Source of the DNA: Gemmatimonadota bacterium
Lineage (GTDB): Bacteria > Gemmatimonadota > Gemmatimonadetes > Longimicrobiales > Gaopeijiaceae
Assembly: GCA_009841165.1 (NCBI GenBank)
Contig: VXMI01000108.1
Span: forward strand, 1-45,600
Direction: 5' to 3'
DNA: 45,600 bases
The position numbers and the translations under genes are program-made. Positions 1 to 45,600 of this stretch are shown piece after piece. The notes under the pieces were generated by a model. That model searched no databases. It was not told the DNA's origin and saw nothing but the letters and a program-made list of their open reading frames with translations. The number at the start of each line of letters is the position of its first letter. Positions within the stretch are counted from its first letter, which is position 1.

Positions 1-18
1 GGTTGAGGTGGGGGGAAG

Positions 19-63
19 GGATTGGGGGGAGAGGGCGACGCGTGCCTCGCGGCCAGCGTCTCA
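19..63 (+). repeat. Partial copy of dispersed repeat family B
   Basis: The stretch containing GAGGGCGACGCG, followed by CTCGCGGCCAGCGTCTC, matches blocks near 11490, 20900 and 25810, where the same order (GAAGAGGGCGACG, CTCGCTGCC, TCTCG) is seen. Only the first half is present here; the hairpin half found in the other copies is missing. It abuts the dyad at 71-104. Confidence 0.5.
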
Positions 64-70
64 TGGATAT

Positions 71-104
71 ACACAACGCTTTCGTTGTCAACCGGTTTGT
101 TGTG
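71..104. promoter_or_regulatory. Operator-like dyad, same type as the one before the ATPase operon
   Basis: Arms CACAAC (72-77) and GTTGTG (99-104) are separated by 21 bases that begin with a nested palindrome, ACAACGCTTTCGTTGT. The dyad at 25252-25292 has the same arms, the same 21-base spacing and the same nested palindrome. Read on the minus strand it contains TTGACAACG followed by TTGTGTAT, which resembles a promoter core. No intact gene follows it here, so it is probably left over from a deleted operon. Confidence 0.5.
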
Positions 105-109
105 AAAAT

Positions 110-148
110 TGTCAACTACACATGTCATTGTGTAATGTGGTGTTGACG
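110..148. promoter_or_regulatory. 39-base imperfect palindrome, likely toxin-antitoxin operator
   Basis: Left arm TGTCAACTACAC (110-121), a 15-base spacer, and right arm GTGGTGTTGACG (137-148), which pairs at 9 of 12 positions. A second copy with the same left arm and the same 15-base spacer lies at 11633-11671. The architecture is typical of dimer-bound antitoxin operators. It overlaps the 3' end of the HicB-like remnant. Confidence 0.5.
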
Positions 149-268
149 TTTTTCGGTTGCTTTGGAGACGTTGAGCCCCCGGACTAGCCTTCCCTCGCGA
201 GCCGGGCACTTCACATGCTCCTCGTCCTCTGCCGACCACGTAATGCGGTAGGTGTAGTGGTGGCTCAC
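125..268 (-). pseudogene. HicB-like antitoxin remnant
   Basis: A GTG-started frame reads SHHYTYRITWSAEDEEHV, which matches the N-terminal strand typical of HicB-family antitoxins (a partial RNase H-like fold). After that the homology ends, and the frame stops after 47 codons, far short of the usual 70-130 or more. The start overlaps the stop of the upstream remnant in a GTGA, the coupling typical of hicAB operons. It runs into the 39-base dyad. Family assignment is by eye from a short match; decay is clear from length. Confidence 0.55.
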
Positions 269-330
269 TGCATGTCCTCCAGTCTCTCGACTGCCCGAAT
301 GACCTGGCGCACCTGGTATGCCTTCGCCAT
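265..330 (-). pseudogene. HicA-like toxin remnant
   Basis: A 21-codon frame beginning MAKAYQVRQVIRAVER resembles the first helix of HicA-type toxins (usually about 60-80 residues) and then terminates. The catalytic histidine region and the rest of the dsRBD-like fold are absent. It overlaps the HicB-like remnant by four bases, which supports a decayed hicAB pair. The match is short, so the family call is tentative. Confidence 0.35.
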
Positions 331-360
331 CCCCTAGCTTCGATCTTCTCGGGCGGCGCC

Positions 361-1203
361 TTACCGCGACCGGTCCCCCCGAACCCGTTTGCACTGCACC
401 AAGGCGCCTCGCCATCCGACCAGACATTCCACTTCCGGGTACCAGCGAGTCATATCGCGAAAGCTGGATATGATCTGCGGGACAGCGGAGTCGAGGTAGG
501 ACCGGTACTCTTCCGACGATATCGCCTCACCGTCTTCAGGCACCCGAATCAGGTCATCTTCCACCGCTCCCAACACAACCTCGGTCGCCATGTAGGTTGT
601 TACTCCCTCATTCACCGAAAGCGCCAGAATCATCCCGGGAAGCCCACCGTAGAGGGCCGGACCGAACGAGACCGGAATGTCCGGTGCGAACCATGCCTCA
701 ACCTGGTGGTCCGCAGCTTCTCCAACCGCTCGGGTGACCCTGTATCCCAGATGCTCTCCATGCTGCTCGGTGATCGTCCACGCGACCGGAACGACCCCCT
801 CGGCGATGCGAAAGCGTGTCCTCCCGACATCGAGCACCTTGACTGCCGAGGACCCGTCCTCTCCGACGTACGCCTGTCCAAGGGCGCTTGGCGTGAACGC
901 GTACCATGCTTCGAGGGCTCGGCCCAGGGCGTTGAGAGTGGTGCCGGTTGCGCGAAACCGTGCCGGGGCAACCCCACGGCCCCTGTTCCACGTTTCTCTC
1001 ACCATCAGGGACCGTGAAGGAGTGAAGTGGAGCAGGAACGGCGCGCTGCCCCATGCTTCCAGCACCGCGGGCACTTCAGCCAGTTCCCCGGGCATCTCGA
1101 CATCGAGCCACACGCTGCTGGCGTAGGAAATGGTCCCGCTCTGCCCGTCCGCGCGGCCGACCGACACCGCAATCGCGAGTAAACCTGCGAACAGCGCTCT
1201 CAT
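361..1203 (-). CDS. GLPGLI family secreted protein
   Basis: A 280-residue protein with an N-terminal signal peptide (MRALFAGLLAIAVSVGRADG). Around residues 180-190 it carries the block YGGLPGMILAL, a form of the GLPGLI signature that names a family of exported proteins common in Bacteroidota and related Gram-negatives. Molecular function is unknown. I chose the ATG at 1203 because it overlaps the stop of the upstream gene in an ATGA and directly precedes the signal peptide; the frame is open about 34 codons further upstream without a better start. It is the second gene of a two-gene operon with the beta-propeller protein, so the two products probably act together in the periplasm. Confidence 0.8.
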   Translation of the reverse strand: MRALFAGLLAIAVSVGRADGQSGTISYASSVWLDVEMPGELAEVPAVLEAWGSAPFLLHFTPSRSLMVRETWNRGRGVAPARFRATGTTLNALGRALEAWYAFTPSALGQAYVGEDGSSAVKVLDVGRTRFRIAEGVVPVAWTITEQHGEHLGYRVTRAVGEAADHQVEAWFAPDIPVSFGPALYGGLPGMILALSVNEGVTTYMATEVVLGAVEDDLIRVPEDGEAISSEEYRSYLDSAVPQIISSFRDMTRWYPEVECLVGWRGALVQCKRVRGDRSR

Positions 1204-2360
1204 CGCACCGTACCCGTGCACCGATCCGCGTCGATGGTGAATCGTCGCACGACCGTTGCAATACTCGTCTCGGCGCCCGCCCGCAGTCGTCGATCCAGGA
1301 CCCATAGAGTGCTGCCCTGCAGAAACGGAATCGGCACTCCGACATCCGAGGTGGGGATCAGGGTGTCACCACAGCCGCGATCACCGTCGAAACGGGACAC
1401 GGCTGCGTAGAGCCTGGCACCGGTCATGGAGCCGTCTTCGTCGCGGTCGCTCTCCTGGTGAAGCGTGTAGACGTTCCCGGAACCGTCCCGCGACAACTCT
1501 CGGACCATCGACACGCCCGAAAAGAAGTCGAAGATCCATGACCGCAAGTCCTCCTGATTTCCAGACCGGTCACGGCGCATGGCCTCAAGAAACTCAGCTT
1601 CATCCGGTTCGCCGCGCCGCAGCCCCTTTCCGATCCAGACCGTATCGGTGACCGCACCTTCGTGAGCGATCCGAATCACGAAGGGGCTTCCGGTAAACCC
1701 CAGCACCACATCACGGTCCCGCACGTCGAGGAAACCGATGGACAGCGATCCCGCCAACGCGTGTTGCTCTCGGTAAGGTGCAGGCACCGTCCCACGATCC
1801 AGGACGATTGGCGGCGCTTGCTCCAGGGAACCGGCTGCGTCCACCAGGTCTGCGATGGCGATCACCCCATGGGATGCCGACGAGACCCGGTTGTTTCCCA
1901 CAAACCAGAGCGAGTCACCCGAGACCGCAAAGGACGAGGGTCGGTTGTTGACATCCACCCTCACGCTGCCTTGATGAGCACCCGTCATCGGTTCGAAGAG
2001 TTCAAGCCTTCCGGTTTCGTCCAGGAAACCCGCGACGGACTCGGTCACAAAGGCAACACCGCCCAGATGCAGGAACTCCCCGGGCCCGCCTCCCCGTCCT
2101 CCCAGGTGCCCCGTCAATCGACCCGTGGCGTCGTAGCGCAGGACCGTCTCGGCGAATCCGTCAGAAACCAGCAGTGAACCATCGGGCGCGACGAACAGCG
2201 CCAGTGGGTTCCCGATGTAGTGCTCCTCCGTCTCCTCCAGCACGACGCTGTCGCGGAGGATCAGGTCGGGTCCGGGATTCTGAGCGGCTGCACCGTTGGC
2301 GAATGCGACCAGCAGACCCAAGAGGATCGGCGTCGCGAGCACATGGCGGCGATCATTCAC
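1200..2360 (-). CDS. Secreted six-bladed beta-propeller (NHL-like) protein
   Basis: About 386 residues with a signal peptide (hydrophobic run ending GAAAQ) followed by repeated blades of the type 'pdGslLVSDgfaetVlRYDatG' and 'GRGGGPGEFLHLGGV'. The glycine-rich 'GxGPGEF' turn is characteristic of the 6-bladed beta-propeller/NHL-like families abundant in Gemmatimonadota and Bacteroidota. Such proteins are exported and are thought to bind ligands or partners; no enzymatic residues are evident. GTG at 2360 follows a GGAG ten bases upstream and gives a compact signal peptide; a TTG at 2399 is an alternative. It is coupled to the GLPGLI gene by a 4-base overlap. The 150 bases upstream are shared with the divergent hydrolase gene. 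Confidence 0.8.
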   Translation of the reverse strand: MNDRRHVLATPILLGLLVAFANGAAAQNPGPDLILRDSVVLEETEEHYIGNPLALFVAPDGSLLVSDGFAETVLRYDATGRLTGHLGGRGGGPGEFLHLGGVAFVTESVAGFLDETGRLELFEPMTGAHQGSVRVDVNNRPSSFAVSGDSLWFVGNNRVSSASHGVIAIADLVDAAGSLEQAPPIVLDRGTVPAPYREQHALAGSLSIGFLDVRDRDVVLGFTGSPFVIRIAHEGAVTDTVWIGKGLRRGEPDEAEFLEAMRRDRSGNQEDLRSWIFDFFSGVSMVRELSRDGSGNVYTLHQESDRDEDGSMTGARLYAAVSRFDGDRGCGDTLIPTSDVGVPIPFLQGSTLWVLDRRLRAGAETSIATVVRRFTIDADRCTGTVR

Positions 2361-2514
2361 TATTCCGGCGCTCCATTCAAATCGGCTGTTCCCCTGCAAT
2401 CATTATGACGTGCCGGGGGTGAAACAAGCCAATCTCCGCAGTCGTCCTTTGGAACCATTACGGATGCCGGATGGCCAATCCCCGCATTTCGGGAACCCAA
2501 GGAGGAGATTCGCG
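2361..2514. promoter_or_regulatory. Divergent intergenic region between propeller and hydrolase genes
   Basis: The gap between two divergently read secreted-protein genes must contain both promoters. A strong ribosome binding site, GGAGGAG (2501-2507), sits 7 bases before the hydrolase ATG at 2515. I see no clear -35/-10 pair. Confidence 0.4.
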
Positions 2515-4059
2515 ATGCCTGGTAGAACACGCTGCATACACCTGGCGTTCCTGGTGACGACCGCCTTGCCGGTCTACCAGCCGGCGTACGCCCAGGCTGT
2601 TATCGGGGGCGACTGGCGGGCGGATGTCGACGCGTTCGCAGGCAGGCTCGTCGAGATGGGCGGCGCCCCCGGGATCGGTCTCGCCATCGTCCAGGACGAC
2701 TGGGTTCTGCACGCGCGCGGGTTTGGGCTCGCCGATATGGATGCCGGCAGGGGGGTCGACACGGAAACGGCGTTCTACATTGCCTCGACCACCAAGGCGA
2801 TCACGGCAACTGCGGTGATCTCGCTCGCCGACCGCGGGTTGATCGACCTGAACGCACCGATCACGGCATACGTACCCGAGCTTCGCTTCCAGCCACCGCT
2901 CGACGCCGATTCGGTGACGGTCCACGACCTCCTCACAATGACGCACGGCATCCAGCAGGGATTGGGACCGGTGGTGTTCCGGACGGCCTTTACCGGCGAC
3001 TTCACCCGCGAACAGCTCGTCGACGCGCTGCGGGATTATGGCCCGTCGCCGACGGGGCGGCGCTTCGCCTACGGGAACCTCGGTTACAACCTGCTGGGGA
3101 TGGTTCTCGAGAGCACGGGTTCCGGGAGCTGGAAGGAAATCGTGCGGCAGGAGGTGCTCGACCCGTTCGGCATGGATCAGACGACCGGGTACGTGTCGCG
3201 GATCCCCGCAGAGCGCATCGCCCAGCCACATGGCTTCCTGCCCGACGGTTTCGAGCGGATCCCCCTGGGCAAGGCCGACGCGAACATGCACGCCGCGGGC
3301 GGACACTTTGCCACCGCGCGAGATCTGGGACGCTTTGTCGCTGTTCATCTGAGTGGCAGCGCGGAAGGGAGCGGGGGCACCGTGCCGAGCCGGAGCGCGC
3401 TCCAGTCGATGCAGCGTCAGCACGTGGAGCAGGATCGCCAATTCCTGTCGTTGCATCGTTTCGGGTGGGGCTACGGATGGGATCTCGGCACGTACGAAGG
3501 CGAGACCGTGGTGCATCGCTTCGGCGGATTCTCGGGGTACCACTCCCACTTGTCGTTCATGCCACGGCACGGCATCGGAGTCGTCGTGCTGGTCAACGGT
3601 GGAGGCCCATCCGCCATGACGGCCGACCTGCTGGCGACGTACGTCTACGATCGTCTGCTCGGCAAGGCCGGGCTGGAAGACGCCCATGCCGCACACATCG
3701 ACAGCACGCGCGAACGACTGGACGAGGCCCGTCGCGGATTGGCCGCCCATCTGGCGGAGCGCAAGGCGCGTCTCGCCCCTCTCTCACATCCCCTTGCGCA
3801 CTATGCCGGCGTGTATGAAAGCCCTCGATTCGGCCGGATGGAGTGGCGGGTGGTGGCAAACGGCCTCGAGGTCCGGATGGGAGTCGCGTGGAGCCGGGCG
3901 GAGGTGTTCGACGCGAGCGAAGACATGCTCCGGGCGGAACTCGCGGGCGGCGGGAACGTCGTGGATTTCGAATTCCCGCCCGACGGAGGACCGGCATCGA
4001 GCGTGATCATTCGGACGGGCCCGGATACGGGGGAGGAGTTCCTGCGGATCGGGGAGTAG
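2515..4059 (+). CDS. Secreted serine hydrolase, class C beta-lactamase-like
   Basis: A 514-residue protein with a signal peptide ending YAQA. The serine beta-lactamase/penicillin-binding fold is visible: SxxK as STTK (residues 91-94, catalytic Ser91 and Lys94), the YxN motif as YGN (186-188), and a late HRFGGFSGYHS segment at the third-motif position. The C-terminal approximately 85 residues (from HYAGVYESPRFG) form the small beta domain often attached to this family (DUF3471-like). The family includes esterases, D-aminopeptidases and carboxypeptidases, so the substrate is not predictable. Start chosen at 2515 because of the GGAGGAG site; the frame is open further upstream without a ribosome site. 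It stands alone on the plus strand. Confidence 0.88.
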   Translation: MPGRTRCIHLAFLVTTALPVYQPAYAQAVIGGDWRADVDAFAGRLVEMGGAPGIGLAIVQDDWVLHARGFGLADMDAGRGVDTETAFYIASTTKAITATAVISLADRGLIDLNAPITAYVPELRFQPPLDADSVTVHDLLTMTHGIQQGLGPVVFRTAFTGDFTREQLVDALRDYGPSPTGRRFAYGNLGYNLLGMVLESTGSGSWKEIVRQEVLDPFGMDQTTGYVSRIPAERIAQPHGFLPDGFERIPLGKADANMHAAGGHFATARDLGRFVAVHLSGSAEGSGGTVPSRSALQSMQRQHVEQDRQFLSLHRFGWGYGWDLGTYEGETVVHRFGGFSGYHSHLSFMPRHGIGVVVLVNGGGPSAMTADLLATYVYDRLLGKAGLEDAHAAHIDSTRERLDEARRGLAAHLAERKARLAPLSHPLAHYAGVYESPRFGRMEWRVVANGLEVRMGVAWSRAEVFDASEDMLRAELAGGGNVVDFEFPPDGGPASSVIIRTGPDTGEEFLRIGE

Positions 4060-4098
4060 GGGCGAGTAGCGAGGGTCCGTGCCCAAGCCCGTGCTCCT

Positions 4099-4260
4099 TC
4101 ATTCGGCGTGGGCGCGCACCAGGGCTTCGGGATCGCGGTCGATCACGGTCAACAGGACCCGAGCCGCCCGGTCCGGGACGCGCCGCCCCTGTTCCCACTC
4201 CTGTACCGCCCGCACGTCGAGTGGGAAGCGAGGCTCAGGCTCAGCAAGACGCTCAGGTAA
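4099..4260 (-). pseudogene. C-terminal fragment of an XRE/HigA-type antitoxin
   Basis: Minus-strand translation gives [18 protein letters not shown] followed by [18 protein letters not shown], the recognition helix and C-terminal helix typical of XRE-family antitoxins (NadS/HigA-like). The N-terminal helices and a start are missing; upstream of 4260 the frame continues into unrelated sequence that is, on the other strand, the edge of an Rpn fragment. This is a broken gene, and no toxin partner is seen. Confidence 0.6.
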
Positions 4261-4307
4261 GAGCCCAGAGGCGGATCGCGATCTCCTTGGTCGTCGTCCG
4301 CAGGAAC

Positions 4308-4376
4308 ATGGCCCGAGGCGTGAAGGCGATGGTACGTTCGAAGGGATTCGATAGCGATCTACCGGATGAAGCGATG
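4308..4376 (+). pseudogene. Fragment of an Rpn-family nuclease gene
   Basis: The codons reading [19 protein letters not shown] are nearly identical in protein and DNA to an internal segment of the intact Rpn-family gene at 11802-12716 (MARGLKAMLRSKGFDTDRL, DNA around 12402-12470). The rest of that gene is absent. The fragment is in frame with the downstream membrane protease, so it could extend that protein at its N terminus if the ATG at 4308 (AGGA four bases upstream) is used. Confidence 0.65.
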
Positions 4377-5015
4377 ATGCGGAAATGGTTGCGAACCGAC
4401 GGTTGGTTGGCCGGGGGCGTCGGTGGCGTGGTGGCCGTCCCGCTCGCGATCGTGTTGCACGAACTCGGGCACTTTGGAACATTCGTCGCATTCGGACTCC
4501 CCGACCCTGTCCTTCGTTATGCCTCCGCCGGCTGGGCCGGTTCCGGGGAGTGGCTTACGCTCTTCCGCGAGGGAGACATTGCGGCGGCGACGGCGCTCGC
4601 CGAACCGTGGAAAATGGCGGTCGCCATGGCCGGGGGGCCTGCGGTGAGCTATCTGACGGCCATCGTCTGCGTGTTCGCGGTCCGTCGCTCCGGCCCCGGC
4701 CCCCTATCCCTGGTTCTCGCGCTCGGATTGTCGGCGCCGGGACAAGGGCTGGGGGCCTTGATGGTTCTTGCCATCAACCTCTTCGGAGGAGGATTCGTCG
4801 GAAATCAGGACGAAGCGTGGGTGGCGTCGATCGCCGGGATCTCGTCATCCCTTACCGCTCTACCCGGTGTCGCCTGCCTCGTGCTCGCACCCTGGTTCCT
4901 CGTGACGGCCATACCTCGCGGTCGGAGGATCCGAGTCGTGGTTCCGGTAGCGGGCGGCATGGTTCTGGGCCTCTTCGGGTGGCTCGGTTGGCTGGGGCCC
5001 CTGCTTCTTCCGTGA
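4374..5015 (+). CDS. M50-like integral membrane metalloprotease
   Basis: About 213 residues, strongly hydrophobic with four to six predicted membrane segments. The first segment carries HELGH, the HExxH zinc site of site-2-protease-like (M50) peptidases, placed inside a hydrophobic stretch ([16 protein letters not shown]) as expected. I do not see a confident distal NPDG or LDG ligand motif, so it could also be one of the M50-related proteins of unknown activity. Start is uncertain: MM at 4374/4377 gives the native-looking N terminus, while the in-frame ATG at 4308 would add an Rpn-derived tail. It converges with the truncated gene at 5031, with a gap of only 15 bases. Confidence 0.65.
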
Positions 5016-5030
5016 CCCCGTGCGAGCCCG

Positions 5031-5639
5031 TCACGGACCGACGTCAGCCCTTGCGGCATGCAATCGCATGCGTCCGCGGATGGTCACTCCGTAGTGTGTC
5101 GAATCGCGAGTTAGCACGTCGATGTACAACAGGCGCGCCTTCACCAAGCGGTCGGTCAGTTCCTGAAGCTGGCCGCCTGTCCAGGATTCGGAATGCGCCA
5201 GCGTGCCTGGATCTTCTGTTCCCAACGACAAGGACCGGCGGGGTGCAGCCGATACTCGATCATCGATGTGCCTTAGCAAGCGGGTCGCCCGGGCCTCACG
5301 GCTCAGTGCGGAGGCCATCCTGGATTCTTCCAGGAGATTGCTGTCCACAAGAGGGGCGTCGTCACCATCGCGCCTGCGATCGATGAGCGCCGTGGTCAGC
5401 CTGGCCCTGGCTCGCTCATCGAGAGCGCCCGCGTTGATGGTTTCCACGGCTGGTCCCGTGATTCGGTAGTCTCCGCCAGCGCGAGGAGACCTCACCCGAA
5501 CGGCATCGTGATCGCCCAACTGCTGCAGTGCGGCAGGCGTCCCCCAGACTGGGCACTTCGGATTGTTCAATTGCGGATCCTCCGTCTTGTGCCGCGTTTG
5601 TCCCCTAACCGTGACGCAGCCCTTCCTTGTTGGGATCAA
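5031..5639 (-). pseudogene. Truncated zinc-ribbon-like hypothetical protein
   Basis: The 202-codon frame starts near CPVWGTPAAL, a degenerate form of the CPxCGTPA zinc-ribbon opening (second Cys replaced by Trp). It continues with SPRAGGDYRITGPA and ERARARLTTALIDRRR. I recognise this as the N-terminal part of larger proteins in which a C-terminal nucleotide-processing or TIR-like domain follows; here the frame ends (GRMRLHAARAD) near the point where that domain should begin. So it looks like a 3'-truncated gene. The start is uncertain: the longest frame uses TTG at 5639. Function unknown. Confidence 0.45.
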
Positions 5640-5712
5640 ACTACGACAACGCGCGACTTTCTGATAAGGCTAAACCTGCGCGGTACGGCGATAGAGCCCC
5701 AGAATGTAATGT

Positions 5713-5730
5713 CGACATGATATTATGTCG
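5713..5730. promoter_or_regulatory. Perfect 6+6 inverted repeat upstream of the M16/TonB gene
   Basis: CGACAT (5713-5718), GATATT spacer, ATGTCG (5725-5730). The dyad sits in the AT-richest part of the 340-base gap before the gene at 5983, and could be an operator. The rest of the gap (5640-5982) contains no convincing gene. Confidence 0.3.
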
Positions 5731-5910
5731 TCTTTTGATGACATTTTCGAATCGCTGGGTCAGCATCCGCCGGTTGCCGGGCCCCCCAAAAGGGTACACC
5801 ACAAGGCGTACCGCAGGGTTATGCCTCGGGGCAGACGGTTGGCCACAGTGGTTCTGTCGGAGATCGGTAATCGACTCGACTCACTTGTGTCAAAAGCGGA
5901 CCAGCCGTAG
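5725..5910 (+). other. Small open frame, doubtful gene
   Basis: A 61-codon ATG frame (MSSFDDIFESLGQHPP...) with a basic middle section and no recognisable domain. There is no ribosome binding site, because the ATG lies inside the inverted repeat at 5713-5730. It may be a decayed fragment or spurious. Listed because the gap is otherwise empty. Confidence 0.2.
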
Positions 5911-5982
5911 ACATTACCTGAGGCCTCAGTTCGCCGTTCGGTTGGTTCGGTCCGCGCTTTCCACGAATAGAGGAGCGTTGGC

Positions 5983-8900
5983 ATGGGATCGAATAGTGTT
6001 CCGCCTGTTTCCGGCAGCTTGAGCATCCGGCCCGCTCCAACGACCCCGTTCCTGTGCCTCGTCGCCGTCGGCACGCTGGCCGCCGGACGCGCGACTGCCC
6101 AGCAATTCGACCCGGCCGACCGCATCCCACCCGATCCCGCGGTGACCACCGGCACTCTCGCGAACGGGCTCACCTACTTCATCCAAGAGAACGACGAACC
6201 GGAGAACCGCGCCGCCTTGCGCCTGGTCGTGAACGCCGGCTCGATCCTCGAGGACGACGACCAGTTGGGGCTCGCACACTTTGTCGAGCACATCGCCTTC
6301 AATGGGACGGAGAACTTCGAGAAGCAGGAGCTGGTCAGCTACCTCGAGTCGATCGGGATGCAGTTCGGTCCCGACCTCAACGCGTACACCAGCTTCGACG
6401 AGACGGTGTACATGCTGCAGGTCCCGATGGATGATCCCGAGGTGCTCGCGACCGCCTTTCAGATTCTCGCCGACTGGGCCGGCGGTGTTCTCTTCGACCC
6501 CGAGGAGGTCGACGCGGAGCGCGGCGTCGTGATCGAGGAGTGGCGGGGACGGCTGGGCGGCACGGACCGAATCCAGGATGAGCAATTGCCGATCATCTTC
6601 AACGGCTCGCGCTACGCGGACCGGCTCCCGATCGGAGACCCGGAGATCCTGGCGAATGCCCCGGTCGAACGGCTGCGCAGCTTCTACGAGGACTGGTACC
6701 GGCCGGAGCTCATGGCGGTCGTCGCGGTCGGCGACTTCGATGGTGACGTGATAGAGGGGCTGATCCGCGAGCACTTCGGAGGGCTTGAGGGCCCCGACAA
6801 TCCACGTCCCAGAACCGAGGCGGACGTCCCGATCGACCATCCGCCGCTGATCTCGATCGGGACCGACCCCGAGTTCCCGGCGGCCCAGGTTCAGGTCCTC
6901 TACAAGCTGGCCGAGAGCCCGCGAGGCACGGTGGCCGACTTCCGGCGCGCCCGGGTGCAGTCGCTATACGCGCGGATGCTGAGCGAGCGGCTGGGTGAGT
7001 TGACGTACCAGGCAAACCCACCGTTTGCGGAAGCATCCGCGAGCGTAAACAACCTCGGGCGCGGGGCGGACGCCTCCCGGTTCAACGCGGCTGTGGCCTC
7101 GGGCGGATACATGCGGGCACTCGACGCGGTCCTGACGGAGGTCGCGCGCGTGGCGCGGCACGGTTTCACGGCAGTTGAACTCGAACGCGAGAAGGCGTCG
7201 CTCCGGCGGAGCCAGGAGCGTCGGCTGGCCGAGGCGGAAGACCGGTCGTCGGCGTCGCTTGCCAACCGGTACACCCAGGCGTTCCTGAACGGGAATCCCT
7301 ACCCGAGCGTCGAGACCGAGGTGGCCCTTCTCGACGCCGTCTTGCCCGGGATCACGCTTGCCGAGACCAGCGCCTTCGCGCGGGAATGGCTGACCGACGA
7401 GGGACGCGTGGTCCTGGTGGCCGGCCCGGAGAGAGCGGGGCTCCACGTGCCGGACGAGGAGGAGGTGGCCGAAGTGTTCGCGGCCGTCGCCGCGAAGGAA
7501 ATCGATCCCTACGTGGTAGTCGATCTCGATGTCCCTCTCCTCGCCGAAATCCCCGAGGGCTCCCCGGTCATCGCCGAGGAGTCGGTGAACGAGATCGGCG
7601 TGACGATCTGGGAGCTTGCGAACGGCGTGCGGGTCGTGCTCAAGCCCACCGGCTTCAGCGACGACGAGATCGTGTTCCGAGGCACGAGCCCCGGTGGTAC
7701 GTCGCTCGCGCCCGAGGAGATCCTCGGCCATGTCCTTCCGATAACCCGGATGCCCGATGGGGACCTGGGCGCAATCATTGCGGGGGGCGGAGTCGGCGAG
7801 CTGGGTCCGGTCGCCCTGAACCGGCATCTCTCCGACAAGGAGGCCAGCGCCGTGCCCTTTGTCGGGCCTCTGACCGAGGAAATCCGCGGCTCCGCTTCCC
7901 CGCAGGACATGGAGACGGCGCTGCAACTCATCTACCAGCGGTTCACGGCACCACGGATGGACGAACCGGTCTTCCAGAGCCTCAAGTCCCAGATCCCCGT
8001 TCTCGCCAACCTGGGATTCCTGCCGTCGATGATGTTTCTGGACACCCTCGCGGCCTACATGGGACAGGGTCACCCCCGCGGGCCACAGACGCTGGCGCAA
8101 CAGATCCGGGACAAACGCGCCGCGGAGCTGGACGTGGCGATGGGTTTCTACAGGGACCGTTTCGCGGACGCGTCCGACTTCACCTTCTATTTCGTGGGCG
8201 CCTTCGATCTCGATGGAATCGGGCCGCTCGTCGAAACGTACCTCGGCGGGCTGCCCAGCCTCGGGCGCTCGGAAGACTGGATCGACCACGCTGTGGATCC
8301 CCCGCCGGGCGTCATCGAGAGGACGATTTACAAGGGGATCGCGCCCCAGAGCACGACGGCAATCTTCTTCCGCGGAGACGGCGAGTATTCGCCCGAGGAG
8401 TCGATGGTCATCGGCGCGATGGCCGCAATCCTCCAGACCCGGTTGCGGGAGCGGTTGCGCGAGGAGTTGGGAGGCACCTACAGCGTCGGCGTTTCGGGTG
8501 GAATCAGCTACCGGCCCGACGAGGAATACAGCGTGGCGATCCAGTTCGGCTCGGACCCCCGGCGCACCGAAGAGCTTGGCGCTGCAGTCTTCGAGGAGAT
8601 CGAGCGGCTCAAGGCCGACGGTCCCGACGCGGAGGTGGTCGACAACAGCCGCGAAGCGCAGCGGCGCTCGAAGGAGACCAGCCTCGAGCGCAACACGTAC
8701 TGGCTGGGCCAGCTTGCCGCCCACGAGAACGCGCGCCGGGACATCCGGGGAATCCCCTCCTACGACCTGATCGAGGCCTGGACGGCGGAGCAGGTGCGTC
8801 AGGCGGCCAAGCGGTACCTGCGCACGGACCAGTACATGAAGTTCGTGTTGCTCCCGGAATACATGATGCCGCGCGCCCGGGTCGCTGCCGGCTCGCCGGT

Positions 8901-11403
8901 GCCGGTCGAGGTGATCCCGTCCGGGGAGTTCGTCCACCAGGGCGCGACCGACCTCGCCGACGCGCTCCGCACCCTGTATCCCTCATTCAACGTCAACACA
9001 CAGCCGATCAGCGGCGCGTCCACCCTTGCCCGGCCGGCGAATCTGCGCGGCCTCGCGCCCGACCACGCGCTGGTGCTCGTAAACGGCAAGCGCCGCCACC
9101 GCGCGGCGGCGATCGCGTGGCACGGCAACGGCCTCGCCGACGGCGCCCAGGGTCCCGATCTCGCTCTCATTCCCGCCCTGGCGCTGAGGGAGGCCGAGAT
9201 CCTGCGCGATGGCGCTGCTCCACGCCACGGCGCGGACGCGATCGCCGGCGTCATCAACTTCGCGCTGAAGAACGATCGCTCCGGCGGCACCATCGAGTAC
9301 GGGACGGGCGGCCACCTCCTCGGCGATCCGAGTGCGCCCTTCGAGCGCGGCGTCTTCCCCGGCGACGGCGAGATGCACACCGTCTCGGGAAACGTCGGCC
9401 TGCCGATCGGTCAATCCGGGTTCCTGAACCTGACCGGCGAATACGGCAGCGCGATGCCCACCGACCGCAGCGTGCAGCGCAACGACGCGCTCGCGCTGAT
9501 CGGCTCCGGCAACACGAGCGTCCGGGAGCCGGCGCAGATCTGGGGCTCGCCGGAAGTCTCCGACGACATCAAGCTGTGGGCGAACTCGGGTTATTCCCTC
9601 CTGGGCGGCATCGCGCATCTCCACTTCCACGGCAACTACGCGAGCAGGCAGGTCGAGGGCGGTTCGCATTTCCTCAACCCCTACACCCGTAGTGGCGTTT
9701 TCGGCTCCACGGACGGCGCAGGCGGTGGCGCTCTGCTGATTGGCGACATGCTCGATGCGCGCGACGGCGTTGTCGACGGCTCGGCAGGGTGTCCGGCGGT
9801 GCGGGTCGAGGGCGGCCTGGTCGCGTCCGACGCGGAGAACCAGGCGAATTGGCGCCGCGTTCTCGAAGACCCCAACTGCTTCACCTTCCGGAAGATGTTC
9901 CCCGGAGGCCTCGCGCCCCAGGTCGGCGCCCACATCCTCGACGGATCGGCGGTCGGCGGGCTCCGGGTGAACTGGGGAGGCCTTTCGCTGGACGCAAGCG
10001 GTGGCTGGGGCAGGTCGAACCTGGACTTCTTCGCCTACAACACGGTCAACGCCTCGCTGGGGCCGGACCAGCCCTGCAGTGACAAGGGGACCTCGCCGGC
10101 CGTCCCCGACCAGCCCTGCATCCCCTACTTCAACCCCGGGTCCCAGGACCAGCGGGAAACAACCGTGAACGTCGACCTCTCCTACGCGAAGAGCGAGACG
10201 ACCAGCATCGCGGGCGGTTTCGAGTGGCGGAAGGAGGCGTTCGAGATCGTGGAGGGCGATGGGGCGTCGTGGACTGCGGGGCCGCTCGCGGTCCAGGGAT
10301 TCACCCCGGGGTCCAGCGGGTTCACCGGGTTCGGGCCATTCGCTGCGGGACAGTGGGTCCGGACCAACGTTGCGGGCTACGGCGACATCGAGTTCAGGGA
10401 AGCGGACAACAAGTGGCTCGTCGACGTGGCTGGGCGCCTCGAGAACTTCTCGGACTTCGGGCTGGCGGTCAGCGGAAGGGTGGCCGCAAGGCTGACCCTC
10501 ACCGGCTCATTGTCGCTCAGGGGCGCGCTCGGCACCGGCTTCCGGGCGCCCACTCCCGGGCAACACAACGCCTTCAACGCCTCGACGATCCACGAACCCG
10601 GCGTCATGGAGCCGGTGAACAGCGGCACGATCCCCGCGACCTCGCATGTCGCGGAGCGGTACGGTGGCGAGCCGATGGAGCCGGAGAAGTCCGTCAACGC
10701 CTCGTTCGGCGCCGTGTTGGGCCAGGGCGGATTTCAACTCGCCGCCGATTACTTCCTTATCGACGTGTCCGACCGCCTCACGCTCAGCAGGAACTTCGAG
10801 CCGACGGGCGAAGACATCGACCGGCTCCTCGACGACGGCATCACTCCTTCTCGCGGCGTGATCGACCGCTTCCGTTTCTTCACCAACGACCTCGCGACGC
10901 GCACGCAGGGCGTCGATGTCGTAGCCACCTACCAGGTGGAGACCGGGCAGGGCACCACCAGCCTGACTTCCGCATGGAACCGGACCACCACCAGGGTCAC
11001 GCGGCACAACGACAGGACTCTGAGCGATCTGCGGATCCGGATCCTGGAGGAGGGTCTCCCCGGCCTGCGCGGGAACGTCTCGGCGAACCACGCCTTCCCC
11101 GGCGGGACGCGGGCGCTGGTGCGCGCAAGCTACTGGGGCGGCTACTTCGACGCTCTGACGCCGCACTACGAGTCGGACGCGAGCAACACCGTCGACTACC
11201 CGGGCCGCGTGCTCGTCGATGCCGAAGTGGCCCGGACCTGGATGGACAGCTGGACGCTCACGCTGGGCGCCCGGAACATGCTCAACAACCTCCCGGAGGA
11301 GTATTCCGGCGCGGCGGATGGCCTCGGCAACCGCTACGGCCCTCTCACACCATTCGGCTTCAACGGTGCCTTCTTCTACACGCGGCTCACCTACAGTTGG
11401 TAA
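5983..11403 (+). CDS. M16 insulinase-type peptidase fused to a TonB-dependent receptor
   Basis: A single 1806-residue frame. Residues 1-40: signal peptide (ends ATAQ). Residues about 45-960: an M16 zinc peptidase with the inverted zinc motif HFVEH (99-103) and a likely third ligand Glu179, followed by the inactive second half typical of the family. From about residue 965 the sequence becomes a TonB-dependent receptor: the plug (SPVPVEVIPSGEF, RPANLRGLAPDHALVLVNGK, ILRDGAAPRHGADAIAGVIN) and then a long beta-barrel ending FFYTRLTYSW, with a terminal aromatic residue as expected for outer-membrane insertion. The receptor part lacks its own signal peptide, N-terminal carboxypeptidase-like domain and TonB box. 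The start follows AGAGGAG by 7 bases. It could cleave a peptide and import the product at the outer membrane, or be an accidental in-frame deletion joining two genes. Confidence 0.88.
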   Translation: MGSNSVPPVSGSLSIRPAPTTPFLCLVAVGTLAAGRATAQQFDPADRIPPDPAVTTGTLANGLTYFIQENDEPENRAALRLVVNAGSILEDDDQLGLAHFVEHIAFNGTENFEKQELVSYLESIGMQFGPDLNAYTSFDETVYMLQVPMDDPEVLATAFQILADWAGGVLFDPEEVDAERGVVIEEWRGRLGGTDRIQDEQLPIIFNGSRYADRLPIGDPEILANAPVERLRSFYEDWYRPELMAVVAVGDFDGDVIEGLIREHFGGLEGPDNPRPRTEADVPIDHPPLISIGTDPEFPAAQVQVLYKLAESPRGTVADFRRARVQSLYARMLSERLGELTYQANPPFAEASASVNNLGRGADASRFNAAVASGGYMRALDAVLTEVARVARHGFTAVELEREKASLRRSQERRLAEAEDRSSASLANRYTQAFLNGNPYPSVETEVALLDAVLPGITLAETSAFAREWLTDEGRVVLVAGPERAGLHVPDEEEVAEVFAAVAAKEIDPYVVVDLDVPLLAEIPEGSPVIAEESVNEIGVTIWELANGVRVVLKPTGFSDDEIVFRGTSPGGTSLAPEEILGHVLPITRMPDGDLGAIIAGGGVGELGPVALNRHLSDKEASAVPFVGPLTEEIRGSASPQDMETALQLIYQRFTAPRMDEPVFQSLKSQIPVLANLGFLPSMMFLDTLAAYMGQGHPRGPQTLAQQIRDKRAAELDVAMGFYRDRFADASDFTFYFVGAFDLDGIGPLVETYLGGLPSLGRSEDWIDHAVDPPPGVIERTIYKGIAPQSTTAIFFRGDGEYSPEESMVIGAMAAILQTRLRERLREELGGTYSVGVSGGISYRPDEEYSVAIQFGSDPRRTEELGAAVFEEIERLKADGPDAEVVDNSREAQRRSKETSLERNTYWLGQLAAHENARRDIRGIPSYDLIEAWTAEQVRQAAKRYLRTDQYMKFVLLPEYMMPRARVAAGSPVPVEVIPSGEFVHQGATDLADALRTLYPSFNVNTQPISGASTLARPANLRGLAPDHALVLVNGKRRHRAAAIAWHGNGLADGAQGPDLALIPALALREAEILRDGAAPRHGADAIAGVINFALKNDRSGGTIEYGTGGHLLGDPSAPFERGVFPGDGEMHTVSGNVGLPIGQSGFLNLTGEYGSAMPTDRSVQRNDALALIGSGNTSVREPAQIWGSPEVSDDIKLWANSGYSLLGGIAHLHFHGNYASRQVEGGSHFLNPYTRSGVFGSTDGAGGGALLIGDMLDARDGVVDGSAGCPAVRVEGGLVASDAENQANWRRVLEDPNCFTFRKMFPGGLAPQVGAHILDGSAVGGLRVNWGGLSLDASGGWGRSNLDFFAYNTVNASLGPDQPCSDKGTSPAVPDQPCIPYFNPGSQDQRETTVNVDLSYAKSETTSIAGGFEWRKEAFEIVEGDGASWTAGPLAVQGFTPGSSGFTGFGPFAAGQWVRTNVAGYGDIEFREADNKWLVDVAGRLENFSDFGLAVSGRVAARLTLTGSLSLRGALGTGFRAPTPGQHNAFNASTIHEPGVMEPVNSGTIPATSHVAERYGGEPMEPEKSVNASFGAVLGQGGFQLAADYFLIDVSDRLTLSRNFEPTGEDIDRLLDDGITPSRGVIDRFRFFTNDLATRTQGVDVVATYQVETGQGTTSLTSAWNRTTTRVTRHNDRTLSDLRIRILEEGLPGLRGNVSANHAFPGGTRALVRASYWGGYFDALTPHYESDASNTVDYPGRVLVDAEVARTWMDSWTLTLGARNMLNNLPEEYSGAADGLGNRYGPLTPFGFNGAFFYTRLTYSW

Positions 11404-11467
11404 GGGTCGCAAGACCCGATGAAGTCACTGTGCGGTGGACGCGTGGCGCGTGGCGGTATTCCGCCCG
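11404..11467 (+). repeat. Dispersed repeat family A core, copy 1 (GNRA-like hairpin)
   Basis: Begins immediately after the TAA of the M16/TonB gene with GGGTCGCAAGACCC, a 5-base-pair stem closed by a GCAA tetraloop. The conserved tail follows (GATGAAGTCAC, TGCGGTGGACGCGTGGCG, GTATTCCGCCCG). Three more copies lie at 18447, 25488 and 30302. Its position suggests it may end transcription, although no T-run follows. Confidence 0.75.
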
Positions 11468-11482
11468 GCCGGTAGGACGGGA

Positions 11483-11580
11483 TTGGAAGAAGAGGGCGAC
11501 GAGCAGCTCGCTGCCAACGTCTCGTGTAAGGGACCGGCCGGTTGAGGGGCCCGGCACGGGAGGAGGGTTTACTTGGCGCG
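11483..11580 (+). repeat. Dispersed repeat family B, copy 2
   Basis: TTGGAAGAAGAGGGCGACG, then CTCGCTGCC, TCTCGTGTAAGGGACCGG and CCCGGCACGGGAGGAGGG. The same block occurs at 20893-21000 and 25803-25895. CTCGTG and CACGGG/CACGAG are complementary arms of a hairpin in each copy. It lies only 15 bases after repeat A, so the two may form one composite element. Confidence 0.7.
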
Positions 11581-11632
11581 CGCTGCAAGGTTGGACGTGG
11601 AGATCGATAGCGGCGGCAGGCTGCAACCAATA

Positions 11633-11671
11633 TGTCAACTACACATGGCAGAATGTAACGTGTAGATGACA
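11633..11671. promoter_or_regulatory. 39-base palindrome, second copy
   Basis: TGTCAACTACAC (11633-11644), 15-base spacer, GTGTAGATGACA (11660-11671); 11 of 12 positions pair. The layout is identical to 110-148. It stands 130 bases before the Rpn-family gene at 11802. It may be that gene's operator, or a relic of a lost toxin-antitoxin locus. Confidence 0.55.
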
Positions 11672-11801
11672 CCGGAACGGAACTGGCGGGGCAAACCTGA
11701 AGATAGGCCCATTCGCCCATGGATGCGCCCCGGATTCCTGGGAGATTCGAGACACCGGGCCCGCTCGCGGTTGATCGACTCCAACCCAATCCGTTCTATC
11801 G

Positions 11802-12716
11802 ATGGACGACGCTGCCTTCAAGAAACTGTTTTCCCACAAGCGGATGATCGAGCTTCTGATCCGCCGCCACGTGCCGCAGTGGGACGAGAAGATCGACTAC
11901 TCGACGCTGGAAAGGCTGCCTGCGGAACTCATTGACGATCGTCTGCGGCGGCGCTATCCCGACATGCTGTGGCGCGCCTGCACGATCGACGGGTCTATTG
12001 ACATGATCCTGCTGCTTGAGTTTCAAGGCAGACCCGAGCGCGCCATGGTCCTGCGCACCACGGCCTACAGCGTTCTCGCCGTTCAGGAGCTGATGGAGCA
12101 CGACAGGGAACTCGGCCGCGGCGAGCGGCAACTCGCCATCGAGTCCCTGGTCCTACACCACGGCGACAGACGATGGAACGCTCCAACCCGCTTGCGCGAC
12201 CTGTTCCAGGATTCCGCCCCCGATACCCATCGCGTGGTCGAGCCCCTGCCGCTGGACGCTGCGCCATCGGGGCCGTTGGACCTGCCGCAGATGATTCTGG
12301 GGCTCGGGGGCTTGGGCGCCGAGACCGAGATGATAAAGCACGTGCGGACGCTACGACGCGTAGTCGACAGCTGCGTGGACGAGGACTTCGACCCGTTCAT
12401 GGCCCGGGGCCTGAAGGCAATGTTACGTTCGAAGGGGTTTGACACCGACCGACTGAAGGAGGCGATGACCATGGGAGCAGTGGAGACTGAGTTTGGGCGC
12501 GGTTGGGACGCTGTCAGACAGCAGGGAATCGAAGCGGGACAGCTGACGCTCCTTCGCCTCCAAGCCGCCCGCAAGTTCGGACGCGAGACCGCCGATGAGC
12601 TGACGCGATTGCTCACGCGGACTCCCGATGACGAACAGGTGGGTCGAGTCGCAGCGGCCATAGTGGATTGCAACGCGGCGGACGACTTCCTGGCGCGGGT
12701 ACGGGGAGACGGTTGA
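11802..12716 (+). CDS. Rpn family recombination-promoting nuclease / DUF4351-type protein
   Basis: A 304-residue protein of the YhgA/Rpn-like PD-(D/E)XK transposase-related family. N-terminal half: MDDAAFKKLFSHKRMIELLI, then the nuclease core YPDMLW (catalytic Asp) and LLLEFQ (the ExQ variant of the ExK motif), followed by RTTAYSVL. C-terminal half: LQAARKFGRETADELTRLL, typical of the DUF4351-like helical tail. Characterised Rpn proteins are Ca2+-stimulated DNA endonucleases that promote RecA-independent recombination. No clear ribosome site precedes the ATG. Family copies at 12769 and 21405 are more similar to each other than to this one. Confidence 0.8.
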   Translation: MDDAAFKKLFSHKRMIELLIRRHVPQWDEKIDYSTLERLPAELIDDRLRRRYPDMLWRACTIDGSIDMILLLEFQGRPERAMVLRTTAYSVLAVQELMEHDRELGRGERQLAIESLVLHHGDRRWNAPTRLRDLFQDSAPDTHRVVEPLPLDAAPSGPLDLPQMILGLGGLGAETEMIKHVRTLRRVVDSCVDEDFDPFMARGLKAMLRSKGFDTDRLKEAMTMGAVETEFGRGWDAVRQQGIEAGQLTLLRLQAARKFGRETADELTRLLTRTPDDEQVGRVAAAIVDCNAADDFLARVRGDG

Positions 12717-12768
12717 AGGAGAGTCCGCTACCGGTAGACCCTACGTAACGGCGGGGCATCCGACCCGC

Positions 12769-13719
12769 TCACGAGCCCATCCGCACCCGCTCGATGAACT
12801 CGTCGCCGGTGGCGCATTCGAGCAGAGCGTCAGTCACCTTGTCGATACCTTCGGGGCTGGTGAGTTTCCCGAGAAGCCCGGTCACGCGTGTTTCCGTCTC
12901 CTCGCCAAACTTCCGTTGGATCTGACGGCGAAGAAGCATGGCCCGACCCTGCTGGCGCCCCTGTCGTATTCCCTGCTCGATCCCCTGCCGGACACCCCTC
13001 CGGACCAGTTCGTCCATACCCTGCCGGAATCTGTCCACCACCTCTGCCATGGTCTTCGCTCCTCCCTTCATCAGTCGTGCCGGGTAGTCCCTCAACTCTA
13101 ACATCGTGTCCACGCTCTGGCCCATCAATCCGGCCAGGCCTGGATCCCCGTGCTTCTCGATGGAACGCCACAGAGCCGACAACTGGCCGGCCATGTCCTC
13201 CGGTGAAAGGTTGCGGGCCAGGCCGAGCACCAACGCCGCGAGATCGTCGCGCGATCGGTCGTCTCCCCTTCCCTCTCTCCACTGGACCAGACGATAGCGA
13301 CCCGGATCGGAGCGCTGGAACAGGTCGGTCACGTGGGTCGGGGCGGTCCAGAGGCTGTCGCCGTGGTAGAGGACGAGATAGACGAACTCGGGGAGGGAAT
13401 CTCCTGGCCGGAAGTTAGGTCCCGCGACGATGCCTTCGAGCGTGAGCGCGGAATAGGTGGTCGTCCGCAGGGCCATCAGTTGCTCGACCCTGCGCTGGAA
13501 CTCCAGCAGGAACAGGACGCTCTCCCCATTGACGGTGTCGGCGGACCAGATCATGTCGGGGTGTCGCCGCTGGAAAGTCTTCTTGCTGACGAGCCCGGTG
13601 GGTTCCTCGCGAAGCGTCGAGAAGTCGATCTCGATCGCCCACTCGGGCGAGTGGCGGCGGATGAGGATCTCGACCATGCGGCGGTCGGCGAACACCGACT
13701 TGAGGAAGGCGTCGTGCAC
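12769..13719 (-). CDS. Rpn family nuclease, paralogue 2
   Basis: A 316-residue protein starting with GTG (MHDAFLKSVFADRRMVEILI), with GGAG five bases upstream. PD-(D/E)XK core: HPDMIW and FLLEFQ. A flexible basic stretch near residues 230-260 (RRGVRQGIEQGIRQGRQQGR) precedes the DUF4351-like tail. It is a close paralogue of the gene at 21405-22304, including about 135 bases of upstream DNA, so the two arose by duplication of a cassette with its leader. It is convergent with the Rpn gene at 11802, leaving a 52-base gap. Confidence 0.82.
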   Translation of the reverse strand: MHDAFLKSVFADRRMVEILIRRHSPEWAIEIDFSTLREEPTGLVSKKTFQRRHPDMIWSADTVNGESVLFLLEFQRRVEQLMALRTTTYSALTLEGIVAGPNFRPGDSLPEFVYLVLYHGDSLWTAPTHVTDLFQRSDPGRYRLVQWREGRGDDRSRDDLAALVLGLARNLSPEDMAGQLSALWRSIEKHGDPGLAGLMGQSVDTMLELRDYPARLMKGGAKTMAEVVDRFRQGMDELVRRGVRQGIEQGIRQGRQQGRAMLLRRQIQRKFGEETETRVTGLLGKLTSPEGIDKVTDALLECATGDEFIERVRMGS

Positions 13720-13855
13720 GGAGTCTCCGGGTTGGTGGGGACTCCAAGGTGTCCAGGGGGCGCGGGCGAAGGGATAGCTGGATGGGCCAACTTGCGGTGA
13801 GCCTCAAGATTCCGCAGACGCCGTGTGCGGGAATCCTCAGCCGGGTGTCGTCTCC
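13720..13855 (-). repeat. Conserved leader of Rpn paralogues, copy 1
   Basis: Nearly identical to 22305-22440. It includes GGAGTCTCCGGGTTGGTGGG, GATGGGCCAAC, and a hairpin formed by GATTCCGCA and TGCGGGAATC around a 9-base loop. The same leader in front of two paralogous genes suggests a transcribed 5' leader, or the boundary of a mobile cassette. Confidence 0.75.
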
Positions 13856-13926
13856 GGCGGGCGGACTGGACAGGCCAGGCAAACCAGTCATACTGAAGTC
13901 AATCCGAATAACGTATGGAGGCCGAC

Positions 13927-14235
13927 ATGCACCGGACTCAAGACACCTATTCGCTGAGCGATTTTCGGCAACGCACGAGCGAACACCTGGACCGGATTCG
14001 AGAGGGGCGGGTGGAGACGATCACCCAGAATGGCCAAGCCGCGATGGTCGTCATGAGTCCCGAGCGCTACGACCTCCTGGTCCATTCGGCCGAGCGTGGA
14101 CACATATGGCGTGAGGCGATCCGGGCCCACAGGGCTGGAGGGTCGGGAATTCCCGCGAAAGACGCGATCCGCGACCTGGCTGAGGAGCTGGGCCTGGAGC
14201 CCTTGGAAAGAGGCATTCCGGAAAGGGGTGCTTGA
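13927..14235 (+). CDS. Phd/YefM-type antitoxin, no toxin partner
   Basis: A 102-residue protein: TYSLSDFRQRTSEHLDRI, then TITQNGQAAMVVMSPERYD, the DNA-binding N-terminal fold of Phd/YefM antitoxins that bind their own operator. The ATG at 13927 is preceded by GGAGG with a 5-base gap; an upstream in-frame ATG at 13915 overlaps that site and is less likely. A RelE or Doc toxin normally follows, but the next frame is a lipoprotein gene six bases downstream. The protein is therefore an orphan, or acts as a regulator. Confidence 0.8.
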   Translation: MHRTQDTYSLSDFRQRTSEHLDRIREGRVETITQNGQAAMVVMSPERYDLLVHSAERGHIWREAIRAHRAGGSGIPAKDAIRDLAEELGLEPLERGIPERGA

Positions 14236-14241
14236 CGAATT

Positions 14242-15552
14242 GTGAAAACTTCTGCCCCGTGTGGCGAGCTTCGGGCCACTACGCTACTGGACCGTCGCTG
14301 GGTGCGTTCACGGCTTCTGCGGAGTCCGCATCCCGCGCTGCACCGCCTTCCACTCGCCCTAACGCTGGCCGCCGCCCTCTGTTCCTGCGAAACTGAATCG
14401 CCGACGGGCAACCCGACGCGCGAGACGCTCCCGAACGGGGCGGTCCTCGTCCGCTACCCCGCCCTCCCCGCCATCGACTCCGTCGGTCCCCTGGTCACCG
14501 AAGCACATGTGGACCTCTGGATTGGCACGTTCGATGGCGACGATCCCAACTACATCTTCGGAGGTATTCGGGGCGTTCAAGCCGCCAGCGACGGGACCAT
14601 CTATGTACTGGACTTCCAAGCTGCCGAGGTCCGTGTGTTTTCACCGGATGGAGAATACCTGCGGACCATCGTCCGGTACGGCGAGGGCCCTGGCGAGATA
14701 CTGGAAGCTGACGGGATCCTCCTTTCGGGCGACACGTTGATATGGATCAACGACCGTTCACAGATGGCGATCATCGGCGTCGACCCTGGTGGCGAGGAGC
14801 TTCGACGGTTCGACAAGCCTGTGCGAAGCTACATTGGCATCTGGGACGGCACCTTCGACAATCGGGGCCGCTATTGGCGTGAGATCCTGCATATGGATGA
14901 CGGCGACGAGTACCGGCCTCCATCGGGCCTGGAGACGTTCGAGTTTCGGCACTACTACAAGTCGTATGACCTGTCGAACGGCATGCTCGACTCGGTGTAC
15001 ACGGGTGACGTGACGACCCGACGATACATCTTCGAGACCGAAGGGGGCGGTGGATCTCAGGGAATCCCTTTCACCCCATCCAACCTTACGGTGGTGCATC
15101 CCTCCGGGGGGTTCTGGCAGGCGAACACGGCGTCGTACCGGCTGACCCGTGCCGACGAAAGCCTCGACACGCTGCTTGTAGTCGAGGCAGCAGTGCGGCA
15201 TTACCCCGTGACGACCGACGACCGTGCCGCCTACGTTGAAGACCTGGTGGAGCGAAGACCCGATCTACGTCGGGTTGCCGAAGCGGTCGAGACACTGATT
15301 CCCGACCACAAACCCTTACTCGGTACCGTCTTCGTAGACGACAAAGGGCGGCTATGGGTGGAAAGAACCACCCCTGGCGACACTCCTCCCTTCTACGACC
15401 TGTTCACCGAAGACGGAGAATACCAAGGCTCCGTGCGGTTGGCTTTCATGCCCGTACCTGACGGGAGGATCTGGGTCCAGCACGGCAACATCTACACTTG
15501 GGTCGTGGACGAGTTCGATGTCCAGTACGTCGTGAGGGCTTCCGTATCGTGA
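14242..15552 (+). CDS. Six-bladed beta-propeller lipoprotein
   Basis: Up to 436 residues. A hydrophobic run ending LTLAAALCSC gives a lipobox (LCSC), so the protein is lipid-anchored. The body has propeller blades: GVQAASDGTIYVLDFQAAEV, RVFSPDGEYLRTIVRYGEGPGEILEADG, and a late VFVDDKGRLWVERT blade. The glycine-rich 'GEGPGE' turn matches the 6-bladed family also seen at 1200-2360. The GTG at 14242 lies 6 bases after the antitoxin stop; an internal GTG at 14302 gives a shorter, more standard signal peptide and may be the true start. Function unknown; probably a periplasmic binding protein. Confidence 0.75.
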   Translation: MKTSAPCGELRATTLLDRRWVRSRLLRSPHPALHRLPLALTLAAALCSCETESPTGNPTRETLPNGAVLVRYPALPAIDSVGPLVTEAHVDLWIGTFDGDDPNYIFGGIRGVQAASDGTIYVLDFQAAEVRVFSPDGEYLRTIVRYGEGPGEILEADGILLSGDTLIWINDRSQMAIIGVDPGGEELRRFDKPVRSYIGIWDGTFDNRGRYWREILHMDDGDEYRPPSGLETFEFRHYYKSYDLSNGMLDSVYTGDVTTRRYIFETEGGGGSQGIPFTPSNLTVVHPSGGFWQANTASYRLTRADESLDTLLVVEAAVRHYPVTTDDRAAYVEDLVERRPDLRRVAEAVETLIPDHKPLLGTVFVDDKGRLWVERTTPGDTPPFYDLFTEDGEYQGSVRLAFMPVPDGRIWVQHGNIYTWVVDEFDVQYVVRASVS

Positions 15553-15564
15553 TGATCGGAATCA

Positions 15565-15722
15565 TCGCGGAGGGCGGTGCCGAGACCTGCTGAGTCGCCC
15601 CGAGCATCGAGCACGGCGAGGGCCTCGGCGGTCACAGGCGTCCGATGCTCGAAGCCCGTCTTCTCGTGCTCCGCGCGCCACCGAATGACCCCGGCTTCGC
15701 TGTCGATGTCCGACCAGCGGCC
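15565..15722 (-). pseudogene. Tyrosine recombinase (integrase) fragment
   Basis: The minus-strand frame reads RWSDIDSEAGVIRWRAEHEK, then TGFEHRTPVTAEALAVL. This is the segment after the first catalytic Arg in phage-type integrases ('RWSDIDfe.gtirwraeheKTg.eh.tPvt'). Both flanks are unrelated, so neither the catalytic Arg nor the HxxR...Y region survives. It marks a former integrated element between the propeller and LRR genes. Confidence 0.6.
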
Positions 15723-15837
15723 AGAATCTCCGGGACCACCGAGAACGCAATGGGCGAACCCACCTCTTCCGCCTCGTGAGCGCGCGCGGCGACATCGGCA
15801 CCGGGAAAGACCTAACTGAATCCGCTCCGGGCCTACT

Positions 15838-18147
15838 TCATTGGCGCCTGCCCGCGGCACTTGTTGACCCGCATGTCGACCTGCCCCGGTGATCAGCGAT
15901 TCGGCGAAGCCATGCTTGGAATTCCTGGTTGTCGGGGGAGCAAAGCCTGGTGTAGTTCCAATGAAAGAGCGCGAGCGGGACGTTGATGAGCTGTTGAGGG
16001 AGCGCACCCCCAAGCCCGCTGTACTCTACATCCAGATGTCTCAGGTTGGAGAGCCGACCGAACTCGGACGGAATCGAATCATCCAGGTAGTTGCGGCTGA
16101 GATCCAAGTGCCTCAGGCTAGCAAGCTGACCCAACTCGGCCGGAATAGAACCCTCTAATCCACTGTCGCTGAGATCCAGGTGCTCCAGTTTTGAGAGTTG
16201 GCCGAGTTCGGCCGGAATCGGGCCGCCCAGGTCCCACACGTCCACCAACTCCAATCGAGTCAGGTTCCGCAGATTGCCGAACTCCCGCGGGATCGCTCCC
16301 TCGAAATGGGTTTCGCTCAGGTTCAGCAATTGAAGCTTGTCGAGCTTGCCGATCTCGGACGGAATGGGACGGCCCGTGCCCAAGTTGAAGTTGTCGCTCA
16401 GATTCAACTCTTCCAAATCCCGCAAATCACCGATCCCGGGCGGTAGGACGCTGTAGATCCGGTTACCGCTGAGGTCGAGACGCTTGAGCTTCGGTAGATC
16501 CATGTTGCTAGGGATTCTACCGTAGAGACTGTTGTCGGGCAGGCGTAGCTCGATGACCCGGCCATCGTTGTCGGTCGTGACCCCATACCAGACGCCCAGC
16601 GGTTCGTCGCTCAGCCAGTTGGTGTTGATGTCCCAGTAGTCAGCCCCTCGGGTGGACGAAAAGAATGACGTGAGCGCCGTACGATCCGAGAGCTGTCCGC
16701 AGGTCAATCCCTCATGATCGGTGATCCCGGCGAGCCACTCTACGAATGCACTGTTCTCGGGGGAGCAAAGCCGTGTACCATTCCAATGGAACAGATCCAG
16801 CCTCAGTTTGACTAACACCTGCGGGAGCACACCGTCCAGTCCGCTGACGCTGAGGTCCAAGTGTCTCAAGTTGGAGAGCTGTCCGAGTTCGGACGGAACC
16901 GAACCTTCAAGTCCGCTACCACTGAGGTCCAGGTGTCTCAAGTTGGAGAGCTGTCCGAGTTCGGGGGGCATCGGACCGTCCAAGTAGTTCAAATCGGCTA
17001 GATGCAACCAAGTCAGACTCCGAAGATCTCCGAGTTCCCGCGGGATCGGTCCATCGAAGTCTGTACCGCTTAGGTTGAGCGATTCGAGCTTGTCGAGTTG
17101 CCCGAGTTCCGCCGGTATCGTGTACCACGTCCTGGTCCAACCATGAAAGATGGAATAGGTGGACGAATAGCCCAGTTGCCCGTTCCCCTGGAGATGCAAC
17201 TCCTCCAGATTCCGCAAGTTGCCGATCTCCGCCGATAGAATGCCCTCGATCCCGTTGTCGCTGAGGTCCAGCTTCTTGAGCTTCTCCAGATTGCCGAGTT
17301 CGGGGGGAATCGATTCACGAAGGTTGTTGTTGGCAAGGTTCAACTCGATGACCCGTCCCCCTTCACCGGTCGTTACCCCGTACCACGTGCCCAGCGGCTG
17401 GTCACTCAGCCAGTTGGTGTCGATGTCCCAGGAACGAAGGCCGATGGTGGTCGCACCGTACAGCGCCACAAGCGCGGCCCTATCGGGGTTTTCGACGACC
17501 GTGAGTACAGCACGGCCGTTGATTCCTGACGTTGTGGCCGTCACCTCTGCTTTGCCCACGCCCATCCCGGTCACCAGCCCTGAATCGTCCACCCTGGCCA
17601 CCAGCGTATCGCTGGAAGACCACGCGAACTGCGAGCCTGCGACCGCATGGCCGTTCGCGTCGGTCGCTTCCGCCACCAAGCGGACCGTGTCCCCGAACGC
17701 CACCAGCGTGTCGGCGGAGGGCGACACGGCGACCGCGCTCGCCACCTGGGTCACCGTCACCGCCGCCGTCCCAGAGACCGAGCCCGCCGTCGCCGTGATC
17801 GTCGCACTCCCGTTCGCCGCCGCCGTCACCAGCCCCGAGGCGTCCACCGACGCGACCGAGGCGTCGCTGCTCGCCCACACGACCGCCGCCCCCGCCATCA
17901 CCCTCCCGTTCTGATCGCGCACTTCGGCCGTGAACCGGGCCGTCTCTCCCAACGCGGAAAGTGCGGCCGAACCCGGGTTGACTGTTACCGTGGTGGCGAC
18001 AGGAGCGGGAGGAGGAGGGATCGGCTCTACCGCCCCGTCGCCGCAGGACAGGACCAGCAAGGCGATCACGCCAGCCGCCATTGCCGAGTGCGTGAAGCCC
18101 GCGGTCGGCCGCCCCCGTGATCGCTCCTCGCACCCTTGGTGCCTCAT
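15838..18147 (-). CDS. Big2-domain and leucine-rich-repeat lipoprotein
   Basis: 769 residues. A lipoprotein signal with lipobox LSC (VIALLVLSCGDG). Two bacterial Ig-like Big2 domains follow (residues about 50-215: VWASSDASVASVDASGLVTA and FAWSSSDTLVARVDDSGLVT). Then come two tandem plant-type LRR modules, each with a cap (DTNWLSDQPLGTWYGVTT / NTNWLSDEPLGVWYGVTT), repeats of 'IPxELGqLsnLrhLDLSgs', and a C-terminal Cys-containing end (LFHWNGTRLCSPENSAF / LFHWNYTRLCSPDNQEF). The second module is a duplicate of the first. The start is firm: GGGAGGAG lies 6 bases before the ATG. Surface-exposed binding or adhesion is likely; the ligand is unknown. Confidence 0.88.
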   Translation of the reverse strand: MRHQGCEERSRGRPTAGFTHSAMAAGVIALLVLSCGDGAVEPIPPPPAPVATTVTVNPGSAALSALGETARFTAEVRDQNGRVMAGAAVVWASSDASVASVDASGLVTAAANGSATITATAGSVSGTAAVTVTQVASAVAVSPSADTLVAFGDTVRLVAEATDANGHAVAGSQFAWSSSDTLVARVDDSGLVTGMGVGKAEVTATTSGINGRAVLTVVENPDRAALVALYGATTIGLRSWDIDTNWLSDQPLGTWYGVTTGEGGRVIELNLANNNLRESIPPELGNLEKLKKLDLSDNGIEGILSAEIGNLRNLEELHLQGNGQLGYSSTYSIFHGWTRTWYTIPAELGQLDKLESLNLSGTDFDGPIPRELGDLRSLTWLHLADLNYLDGPMPPELGQLSNLRHLDLSGSGLEGSVPSELGQLSNLRHLDLSVSGLDGVLPQVLVKLRLDLFHWNGTRLCSPENSAFVEWLAGITDHEGLTCGQLSDRTALTSFFSSTRGADYWDINTNWLSDEPLGVWYGVTTDNDGRVIELRLPDNSLYGRIPSNMDLPKLKRLDLSGNRIYSVLPPGIGDLRDLEELNLSDNFNLGTGRPIPSEIGKLDKLQLLNLSETHFEGAIPREFGNLRNLTRLELVDVWDLGGPIPAELGQLSKLEHLDLSDSGLEGSIPAELGQLASLRHLDLSRNYLDDSIPSEFGRLSNLRHLDVEYSGLGGALPQQLINVPLALFHWNYTRLCSPDNQEFQAWLRRIADHRGRSTCGSTSAAGRRQ

Positions 18148-18322
18148 TTTGCTCTCCTCCCGAGCCGAACCGCGCGATCTTCGTATCGCGCTACCTGTTT
18201 GTTCGCGATCAACGAGCTATTTCATCGTCGGTGTGGAAGATAATCGTGATCTTCGAGAGAGCGCCAACGCCGCAAGCGGTACGGCTCGGCTACCAGGAAT
18301 GTCGATACTCGAGTTCGACCCT

Positions 18323-18510
18323 CCGGTGACGGATTCGCCTGGCTGGGCGTCAACCTCGAGGGCATGCGGTACAACAACTGGCCGGTCGCGCGGCTCATCG
18401 AGCGGTAGATCTCCCGTCCGCTCCTCCTGATCCGCTACCCGCGGCAGGGTCGCAAGACCCGATGAAGTCACCGTGCAGTGGACGGGTGACGCGTGGCAGT
18501 ATTCCGCCCG
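18323..18510 (+). repeat. Dispersed repeat family A, copy 2 with left arm
   Basis: The left arm (18323-18446) and core hairpin GGGTCGCAAGACCC (18447-18460) with conserved tail to ATTCCGCCCG (18510). The left arm keeps a plus-strand reading frame GDGFAWLGVNLEGMRYNNW ending in a stop, shared with the copy at 25366. The 400-base gap 18148-18556 holds nothing else. Confidence 0.72.
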
Positions 18511-18556
18511 CCTTCCCCGATCTCCTGACCGGTATGAAGTCGCGTTGCCCCCTGGC

Positions 18557-19939
18557 CTACCGCCGGGCCGTTCGGCGGTCGATCACTCGGAGAGGTGGAG
18601 AAGTAAGCGTCCGACCCATGGGCACCCGGCCCGATACATCGGCCGAAGGCAAGCGCAGGTGGTAGGACTCCGCCTGGTTTGCGTCAACCTGGTAGTACCC
18701 CGAGTCGATCAGGGCTCCAACAGTCACGGAACTAATGGGCCGAGAGCTTCCGATCCTTGCGGCCCAACTGTAGACCTCGTTATACATTTCCCCCGTCCAC
18801 CGAGCCTGCCCGAAACCGCTTCTCAAACTCGGATGCCCCACACCTCCGAGTGCCTGGAACGCCTGTGTAGCGTTGGGTCCGGTGAAGACGGCACCCGTTG
18901 AATCCGACCTGACGAGCCCACTCCAGGCGGGCATCGCCTCCACCATCAGAACCCCCAGTGCGAAGCCGACGCTCGTAGTTACCCAGTTGAAGCCCCATGT
19001 ATCCGTCTCGGGGTGGTCCCGGTAGTCATTACGGTACATCCGAAGGGATGCTCTCCATGGATGCCCGTTGCAGAGCAATCCCGTACCCCCAATGTGGTCG
19101 CTGTCGGCAACGTAGTCGACATCAATCCGTATCCCCCTGGTGGGTGGCCCCAGAGGACACGGTGTTTGATTCATGCCGCGAATAATGCTTGTCCATCGAC
19201 AAGTCGCTGCGCGAAAGAAGTCGTCATAAACGGGATCGTTGTTGACGAAAACCAGCTCGACAAGCGAATTGGTCGTGTCACATTCCGGAATCGAGAAGCC
19301 TGAGAAAGTCTCAACTTCGGTGACCTTTCCCAACTCGATGGTTGCCCACTTGTCGTAGTCTTGAAAGCCGTAGCGGAGGATATCATGTCCGAATATCTCT
19401 ACGATGTAGCAGCTGGAAGGGCGGCTCTCGCTACAGACGAAGCGATGCTTACCGGCATCGGGGAAGCGATACTCACCAAGCTGGTCCGTGACGGCATACA
19501 TCGGTTCACGCACACGGAGACGAACCGTCAACCCGGCCGCAGGCTCGCCATCCACCAGGACCCGGCCAATGACCTCGCCTAACGTCACCAGCGCCGAGGA
19601 CTCATGGAAGCCGCTGGATGCGACGCTGATCGTGGTCTCGCCCATGGACTTGACGCGCACCCAACCTTGTTGATCCACCGTAGCAACCGAGGGATTGCTG
19701 GATTCCCACACGAATTGGGCGGAACTGATCACCACAAGGGATTTGGTATATAGCGTGGCCGTCAACAGAACCGAGTCGCCTACGGCCATCGGGTTCGGAA
19801 TGGCAGAAAGGTCAAGGCCGTAGGGTTCCGGCTCGACGGCAACCGATGTGCATGCGTGCAGGATGCCGCACACGGGAAGGAGGACGGCCAGGCCAATCGA
19901 TGCGTTGGCCAGCGCCCCGCGATGTTTGGTTGAACTCAT
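18557..19939 (-). CDS. Leishmanolysin-like lipoprotein lacking the HExxH active site
   Basis: 460 residues from the ATG at 19939. Lipobox LHAC in a typical signal sequence; a Big2-like domain (FVWESSNPSVATVDQQGWVR); then a carboxypeptidase-regulatory-like segment (GRVLVDGEPAAGLTVRLR). The C-terminal half follows the plan of bacterial leishmanolysin-like (M8) proteins: FTGPNATQAFQALGG, and SSVTVGALIDSGYYQVD near the end. Where active members have HEIGHxLG, this one reads TTSVGFALGVLMVEAM, so the zinc-binding histidines are gone. It is probably non-catalytic, a binder or pseudoprotease. The frame is open 18 codons upstream of the chosen start. Confidence 0.68.
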   Translation of the reverse strand: MSSTKHRGALANASIGLAVLLPVCGILHACTSVAVEPEPYGLDLSAIPNPMAVGDSVLLTATLYTKSLVVISSAQFVWESSNPSVATVDQQGWVRVKSMGETTISVASSGFHESSALVTLGEVIGRVLVDGEPAAGLTVRLRVREPMYAVTDQLGEYRFPDAGKHRFVCSESRPSSCYIVEIFGHDILRYGFQDYDKWATIELGKVTEVETFSGFSIPECDTTNSLVELVFVNNDPVYDDFFRAATCRWTSIIRGMNQTPCPLGPPTRGIRIDVDYVADSDHIGGTGLLCNGHPWRASLRMYRNDYRDHPETDTWGFNWVTTSVGFALGVLMVEAMPAWSGLVRSDSTGAVFTGPNATQAFQALGGVGHPSLRSGFGQARWTGEMYNEVYSWAARIGSSRPISSVTVGALIDSGYYQVDANQAESYHLRLPSADVSGRVPMGRTLTSPPLRVIDRRTARR

Positions 19940-20098
19940 GGAACCCAGTTTACCGGGTGGGAAAAGGGCACGCCACCCGCCCCAGCCGGCCACATTCAGA
20001 GGGCGGAGTGCTCTGGATGATCGGCTGGTTCCTGTTCGGAAGGCCTGCGAACCGGGTCTTGGTTCGCGTCATCCTGGTCCAACGTTTTGGTCTCGGAC

Positions 20099-20695
20099 CT
20101 AGACGGCCCGGGCGATCGCCTCCAGTTGCCGCTGTCGATCTCGCGCGCCATCGTCGAGCACATCTTCCTTCGCCGCCACGATTGCGCCTCGGACCATATC
20201 GCTCCTGGTGGCTCCTTCCGTCGCGACCGCGATGTCGCGCAACGACACGACAAGCTCCCGCTGTATCCTCAAGCGCAGATCCTTCTGACACTTCCCCGTC
20301 GCCAAGCGGGTCTTGGAGAGCGTGCGCAGACGCTGAGCCACGTCGGCATTCGCGCAAGCCAACGTGAGGTAGTATCGAATAACCGCGGGAGCGAACTGCC
20401 TGGGCGCCACGCGATAGCGGTCCGCCACGAGATGAAGCACGTCGTCGAGCTCCCGCGGCATCCGGACGCTCATCACCTCGCGCTTCTTCGCCTCCCTCGC
20501 TGCCTTCAGCTTCGGAGTCGATTGGGCCGGCACCGTCAGAACTTCTCCGGTTTCGGCATCCACCCCGACGAGGACGTTGCTCACCGTGGCCTTCGACTTC
20601 TCGAGTTCGACCGTGCGGTACTCGTAAACGACCTCGACCCGCCCGCGTTCCGGCGCCAGAGCGTACCCGCGATCTCCCTCCCGCAAAATCTTCAT
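20099..20695 (-). CDS. Conserved protein with C-terminal ribbon-helix-helix-like region
   Basis: 198 residues. The N-terminal part (VVYEYRTVELEKSKATVSN, VLVGVDAETGEVLTVPAQST) resembles a small beta domain of unknown function. The middle MSVRMPRELDDVLHLVADRY looks like a ribbon-helix-helix start ('sVRlp.el...l...A'), and a second similar segment (LVVSLRDIAVATEGATRSDM, VRGAIVAAKEDVL) lies near the C terminus. The protein may therefore be a DNA-binding regulator with two such units. I do not recognise a named family. ATG at 20695 with GGGA upstream. An inverted repeat GTACT/AGTAC at 20742-20759 lies before it. Confidence 0.6.
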   Translation of the reverse strand: MKILREGDRGYALAPERGRVEVVYEYRTVELEKSKATVSNVLVGVDAETGEVLTVPAQSTPKLKAAREAKKREVMSVRMPRELDDVLHLVADRYRVAPRQFAPAVIRYYLTLACANADVAQRLRTLSKTRLATGKCQKDLRLRIQRELVVSLRDIAVATEGATRSDMVRGAIVAAKEDVLDDGARDRQRQLEAIARAV

Positions 20696-20887
20696 CTCAG
20701 TTCCCTGCTCGATGAACGCTTATGAACATCCCATGTAGGAGGTACTACATTCGCAGTACACTGACAAGGAGATCCTTCACGCCGGCTCGTGAAACCGCCG
20801 AGGGGGGCGGGCACTCGTGGGGCGTCTGGCGACGAGGAAGTTCGGTGCGGAGGCGGCCGAGCAACTGCCGCCCATGCCCGACCGCCA

Positions 20888-21035
20888 GGACAGGTTTGGA
20901 AGAAGAGGGCGACGTGTAGCTCGCTGCCGGTGTCTCGTGTAAGGGACCGGCGGGGTTGAGGAGCCCGGCACGAGAGGAGGGTACCCTTGGCGGGCGCGGC
21001 TCCGCTCCCCGACCGTGGCGGGGGTTACACGCGCA
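20888..21035 (+). repeat. Dispersed repeat family B, copy 3
   Basis: Same blocks as at 11483 (GAAGAGGGCGACG, CTCGCTGCC, TCTCGTGTAAGGGACCGG, GGCACGAGAGGAGGG), with the hairpin arms TCTCGTG and CACGAGA perfectly paired. It ends exactly at the 3' end of the GIY-YIG gene. The copy at 25803 is likewise next to a GIY-YIG relic, which suggests the repeat belongs to that gene's downstream region. The rest of the gap from 20696 shows nothing else of note. Confidence 0.65.
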
Positions 21036-21359
21036 CTACCGCTGCCATACCGCGAACCCTTTTCGCCGTAGTGCTTCGGCCAACGCCCGCTCCTTGTCCT
21101 CCGCTTCGGCCGTCGCCACCGGGTTGCGGTGCTCGTACTGCCTCTTCATGAGGTATTGGCCGTATTTCGTGACGTAGCCCTTGCCGGCCTTTTCCCCACG
21201 CTGGTGCTGGGCGAAGCGTTCCTCGGGGGTGCGAGAGGTGATACCTACATACACGCACGGCTTTCCGGGTTCATACCCGGGGTTTTCCTTTCTGAACCTC
21301 GAATCTTCCAGCACGGCCTCATCGAGTCGAATCACGTAGAGGTTCCTCGTCCTGCTCAT
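21036..21359 (-). CDS. GIY-YIG nuclease-like protein
   Basis: 107 residues. NLYVIRLDEAVL supplies the first strand, and KPCVYVGITSRTPEERFAQH matches the YIG strand and following Arg/His of the GIY-YIG fold ('vYvGiT..tpeeRf.qH'). Such small single-domain proteins often act as nucleases or nuclease-like partners in mobile elements. It sits 45 bases downstream of the Rpn gene start region on the same strand order, and its 3' side joins repeat B. A decayed copy of the same gene is at 25925-25995. Confidence 0.7.
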   Translation of the reverse strand: MSRTRNLYVIRLDEAVLEDSRFRKENPGYEPGKPCVYVGITSRTPEERFAQHQRGEKAGKGYVTKYGQYLMKRQYEHRNPVATAEAEDKERALAEALRRKGFAVWQR

Positions 21360-21404
21360 GGCACGTTGCTCCAGAGATAGGGGGATCCTCCGACGAATCC
21401 GCCC

Positions 21405-22304
21405 TCAGCCCATCCGCACCCGTTCGATGAACTCGTCGCCCGTGGCGCACTCAAACAGGGCGTCGGTTACCCTGTCGACCTCATCGGGACCCGGCAGTTT
21501 GTCAAGTAGCCGGGACAACTGCCCAGCCGTCTCTTCGCCGAATCTCCGAGTCACCTGCCGACGCATCGAGCGCACCTCACCCTTCTGGACCAGCTCCTCC
21601 ATACCCTGCTTGAATCTGTCCACCACCTCTGCCATGGCCTTTCCTCCTCCCTTCATCAGTCGTGCCGGGTAGTCCCTCAACTCTAACATCGTGTCCACGC
21701 TCCGGACCATCAATCCGGCCAGGTCCGGGTCCCCGTGCCCCTCGATCGTACCCCACAGGCCCGACAACTGAACGGCCATCTCCGCCGGCGAAAGGTTGCG
21801 GGCCAAGCCGAGGACCAACGCGGTGAGATCGTCGCGCGGTCGGTCGTCTCCCGCACCCTCTCCCCACGGGACCAGACGATAGCGACCCGGATCGGAGCGC
21901 TGGAACAAGTCGGTTACGTGTGCCGGTGCGGTCCACGGGCCGTCGCCGTGATACAGGACGAAGTAGACGAACTCCGGGAGCAGATCTCCTGGCTTGTAGT
22001 CCGGCCCGGCGGCGATGCCCTCGAGCGTGAGCGCCGAATAGGTCGTCGTCCGCAGGGCCATCAGCCGCTCCACCGTCCGCTGGAATTCAAGCAGGAACAG
22101 GACTCTCTCCCCTTTGACGGTCGCGGCGGACCAGATCATGTCGGGATGACGTCGCTGGAGCGTCTTTTTGCTGACGAGCCCGGTGGATGCCTCACGCAGC
22201 GTCGAGAAGTCGATCTCGGACGCCCACTCGGGCGCGTGGCGGCGGATGAGGATCTCCGTCATGCGGCGGTCGGCGAAGACGGACTTGAGGAAGGCGTCGT
22301 GCAC
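21405..22304 (-). CDS. Rpn family nuclease, paralogue 3
   Basis: 299 residues, GTG start, same leader as the gene at 12769. PD-(D/E)XK core: HPDMIW and FLLEFQ, followed by MALRTTTYSALTLEGI. The tail RQVTRRFGEETAGQLSRLL is DUF4351-like. It differs from its paralogue mainly in lacking the RQG-rich linker. The gene pair with shared leader indicates recent duplication by a mobile or recombination event. Confidence 0.82.
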   Translation of the reverse strand: MHDAFLKSVFADRRMTEILIRRHAPEWASEIDFSTLREASTGLVSKKTLQRRHPDMIWSAATVKGERVLFLLEFQRTVERLMALRTTTYSALTLEGIAAGPDYKPGDLLPEFVYFVLYHGDGPWTAPAHVTDLFQRSDPGRYRLVPWGEGAGDDRPRDDLTALVLGLARNLSPAEMAVQLSGLWGTIEGHGDPDLAGLMVRSVDTMLELRDYPARLMKGGGKAMAEVVDRFKQGMEELVQKGEVRSMRRQVTRRFGEETAGQLSRLLDKLPGPDEVDRVTDALFECATGDEFIERVRMG

Positions 22305-22440
22305 GGAGTCTCCGGGTTGGTGGGGACTCCAAGGTGGGGGAAGGATGTGGGCGCTTGGATGGCTGGATGGGCCAACCTGCGGTGAGCCTCAAGATTCCGC
22401 AGACACCGTGTGCAGGATCTTCAGCCGGGTGTCGTCTCCC
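22305..22440 (-). repeat. Conserved leader of Rpn paralogues, copy 2
   Basis: Duplicate of 13720-13855, including the GATTCCGCA hairpin and the terminal CAGCCGGGTGTCGTCTCC block. The stop codon of the upstream ATPase gene (22421) lies inside this block, so the insertion or duplication supplied the last codons of that protein. Confidence 0.75.
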
Positions 22441-24931
22441 CCATGCCATCCTCAGCCTTGTGAAACCGTTCACGAATGTCGGCGGCCACCTCCTCGATCA
22501 CCCTCGGAGCGCGTACCTGGTCGCCCGCTTGCTGGTGCAGGGCGACGATCAGCGGGCGCAGACTGGCGGCCTTGGCGGTGTCGCGCGCAAGAACGGCCAA
22601 CAGGTCCTGTGGTGGGACACCTCTTGCGACCAAGCTGGCCACCAGGTCCAGCATCTGCCGCGTCGTCACCTCGTCGTCCGCAACGAAGACGGCATACCCA
22701 GCCTGAAACGAGGCCAACGCAGCTCGATGGTTCTCCTGTACGGCCAGGGCCAGTGACCTGGCGCCCTCGGCGCGCCACGTCAACCAATCGACCCAGGGTT
22801 CCACCAGGGGGTCTTCGTCATTCCCGGGCCAGGACTGAGCGGTCTCTTCCAGGCTCTTGCAACTCGCAAGGGCTTCTTCCGCCAGACCAACGTGGGCCTG
22901 CGCCATGCACTTGCAGCTCAGGGCTAACGCCGCGTCCCGCCGGAGGTGCAAGACGTCGGAGGATTGGACGCGGCCGATGACGGCATCGTAGCTGCGGATC
23001 TCTGCCAGCCGGTCGCCGAGGCGCCGGCACGCGAGGGCCTTGCTCATCAGTGCGGCAACGAGGCTCGCCCGCGTTTCGGGCTGACGGGTACCGTCGAATC
23101 GATTCACCGCGGCGTCGTAGTCGCGGATCGCCCCGGGGTCGTCGCCAAGATGCCCCTTGGAGCACCCGCGCGTAACAAGTGTCTCCGCGATCACCGCTTC
23201 GAATCGCCCACCATGCCAGGAGCCGAACCGGCGCATGAAGTCGTCGCAGGTGCCAATGGCGGCAGCGTACTCGCCAAGGCTGTGCTGTGCCGCTCCCTTC
23301 ATGGCCAGCGTCAGGCCCGTCCACAGCTGGACTGTCTTGTCGCGGCTGTCAGCAAAAGTCAACGCCTGCTCGGAGAGTGCCAGAATGGCGCGCGCATTCC
23401 CCAATTGTTCATGCGCGTACGCCTTCAGGTACGTCGTCCACGCGGTGTACGAGTCCGTCGGGGGCTCCTGCGTCTCCTGCGATCGAGACGACAGGTCTTC
23501 GTCCACGAGTTCGATGATCCTCTCGAACTCCTCCGCCTCGGCCGCCGTTCGAACGGCCTCGTCGAGATCCTCGATCGCCTGGTCCTCCGCGCGGGTCCTC
23601 GCATGCTCCGAAACCCGCTGGATGGCATCCCACTTCCGGTCGACAAGACAGTCGCCGATGGGCGGCCTGCTCAAGAGCGCCCGCCGGATCCCCCGTCGGA
23701 GGGCGACCGACTGCGCCGCCGCGCTGGTTAGCCACTCCGAGAACTTCCACAGATCGCCGACCCCGTAGCACGCCACCATGAACCGAATCAGGTTCTCCAC
23801 GACCGCCGCCTCGTCGCGCTCGCGCCGCAGCTTGTAGTACATGCTGTACAGCGGCTCCGCGGCCGAATACTGCCGCTTCCGGCCGCTACCTTGCCGAAGC
23901 ACCGCCCCGCGCTCGACCAGGCGCCCCAGCATGGTCGACGCCACCCGGATGTCGACACGCGCCCGTGCCGCGACCTCACTGGCCGACGAAGGCTGCCACA
24001 GGTCGATCACTGCCACGTATACCCGCCGCTCCGTCCTGGGCAGGACCTCCAGGTGACCCCGGAAGTACTCCGTGTGCTCGTCGATCATGGTGACCAGCTC
24101 GGACATCAGCCGGCGGAGGGAGCGATGCCGGGCGAACTCCGCAGCCATCACCAGCAGCCGAGGATTGCCTCCCGTGAGAATCTGGATCGGCCTGACTTCG
24201 CACCGGCTCGCCCGCTTGCCGCTGACGACTTCCCACAGGCGGCCGCATTCGTCGGCGTCCAGCGGCTCCAGCCCGACGATGCGGAACATCTCGAAGAACG
24301 GTTCGCTCGCATCGTCCAGCTCGCGGAAGCGGCTGGTGGCAGAGGCCAGCAGGATGATCTGCGGTTCCGTCTGAAGGACTTCGCGGAGCTGCCAGCCGAA
24401 ATCGTCGCGAGTCTCACGGAAGAGCGACTGCAGGTTCTCGACGATGAGGACAAGTTGCTTGCCCAGTCGATCCGCGGCATCCAGCACAGCGGCGCGGGCG
24501 TGCCCCTCGGTGATCTGCTCCCGCCAGCGCGGCGCCAGCGCGTCCCGGGTGTCGCGCAACTCCCGAGCCAACTCGGCGTCGTGCTCATCGATCTCGTTTG
24601 CCAGATGGAACATGGTCTCCAGCCAGAAGTCGGTGAGACTGAAGACCTCCTGGCTCTCTTCCATGAACCGGACCGGCAGCAGCGACCCGGCGAAGTCCTC
24701 GTTGCCGCGCAGCTCGGCCGCGACCCGGGCGAGCAGCATCGTCTTGCCGCGTCCGCGAGGCCCGACCACGAGAATGTGCTGGCAGGAGGGGGACTCGATG
24801 TTGCCCCGGAGGTCATCGAGCAGGAGGCCGAGTTCGTGATGGCGGACTACGAATTGCCTCCGGATCTCGTCGTCTGACTGGAGCAGGCCGGGGTTGAACT
24901 TGCGGATGGTGGGGATGGGTTGGTCGCTCAT
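22421..24931 (-). CDS. AAA-type ATPase with winged helix and TPR-like C terminus
   Basis: 836 residues. N-terminal ATPase: Walker A GPRGRGKTMLLAR (near residues 54-66), Walker B-like LVLIVENLQSLF, sensor region IILLASATSRF, and LTGGNPRLLVM at the end of the ATPase module. A winged-helix segment follows (SEVAARARVDIRVASTMLGR, then GRKRQYSAAEPLYSMYYKLR), then about 400 residues of helical repeats resembling tetratricopeptides (AAIGTCDDFMRRFG, EIRSYDAVIGR). The layout is that of STAND-like regulators or defence sensors. The start overlaps the upstream ATPase stop in ATGA. The last residues come from the Rpn leader repeat, so the C terminus may be altered. Confidence 0.7.
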   Translation of the reverse strand: MSDQPIPTIRKFNPGLLQSDDEIRRQFVVRHHELGLLLDDLRGNIESPSCQHILVVGPRGRGKTMLLARVAAELRGNEDFAGSLLPVRFMEESQEVFSLTDFWLETMFHLANEIDEHDAELARELRDTRDALAPRWREQITEGHARAAVLDAADRLGKQLVLIVENLQSLFRETRDDFGWQLREVLQTEPQIILLASATSRFRELDDASEPFFEMFRIVGLEPLDADECGRLWEVVSGKRASRCEVRPIQILTGGNPRLLVMAAEFARHRSLRRLMSELVTMIDEHTEYFRGHLEVLPRTERRVYVAVIDLWQPSSASEVAARARVDIRVASTMLGRLVERGAVLRQGSGRKRQYSAAEPLYSMYYKLRRERDEAAVVENLIRFMVACYGVGDLWKFSEWLTSAAAQSVALRRGIRRALLSRPPIGDCLVDRKWDAIQRVSEHARTRAEDQAIEDLDEAVRTAAEAEEFERIIELVDEDLSSRSQETQEPPTDSYTAWTTYLKAYAHEQLGNARAILALSEQALTFADSRDKTVQLWTGLTLAMKGAAQHSLGEYAAAIGTCDDFMRRFGSWHGGRFEAVIAETLVTRGCSKGHLGDDPGAIRDYDAAVNRFDGTRQPETRASLVAALMSKALACRRLGDRLAEIRSYDAVIGRVQSSDVLHLRRDAALALSCKCMAQAHVGLAEEALASCKSLEETAQSWPGNDEDPLVEPWVDWLTWRAEGARSLALAVQENHRAALASFQAGYAVFVADDEVTTRQMLDLVASLVARGVPPQDLLAVLARDTAKAASLRPLIVALHQQAGDQVRAPRVIEEVAADIRERFHKAEDGMGETTPG

Positions 24932-25212
24932 CGGTCGTCAACAGCTGCCCGGGTGGAATACGTCTCCTTCGCGATGGCAGCGATCGCGTCCTCCGCGCAG
25001 GTCGAACCCTCGACATCCACGAACAGGAAGATCCAGCCGTCGGCTTCCAACCGCCGTCCGAGCTCTCGGGCGATGCTGGTCTTGCCCATCCGCCACTGAC
25101 CGGTCAGGAGAAGGTGGTTGTGGTCCCGGACGTGGGATTCCAGAACCCGGAGCTCGGGCTCGCGGTCGAAGAAGTCGTCGCCGGTCACCCAGCGGCCGGC
25201 GGTTGGTTTCAT
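24928..25212 (-). pseudogene. N-terminal fragment of a partner P-loop ATPase
   Basis: 94 codons: GDDFFDREPELRVLESHVRD, then LLLTGQWRMGKTSIAREL (Walker A GQWRMGKTS), then GWIFLFVDVEGSTC. It stops after AAVDDR. Archaeal-type winged-helix ATPases with this opening normally run to about 400 residues; Walker B and everything after it are missing. The start is good (GAGGAG five bases before the ATG at 25212) and the stop overlaps the next ATG by four bases. It may be a shortened but still expressed partner, or a deletion product. Confidence 0.55.
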
Positions 25213-25251
25213 GGCTCTCCTCGGTTGGCGTGGTTGGTGGATGAGTAAGAG

Positions 25252-25292
25252 AATACACAACGATTTTGTTGTCAACGGTATTGTTGTGTATT
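25252..25292. promoter_or_regulatory. Operator/promoter of the ATPase operon
   Basis: A perfect 10-base inverted repeat, AATACACAAC (25252-25261) and GTTGTGTATT (25283-25292), with a 21-base spacer. On the minus strand the spacer provides TTGACAAC, then TTGTGTATTC, resembling -35 and -10 elements placed about 40-60 bases before the ATPase ATG. The palindrome would cover the promoter, as expected for repression. The same dyad occurs at 71-104. Confidence 0.6.
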
Positions 25293-25365
25293 GATCGACA
25301 TGCTCTGGAATCGGTGATCGGTTCGTCGGAACAGCTGATCGGAATCGTCGGAATGCGCACCGCCC

Positions 25366-25750
25366 CGGTGACGGCTTCGTCTGGTTGGGCGTCAACCTCG
25401 GGGGCGTGCGGTACGACGACTGGCCGGTCGCGCGACTTATCGAGCGGGAGATCTCCCGTCCGCTCCTCCTGACCCGCAATCGCGGAAGGGTCGCAAGACC
25501 CGATGAGTCACCGTGCAGTGGAAGCGTGACGCGTGGCAGTATTCCGCCCGACCACCAATCAGGGAGGCGAGTCTCGGCCCCACGCCGAACGCGCTGGACC
25601 GCCTCGATAGTCAGGGCTGGGCGGATGCACTCCGAGGCGTGAGGGAATGCCTGGACCGCCGGAAGCAACGTCGTGGCCGCAAGAAGGTCTCGGTCACTGT
25701 GCTCCCTTCGAGACCGCATCCTCGGGAACGACAGGTTGAGCGCCATCTTA
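25366..25750 (+). repeat. Dispersed repeat family A, fullest copy
   Basis: Left arm 25366-25487 (also at 18323), core hairpin GGGTCGCAAGACCC with tail 25488-25550 (also at 11404, 18447, 30302), and right arm 25551-25745 (also at 30366). The right arm keeps a plus-strand frame with LGPTPNALDRL and QGWADALRG in both copies, so the element may derive from a protein-coding gene. Confidence 0.72.
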
Positions 25751-25802
25751 TCCCAGTCCCGGAGGCTGGACTTTGCTGCGGTCGTGGTCGCGATCGGCAG
25801 GA

Positions 25803-25895
25803 GAGGTTGGAGAAGAGGGCGACGCGCACCTCGCTGCCGGCATCTCGTGTAAGGGACCAGCGGGGCTGGGTAGTCCGGCACGAAAGGATGGCGAA
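25803..25895 (+). repeat. Dispersed repeat family B, copy 4
   Basis: GAGAAGAGGGCGACG, CTCGCTGCC, TCTCGTGTAAGGGACCAG and GGCACGAAAGGATGG. The hairpin arms have diverged (CACGAA instead of CACGAG). It lies between repeat A and the GIY-YIG relic. Confidence 0.65.
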
Positions 25896-25924
25896 CATGG
25901 CTCGCGCGGCTCCGATGAGCGAGA

Positions 25925-25995
25925 GTGGCGGCGGTTCCTCGGGGGTGTATGAGGTAACACCTACGTACACGCGCGGCTCTCCGGGCCGATAGCTA
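25925..25995 (-). pseudogene. Remnant of a GIY-YIG gene
   Basis: Minus-strand YRPGEPRVYVGVTSYTPEEP matches the intact protein at 21036 (YEPGKPCVYVGITSRTPEER). Sequence beyond both ends is unrelated or degraded. With repeat B next to it, this is a decayed second copy of the 20,890-21,359 cassette. Confidence 0.65.
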
Positions 25996-26062
25996 GCTAG
26001 CTGGCCTTGACGCGGAGACGTGGATTTTCCAATGTACCGGAACGTTTCTTCGAGAAACGAAG

Positions 26063-26105
26063 CACGACACGACGACACGACGACACGACGACACGACGAC
26101 ACGAA
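26063..26105. repeat. Tandem 8-base repeat (ACGACACG unit)
   Basis: Five units of ACGACACG or its rotation lie head to tail with almost no variation. It is a simple-sequence repeat in the noncoding stretch between the ATPase operon and the helicase. The gap 25,213-26,336 otherwise consists of repeats A and B, the GIY-YIG relic, and two GCTAGC-type palindromes (25991-26002 and 26330-26341). Confidence 0.8.
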
Positions 26106-26336
26106 CGAAGAAACCAGAAACCCCGAAGGTGGCGTGACGCCTCCATCGGGGCAGGCACTTGGACGAATCCGTTCTGACCGGCCTCGTCCCGGAGGGTCAG
26201 ACTCCGTACAGTGTGCGTTCGGTCCTCGCCGGAGCACGGCCAGCTCGGCAACCAGTCGGGCATACCCAGCCGTGACTCCGCGAGGCCGTACGAAAAAGAA
26301 TCCCGCGACTTCCTTCGTCGCAATCCTCGGCTAGCG

Positions 26337-29300
26337 CTAGCTGACAAGCCGGCGAAGCTCAGCAATAACCGCGTCCACATCGGCCACGTCCAGGCCTCCG
26401 CGCTCCTCAGTGGAGAACAGGCTCTCACCCTCCACAAATCCGTGGTTCAGATACCACTCTCGCTTCTTGTCCCATTCGGACGCGTACTGGGGATCCCCCA
26501 TCATGCCCAAGTGCTCCCAGATGATCGCGTCTCCGGCGTCATCGATAAAAGTAAAGTCGGGCCACTTCCAATCTCCGGGGGTTGGCTCAAAGCGGCATTC
26601 GTACTGTGGGTGGAGCCCTGCATCGAGGCATCGCGTGTAGATGAGCAGTTCAGACTTGGACCGGAGCAGCTCCCCGTCCGGCGCTCGGTGAACAAGATGC
26701 CTCGCGTACGGTCGATCCTCTCCCTCACGAACTGCTAACCTGAAGAGGTTGGTGTTCCTCTTGCTGGTCACCGAGGCAGTCGGCTTCGACAGATCTATTA
26801 GATCGCCTACACCGTCTCCCTGGACCATCAGCACTAGCTGTCGCCTTGACCGCGTCAGAGCTGTGTAGACCAGCTCTCGATAGACCATCGGGTGCCTTGG
26901 GAGGACGACTATCACCACGCCGAATTCCGACCCCTGGGCCTTATGCACGGTGAGCGCATACGCCAATTCGACGACCGTTCGGCGTGACTCGCCGTCACCG
27001 AAGTGCCGCCCATGAAAGTTGTAGGTGTGTTTGGCTGGTCGACCGGCGAAAAGCAGGTTGCGCCAATTCCGCCTGACCGTCCGCACTAGGGCTACCTCGC
27101 CATTCGCCAGGTATCCCGAGATTTTCTCCTGACGCTCACTGTCCCAGCCCTCCCGCTCACCGTTTTCGAGGAGGATGACCTTGTCATGCTTGATGATCTC
27201 CTGCGGTCCCGCGGCTGAGTTGGACCGGCGCGCTTGTTCGAGCTTCCTCAACCGCCAGGTCGACTGAATCCACTTGTTCAGGTCATCACAGCCCCAAACG
27301 TCTCGCCTGACTGGCGATAACACCTGCCACTGTTCGGCACCGGCTGGGTCGTTCGGCACCCAGCCCCTCTTGTACGGCTCCATCAGGAAGGACCGATTAA
27401 AGGCTTCGAGGTCGTCCTGATCTGCGATCTGCAGGTGGTCCCGAAGAGCCCCCGCAATCCCTTCCTGAAGGCTGCGGGCGTCGGACCAAAAGCGGATGTC
27501 GAGGTCCGTCAGCTGAGCCTTTCGCTCAACCATGTCGACGAATATCGACTCGGCATCGGGGCTCAGTTCATCGCCCGTGAACCACCTTGCCAACCGCAAC
27601 GTGTCCGACTGCTGGCCTTGCACGGCGCGGACTTCATGTTTGAGCCTAGCCAGTGCACCCCGCCGGATTTCACGGTCATCCAGATCCTCGTCCTCGCTCA
27701 CATCTGCCGGATCGAGGTGAGCTACCAGGTCCGCGAAGGGTCTTCCGGCTCCAATTGGAGGTAGCTGGGCCGGGTCGCCAACGAGAATCAGACGCTTCAC
27801 TCCTGCACCAAACGTCCCTATGACTGCCGCGAGAGTGTCCTCCGTGAGCATCGAGGCTTCGTCAACAACGACCGCCTCATGGCCATCGTAACAAGGCCCT
27901 CCGATGATGGGCTCCTGTCGGCTTCCGTCATACCGCCCTTGGGAATGAAGGAACTTCGCCACGGTCATGACGTCGGTCCCCTCAGCGACTCGCGACTCAA
28001 GCCGAACCCGGGCCTTTCCGGTTGGAGCCAAGAAGAGGACACGGCCCTGTTGGGAAGTGCCACGGGATAGCGCACCCAAAACAGTGGTCTTTCCGGTGCC
28101 CGCGCGGCCGACGAGCACACTGGCCTTCCGAGTAGTAAGTCTCTCTAGGGCGTCGGCTTGCTCATTCAGAGCGGCAGATGTTCTCGGATCATTCGGATCG
28201 AAGCGGTCACCCTGGGCAAGCGTGTCTTTCACCGTCTCAACCAAGATGTCATTCCACTGCTCTCCGAGGCTCGGGAGTTTCTTGTTTGTGCGAGCCCGCA
28301 GCTTTCGCTGAAGCCTATCGGCCACGTCTCGTCGCTCAGTCAGCTGCAGCCACTGCGGATCTCCATCAGTCGCCACGACCCGCTCCGAAAGGAAGTCGAC
28401 TTCGGCGCGGGTCCACCCATCGGGCACAACAACCGGATCAGCCACCGGGATCTTGGCAACCCTATCGCGGGCTTCCGGCACTCCGAGAAGGGTGTCTCCC
28501 TGGGTTTCCGCCCTTCGGAGTGTCGCTACCAAAGCTGCTCGAAGACGCCGTCTGTCGGCCGGGGAGAGGACGCTGACCTGTCTACCGGAGTTCAGCGCCC
28601 CAAGGTCGACGGTCGCAAAGGACACTGGCCGCGAGTCTCGGCTCCCCCGATCGAGCTCAGCGACGACATAGGGATTGTCGATGATCTCGCGATCCGACAC
28701 ACCATTCCCTGCGGTCTTGGATCTGAGTGACTCTTCCCACCACCGCCGCGCCTGCTCTACAGTAATGGCAAGGCGGGACAGACACCTCGCCAACTCCATG
28801 CGCTCGGGCTGTCCCTTGTAATAGACCCACTGCGAGGCGAAGGCAGCGATGTCCGCCTGAAAGCGATCGTGGGGCGGAGGGGTGACTCCGTCAAGCACTT
28901 GGGACACTGCTGCCCACGGGTCGGCGGCGAACTGCGGATCGCGAGAGGCCGCAAGTTGCACGAGGCTCACTCCCATACGCAGACCCATAGCTTCCAGGAC
29001 AGCCCCGACGCCCGGATTCGGGCCTCTCAAGCGCCAAGTGGCGGACAGGCGCTCGTTCAGCCACGTTTCGGCTGCTGCCCAAGATCCTCTTGCGATCCCG
29101 TCTTCGCGGAGATAGTGGGCAACCTTGATCGCCCTCGTGAGCACGCCGATCGTCGCGTCGGGCGTGATGTGTTCCGTCCGGTAGGAGAACTCGGCTATTC
29201 TGTCTTGATCGGGTTCGATAACGAGGCGCTTAGCGAGGTCGGCTCGCCTCGCGTCTTCGTCCTCGTCTCCGGTCGGTGTCAGGTAGTCACTGAATGGAAC

Positions 29301-30011
29301 AAGGAGCCCCCCCTCACCGCCCGCACGCAGGCTGTGAGCGATCTCGCGTTCCCAGATCGGGTGAGCGCTCACTGAGCCTTGAGTCGAATCGTAGAAAGCA
29401 ACTTGCCCGATCCGCTCTATCGAACCGACTCCCACGACGAGGCGAGAGATGTCGTCCCCAAGGGGATGGGCGCCCTTGGTATAGAAGAGGGCCAGGGAGG
29501 TGTCCTTCTCCACGGGCTCGTAGAAGGCATCCAGAATCGCCGCCTGTAAAGCGGGGTTGAACACCCACGCAGTCTTGAAGCCCTGAGGGGGGTCCTCTTC
29601 CGGCGGGAGCATCCTGAGCACGCGAGGAGCCACCCAGCTCTCTCGGTTCTCTTGCCTGAGCCAGCGGAACGGAACCCCCAGAGCGGTATATCGGGGCACG
29701 CGGCGAATGGTCTTCTTCAGGTGGCCGTGGGTTTCCGCGACCCTCTCTATCCCCGTGTATGGATGCTGGTGCTCCACGTACCAATCCTCAGGTGAGAGAA
29801 AGCCGCCGGACTCTTTCGCGCAGGGTGGGAGGAAACTGGCGAAGGGCTTGCCGCGGACGCGCAGCTCACGTGAGACGCTCTTCCGCTGAAGGATGTTCTT
29901 GTAGTCAACGCAGTGGCAGTTCGCTGCCGGATCACGACACACGGTTCCGTTCCACTGGGAGTCGTGCCACGGTACACGGATGCTCAGATTCGTTGTCACC
30001 TGCTCCCCCAT
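26337..30011 (-). CDS. SF1 RecD-like helicase with C-terminal PD-(D/E)XK nuclease
   Basis: 1224 residues from the ATG at 30011. N-terminal domain: IRVPWHDSQWNGTVC with cysteines at 25, 32, 34 and 64, a possible metal or Fe-S site. Helicase core: Walker A GRAGTGKTT (Lys at about 641), Walker B VVVDEASM, motif III LVGDPAQLPPIGAG, and the RecD-type end ALTVHKAQGSEF and YTALTRSRRQLVL. C-terminal nuclease: KSELLIYTRCL, then WPDFTF and IIWEHLG (the D...E of PD-(D/E)XK). This plan occurs as stand-alone genes in defence islands; phage DNA degradation is the likely role. It is divergent from the small-gene/RT cluster. The helicase and nuclease calls are firm; naming a specific system is not. Confidence 0.82.
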   Translation of the reverse strand: MGEQVTTNLSIRVPWHDSQWNGTVCRDPAANCHCVDYKNILQRKSVSRELRVRGKPFASFLPPCAKESGGFLSPEDWYVEHQHPYTGIERVAETHGHLKKTIRRVPRYTALGVPFRWLRQENRESWVAPRVLRMLPPEEDPPQGFKTAWVFNPALQAAILDAFYEPVEKDTSLALFYTKGAHPLGDDISRLVVGVGSIERIGQVAFYDSTQGSVSAHPIWEREIAHSLRAGGEGGLLVPFSDYLTPTGDEDEDARRADLAKRLVIEPDQDRIAEFSYRTEHITPDATIGVLTRAIKVAHYLREDGIARGSWAAAETWLNERLSATWRLRGPNPGVGAVLEAMGLRMGVSLVQLAASRDPQFAADPWAAVSQVLDGVTPPPHDRFQADIAAFASQWVYYKGQPERMELARCLSRLAITVEQARRWWEESLRSKTAGNGVSDREIIDNPYVVAELDRGSRDSRPVSFATVDLGALNSGRQVSVLSPADRRRLRAALVATLRRAETQGDTLLGVPEARDRVAKIPVADPVVVPDGWTRAEVDFLSERVVATDGDPQWLQLTERRDVADRLQRKLRARTNKKLPSLGEQWNDILVETVKDTLAQGDRFDPNDPRTSAALNEQADALERLTTRKASVLVGRAGTGKTTVLGALSRGTSQQGRVLFLAPTGKARVRLESRVAEGTDVMTVAKFLHSQGRYDGSRQEPIIGGPCYDGHEAVVVDEASMLTEDTLAAVIGTFGAGVKRLILVGDPAQLPPIGAGRPFADLVAHLDPADVSEDEDLDDREIRRGALARLKHEVRAVQGQQSDTLRLARWFTGDELSPDAESIFVDMVERKAQLTDLDIRFWSDARSLQEGIAGALRDHLQIADQDDLEAFNRSFLMEPYKRGWVPNDPAGAEQWQVLSPVRRDVWGCDDLNKWIQSTWRLRKLEQARRSNSAAGPQEIIKHDKVILLENGEREGWDSERQEKISGYLANGEVALVRTVRRNWRNLLFAGRPAKHTYNFHGRHFGDGESRRTVVELAYALTVHKAQGSEFGVVIVVLPRHPMVYRELVYTALTRSRRQLVLMVQGDGVGDLIDLSKPTASVTSKRNTNLFRLAVREGEDRPYARHLVHRAPDGELLRSKSELLIYTRCLDAGLHPQYECRFEPTPGDWKWPDFTFIDDAGDAIIWEHLGMMGDPQYASEWDKKREWYLNHGFVEGESLFSTEERGGLDVADVDAVIAELRRLVS

Positions 30012-30301
30012 GTTTCTGACTGATTGCCCACACCTGATCCTAGCCCATCGGCGCGAGGACGCCGCATTCACGGCGCCCGCTCTCGACACCTCGTGCTCAT
30101 GCACCTGCCCGTGCCACTGAAGCCATGGCCGCGCTTCCGACATCTTTGGGGCCTGGGCTCTTACACTCTTCTGCCATCATAGAGTGAGCGATGAGCACGG
30201 TCTCACGAACTAGCAGCAAATAGAATAACAGATCGAGTGTCCGGGCGGTTATCCGCATCCTAACGCAGCTGGAGCCGTATCGGTGGCCCAGCATCCACGC
30301 A

Positions 30302-30560
30302 GGGTCGCAGGACCCAGCAAGACCACCGTGCAGTGTACGCGTGACGCGTGGCAGTATTCCGCCCGACCGCCTATCCGGGAGGCGAATCTCGGCCCCACGC
30401 CGAACTCGCTGGATCGCCTCGGTGGTCAGGGCTGGGCGGATGCCCTGCGAGGCGCGGGGGAATGCCTGGACCCCCGGAAGCAACATCGCGGCCGCAGAAA
30501 GGTCCCGGTCACTCTGCTCCCTTCGAAACGGCATCCTTGGAAACGACAGGTTGAGATGTA
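30302..30560 (+). repeat. Dispersed repeat family A, copy 4 with right arm
   Basis: Core GGGTCGCAGGACCC keeps the stem with one loop change (GCAG). The right arm to about 30555 is clearly homologous to 25551-25745. The left arm is missing. It fills most of the 816-base gap (30012-30827) between the helicase and the next genes; no gene is visible in the remainder. Confidence 0.75.
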
Positions 30561-30827
30561 TGTGAGCCCCCACCTCAAGATCGGGAACCTGCTCGCCGAG
30601 ATCACGCCTCGGGCGATGCGGCAGGCGAGGGACAACCTGGAACCGCTCTACAGGTTTGTTGCTGAGCAGTCGGCGTACGGCGTCCTGTCGGGGAGTGATT
30701 GTGGGCCTAAGGGATCGAGCCGACGGTGCGGTTGACGCCCCCGCGAAACAGACTTTACGCTTAAGAACGGACACTCGGTGCCGGGGCCCAGAGACGCCCC
30801 GAACCCAATAGAGGATGGAGGAGTCAG

Positions 30828-31031
30828 ATGGCCCGAAAACCCCGCGACACTTACAAGTATGTTCTGAAGAGGGGCAGGAAACGGATTCGTTCCGGCATCA
30901 CCAATGACCTAGAGCGCAGAGAACAAGAGCACCGACGCGACCACGGCTCGGACGTGCGTATTCTCCAGGTAGGAAGACGGACCACTCGAGATGCCGCCCG
31001 CGACTGGGAAAGCGACCAGAGTGACAGCTGA
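30828..31031 (+). CDS. Small GIY-YIG-like protein
   Basis: 67 residues: TYKYVLKRGRKRIRSGITND, then LERREQEHRRDHG, the 'Y.yvL..g....GiTndleRRe.eH' pattern of minimal GIY-YIG-fold proteins. It is short and lacks the C-terminal glutamate region of active nucleases, so it may bind rather than cut. Excellent ribosome site (GGAGGAG four bases before the ATG). Its stop overlaps the next ATG (TGATG), forming a small operon upstream of the reverse transcriptase. Confidence 0.6.
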   Translation: MARKPRDTYKYVLKRGRKRIRSGITNDLERREQEHRRDHGSDVRILQVGRRTTRDAARDWESDQSDS

Positions 31032-31225
31032 TGATTGACGACCGGTATACTAGCGGGTTCCAGAAGATGCGCGAAGAGGCACGTCAGAAGCGCGCAGAAC
31101 AACGAGACTTGGCTCGGGGTGCTGATCTCTCAGAAGTTGGTCCGGTGATGCTCTGCCAGATCGCTGAGTTATTGGAAATCATCGAAGGCCATCTCCGATC
31201 AATCTCACGGAGTGTTCAACGGTGA
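31031..31225 (+). CDS. Small hypothetical protein, helical
   Basis: 64 residues, highly charged at the N terminus (KMREEARQKRAEQRDLARG), then a helical end (MLCQIAELLEIIEGHLRSIS) that could form a coiled coil. No membrane segment, so it does not match the membrane partner known from type 1 DRT systems. It is coupled to the GIY-YIG-like gene by a one-base overlap. Function unknown. Confidence 0.55.
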   Translation: MIDDRYTSGFQKMREEARQKRAEQRDLARGADLSEVGPVMLCQIAELLEIIEGHLRSISRSVQR

Positions 31226-31517
31226 CGCCAGCAAATGGCGATAGAAGCTCATCCTAGGATACCAGACCTAGGTTGATCAGCGATCCCGCTCCCACAGGAC
31301 GTACCGAGGGGTGCTGGCAGCTCGCCCATTGGATGGCGAGGATGGGCCTGCTATCGGCGTCCGAGTATCCGACCGAGGCGCGTGGCCGGGATCACGTCGA
31401 CCCGGTGGACTTTGGACCTGATCCGTGACGACTCCTGAGCCACACTCGCTCGCCAGAATAGTCGATGGCTCAGCCTCGGTGACAGGCCAGCCCGTCAAGG
31501 TGCTGGGAACCTAACGC
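31226..31517 (+). other. Structured intergenic region before the reverse transcriptase
   Basis: A 292-base gap with several good stems: CCTAGG repeated 8 bases apart (about 31256-31275), CTCGCC/GGCGAG (31321-31340), CCGGG/CCCGG (31386-31405) and TGAGCCA/TGGCTCA (31436-31472). The first could terminate the small-gene operon. The others could belong to a leader or a noncoding RNA used by the RT. No convincing promoter or gene was seen. Confidence 0.35.
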
Positions 31518-34500
31518 GTGGTTCCAGACCAGCTCGAACCCCGGCTAGATCTGCTCCGCGAGGAGTACGTCCTCGTTCAGGCCTGGAAGAAGACCGCGTC
31601 GCACATCCGCTACCACAACTGGTTTTCCGACACGCTTGCCCTCGACCGTGTGGCCGTGAATCTACGTGAGTTTCTGGCCGAACTAGGTGATCGTCTGCGG
31701 TCGTTGGAGAGTTGGCAAAACGATCCAATACGCATCGTTCCGGCACCCAAGAGCCAGCGTTGGATGATTCGGAAAGGCGCGTGGGAGCCTGCCAACGGAA
31801 CAAGTGCGGCACGACTCCGGCCGCTCGCCCACGTCAGCTTGGCCGACCAGGTCATAGCGACAGCGCTTATGCTATGTCTTGCCGACCGCGTTGAGACCTT
31901 GCAGGGAGATTCGCGGCACCCGGTAGCCGATCGGGCGTCGCGAAGGAGGGTGATTTCCTACGGCAACCGCCTATTCTGCGACAACATCGGTGGCGAACTG
32001 AGGCACAGGTGGGGATCTGCCAAGCTCTACCGCGCCTACTACCAAGACTACCGTACATTCCTCTCGCGACCGGAAATCGCGGCCGAGTCGATCCGCGCAG
32101 TGGATGGACAACGGTTCTACGTGGTCCATGCGGACCTTCGGCAATTCTACGACCGCGTGCGCCCGGACCGGCTTACCGAGGCAATCGAACGGATCCGCCG
32201 CGATGGCGATGATCCGGCGTTTTTCTCTCTAGCCGCTTCAGTGCTCGATTGGAGATGGGATCCCCGCGACGAACGAAACGTCCGGATCTACGCAGACCAA
32301 GCGGAGCTGGAAGACTTCACGCGTGTGGCGCTCCCCCAGGGTCTCGTCGCCTCTGGTTTCTTCGCCAACGTCGTGCTGCTATCGTTCGACGAGGCGATGC
32401 GAGTTGCGATCGGGACAGAGATCGCCCCCGGTGTCCTGCTGGCGGACGCGTGCCGATACGTCGACGACCTCCGGATCCTTGTTGCGGTCGCCCCAAGCGC
32501 AGATCGCTCGGCAAGTGAACTCGGAAAGACCGTCTCGGAGTGGTTGGGTCTGCTACTGGAAGACAATTCCAACGGCCTGACACTGTCCCCCAAGAAGACA
32601 CAAGTCGCGACACTCGGAGGCGACGAGCGACCACTGGTCCGGCAAAGCGCGAAGATGAGCCGCATCCAGTCGGCAATGTCAGGAGGGTTCGATGCACTCG
32701 CGGGGGAGGAAATCCTCGAAGCCATCCAAGGCTTGATGCGGGCTCAGGAAGCTCTCAGCGTTGGGGACGCCAGTGGGTGGCGGCTCTCACCGGTGCCGGA
32801 CGTGCGGGACGAGACGGTCGCCCGATTCAGCGCTGCCCGATATCGAATCACGTACCGTTCGATTCGACCACTGCTCTACGACGACGACCAACCGGACGAG
32901 TTGGAATCCGGAAGAGGCGTTATCTCGCCCGGCGGGGGTACACGCGTCGCGCGTACCCGGAGCGAGTTGGACGAGGATGCGAGGGCGTTTGCACTCGGCC
33001 TGATCCAACGGTGGATCCATGACCCATCGAACGTGCGGCTCCTCCGAATCGGCCTCGACCTCTGGCCCGATGTTGAGCTGTTGAGGGAAGTCCTGTCACT
33101 GCTTCGCCCTTTCACAGAAAAGGGTGGCCGCCGAAAGGCGCCGAGGCGCGTCGCGTGGTATTGCCTAGCCGAAGTGTTGCGTGCAGGAGCCACAGAGACT
33201 GGCTTAGTCGCGGGTGCCGAATCGCTCCCGGCGGGCATAGACCTTGAATCCTATAGGAAGGAGCTCGCCTGGGAGGCCGCTCGCCTGGTGACCTTGCCGG
33301 GACCGACGATTCCCTGGTACCTGCGACAGCAGGCACTACTATTCCTTGCGGCCTTCGATCCTGCCGGGGCCCCTGTCTCGCGCACGGGAACCGTGCCGGA
33401 GACCCGGCACTACCGAGAGTTGATCCGATTCCTGCGCGGTGAAGGAGACCGGCTGAAGAAGCTCCGAAGTTCGGATTTCGCCACCCTCGCGGTGCTCTCA
33501 AGACGTGCGTTCGTGGATCAAGCGCAGGCAGTAGGATTGACGCATCCGGGCCTTACCCCATGGCGGAAGAGGCAGATCGCCTACAGGGACCCGTCGTTTC
33601 TTCTCGAGCTCATCGAAGCTGAGACGGGAGGGGCCCGCTTTGCCGACCTTCCAGCACGCGTCCGCGAGGACCTCTGCCTAGCGTCCGAGAGCTCTGACGG
33701 CAGCCCTATCACGCTGGCTAAGACGGTGCTGAGCACGCACCCGAGCGGTTCCCTCCGCAACGAACTCTCTCTTCTCCGCTTCGCGAGGGCCTTCCTCGAG
33801 CAGTGGGAGCAACAGGACTCGCCACCCGTAGTGATTACGCCAAGACAGGTGACGCTGGACATCGCCGAGGCTCACGGGGTCGCTGACGCGGTGGACCTGC
33901 GCATCTTGGGAAGTCGGACCGATCCATCCGGCTCGCTGTACGAGCCAGCGCCGTGGTGTGACGCTGGCCAGCGCTGGCGCGTCCAACTCGGTTCCTTGTT
34001 GCGTTTCATCTTGTCGGGGCAGCCTGACTTCACGCGTCCCGTTCGTGGTACGAATTGGAAGGAGAACGAGTCATGCTATCGCCCTGCCGAGAGCCACTGG
34101 TACCAGCGGCTATACGGCCTGTATAGCGGGCAACCAGCGTTCGGAGACGACTGGCTTCCGATCACCGATTGGGCAGAGGGGTTTCTTCTGGGTCTCCTGC
34201 GGTGGCCGGGGTGCCGTGCCCCAGACGGGTTCAGCTGGATCGAGCAAGGCATTGAGCAAGCGAAGACGCATATTGGCCAGAGGATCGCTGATCTCAAGCA
34301 ACGCCGTGGTCGCGCTACACGCACACTGATCCTCCCACTGATCGCTAAGCGACCGACCGCGACGGCCACCGAGAGGCCTCTACGGGGCTGCGTGGTCCAG
34401 ACGGTGATCCCTGAAGCCAGCGACTTCGACCGCAGAGACTTGGCGCTCAAAGGACGGGCCATTCGGCGCAGACACCGCAATCACTTGTCAGCGGCGCTTG

Positions 34501-35270
34501 CGGCCGTGGAGCGCATGCTCGCCCTCAGAGAGACACACAAGGGTAGTAACGGGCGGCTCGATTGGCTGATTCTGCCCGAACTTGCTGTCCACCCAGACGA
34601 TGTCCGTACGCATCTGGTCCCTTTCGCACGAGCTCACAAGGCGCTGATCTTGGCCGGCCTAACCTATGACGAGATTCTGGTCGGACAACCGCTCGTCAAC
34701 TCGGCTCTTTGGGTCATTCCGGAATGGTCGGACGCCTACGGGCTGCAGATCAAGACTCTCAGGCAGGGGAAGGAGAATCTCGCCCCAACTGAGCGATCGC
34801 TCAATCTTCCTGGAGCGCCCGCTCTTCGGGGGTTCCGGCCGTGCCAGTGGCTGATAGGCTATCCCTGGGCGAGTGGTGCTTCGCCCGTTTGGCTCACAGC
34901 ATCGGTGTGCTACGACGCGACGGATCTCGGCTTGGCTGCGGATCTCAGGCATCTTTCGGATGTGTGGGCCGTCCCGGCACTGAACAAGGACGTGAAAACG
35001 TTCGACCAAATGGCGTTGGCGCTACACTACCACATGTTCCAGCTCGTGGTGGTGGCCAACAAGGGGGAGTACGGCGGGAGCAACGCATACTGGCCGCGGA
35101 GTAAACCTCACGTCAGACAGGTCTTCCATACTTACGGGCAGCCACAGGCGTCGATCGCATTCTTCGAAATCGACGACATCGGCGCCTTCCTAGAGCGCCA
35201 CGATGTGTCGTCGGCCCGCGCACGCGACTGGAAGCATCCTCCTGCAGGTCTGATCATGGCATCACAGTAA
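31518..35270 (+). CDS. Defence-associated reverse transcriptase with C-terminal nitrilase domain (class 1, UG1-like)
   Basis: 1250 residues. The reverse transcriptase has motif A VVHADLRQFYD (Asp206), motif B LPQGLVASGFFAN, and motif C YVDD (314-317), so the catalytic aspartates are intact. A long helical middle (about 400-950) follows, as in 'unknown group' RTs. The C terminus is a carbon-nitrogen hydrolase: Glu1021 in WLILPELAV, a lysine near 1079-1085 (LQIKTLRQGKE), and Cys1131 in SVCYDATD, the Glu-Lys-Cys triad. RT-nitrilase fusions of this length are the hallmark of UG1/type 1 DRT anti-phage systems. The start is GTG; no strong ribosome site. The known membrane partner is not apparent. 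Confidence 0.85.
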   Translation: MVPDQLEPRLDLLREEYVLVQAWKKTASHIRYHNWFSDTLALDRVAVNLREFLAELGDRLRSLESWQNDPIRIVPAPKSQRWMIRKGAWEPANGTSAARLRPLAHVSLADQVIATALMLCLADRVETLQGDSRHPVADRASRRRVISYGNRLFCDNIGGELRHRWGSAKLYRAYYQDYRTFLSRPEIAAESIRAVDGQRFYVVHADLRQFYDRVRPDRLTEAIERIRRDGDDPAFFSLAASVLDWRWDPRDERNVRIYADQAELEDFTRVALPQGLVASGFFANVVLLSFDEAMRVAIGTEIAPGVLLADACRYVDDLRILVAVAPSADRSASELGKTVSEWLGLLLEDNSNGLTLSPKKTQVATLGGDERPLVRQSAKMSRIQSAMSGGFDALAGEEILEAIQGLMRAQEALSVGDASGWRLSPVPDVRDETVARFSAARYRITYRSIRPLLYDDDQPDELESGRGVISPGGGTRVARTRSELDEDARAFALGLIQRWIHDPSNVRLLRIGLDLWPDVELLREVLSLLRPFTEKGGRRKAPRRVAWYCLAEVLRAGATETGLVAGAESLPAGIDLESYRKELAWEAARLVTLPGPTIPWYLRQQALLFLAAFDPAGAPVSRTGTVPETRHYRELIRFLRGEGDRLKKLRSSDFATLAVLSRRAFVDQAQAVGLTHPGLTPWRKRQIAYRDPSFLLELIEAETGGARFADLPARVREDLCLASESSDGSPITLAKTVLSTHPSGSLRNELSLLRFARAFLEQWEQQDSPPVVITPRQVTLDIAEAHGVADAVDLRILGSRTDPSGSLYEPAPWCDAGQRWRVQLGSLLRFILSGQPDFTRPVRGTNWKENESCYRPAESHWYQRLYGLYSGQPAFGDDWLPITDWAEGFLLGLLRWPGCRAPDGFSWIEQGIEQAKTHIGQRIADLKQRRGRATRTLILPLIAKRPTATATERPLRGCVVQTVIPEASDFDRRDLALKGRAIRRRHRNHLSAALAAVERMLALRETHKGSNGRLDWLILPELAVHPDDVRTHLVPFARAHKALILAGLTYDEILVGQPLVNSALWVIPEWSDAYGLQIKTLRQGKENLAPTERSLNLPGAPALRGFRPCQWLIGYPWASGASPVWLTASVCYDATDLGLAADLRHLSDVWAVPALNKDVKTFDQMALALHYHMFQLVVVANKGEYGGSNAYWPRSKPHVRQVFHTYGQPQASIAFFEIDDIGAFLERHDVSSARARDWKHPPAGLIMASQ

Positions 35271-35430
35271 TGTCGCACCGCGTGGCTAGGACTAGTATTG
35301 GAACAAAACGCTGCCACAGCGGATGGGCTGCTGATTCCGGCCCATGCCCGCGAGAAGCTCAGCCGGAAGGCGGCCTGATTTTCGAGCTGTCCACTTGTCC
35401 AGTAGACCGGGACCGCTACAGACTGAATTC

Positions 35431-38400
35431 ATGCGAACGACAACGATAGCGCCAGAGCTCGCGAAGGCAGGCGAGTGCTACGCACGCGATGTCAGCGCGT
35501 TGATCACGACCGGATCGACGACAGAGGCCAGCTATTATCCCGCTGTCCAAGCGCTAGTTGCTGCGGCTCTCAGGGTCGAAGACCTACCGTTTGACGTGCG
35601 GACCAACACAAGCGAACAGAGGCCCGGTGGTGGAGTCAATCTTCCAGATATCGCACTCTACGATACTGGCGGCCTGTTCCTCACCGTGTGCGGTGAGGTC
35701 AAGCTCCCCGACCGGAAACTGAACACTCTCGCTGCGTCGACCGAGGGCAACAACCAGATCGGACGCTACTTGGCCGCTACGCGAGCTGCCTTGCTTTGCA
35801 ACGTGCGGGGTTTCGCGCTCGTGACGGTAAAGCCCGACTGGAATGGGAGCGGACCAGTGCCACCTGAGGCACGACGTGTCGAGCAGATCGTGGATCTGTG
35901 GCCCTCGCTACCAGCGCTGAAAGAGAAAACACCAATCGACCCACGGGCGCTCACGGCTTTCGCGGAGTTGGTCGAGGCAGCTGTTACGCGCTATGCTCCC
36001 ATCGCCGAGCCTGAATCCCTCGCCCGCATCCTGGCAAGGCAGGCAAAGCGGGCGAAGGCTGACCTACCAGCCAGATTCACGCGTGCCGTGCAGGGTCTCC
36101 TTGATGACTTCGCTACTGCCTTGGGAGTGACGTTTGAAGGCCCAGAGGGTGAGGAGTTCCTTCGCTCCTCTCTAATCCAGACGGCCTTCTACGGCCTCTT
36201 CGCTGGTTGGGCCCTGTGGTGGCGGGGTGATCGAGCGCGGGCGTTTCGTTGGGAAGACCTAGCAGAGTACTTGAAGATTCCTTTTTTGGGCGGCCTGTTC
36301 CACGAATTCAGACACCCATCCCGCATCAAGGAGTTGCGGCTCGCAAAGCACCTGGACCTCGCAACAGAGACCCTCGCGCGTGTTGACCCCGAGAGATTCT
36401 TCAAGCGGTTCCAACCCCCGACGCTTGAGGAGGACACGGAAACAACGACGACGGCAATCATGTACTTCTACGAACCTTTCCTTGAAGCGTTCGATCCGGA
36501 CCTCCGGAAGGAGTTGGGCGCCTGGTACACGCCGAATCACGTTGTTCGTTACCAAGTCGCGAAGATTGATCACCTGCTGCGAAATGAGCTCGACTGTAGC
36601 AGAGGCTTCGCCGACGAACGCGTTGTCGTTCTCGATCCGGCGTGCGGCACGGGTGCATACTTGGTCGAGGTGCTCCGCCACACAGCTGGTCAGCTTGTGA
36701 ACGAAGGAGCGCAGGCCACGCTTGGTGCGCAATTGCTCGATGCAATCTCCCGACGCTTCATCGGCTTCGAGATCCTTACCGCGCCCTTTGTGGTGGCGCA
36801 GTTACAGCTTTACCTCCTGCTCACGGAGGCCGGCGCGGAGCCGGATGCGACCCACCGGCCTGCGATCTTCTTGACAAATGCCCTCACGGGTTGGCACGGT
36901 CCAGATCAGCGGGAACTCAACTTCCCGGAGCTTCAAGATGAGCACGATGCCGCCCGCGACGTCAAGCGTAGCGCAAGAATCATCGTTGTGTTAGGAAACC
37001 CACCCTACAACCGCTTCGCCGGGGTGCCACTGGCTGAGGAAGCGGAGCTTGTTGACCACTACAAGGGTATCAAGAGGGACATGGACGGCAAGCAAGTGGG
37101 CCGATCAGCTCTCTTCACGCGCTGGGGCATTCGCAAGCACCTGCTAGACGAGTTGTACGTGCGCTTTCTTAGGCTTGCCGAGATTCGTATAGGTGAAGAG
37201 GCGCAGTTTGGCGTTGTATCCTACATCTCGAATTCATCATTCCTGACTGGCAGGTCCCATCCTATCATGCGGGAATCATTGCTCAGCAGTTTCAGTACAA
37301 TCTGGATCGACAACCTCAATGGTGACAAGTACGCGACCGGCAAGATGATCCCGGCAGGGCTACCTGGTGAAGGTACAGTGGATCAGAGCATATTCACCAC
37401 GCAGCATGATCCCCGCGGCATTCAGGTCGGAACCTGCATCACAACCTATCTAAAGCGCAATGCAGATAGTGAAGAGTCCGGCGCAACGGCAGCTGTGGAA
37501 TACAGGGACTTCTGGGGCCGGGCTGACGACAAGCGCGAGGCTCTCGTTGCGTCGCTGGCCCTGCCGTCTTGGCCAAGGGAGAAGAGGAACACAGCCGTCC
37601 GCACACCGGCTGGGCCACGTGAATACGAGAACTTTATCCCGACAGCTGCGACACACTGGCGCTTGATACCCACGAAGGGCAGCGGCTTCGAGGAATGGCC
37701 AGGACTTGATGACCTCTTTCCTGTTTCCTTTCAAGGAGTTAACCCCAATCGTGGCTTAGCGGGTAGCGTGATCGATACGGATCGCGTGGCGCTTGAAGAG
37801 AGAATGCGTTACTACCTGTCGGCTGCTAGTTTCGAGGAAGTGAAGGAGCGTTATCCCACTCTGTGTACTGAACGCGCAGGGTATGACCCCCAAATGGCGC
37901 GTGGCGCAATCGTCGCAGAAGGGGGCTTTGATGGCGACAAGTTGTCGCCCTATTGCGTGTTCCCGTTCGATCTCCGCTGGATCTACTATGAGCGCGAAGC
38001 GAAGCTCCTGAACAGGAGTAGGCCCGACCTTGGCGATCATCTGCAGGATAACGACTTCCTGATTAGCGCTCCGAGGGCCCGGCGCGTGTCAGAGAGTCGC
38101 CCACTCGTCTTGTCCTGCCTCTTCGATCTCCACCTGCACGATTGGGGCTCGGTTGGGTTTCCCGCCGAGGTTAATGCCGCTGAGGGACCCGGATTCTTCG
38201 CTTTTGGTCCGACAGAACGCAAGCGGAAAGCGAATCTTGCCACGGATGTCTGGAATGCTCTTCGCGACGCCTGGAGTATGCAAGGGGATCTGACGGGTGG
38301 CGATGCGACCGGTTTGTGTCGAGCCCTCTTCCACTACTGTCTGGCAATCAGCCATGCGCCGACTTATGAGCACGAGCACAAGGATTCGCTCGCGCAGGAC

Positions 38401-38970
38401 TGGCCACACATCCCGATCTGTAAGGATCCAAGGGGATTCCAAGAGATTGCTACCCTGGGGGACCGACTTGCGCACCTACTCAATCCGCAGAAAGACGCGG
38501 GCACCGTGATCCAGGATCGGCTCGGCTCGGAGCTCAAGACCGTGGCGGTTGTTCGAAGAGTCGGCGGCGGTAGCGTGAAGGAATCTGATCTCCTTGTCGA
38601 ATACGCGTACTTCGGTAGCGCGACGGGCAGGTGGCAGAAGAGGGTGCTTGAGCAAACAGAGTTGCGACATCCAGAATGGGATTCTCTCACAGGTGATCTT
38701 CATCTCAACGACATGGTCTTCTTGAGCCATGTCCCGCATGCTGTCTGGCGCTACGAAATGGGCGGCTATCCGGTTCTCAAGAAGTGGCTTGGCTACCGCG
38801 AGGCCCGGCGTCGCACCGGAGCACCACTGACACTTGCTGAACTCACGCATCTGCGTAATGTCATCCATCGCATCGCAGCGCTCCTTACCCTTCGGCCGGC
38901 GCTGGACGAGGCTTACGCGAAGGCCTGCGCAGATCCCTGGCGGATCGATGAACTGACAAGCATGCCATGA
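35431..38970 (+). CDS. Type ISP/IIG-like restriction-modification enzyme
   Basis: 1179 residues from the ATG at 35431. N-terminal PD-(D/E)XK nuclease: PD at 72-73 and GEVK (Glu89, Lys91). Gamma-class N6-adenine methyltransferase: motif I DPACGTGAY (402-410) and motif IV NPPY (523-526). The C-terminal 500 residues resemble the type ISP specificity domain (IYYEREAKLLNRSRPDL, LVLSCLFDLHLHDWG). The helicase/translocase domain of true ISP enzymes is absent, so this is closer to a type IIG or PglX-like layout. It would modify one adenine in its site and cut nearby. The frame is open 29 codons upstream. No separate specificity subunit. Confidence 0.82.
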   Translation: MRTTTIAPELAKAGECYARDVSALITTGSTTEASYYPAVQALVAAALRVEDLPFDVRTNTSEQRPGGGVNLPDIALYDTGGLFLTVCGEVKLPDRKLNTLAASTEGNNQIGRYLAATRAALLCNVRGFALVTVKPDWNGSGPVPPEARRVEQIVDLWPSLPALKEKTPIDPRALTAFAELVEAAVTRYAPIAEPESLARILARQAKRAKADLPARFTRAVQGLLDDFATALGVTFEGPEGEEFLRSSLIQTAFYGLFAGWALWWRGDRARAFRWEDLAEYLKIPFLGGLFHEFRHPSRIKELRLAKHLDLATETLARVDPERFFKRFQPPTLEEDTETTTTAIMYFYEPFLEAFDPDLRKELGAWYTPNHVVRYQVAKIDHLLRNELDCSRGFADERVVVLDPACGTGAYLVEVLRHTAGQLVNEGAQATLGAQLLDAISRRFIGFEILTAPFVVAQLQLYLLLTEAGAEPDATHRPAIFLTNALTGWHGPDQRELNFPELQDEHDAARDVKRSARIIVVLGNPPYNRFAGVPLAEEAELVDHYKGIKRDMDGKQVGRSALFTRWGIRKHLLDELYVRFLRLAEIRIGEEAQFGVVSYISNSSFLTGRSHPIMRESLLSSFSTIWIDNLNGDKYATGKMIPAGLPGEGTVDQSIFTTQHDPRGIQVGTCITTYLKRNADSEESGATAAVEYRDFWGRADDKREALVASLALPSWPREKRNTAVRTPAGPREYENFIPTAATHWRLIPTKGSGFEEWPGLDDLFPVSFQGVNPNRGLAGSVIDTDRVALEERMRYYLSAASFEEVKERYPTLCTERAGYDPQMARGAIVAEGGFDGDKLSPYCVFPFDLRWIYYEREAKLLNRSRPDLGDHLQDNDFLISAPRARRVSESRPLVLSCLFDLHLHDWGSVGFPAEVNAAEGPGFFAFGPTERKRKANLATDVWNALRDAWSMQGDLTGGDATGLCRALFHYCLAISHAPTYEHEHKDSLAQDWPHIPICKDPRGFQEIATLGDRLAHLLNPQKDAGTVIQDRLGSELKTVAVVRRVGGGSVKESDLLVEYAYFGSATGRWQKRVLEQTELRHPEWDSLTGDLHLNDMVFLSHVPHAVWRYEMGGYPVLKKWLGYREARRRTGAPLTLAELTHLRNVIHRIAALLTLRPALDEAYAKACADPWRIDELTSMP

Positions 38971-39052
38971 ACCGACTTGCGCCCCTGATGTTGTACAGTA
39001 ATCAGCTGACACCCGGCCTCGCCGAGGTCAGGTCTACGCTGCGGTCTTGGCC

Positions 39053-39195
39053 TCACGTTCTAGGTGCGGGCTTCCGGGTGCGCCGCTTCCGCGGGATCCC
39101 GCCCTTGAAGACCTCGTAGGGCGTCCTGCCCTCCATCCCGCGGCCGCAGTGGGGTCGGCGTGTTGTAGGCCTCAAGATAGCCGTCTAGGTCCAAG
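39053..39195 (-). pseudogene. Transposase C-terminal fragment (integrase-core type)
   Basis: RGMEGRTPYEVFKGGIPRKR followed by RTRKPAPRT and a stop is the C terminus of a DDE integrase-core transposase (IS3/IS481-like 'YNt.rpHqGrgm.GrTPyevF'). The preceding YLEAYNT lies in another frame, so a frameshift separates the two halves. The rest of the element is gone. Confidence 0.65.
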
Positions 39196-39415
39196 TACGT
39201 TCGGTACCCGCCCCATCCTCAATGGTCCTGGGGGTCTCCGTCTACCTCCCACAACAGCGGACTTGGATTCTTGGGCGCAACGTGGTATCATTACATTAAT
39301 TGGACTTTCCTCTCTGCCTACCACCAACATGAGGGCTGGCGAAATGAAGTGGACCTGTCGCAAAGAGACCGACCGACCGACGCGTTCTTGGCCTGATCGG
39401 TAGTAGGAACTACCC
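39196..39415. other. Short gap before the sce pair
   Basis: AT-rich around 39284-39305 (GGTATCATTACATTAATTGG), a plausible promoter region for the plus-strand pair that follows. A short GACC tandem (39368-39381) is also present. Nothing gene-like was seen. Confidence 0.3.
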
Positions 39416-40372
39416 TTGGGCGGTTCTCGTCCGGCTACAGTCGGCCCCCAACGAAGTCCGGTATCCCTTGATGCCTGGCTTCCTGTGCTCCCGAGACTCT
39501 TCTCATCTTCTCATCTTCAGCTTCTAGCTTGGGCTCGTAGCTCTGACTTGTTTCCCTACGCGCAGGCCCTCGTCAACCTGAAGCGGTCACTACCTCCCGA
39601 AGCTACAATAGCGGACCTGCTTGATGAGTCTTTCCATATTCTGCGATGGCACTATCCAGTAGAGTACGTCTTCAAGGCGTGCCTTCTGAAACGGCTACTT
39701 TTCGGGCGACATAGCCCTCGCACAACCTCATGCTACTTCGAGTTGCCGGTTGGCGAGGCGCGTGCAGACATGGTGCTTGTGAACGGAAGAGCCGATGTCT
39801 ATGAAGTCAAGTCTCGTTTCGACAGTGATGCACGACTGGAGGCGCAACTCAAGGAATACTATCGGGTGTTCACCAGGGTGACCATCGTGACGGAACACGA
39901 AGAAGTCGCAAGATACCTGGACCGTCTGCCAGCCCATGTGGGGGTCGCAACGCTGACGCGCCGGTTCTCGGTCAGCACAAAGCGCGCTGCTTCGTGTTGG
40001 TATGACGGCCTGGACCATTTCGGGCTATTCCAGATGCTTCACCAAGCGGAACGCCACCAGCTTGCCGAAGATCTCCGATTGTCCGTATCGCGGATGCAGC
40101 CGATCTCGCGATACCGGCAGGTGTTTACACGGTTCGCCTTGTCATGCTCACCTTGGAAAGCCCACGAACGGGTAGTTGCCGCGCTCCGCACTCGACAGCG
40201 TACCGACGATCTGGCGAGGCTGTGCGAGACCCTTCCTCAATCGCTACACGTCGCAGCTTTCTCGTACCGCTTGCGAAAAGCGGACTGGACAGCTCTCTTA
40301 GAGGTTCTTGCGACAACACTCGCAGAGCACCCGAAAACAGGAGTTCCTCGTGTACTTCCCCTACCTACGTGA
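39416..40372 (+). CDS. sce7726 family protein, PD-(D/E)XK-like
   Basis: Up to 318 residues. The centre carries EARADMVLVNGRADVYEVKS, where Asp and the EVK triplet match the PD-(D/E)XK signature that names the sce7726 family. The TTG at 39416 has AGGA 7 bases upstream; an internal GTG at 39485 is an alternative, as homologues seem to start nearer to VLPRLFSSSH. It overlaps the sce7725 gene by 23 bases, a strong sign of a functional pair. The family is seen next to defence genes, but its mechanism has not been established to my knowledge. Confidence 0.72.
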   Translation: MGGSRPATVGPQRSPVSLDAWLPVLPRLFSSSHLQLLAWARSSDLFPYAQALVNLKRSLPPEATIADLLDESFHILRWHYPVEYVFKACLLKRLLFGRHSPRTTSCYFELPVGEARADMVLVNGRADVYEVKSRFDSDARLEAQLKEYYRVFTRVTIVTEHEEVARYLDRLPAHVGVATLTRRFSVSTKRAASCWYDGLDHFGLFQMLHQAERHQLAEDLRLSVSRMQPISRYRQVFTRFALSCSPWKAHERVVAALRTRQRTDDLARLCETLPQSLHVAAFSYRLRKADWTALLEVLATTLAEHPKTGVPRVLPLPT

Positions 40373-41288
40373 GAAGCAAGAAGAGTTGCTCTCAGTTAGA
40401 GATGGCGGTTTTCTCAGCGATCTCACCATTCCAATATTTGAGCCAATCACCCTGTCTGATACCAACCAGACGCGCATGGAGCACGCGATTCAGAACGGGC
40501 GCCGATTCGCGATCATCGTGAACAGCGCGCATGGCAAACCGCAGCCCCCTAGGCCGAATGAGGCGGCTCATGTCGTTCACGCCCTTCCGCCCGACCGAGT
40601 GTTACCTGCGCTTGAGATTCGACCCGGAACCCGCATAGCCCAGATCGCGTGGTTCGTTGGAGAGTTCCTAGATCGCAGGTGTCTTGTGGTACATCGAAAC
40701 CACCAATACACCTCCACTGAGCTGATCCAGCAGCTTGAACCACTAGGCGAGTCCGTGATTCATGTGACGATTGACGGCGGTGTGCCGGAAGAGGTGGTAC
40801 GACAACTCCCGGCGCAAGCGAGGGTGTTGCTGAGAGGTGGCTTCAAGCACCAGCCGACCAACGCTGATTACCAAGAGCAATCTCACTTCGATGACCTGCT
40901 GTACACCTTCCAAAACCGGGGATTTGACGGCTTCGGTGATTTCACGACCGTCCGAGATCAATTCCAGGCGGGAGGGGGTGCGGCTCACACAATCGCCCTC
41001 CATCTCACCGAGGTCGCTGGAGGCAGGATCCTCGCCAACCACTTCATCTCCCATCCACCTCACATTCGCGGAAACAATCGCCGGAAATACCTGGAGGCTG
41101 TTGAACGACTTGTCGAATATGTCTCTGAGCGACCCGGGTTCGATACGGTCGGTGTCGCAGGATTCCGCGATTCTTGGGAAACACGTAGTAATCCCGGCTT
41201 TGGGAAGCCAAAGCGCTGGAGCATCCAGCACCACTTCGAGATCATCGAAAGAGAACTGTCTCGCCGCGGCGAGACGCCGATCATGTAG
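40350..41288 (+). CDS. sce7725 family protein
   Basis: 312 residues from a GTG with AGGAG six bases upstream; the protein then begins VYFPYLREKQEELLSVRD, the normal opening of the family ('mYFPYLRgkq.EL..lr'). A central glycine-rich FKHQPTNADY and a late PPHIRGNNRRKYLEAVERLV are also family-typical. Always found with sce7726; probable toxin/effector or adapter for the nuclease-like partner. No catalytic motif is recognisable. Confidence 0.75.
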   Translation: MYFPYLREKQEELLSVRDGGFLSDLTIPIFEPITLSDTNQTRMEHAIQNGRRFAIIVNSAHGKPQPPRPNEAAHVVHALPPDRVLPALEIRPGTRIAQIAWFVGEFLDRRCLVVHRNHQYTSTELIQQLEPLGESVIHVTIDGGVPEEVVRQLPAQARVLLRGGFKHQPTNADYQEQSHFDDLLYTFQNRGFDGFGDFTTVRDQFQAGGGAAHTIALHLTEVAGGRILANHFISHPPHIRGNNRRKYLEAVERLVEYVSERPGFDTVGVAGFRDSWETRSNPGFGKPKRWSIQHHFEIIERELSRRGETPIM

Positions 41289-41312
41289 AGAGACAAAGGA
41301 ACTGTGGAATCT

Positions 41313-41500
41313 TCCGCAAGGACAGCAAGGTCAAGAAGCGCACCCGCACCCTAGCCAACTTGTCGGATTGGCCCAACGATCTCGCGCGCGGCCTGCGCAT
41401 CCTGCGCACGGGACGCGCCGCCCAGAAGTCGATGGACGAGACCTTCCAGATCCTGCTCTCCTGCGCTCATGGAAACGTCGCCGCCCTGTGCCCTGCGCTT
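41313..41500 (+). pseudogene. IS1634-type transposase fragment
   Basis: A frame without a start reads RKDSKVKKRTRTLANLSDWP, then FQILLSCAHGNVAALCPALG, matching the N-terminal part of IS1634-like transposases ('gkv+hrTLaNLs.wP', 'SlpHGhvaAvlg'). The DDE core is missing. The following 250 bases (41501-41754) show a hairpin CCCGG-TCTTTT-CCGGG (41672-41687) and no clear gene. Confidence 0.6.
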
Positions 41501-41754
41501 GGGGTCGATCACTCAACGGCAAGCCAAGACTGGGCTGGAAACTCCACGACCGTGTCAAGGCCCGGTGCCCACGATGATCCGTATCAAAGTCGCTGCCGCC
41601 GTGAACCGCAGTAACCACCAGTCGCCGGCCCAGAAGTCCACGTAGGCCCCGCCGGCCCCTTGAGCGGAACGCCCGGTCTTTTCCGGGTGCGTACTGCGCT
41701 TGAGCGACATCTCCTGTCCTTGAGGCTGACACCGCGCTTGAAGCCGGATGATGT

Positions 41755-43503
41755 TCACGTCCCCACCCTGAAGCCCCACTCCACCCAGGTCTCTAAGTGC
41801 TTGTCGTAGTGCCCCTTCGGTAAACCGACAACGAGCAGGTGACGAGCACGCGTCATGGCTACATACGCCAGCCGTCGGTCTTCCGTGTTGTCGCCATTCC
41901 GTACGTCCGCCACCACGGAGTTCCAGAACTTGGCGCTGCCGACGACCAGCACCGCGTCGATACTCTCTCCTTTCACCTGGTGAATCGTGTCCTGCCGTAC
42001 TTTCGGCGACTCACTGACCGACTCGAAGAGCGGCAGAGCCTTCTGAACAGTGGTGAGTCCGGTTGTCTTGATGTGACGTCCGAGCTGGATATCACATTGC
42101 AAGCCAATTCCTTCGATCAAGTTCGCCAACTGCTTTCGCATGGCAGGAATCCACCTGTTACCACGCTGAGACAACGGTAGTAGTCGGTCGGGGCATTTGA
42201 CGAACTTCCAAATTGCCAATGATACAGCCATGCGTGCGGGTGACGGCCGGTCGGAATCTACACGCTCCCACAGAGGATCGTCGCCTTTGAGCTCGCGCAA
42301 AATACTCTCGACGATCTGAGATGCCTTTCGGTAATCGAGTCGGGAATCACGCAGGAACGCGGCCGTTGCCAAACGCTTTGTTTTCCCCTTGAGCCCGGTG
42401 TAGTTCACCTTGCCGCGCAGTGATTCCAGTTGCCCGTGCCCTCGGCAGACGACCGCAGCAGAGTCGATGGTCACTCTGGCTTGATCCGCGATGCGTTGAA
42501 ACGCCGCCAAGCCATCACAGAATGTGCTCGACGTCTCTCTTACCACAAACGCGCGGTGCCACTCCGATGGTCCATCACTAGATCCGGTGAAGAGTGCATT
42601 GCCGCCCACGTTACGGACAGCCGCAGCAATCTGGTTGTTGCAGCGGAACGACTGGCTCAAGGGCATTTCTGGAATTGACCACTTCTTCTTCAGATCGGGC
42701 AACGAAGTCGCATCTGCCATACTAAACTCGTAGATGCACTGGTCGGGGTCACCAACGAGCGTGATCCGTGCGCCCTTCTTGCGCAGGAAGTTCAAAAGGA
42801 ACAGCAACCAGGCGTTTGAGTCTTGCGCTTCATCAACGATGATCTCGGGGAAGCGCCTAGCAAGGAGCTCTGCGATATGAGGTCTGTTGAACAGGAGCTC
42901 GCAGGCCCAGAACACCCGCTGGGCATGTGTATAGAAACCCAGAGACAGCAGCTCGTAGACAGCATCACGGGGAGCAACGAGAGGCTGATTCCCGAAAGTG
43001 GGTGACGCCTTGAAGCGGAGCTTCGTGCCATCCGGATAGGGTATGACTTCCCACGCTGGAACGGGAATGCCCCTCCCGCGTCTCCACACTTTCAGCTTGT
43101 TGTTGTTCCAGTCGCCGGGGCGTGGACCCGGAAACAGCCTAGGCCGCTTGTCTGCGCCAGCGAGCAAATGGCCAAATGGTGTGAGAATGTACCGCTCAAC
43201 GAATGAGTCAAACGTACCGACGTAGTTCGGATCAGCGAGGAGATCTCTTCGCCCCAAGTTGATCGTGGCGGTCTTGAATTCGCGGATGGCAGCATTCGTG
43301 AACGACAGGAGGGCCAGCCCACCGACCGGATAAGGCCAGTTGCCCGCTCTCCAGACGAAGCGTCGACATGATGTCCAAGTCTTTCCGCTTCCTGGAGCTG
43401 CGCGCAAGAGAAACTCCAGTTCCTCGGCAAAGATGGCCTCCTGCTGCTGGCTTGTCGGGCGCTCCGCAAGTATCGCCTCTCGGAGTCGATCAGCTGTGGG
43501 CAT
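41755..43503 (-). CDS. gajB: Gabija protein GajB, UvrD-like helicase
   Basis: 582 residues from the ATG at 43503. SF1 helicase motifs: Walker A AAPGSGKTW (35-43), Walker B VDEAQD (223-228), motif III LVGDPDQCIYEF, and motif VI VAMTRARHLLVV near the C terminus. Length is somewhat greater than the roughly 500 residues of the reference GajB. The start overlaps the 3' end of gajA by 14 bases. In Gabija, GajB associates with a GajA tetramer and senses or processes DNA ends made during phage infection; the complex blocks phage replication. Confidence 0.87.
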   Translation of the reverse strand: MPTADRLREAILAERPTSQQQEAIFAEELEFLLRAAPGSGKTWTSCRRFVWRAGNWPYPVGGLALLSFTNAAIREFKTATINLGRRDLLADPNYVGTFDSFVERYILTPFGHLLAGADKRPRLFPGPRPGDWNNNKLKVWRRGRGIPVPAWEVIPYPDGTKLRFKASPTFGNQPLVAPRDAVYELLSLGFYTHAQRVFWACELLFNRPHIAELLARRFPEIIVDEAQDSNAWLLFLLNFLRKKGARITLVGDPDQCIYEFSMADATSLPDLKKKWSIPEMPLSQSFRCNNQIAAAVRNVGGNALFTGSSDGPSEWHRAFVVRETSSTFCDGLAAFQRIADQARVTIDSAAVVCRGHGQLESLRGKVNYTGLKGKTKRLATAAFLRDSRLDYRKASQIVESILRELKGDDPLWERVDSDRPSPARMAVSLAIWKFVKCPDRLLPLSQRGNRWIPAMRKQLANLIEGIGLQCDIQLGRHIKTTGLTTVQKALPLFESVSESPKVRQDTIHQVKGESIDAVLVVGSAKFWNSVVADVRNGDNTEDRRLAYVAMTRARHLLVVGLPKGHYDKHLETWVEWGFRVGT

Positions 43504-45199
43504 CGTCGGGCGCCTCACTGAGAACGCCCAGATACGCAAGGGCGTTGCGGATGTACCCGGGTACCGCGTCGACCTCAAGACTACTTTCAGCCAAGATCCC
43601 GGCGAGTTCCTGCGCAAACCGGCCTTTCGAAACCGACTTTTCAAGGAACCCCTCCAGGAACCTTGTGGCCTTATCCTCTACATTCGCGACCGTCGCGAGT
43701 TCGATTTCCAGCATTGCTCCAATGCGCGGATGCAGCTCTTTCAGCGCAGACACCATGTGCGGAAGCAGGACTTCTGACCGAGCAAGTTCGTGTTCGAAAG
43801 TTCTTTCCGACATCTCGACGCTCAGATTCGGAATGCCCTCCGCTTGCTCTTTCAATCCTGATGCTGTCGCCGACACCTCGCCGCCGACCTCCTTCGCGTC
43901 ACCGTCTGTAAGAATCACTACCGGCACACCCAGCCGCTCCACTCCGAACAATGGCATGAACGCGTTGAAGTTGATCCCATCCGCATTGAGAACAGTCACA
44001 GACGACTCCCTCAGGTTACCACCTGCGATCTTGGCCAGCACAGGGAGCAGGAGCGCCTCCGCGATCCCTTCCACCATCAAGATGCGTCGGGCAAAGAACA
44101 GTTCGCCGCGGGTCGCGTCGAGATACCGTTCAAGCTTCTTCTTGATAGTATCCTTCATCGCTATGGAACAGACCGAGACTGTGCTGACGTTGCCATCGGC
44201 CTCATGAACGGATACGATCGAGTCAATCGAGGCCTGACTCGCTAGAATGGGAGAGTGGCTGCTCGCGATGACCTGCACCTCACTGTTCTCGCGATCGCTG
44301 GCCACGTCAGCCAAATGCCTGAGAAGTAGCATCTGTAACTGTGGGTGCAGGTGCGCCTCGGGTTCCTCGATCAAGATTGAGCGGAACGAGAACTGTGGAC
44401 TCCGCCGGAGCGTGCCCAATGTCGCCGCTGTGAAGATCAAGTTGTTGTAGCCTAGTCCATTGAGGGCAAACGGTAGTCCCTCGATCTCAGGTTGCAGTCC
44501 AGCGATGATGCGACGGAAAGCTGGGTCGGTGAAGATCAGCTCGGTCTGCTGGGTCAGTTCACGACCTGCAATAGCCTCCATCTGCGAATTGATGTCGCCC
44601 CTTGCGTCCTTGACTGGCGCAAGAGCTCGAATCTGCTCATTTGCGTCGCTCGCAATGGTCTCAAAGGCTGTGCGCTGATTCTCGCTAGTCAGGCGGTCGA
44701 TAAGGCGGGACACCTGGGAATGCTGGCCTGGTCGCAAGCCGCGCTGCGGATCACGGAGCGGCTGCAGGTAGATCGTTGAGAATTGGTCATAGTGGTTCGA
44801 CGGAAGTCGTCCGCCTTCCGTCTCGCCACCCCACATTCTCACGTTGCAACGATTGGTCGTCTCGTTGAATTCAACGCGGGCATTGACCCGCATCTCAAAA
44901 TCACCATCATCGATGTCGACAAGGCACTCTTGAAAATGCACTTCGTCTTCATCCTCGAGCCCCGTGAATGTGCAAGATACTTCGATCGGGGCATAGCCGG
45001 TTTCGGCACAGAAGTCGTCCTCAGTCAGCCGGAGAGCACCAAAATCACGACTCGGAAACAACATAAGACGCAGTGCATCGATGATCGTCGTCTTACCCGA
45101 GTTGTTCTCCCCGACCAACACCGTCAGACCGCGCGGAAAGCTGATTGTGAGTGCGTCGATTTTTCGGAAGTTGCGGATCTTTAGTTCGCGGAGCCACAT
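43490..45199 (-). CDS. gajA: Gabija protein GajA, OLD-family ATPase-nuclease
   Basis: 569 residues, close to the reference length of about 578. ABC-type ATPase: Walker A GENNSGKTT (30-38), signature-like LNGLGYNN (246-253), Walker B ILIEEPEAHLHP (275-286), and His-switch SHS (314-316). A Toprim nuclease domain follows: Glu377 in LMVEGIAEA and the DxD pair Asp432/Asp434 in LTDGDAK. All catalytic acids are present. In known systems GajA is a nucleotide-inhibited, site-specific nickase activated when phage replication depletes NTPs. It is first in a two-gene operon with gajB. Confidence 0.9.
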   Translation of the reverse strand: MWLRELKIRNFRKIDALTISFPRGLTVLVGENNSGKTTIIDALRLMLFPSRDFGALRLTEDDFCAETGYAPIEVSCTFTGLEDEDEVHFQECLVDIDDGDFEMRVNARVEFNETTNRCNVRMWGGETEGGRLPSNHYDQFSTIYLQPLRDPQRGLRPGQHSQVSRLIDRLTSENQRTAFETIASDANEQIRALAPVKDARGDINSQMEAIAGRELTQQTELIFTDPAFRRIIAGLQPEIEGLPFALNGLGYNNLIFTAATLGTLRRSPQFSFRSILIEEPEAHLHPQLQMLLLRHLADVASDRENSEVQVIASSHSPILASQASIDSIVSVHEADGNVSTVSVCSIAMKDTIKKKLERYLDATRGELFFARRILMVEGIAEALLLPVLAKIAGGNLRESSVTVLNADGINFNAFMPLFGVERLGVPVVILTDGDAKEVGGEVSATASGLKEQAEGIPNLSVEMSERTFEHELARSEVLLPHMVSALKELHPRIGAMLEIELATVANVEDKATRFLEGFLEKSVSKGRFAQELAGILAESSLEVDAVPGYIRNALAYLGVLSEAPDDAHS

Positions 45200-45439
45200 C
45201 TGCTTTACCTTAATTGCTGGTACAGCTACTTATGTCGTCAGCCCGTCACGTTGGTCAGCACCGCCGTCAGACGGCAGCTGGCCGTGAGCATATTCCTTCT
45301 GCGGCCACGTCCTGTGCGCCTCAGTATTGCTAATGTGCGAGAGGTCGCGTCGGTAGCCTTCTGGAGTTGGGCTAGGGCGATCTTCTCCCCTTCACCTTCC
45401 TGTCTCTGTCACACTATTACCGCCGCGTTCCCCATTTGT

Positions 45440-45600
45440 CATCGAAGGACTAACTGACCGGACGTCCACCCATCCTCACCCCGCCACCCCCTTCTCCCGC
45501 AACACCTCCCACACCCGATCCGGCCGAATCGGAATCTCCATGTGAGTCACCCCCAGGTGCGCCAGCGCATCCACCACCGCGTTCGCGATCGCCGGCGGCG
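45440..45600 (-). CDS. Xanthine dehydrogenase family molybdopterin-binding subunit, partial
   Basis: The C-terminal 53 residues of a protein cut by the window edge: PPAIANAVVDALAHLGVTHM, then EIPIRPDRVWEVLREKG, then a stop at 45440. 'PaIaNAv.dAlg...t.lPitperv' is the conserved end of XdhB/CoxL-type large subunits that bind molybdopterin. The 240 bases between this and gajA show nothing notable. Confidence 0.75.

Follow-up and report, generated by a model that had tools for sequence, protein, structure and literature searches.

One uninterrupted open frame in the window (the whole stretch of 45,600 nucleotides that we analysed) encodes a protein of 1806 aa in which an M16 protease runs directly into a TonB-dependent receptor (TBDR). 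The original prediction had described an in-frame fusion of the two, and Pfam domains of both parts, all above their cut-offs, were found within this single frame. We refer to the genome of the window copy as G000. The fused gene and its parts are as follows.

5983-11403, plus strand: fused gene, M16 protease to TonB-dependent receptor, 1806 aa, uninterrupted open frame, also found in G002 and G005
5983-6102, plus strand: N-terminal stretch of the M16 half, a putative signal peptide with the hydrophobic core PFLCLVAVGTLAAGRATAQ, read by eye
6103-8862, plus strand: complete FusC/PqqL-type M16 protease, residues 41-960, from Pfam and solved relatives
8863-8892, plus strand: joint or linker, the EYMMPRARVAAG region, residues ~959-970, from blastn homology breaks and alignment to separate relatives
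8893-9252, plus strand: receptor plug domain, residues 971-1090 (PF07715, 9.3e-14)
9253-11400, plus strand: receptor beta-barrel (PF00593, 1.6e-26 over residues 1335-1765), aromatic C-terminal segment FFYTRLTYSW

Pfam placed Peptidase_M16 at residues 66-186 (1.3e-30) and found two Peptidase_M16_C stretches (2.2e-36). Among solved structures, the N-terminal part has its best relatives in the M16 family peptidase 9ldy, PqqL and FusC, which it matched over almost all of their length (residues 47-914, 48-948 and 23-960, respectively), with PqqL among the closest (4e-74). Judged by Pfam and the 9ldy and PqqL matches, this half is a single chain with the M16 domain set expected of a four-domain protease of ~100 kDa. 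The zinc motif HxxEH reads HFVEH at residues 99-103 and the downstream Glu motif is ERGVVIEE at residues 179-186; both align to PqqL, FusC and 9ldy and are identical in G002 and G005. The signal-peptide region of the window copy is kept in G002, and the N-terminus of G005 is different but signal-peptide-like.

The receptor half has both the Plug domain (residues 971-1090) and TonB_dep_Rec_b-barrel (residues 1335-1765), and its barrel aligns to the last residue with separate homologues. Using blastn, we found that DNA homology to standalone M16 genes stops at ~8846-8867 and that homology to standalone receptors begins exactly at 8893. These breaks place the joint at residues ~960-970, in agreement with the prediction of a complete peptidase followed by a receptor at about residue 965. 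The protease is retained in full up to its usual C-terminus (FVLLPE...) but has lost its stop codon, and ~10 residues separate its last residues from the plug; the sequence across the joint is KFVLLPEYMMPRAR-VAAGSPVPVEVIPS.

What was lost lies on the receptor side: its signal peptide, its CarboxypepD_reg domain and a conserved TonB-box-like motif. The separate homologues inspected have this motif (VVVGTRAQP / VAVGSRARP), which is missing from the alignment in all three fusions. N-terminal to the plug, VVVGTR / VAVGSR is replaced by EYMMPRARVAAG in the window copy and by AYLMPRARIATS in G005. On family grounds, we read VVVGTR/VAVGSR as the TonB box. The prediction of a receptor half with neither a signal of its own nor a TonB box therefore held, and the fused protein apparently no longer makes the contact that normally couples such receptors to the TonB energy system. 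Because the motif is missing, we do not claim canonical TonB dependence and call the fused half a TonB-dependent receptor by descent. AlphaFold2 models of residues 607-1806 and 41-1110 had mean pLDDT values of 27.7 and 30.3, from shallow alignments of 4-5 sequences.

The fused gene copy lies beside a defence island spanning 26337-45199 of the window.

26337-30143, minus strand: PDC-S68-like helicase
31518-35270, plus strand: DRT1a reverse transcriptase-nitrilase
35344-38970, plus strand: type IIG/ISP restriction-modification enzyme
41755-43644, minus strand: Gabija GajB
43490-45199, minus strand: Gabija GajA

Three YhgA-like (Transposase_31) genes are clustered at 11802-12716, 12769-13719 and 21405-22304, in a region that is duplicated or rearranged relative to G002. 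Stretches of ~170-190 bp at 11399-11566 (directly behind the fused gene), 18319-18510 and 25365-25551 correspond to a single segment that is repeated in the G002 contig. A leucine-rich-repeat protein with bacterial Ig-like (Big_2) domains is encoded at 15838-18147. The surroundings of the other two copies have features of their own. Upstream of its fused gene, G002 carries additional sequence (L047:5705-7491) that encodes a BlaR1-like M56 peptidase together with a BlaI-like repressor, and in G005 the end of a TPR-repeat gene (L066:5734-8070) overlaps the fused gene by four bases (ATGA), a setting different from that of the window.

The original prediction had called for a search for the same fusion in related genomes, and had named an assembly error at the joint, or relatives in which the genes are always separate, as grounds for abandoning it. 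Neither applies. The full-length fusion is present at 95% identity in G002 (Gemmatimonadetes bacterium SB0664_bin_10, contig VXQO01000004.1) and at 82% identity in G005 (SB0672_bin_21, contig VYAQ01000206.1); in the remaining 20 genomes of the genus the halves are separate. When a joint-spanning probe was run against a phylum sample of 395 genomes, it matched on both sides of the joint only in G000, G002 and G005, and the other matches listed start at the plug. Full-length searches of the family (121 genomes), the order (154) and a class sample (394) gave no further fusion among the matches listed. Four other very long frames (C3 of G000, 1760 aa; C13 of G046, 2551 aa; C20 of G118, 2496 aa; and C18 of G004, 1637 aa) were considered as further fusions and rejected as spurious frames, N runs or single-stop read-through into a downstream gene.

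Since the contigs come from MAGs and the parent genes are separate in most relatives, an assembly chimera of two genes had to be considered. The same joint recurs in two other assemblies, at 95% and 82% identity, and it carries independent substitutions (AYLMPRARIATS in G005 versus EYMMPRARVAAG in the window). The G005 copy also has different flanks: beyond the fused gene itself, its contig has no DNA in common with the window, and its chromosomal setting is unrelated. The recurrence of the joint in G002 and G005 rules out a chimera, to which we assign a negligible probability. The fused frame is intact in G000 and G002. In G005 it is broken by a one-base insertion in a G run at residue ~421 (L066:~9293), and the sequence is constrained on both sides of the insertion (dN/dS 0.22 before, 0.29 after). 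Either a recent mutation or a sequence error would fit, the coverage of this contig being 11.7-fold.

The closest separate M16 genes (68-74% identity) belong to G007, G009, G014, G004 and G010. Their shared neighbours place them in a radC-M16-nagB setting, which also holds G000's own 60% M16 paralogue. These five genomes also contain the closest separate receptors (about 70%), but at a different conserved locus, behind an apparent aminotransferase gene that also adjoins G000's 62% receptor. Such separate receptors carry a signal peptide of their own, a CarboxypepD_reg domain and the TonB-box-like motif. The direct parents are thus standalone Gemmatimonadetes genes for an M16 protease and a CarboxypepD_reg-type TBDR, each about 70% identical to its half in five species and, unlike the window gene, unfused. 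This shows both parents to be ordinary Gemmatimonadetes genes.

A deletion joining two neighbouring genes, as had been suggested for the origin of the fusion, found no support. In five species the closest separate genes lie at unrelated loci, and no examined relative had the two parents side by side in the order and on the strand that a deletion would require. The M16 and receptor homologues of G057 are about 4 kb apart on opposite strands. It is possible that an ancestor had the M16 and TBDR genes side by side. As the parents are not neighbours in the relatives, we saw no sign of a partnership before the fusion. Maximum-likelihood trees grouped the M16 halves of the three fusions in one clade (100/100) beside G007 and G014, and their receptor halves in one clade (100/100) beside the receptors of the same five genomes. 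These trees indicate that the fusion arose once, both halves coming from the clade of the closest separate genes.

By RpoB, G005 lies far from G000 and G002. In the RpoB tree, G000 and G002 group with G011 and G012, and G005 groups with G015, G018 and G021; RpoB identity between G000 and G005 is 83%. The dS of the fused gene between these two genomes is 0.32-0.46 (~0.39), under half the value of ~0.86 for the vertically placed radC-locus M16 genes of G007 and G000, which makes the fused gene younger than the divergence of the genomes that carry it. Together, the distant RpoB placements and the low dS show that the fused gene was transferred horizontally from one lineage to another within a single genus, with the species tree resting on one marker, RpoB. 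In a plasmid search, no record had one place covering 80% of the fusion.

The long open reading had been offered as an argument that the fusion is maintained. That argument is weak in a high-GC genome, so maintenance rests on a selection test, which upheld the claim itself. Nei-Gojobori dN/dS values (bootstrap 95% intervals) for the M16 half were 0.25 (0.15-0.39) between G000 and G002 and 0.28 (0.20-0.37) between G000 and G005; those for the TBDR half were 0.33 (0.22-0.49) and 0.29 (0.23-0.35), and the plug gave 0.21-0.23. These values show purifying selection on both halves after fusion. The receptor half is conserved though it has no export signal, which implies that the full chain is made. 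Three-point estimates for the fused branch were 0.30-0.37 (M16) and 0.37-0.48 (receptor), and those for the sister branches were 0.17-0.30 and 0.22-0.27. By these estimates the fused branch evolves faster than its parents, yet far from neutrally; protein evolution in the fused lineage is up to about twice as fast as in separate relatives.

That acceleration is one of several observations that would suit an evolutionary accident in a variable region, that is, a non-functional or decaying fusion caught before erosion. The window copy adjoins a defence island with repeats and genes for YhgA-like nucleases, a frameshift affects the copy in G005, and just three genomes of the genus carry the fusion. 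However, both halves keep dN/dS well under 1 across dS values of up to 0.39, the full frame persists in G000 and G002, and the zinc motif is retained in all three genomes. We therefore consider an accident unlikely.

TonB-dependent receptors have their N-terminus on the periplasmic side, so the fused M16 domain would sit where FusC and PqqL act. The domains are complete and in the topologically correct order, the protease preceding the plug and thus lying on its periplasmic side. Our preferred reading, to which we give a probability of about 0.5, is a true fusion in one polypeptide, in which a periplasmic M16 protease of the FusC/PqqL type is attached to a TonB-dependent receptor; the two were joined once, the gene moved horizontally, and the product would work in an import-and-cleave-like manner. 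By analogy, it would most likely be an outer-membrane-tethered periplasmic protease-receptor, the one-chain equivalent of FusA plus FusC. From what is known of the two families, the M16 signal peptide would take the chain through Sec, BAM would insert the barrel in the outer membrane, and the protease, ~10 residues from the periplasmic end of the plug, would be located at the barrel's inner mouth. There it would cut a peptide or protein on emergence, in the manner of FusA with FusC or YddB with PqqL, here in one chain. As the joint has taken the place of the canonical TonB-box region, import would have to use a different TonB/FusB contact or else be passive. Separate M16 and TBDR protein pairs are an established import-and-cleave system (PMC6793856, PMC6071955, PMC7593965). 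Import by FusA requires its TonB box (PMC7593965), and the absence of an equivalent motif here weakens this best explanation.

The same absence could mean that the barrel is only an anchor, a non-transporting receptor half that holds the M16 protease at the periplasmic face of the outer membrane or offers a binding surface on the outside. A motif conserved in the separate homologues inspected is missing in all three fusions, and dN/dS in the fused lineage is raised, in the TBDR half to 0.37-0.48 versus 0.22-0.27 on sister branches. The plug is still constrained, though, which a pure anchor does not obviously need, and the barrel is retained to its last residue; we regard an anchor as conceivable but doubtful. 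We think it improbable that the covalent periplasmic protease has taken over from the TonB-box region, such that capture and cleavage by the M16 clamshell, not TonB pulling on the plug, would drive or gate uptake through the barrel. It is also very hard to credit that the receptor half works outward, in the manner of the TBDR Oar in the export of the protease PopC in Myxococcus. Oar-type receptors carry CarboxypepD_reg domains, as do the separate relatives here, but the fusion has lost that domain. The link between a TBDR and protease export is published, Oar being reported as required for PopC export (PMC6434023). The protease of the fusion belongs to the periplasmic FusC/PqqL class and is held by a covalent tether.

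An import-and-cleave fusion, as we prefer to read it, invites comparison with two described systems. The Fus system of Pectobacterium likewise combines a FusC-type periplasmic M16 protease with a TonB-dependent receptor, and the M16 half matches FusC (PMC6071955, PMC7593965). Its components are separate proteins of one operon with fusB/fusD; here receptor and protease are encoded together in one open frame, and no fusB/fusD-like genes were recognised among the neighbours of the fused gene. FusA retains the TonB box DTILVRST, which it needs for import (PMC7593965), and the fusion has none. A PDB sequence search with the receptor half gave no match to FusA or to a YddB-related receptor; its only hits, over the plug, were the colicin I receptor and one for siderophores. 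The fusion may work like Fus, but we do not file it as a Fus system, because this search did not relate its receptor to FusA/YddB and its parents show no sign of an earlier partnership. YddB and PqqL of Escherichia coli show the same pairing of receptor and protease, with PqqL close to our M16 half, but they are separate genes (PMC6793856). Import-and-cut receptor-protease pairs have been described as separate gene products (PMC6793856, PMC6071955, PMC7593965), and our literature search, of partial coverage, found no published M16-TBDR fusion. The role of M16 proteases in translocation is disputed: a Brownian ratchet was proposed (PMC6071955) and contradicted for FusC (PMC7593965). A natural fusion without a TonB-box region, under selection and spreading, would allow a direct test of that role, and would show a receptor architecture in which an enzyme replaces the usual N-terminal signalling or CarboxypepD_reg domain.

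Follow-up and report, generated by a model that had tools for sequence, protein, structure and literature searches.

The window analysed here, a 45,600-nucleotide stretch of contig C222 in a genome assembly of 4.27 Mb and 239 contigs, carries at 31518-35270 an apparently intact member of the DRT1 family of defence reverse transcriptases (RTs), of an already known kind, and the locus very probably functions as a stand-alone DRT1 antiphage system. This assignment is drawn from what is seen here, namely the architecture of the protein, its family membership, the conservation of its functional residues and the lack of a conserved membrane partner or RNA. In several related loci DRT1 is directly followed by a gene for a RecD-like helicase, a lead worth following that would, if substantiated, matter more than the window protein itself.

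Family assignment and architecture

The gene is a single open reading frame of 1250 codons, opened by a GTG and free of internal stops, and its start at 31518 aligns with the ATG or GTG starts of close homologues. The features of the encoded protein, with residue counts taken from an alignment of 52 proteins, each 1100 residues or longer and the window protein among them, are as follows:

31518..35270, + strand: DRT1 (Drt1a/UG1) RT-nitrilase fusion (PADLOC Drt1a PDLC03745, 1236 bits, residues 5-1245; PDB 9YFD, E 1.7e-120)
31809..32627, + strand: RT domain, about residues 98-370 (RVT_1 PF00078, 34 bits, above cut-off; AlphaFold model)
32133..32135, + strand: RT catalytic Asp D206 (52/52 homologues)
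32457..32468, + strand: RT catalytic motif YVDD, residues 314-317 (52/52; equivalent to D324/D325 of the studied DRT1)
32679..32681, + strand: S388, predicted protein-priming serine (Ser in 52/52; equivalent to S402 of the studied DRT1)
34380..35192, + strand: nitrilase (C-N hydrolase) domain (AlphaFold2 pLDDT 89.9; Foldseek matches to amidases, E 1.9e-11; profile match to 9YFD 933-1227, E 9.3e-107)
34578..34580, + strand: nitrilase E1021 (52/52)
34770..34772, + strand: nitrilase K1085 (52/52)
34908..34910, + strand: nitrilase nucleophile C1131 (50/52; equivalent to C1116 of the studied DRT1)
35232..35246, + strand: C-terminal lid K1239-H-P-P-A1243 (K in 47/52, A in 47/52; equivalent to K1219...A1223)

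The PADLOC models separate the candidate families clearly (1236 bits for Drt1a, versus 82 for UG5-nitrilase and 55 for UG21), and 9YFD, deposited as 'Defense-associated reverse transcriptase 1', is the sole related structure in the PDB. In a tree of RT domains, the window protein groups with the DRT1 proteins, including the 9YFD-like homologue of locus L068, in one clade (96/97) from which UG5 enzymes and retrons are separate; as the outgroups were a small set and some sat on long branches, we restrict the claim from this tree to DRT1 membership. The original prediction of an intact, UG1-like RT-nitrilase fusion is thereby borne out, the uninterrupted frame containing YVDD, the upstream catalytic Asp and the nitrilase residues together. 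Its placement in class 1 of the UG/Abi RTs has to be corrected, since UG1/DRT1 is assigned to class 3 (PMC13275509) and enzymes of class 1 (AbiK, AbiA and AbiP2 type) have no fused nitrilase or phosphohydrolase domain, so that the nitrilase domain present here excludes them. UG5-nitrilase RTs likewise join an RT to a nitrilase-fold domain but form a separate RT clade, and that identity is excluded both by the tree and by the PADLOC scores.

The closest system studied experimentally, the DRT1 of Neville et al. 2026 (9YFD; PMC13275509), has the same end-to-end arrangement of RT, helical and nitrilase regions in a single gene, and the same YVDD, priming serine, nitrilase and C-terminal lid residues, at about 28-31% identity to the window protein. 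The comparison set comprised 59 loci from genome contigs, gathered in one genome scan, two loci from viral contigs and a number of plasmid loci, and the alignments underlying the structure predictions were built without two plasmid-derived rows. The model of the first 480 residues (pLDDT 84) matches RTs that include DRT2, AbiA, UG15, DRT4 and DRT9. At the other end of the protein, a Pfam scan did not reach CN_hydrolase and a fold search was therefore needed; the model of the C-terminal 316 residues (mean pLDDT given above) returned amidases, formamidases and nitrilases from the PDB, upholding the predicted nitrilase fold. The Glu-Lys-Cys triad proposed for it is likewise confirmed (E1021, K1085 and C1131), and a further active-site residue, E1092, is conserved in 51 of the 52 proteins.

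Two of the residue equivalences depend on how the sequences are brought into register. A stretch of L068, TNRINEIQREIGTSSIPERNG, is nearly identical to that of 9YFD, and the 52-sequence alignment places S388 in the column of S402, while a pairwise phmmer alignment with 9YFD sets S402 opposite the residue neighbouring S388; the assignment of S388 as the counterpart of S402 is thus that of the 52-sequence alignment and differs from that of phmmer alone. The register of the lid residues K1239 and A1243 was counted back from the final residue of L068/9YFD. In the studied DRT1, D324/D325 are needed, S402 is the mapped priming site and is described as special to DRT1, and mutation of K1219 or A1223 in the C-terminal swapped lid abolished defence; more generally, mutants show that the counterparts of YVDD, S388, C1131 and K1239/A1243 are all needed for defence (PMC13275509). 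Every published functional DRT1 residue that we checked is present in the window protein and conserved, and the same residues are held across about 30% identity and many phyla.

Predicted mechanism

DNA synthesis, filament formation, trigger and outcome are carried over from the studied homologue at roughly 30% identity. By analogy, the RT domain would add short A-rich single-stranded DNA, in a template-free manner, onto S388 of its own protein, and the resulting DNA adducts would promote the formation of tetramers and then of filaments. Within such filaments the C-terminal tail (K1239...A1243) is predicted to cap the nitrilase active site of a neighbouring protomer (E1021/K1085/E1092/C1131) and thereby to keep the nitrilase dormant. 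Phage replication, for which a Dda-like helicase is needed in the studied case, would then free the nitrilase, which may halt or kill the cell in an abortive infection. As the window protein is only some 28-31% identical to the studied DRT1, its substrate, its trigger and the details of its filament may differ.

Membrane partner and upstream region

A hydrophobicity scan revealed no membrane protein within 1.5 kb of the window DRT1, and a search of the host genome with the Drt1b model PDLC03821, run without a positive control, found none. The original prediction had described the RT as lacking its usual membrane partner: the absence stands, but the word 'usual' does not, as drt1b adjoins only about 18% of drt1 genes, most of which are without it, and defence by DRT1 works without Drt1b (Neville et al. 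2026, PMC13275509). Among our loci, five (L004, L058, L059, L068 and L069) have a small gene for a single-pass membrane protein immediately after DRT1, and PADLOC recognises all five as Drt1b. These include Vibrio loci of a marine gammaproteobacterial clade (L004, L058) as well as the 9YFD-like L068 (IMG/VR); their RTs belong to the same Drt1a family as the window protein, but the membrane gene that overlaps or follows the RT gene in this type of system is missing from the window. All five carriers fall within a 9-member sister clade in the tree, whereas Drt1b was found in none of the 43 members of the window's own clade, from which it follows that lacking the membrane partner is a trait of the whole branch. 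The window DRT1 thus supports the 2026 finding that the membrane partner is dispensable.

At one window-clade locus (L035), a 226-aa single-pass membrane protein encoded at 5512-6189 lies 142 bp downstream of DRT1; it has no Drt1b match in PADLOC and is possibly an independently gained membrane partner.

Just upstream of the window DRT1 lie two small ORFs (30828-31031 and 31031-31225) and a 292-bp gap (31226-31517), and this arrangement had been read as possibly defining a DRT1 subtype, marked by the pair of small genes and by a structured RNA ahead of the RT gene. Their position is what speaks for such a subtype. No relatives of either ORF were found beside other DRT1 loci (best E 0.04), which answers in the negative the question whether these neighbours recur with homologues, and the relatives of the first ORF, elsewhere in the same genome and in two others, all occur at places without DRT1. 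The gap folds as shuffled sequence does (z = -0.96; 33 of 200 shuffled versions fold equally well or better), has no match in Rfam and resembles other DRT1 loci only over some 25 bp before the start codon, where the bases held in common resemble a ribosome-binding site; the description of the gap as structured is therefore not sustained, and we consider the subtype extremely improbable. With Drt1b not being the usual partner and neither the small genes nor the gap being conserved, the broader suggestion of a variant defined by its missing partner fails as well. A quite different reading, that the window DRT1 is a decayed or inactive copy left behind in a defence island, draws on the existence of decayed or broken DRT1-like loci among its relatives (L061, L057 and L044), but is very unlikely given the full-length frame and the retention of all tested catalytic and structural residues.

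Short ORF tails end 3-4 bp before the DRT1 start in many loci, the window having a 29-codon ORF of this kind at 31425-31514; a common upstream gene was considered and rejected, the tails being mostly unrelated to one another. A longer upstream ORF of 263 codons at L014 has a clear match to L017 only. The decayed locus L061 retains at 1260-1894 a DRT1 remnant in which residues 1-78 are fused to 1119-1244, most of the gene having apparently been deleted internally.

Defence island and distribution

The genes around DRT1 that bear on its setting are the following:

26337..30143, - strand: PDC-S68 RecD-like helicase-nuclease (PADLOC PDC-S68, 1138 bits)
35344..38970, + strand: type ISP/IIG restriction-modification enzyme adjoining DRT1, an island neighbour and not part of DRT1 (Type_ISP_C, 3.2e-40)
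39416-41288, + strand: sce7726 and sce7725 family genes, neighbours
41755-45199, - strand: Gabija-type pair GajA/GajB

The proximity of GajA/GajB, the type ISP enzyme and PDC-S68 places the window DRT1 in a defence island. Relatives of the type ISP/IIG enzyme lie 5' of DRT1 in L010, L012 and L019, and methyltransferases of the type ISP or IIG/DISARM type adjoin DRT1 in many relatives, as is expected in defence islands. DRT1 is rare in the phylum (3 of 298 genomes) and its close relatives, at 64-77% identity, are spread over several phyla, which suggests horizontal transfer. In a second genome of the same genus (G022), DRT1 is split at about residue 801 between two contig ends (C21:142-2538 and C55:213-1550), perhaps because of a repeat or insertion element.

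A helicase gene recurrently following DRT1

Clustering of the neighbour genes of all loci singled out a recurring helicase of about 1250 residues, catalogued by PADLOC as the defence candidate PDC-S68 by itself, without DRT1. It lies directly 3' of DRT1 on the same strand in 7 of 41 loci of the window's clade, counting those that have 300 bp or more of sequence downstream of DRT1. In L010, L016 and L046 it begins 11-14 bp past the DRT1 stop codon; in L019 and L045 the two genes overlap as ATGA; and in L053 it stands directly behind DRT1. The copies of L045 and L055 are decayed and present in pieces only. On the DRT1 tree the pairing occurs at scattered positions (5 changes, against a shuffled mean of 6.7), and similarity among the helicases does not track that among the DRT1 proteins (between L016 and L019 the helicases are 85% identical and the DRT1 proteins 60%; between L016 and L010, 50% and 64%). 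Both features fit repeated joining of DRT1 and helicase; an ancestral helicase followed by losses and exchange may be an alternative history. The helicase core matches RecD (E ~1e-40) and T4 Dda (1.3e-13), and a C-terminal E...PDFT...WEH pattern, common to all six aligned copies, looks like a candidate PD-(D/E)XK nuclease.

T4 Dda is required but not sufficient to trigger the studied DRT1 (PMC13275509). Set beside the operon-like arrangements with their ATGA overlaps, the scatter of the pairing, the match of the helicase core to RecD and Dda and the rarity of PDC-S68 itself (6 of 298 genomes of the phylum), this need for Dda would accord with a two-gene variant whose helicase would detect or process the DNA adducts, replacing or acting alongside a phage helicase, with the window as a rearranged form. 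Such a reading is nevertheless unlikely: PDC-S68 is absent from most DRT1 loci and occurs mostly without DRT1, none of the copies inspected elsewhere having one nearby; the studied DRT1 works by itself; and a common location in defence islands could account for the proximity of the two genes. In the window, moreover, the helicase gene is inverted, 1.4 kb upstream of DRT1, and its product is diverged, at 34-35% identity to most of the operonic copies and 28% to that of L053, which leaves its link to the window DRT1 only putative. We hold it possible, if doubtful, that some DRT1 systems comprise two genes, with a host-encoded RecD/Dda-like helicase-nuclease (PDC-S68) as a partner that was joined repeatedly and would act on the protein-linked DNA or the trigger; the diverged, inverted window helicase may represent a rearranged form of such a pair. 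A literature search, which did not take in the principal survey of the genes around UG RTs (Mestre et al. 2022), found no report naming PDC-S68 or pairing it with DRT1. If true, a DRT1-helicase operon would make the Dda-type trigger step directly testable.

An intergenic element in the island

Between genes of the island lie four copies of an intergenic element, all in the same orientation (11404-11470, 18447-18510, 25488-25745 and 30302-30555). The element has a 66-nt core that opens with a hairpin, GGGTC-GCAA-GACCC, and occurs with two kinds of tail, tails being found at 11463-11586, 20871-21290 and 25791-26010. It has no match in Rfam and is present in 11 of 23 genomes of the same genus, often in several copies on one contig; it may mark the edge of a cassette or act as a shared regulatory element.
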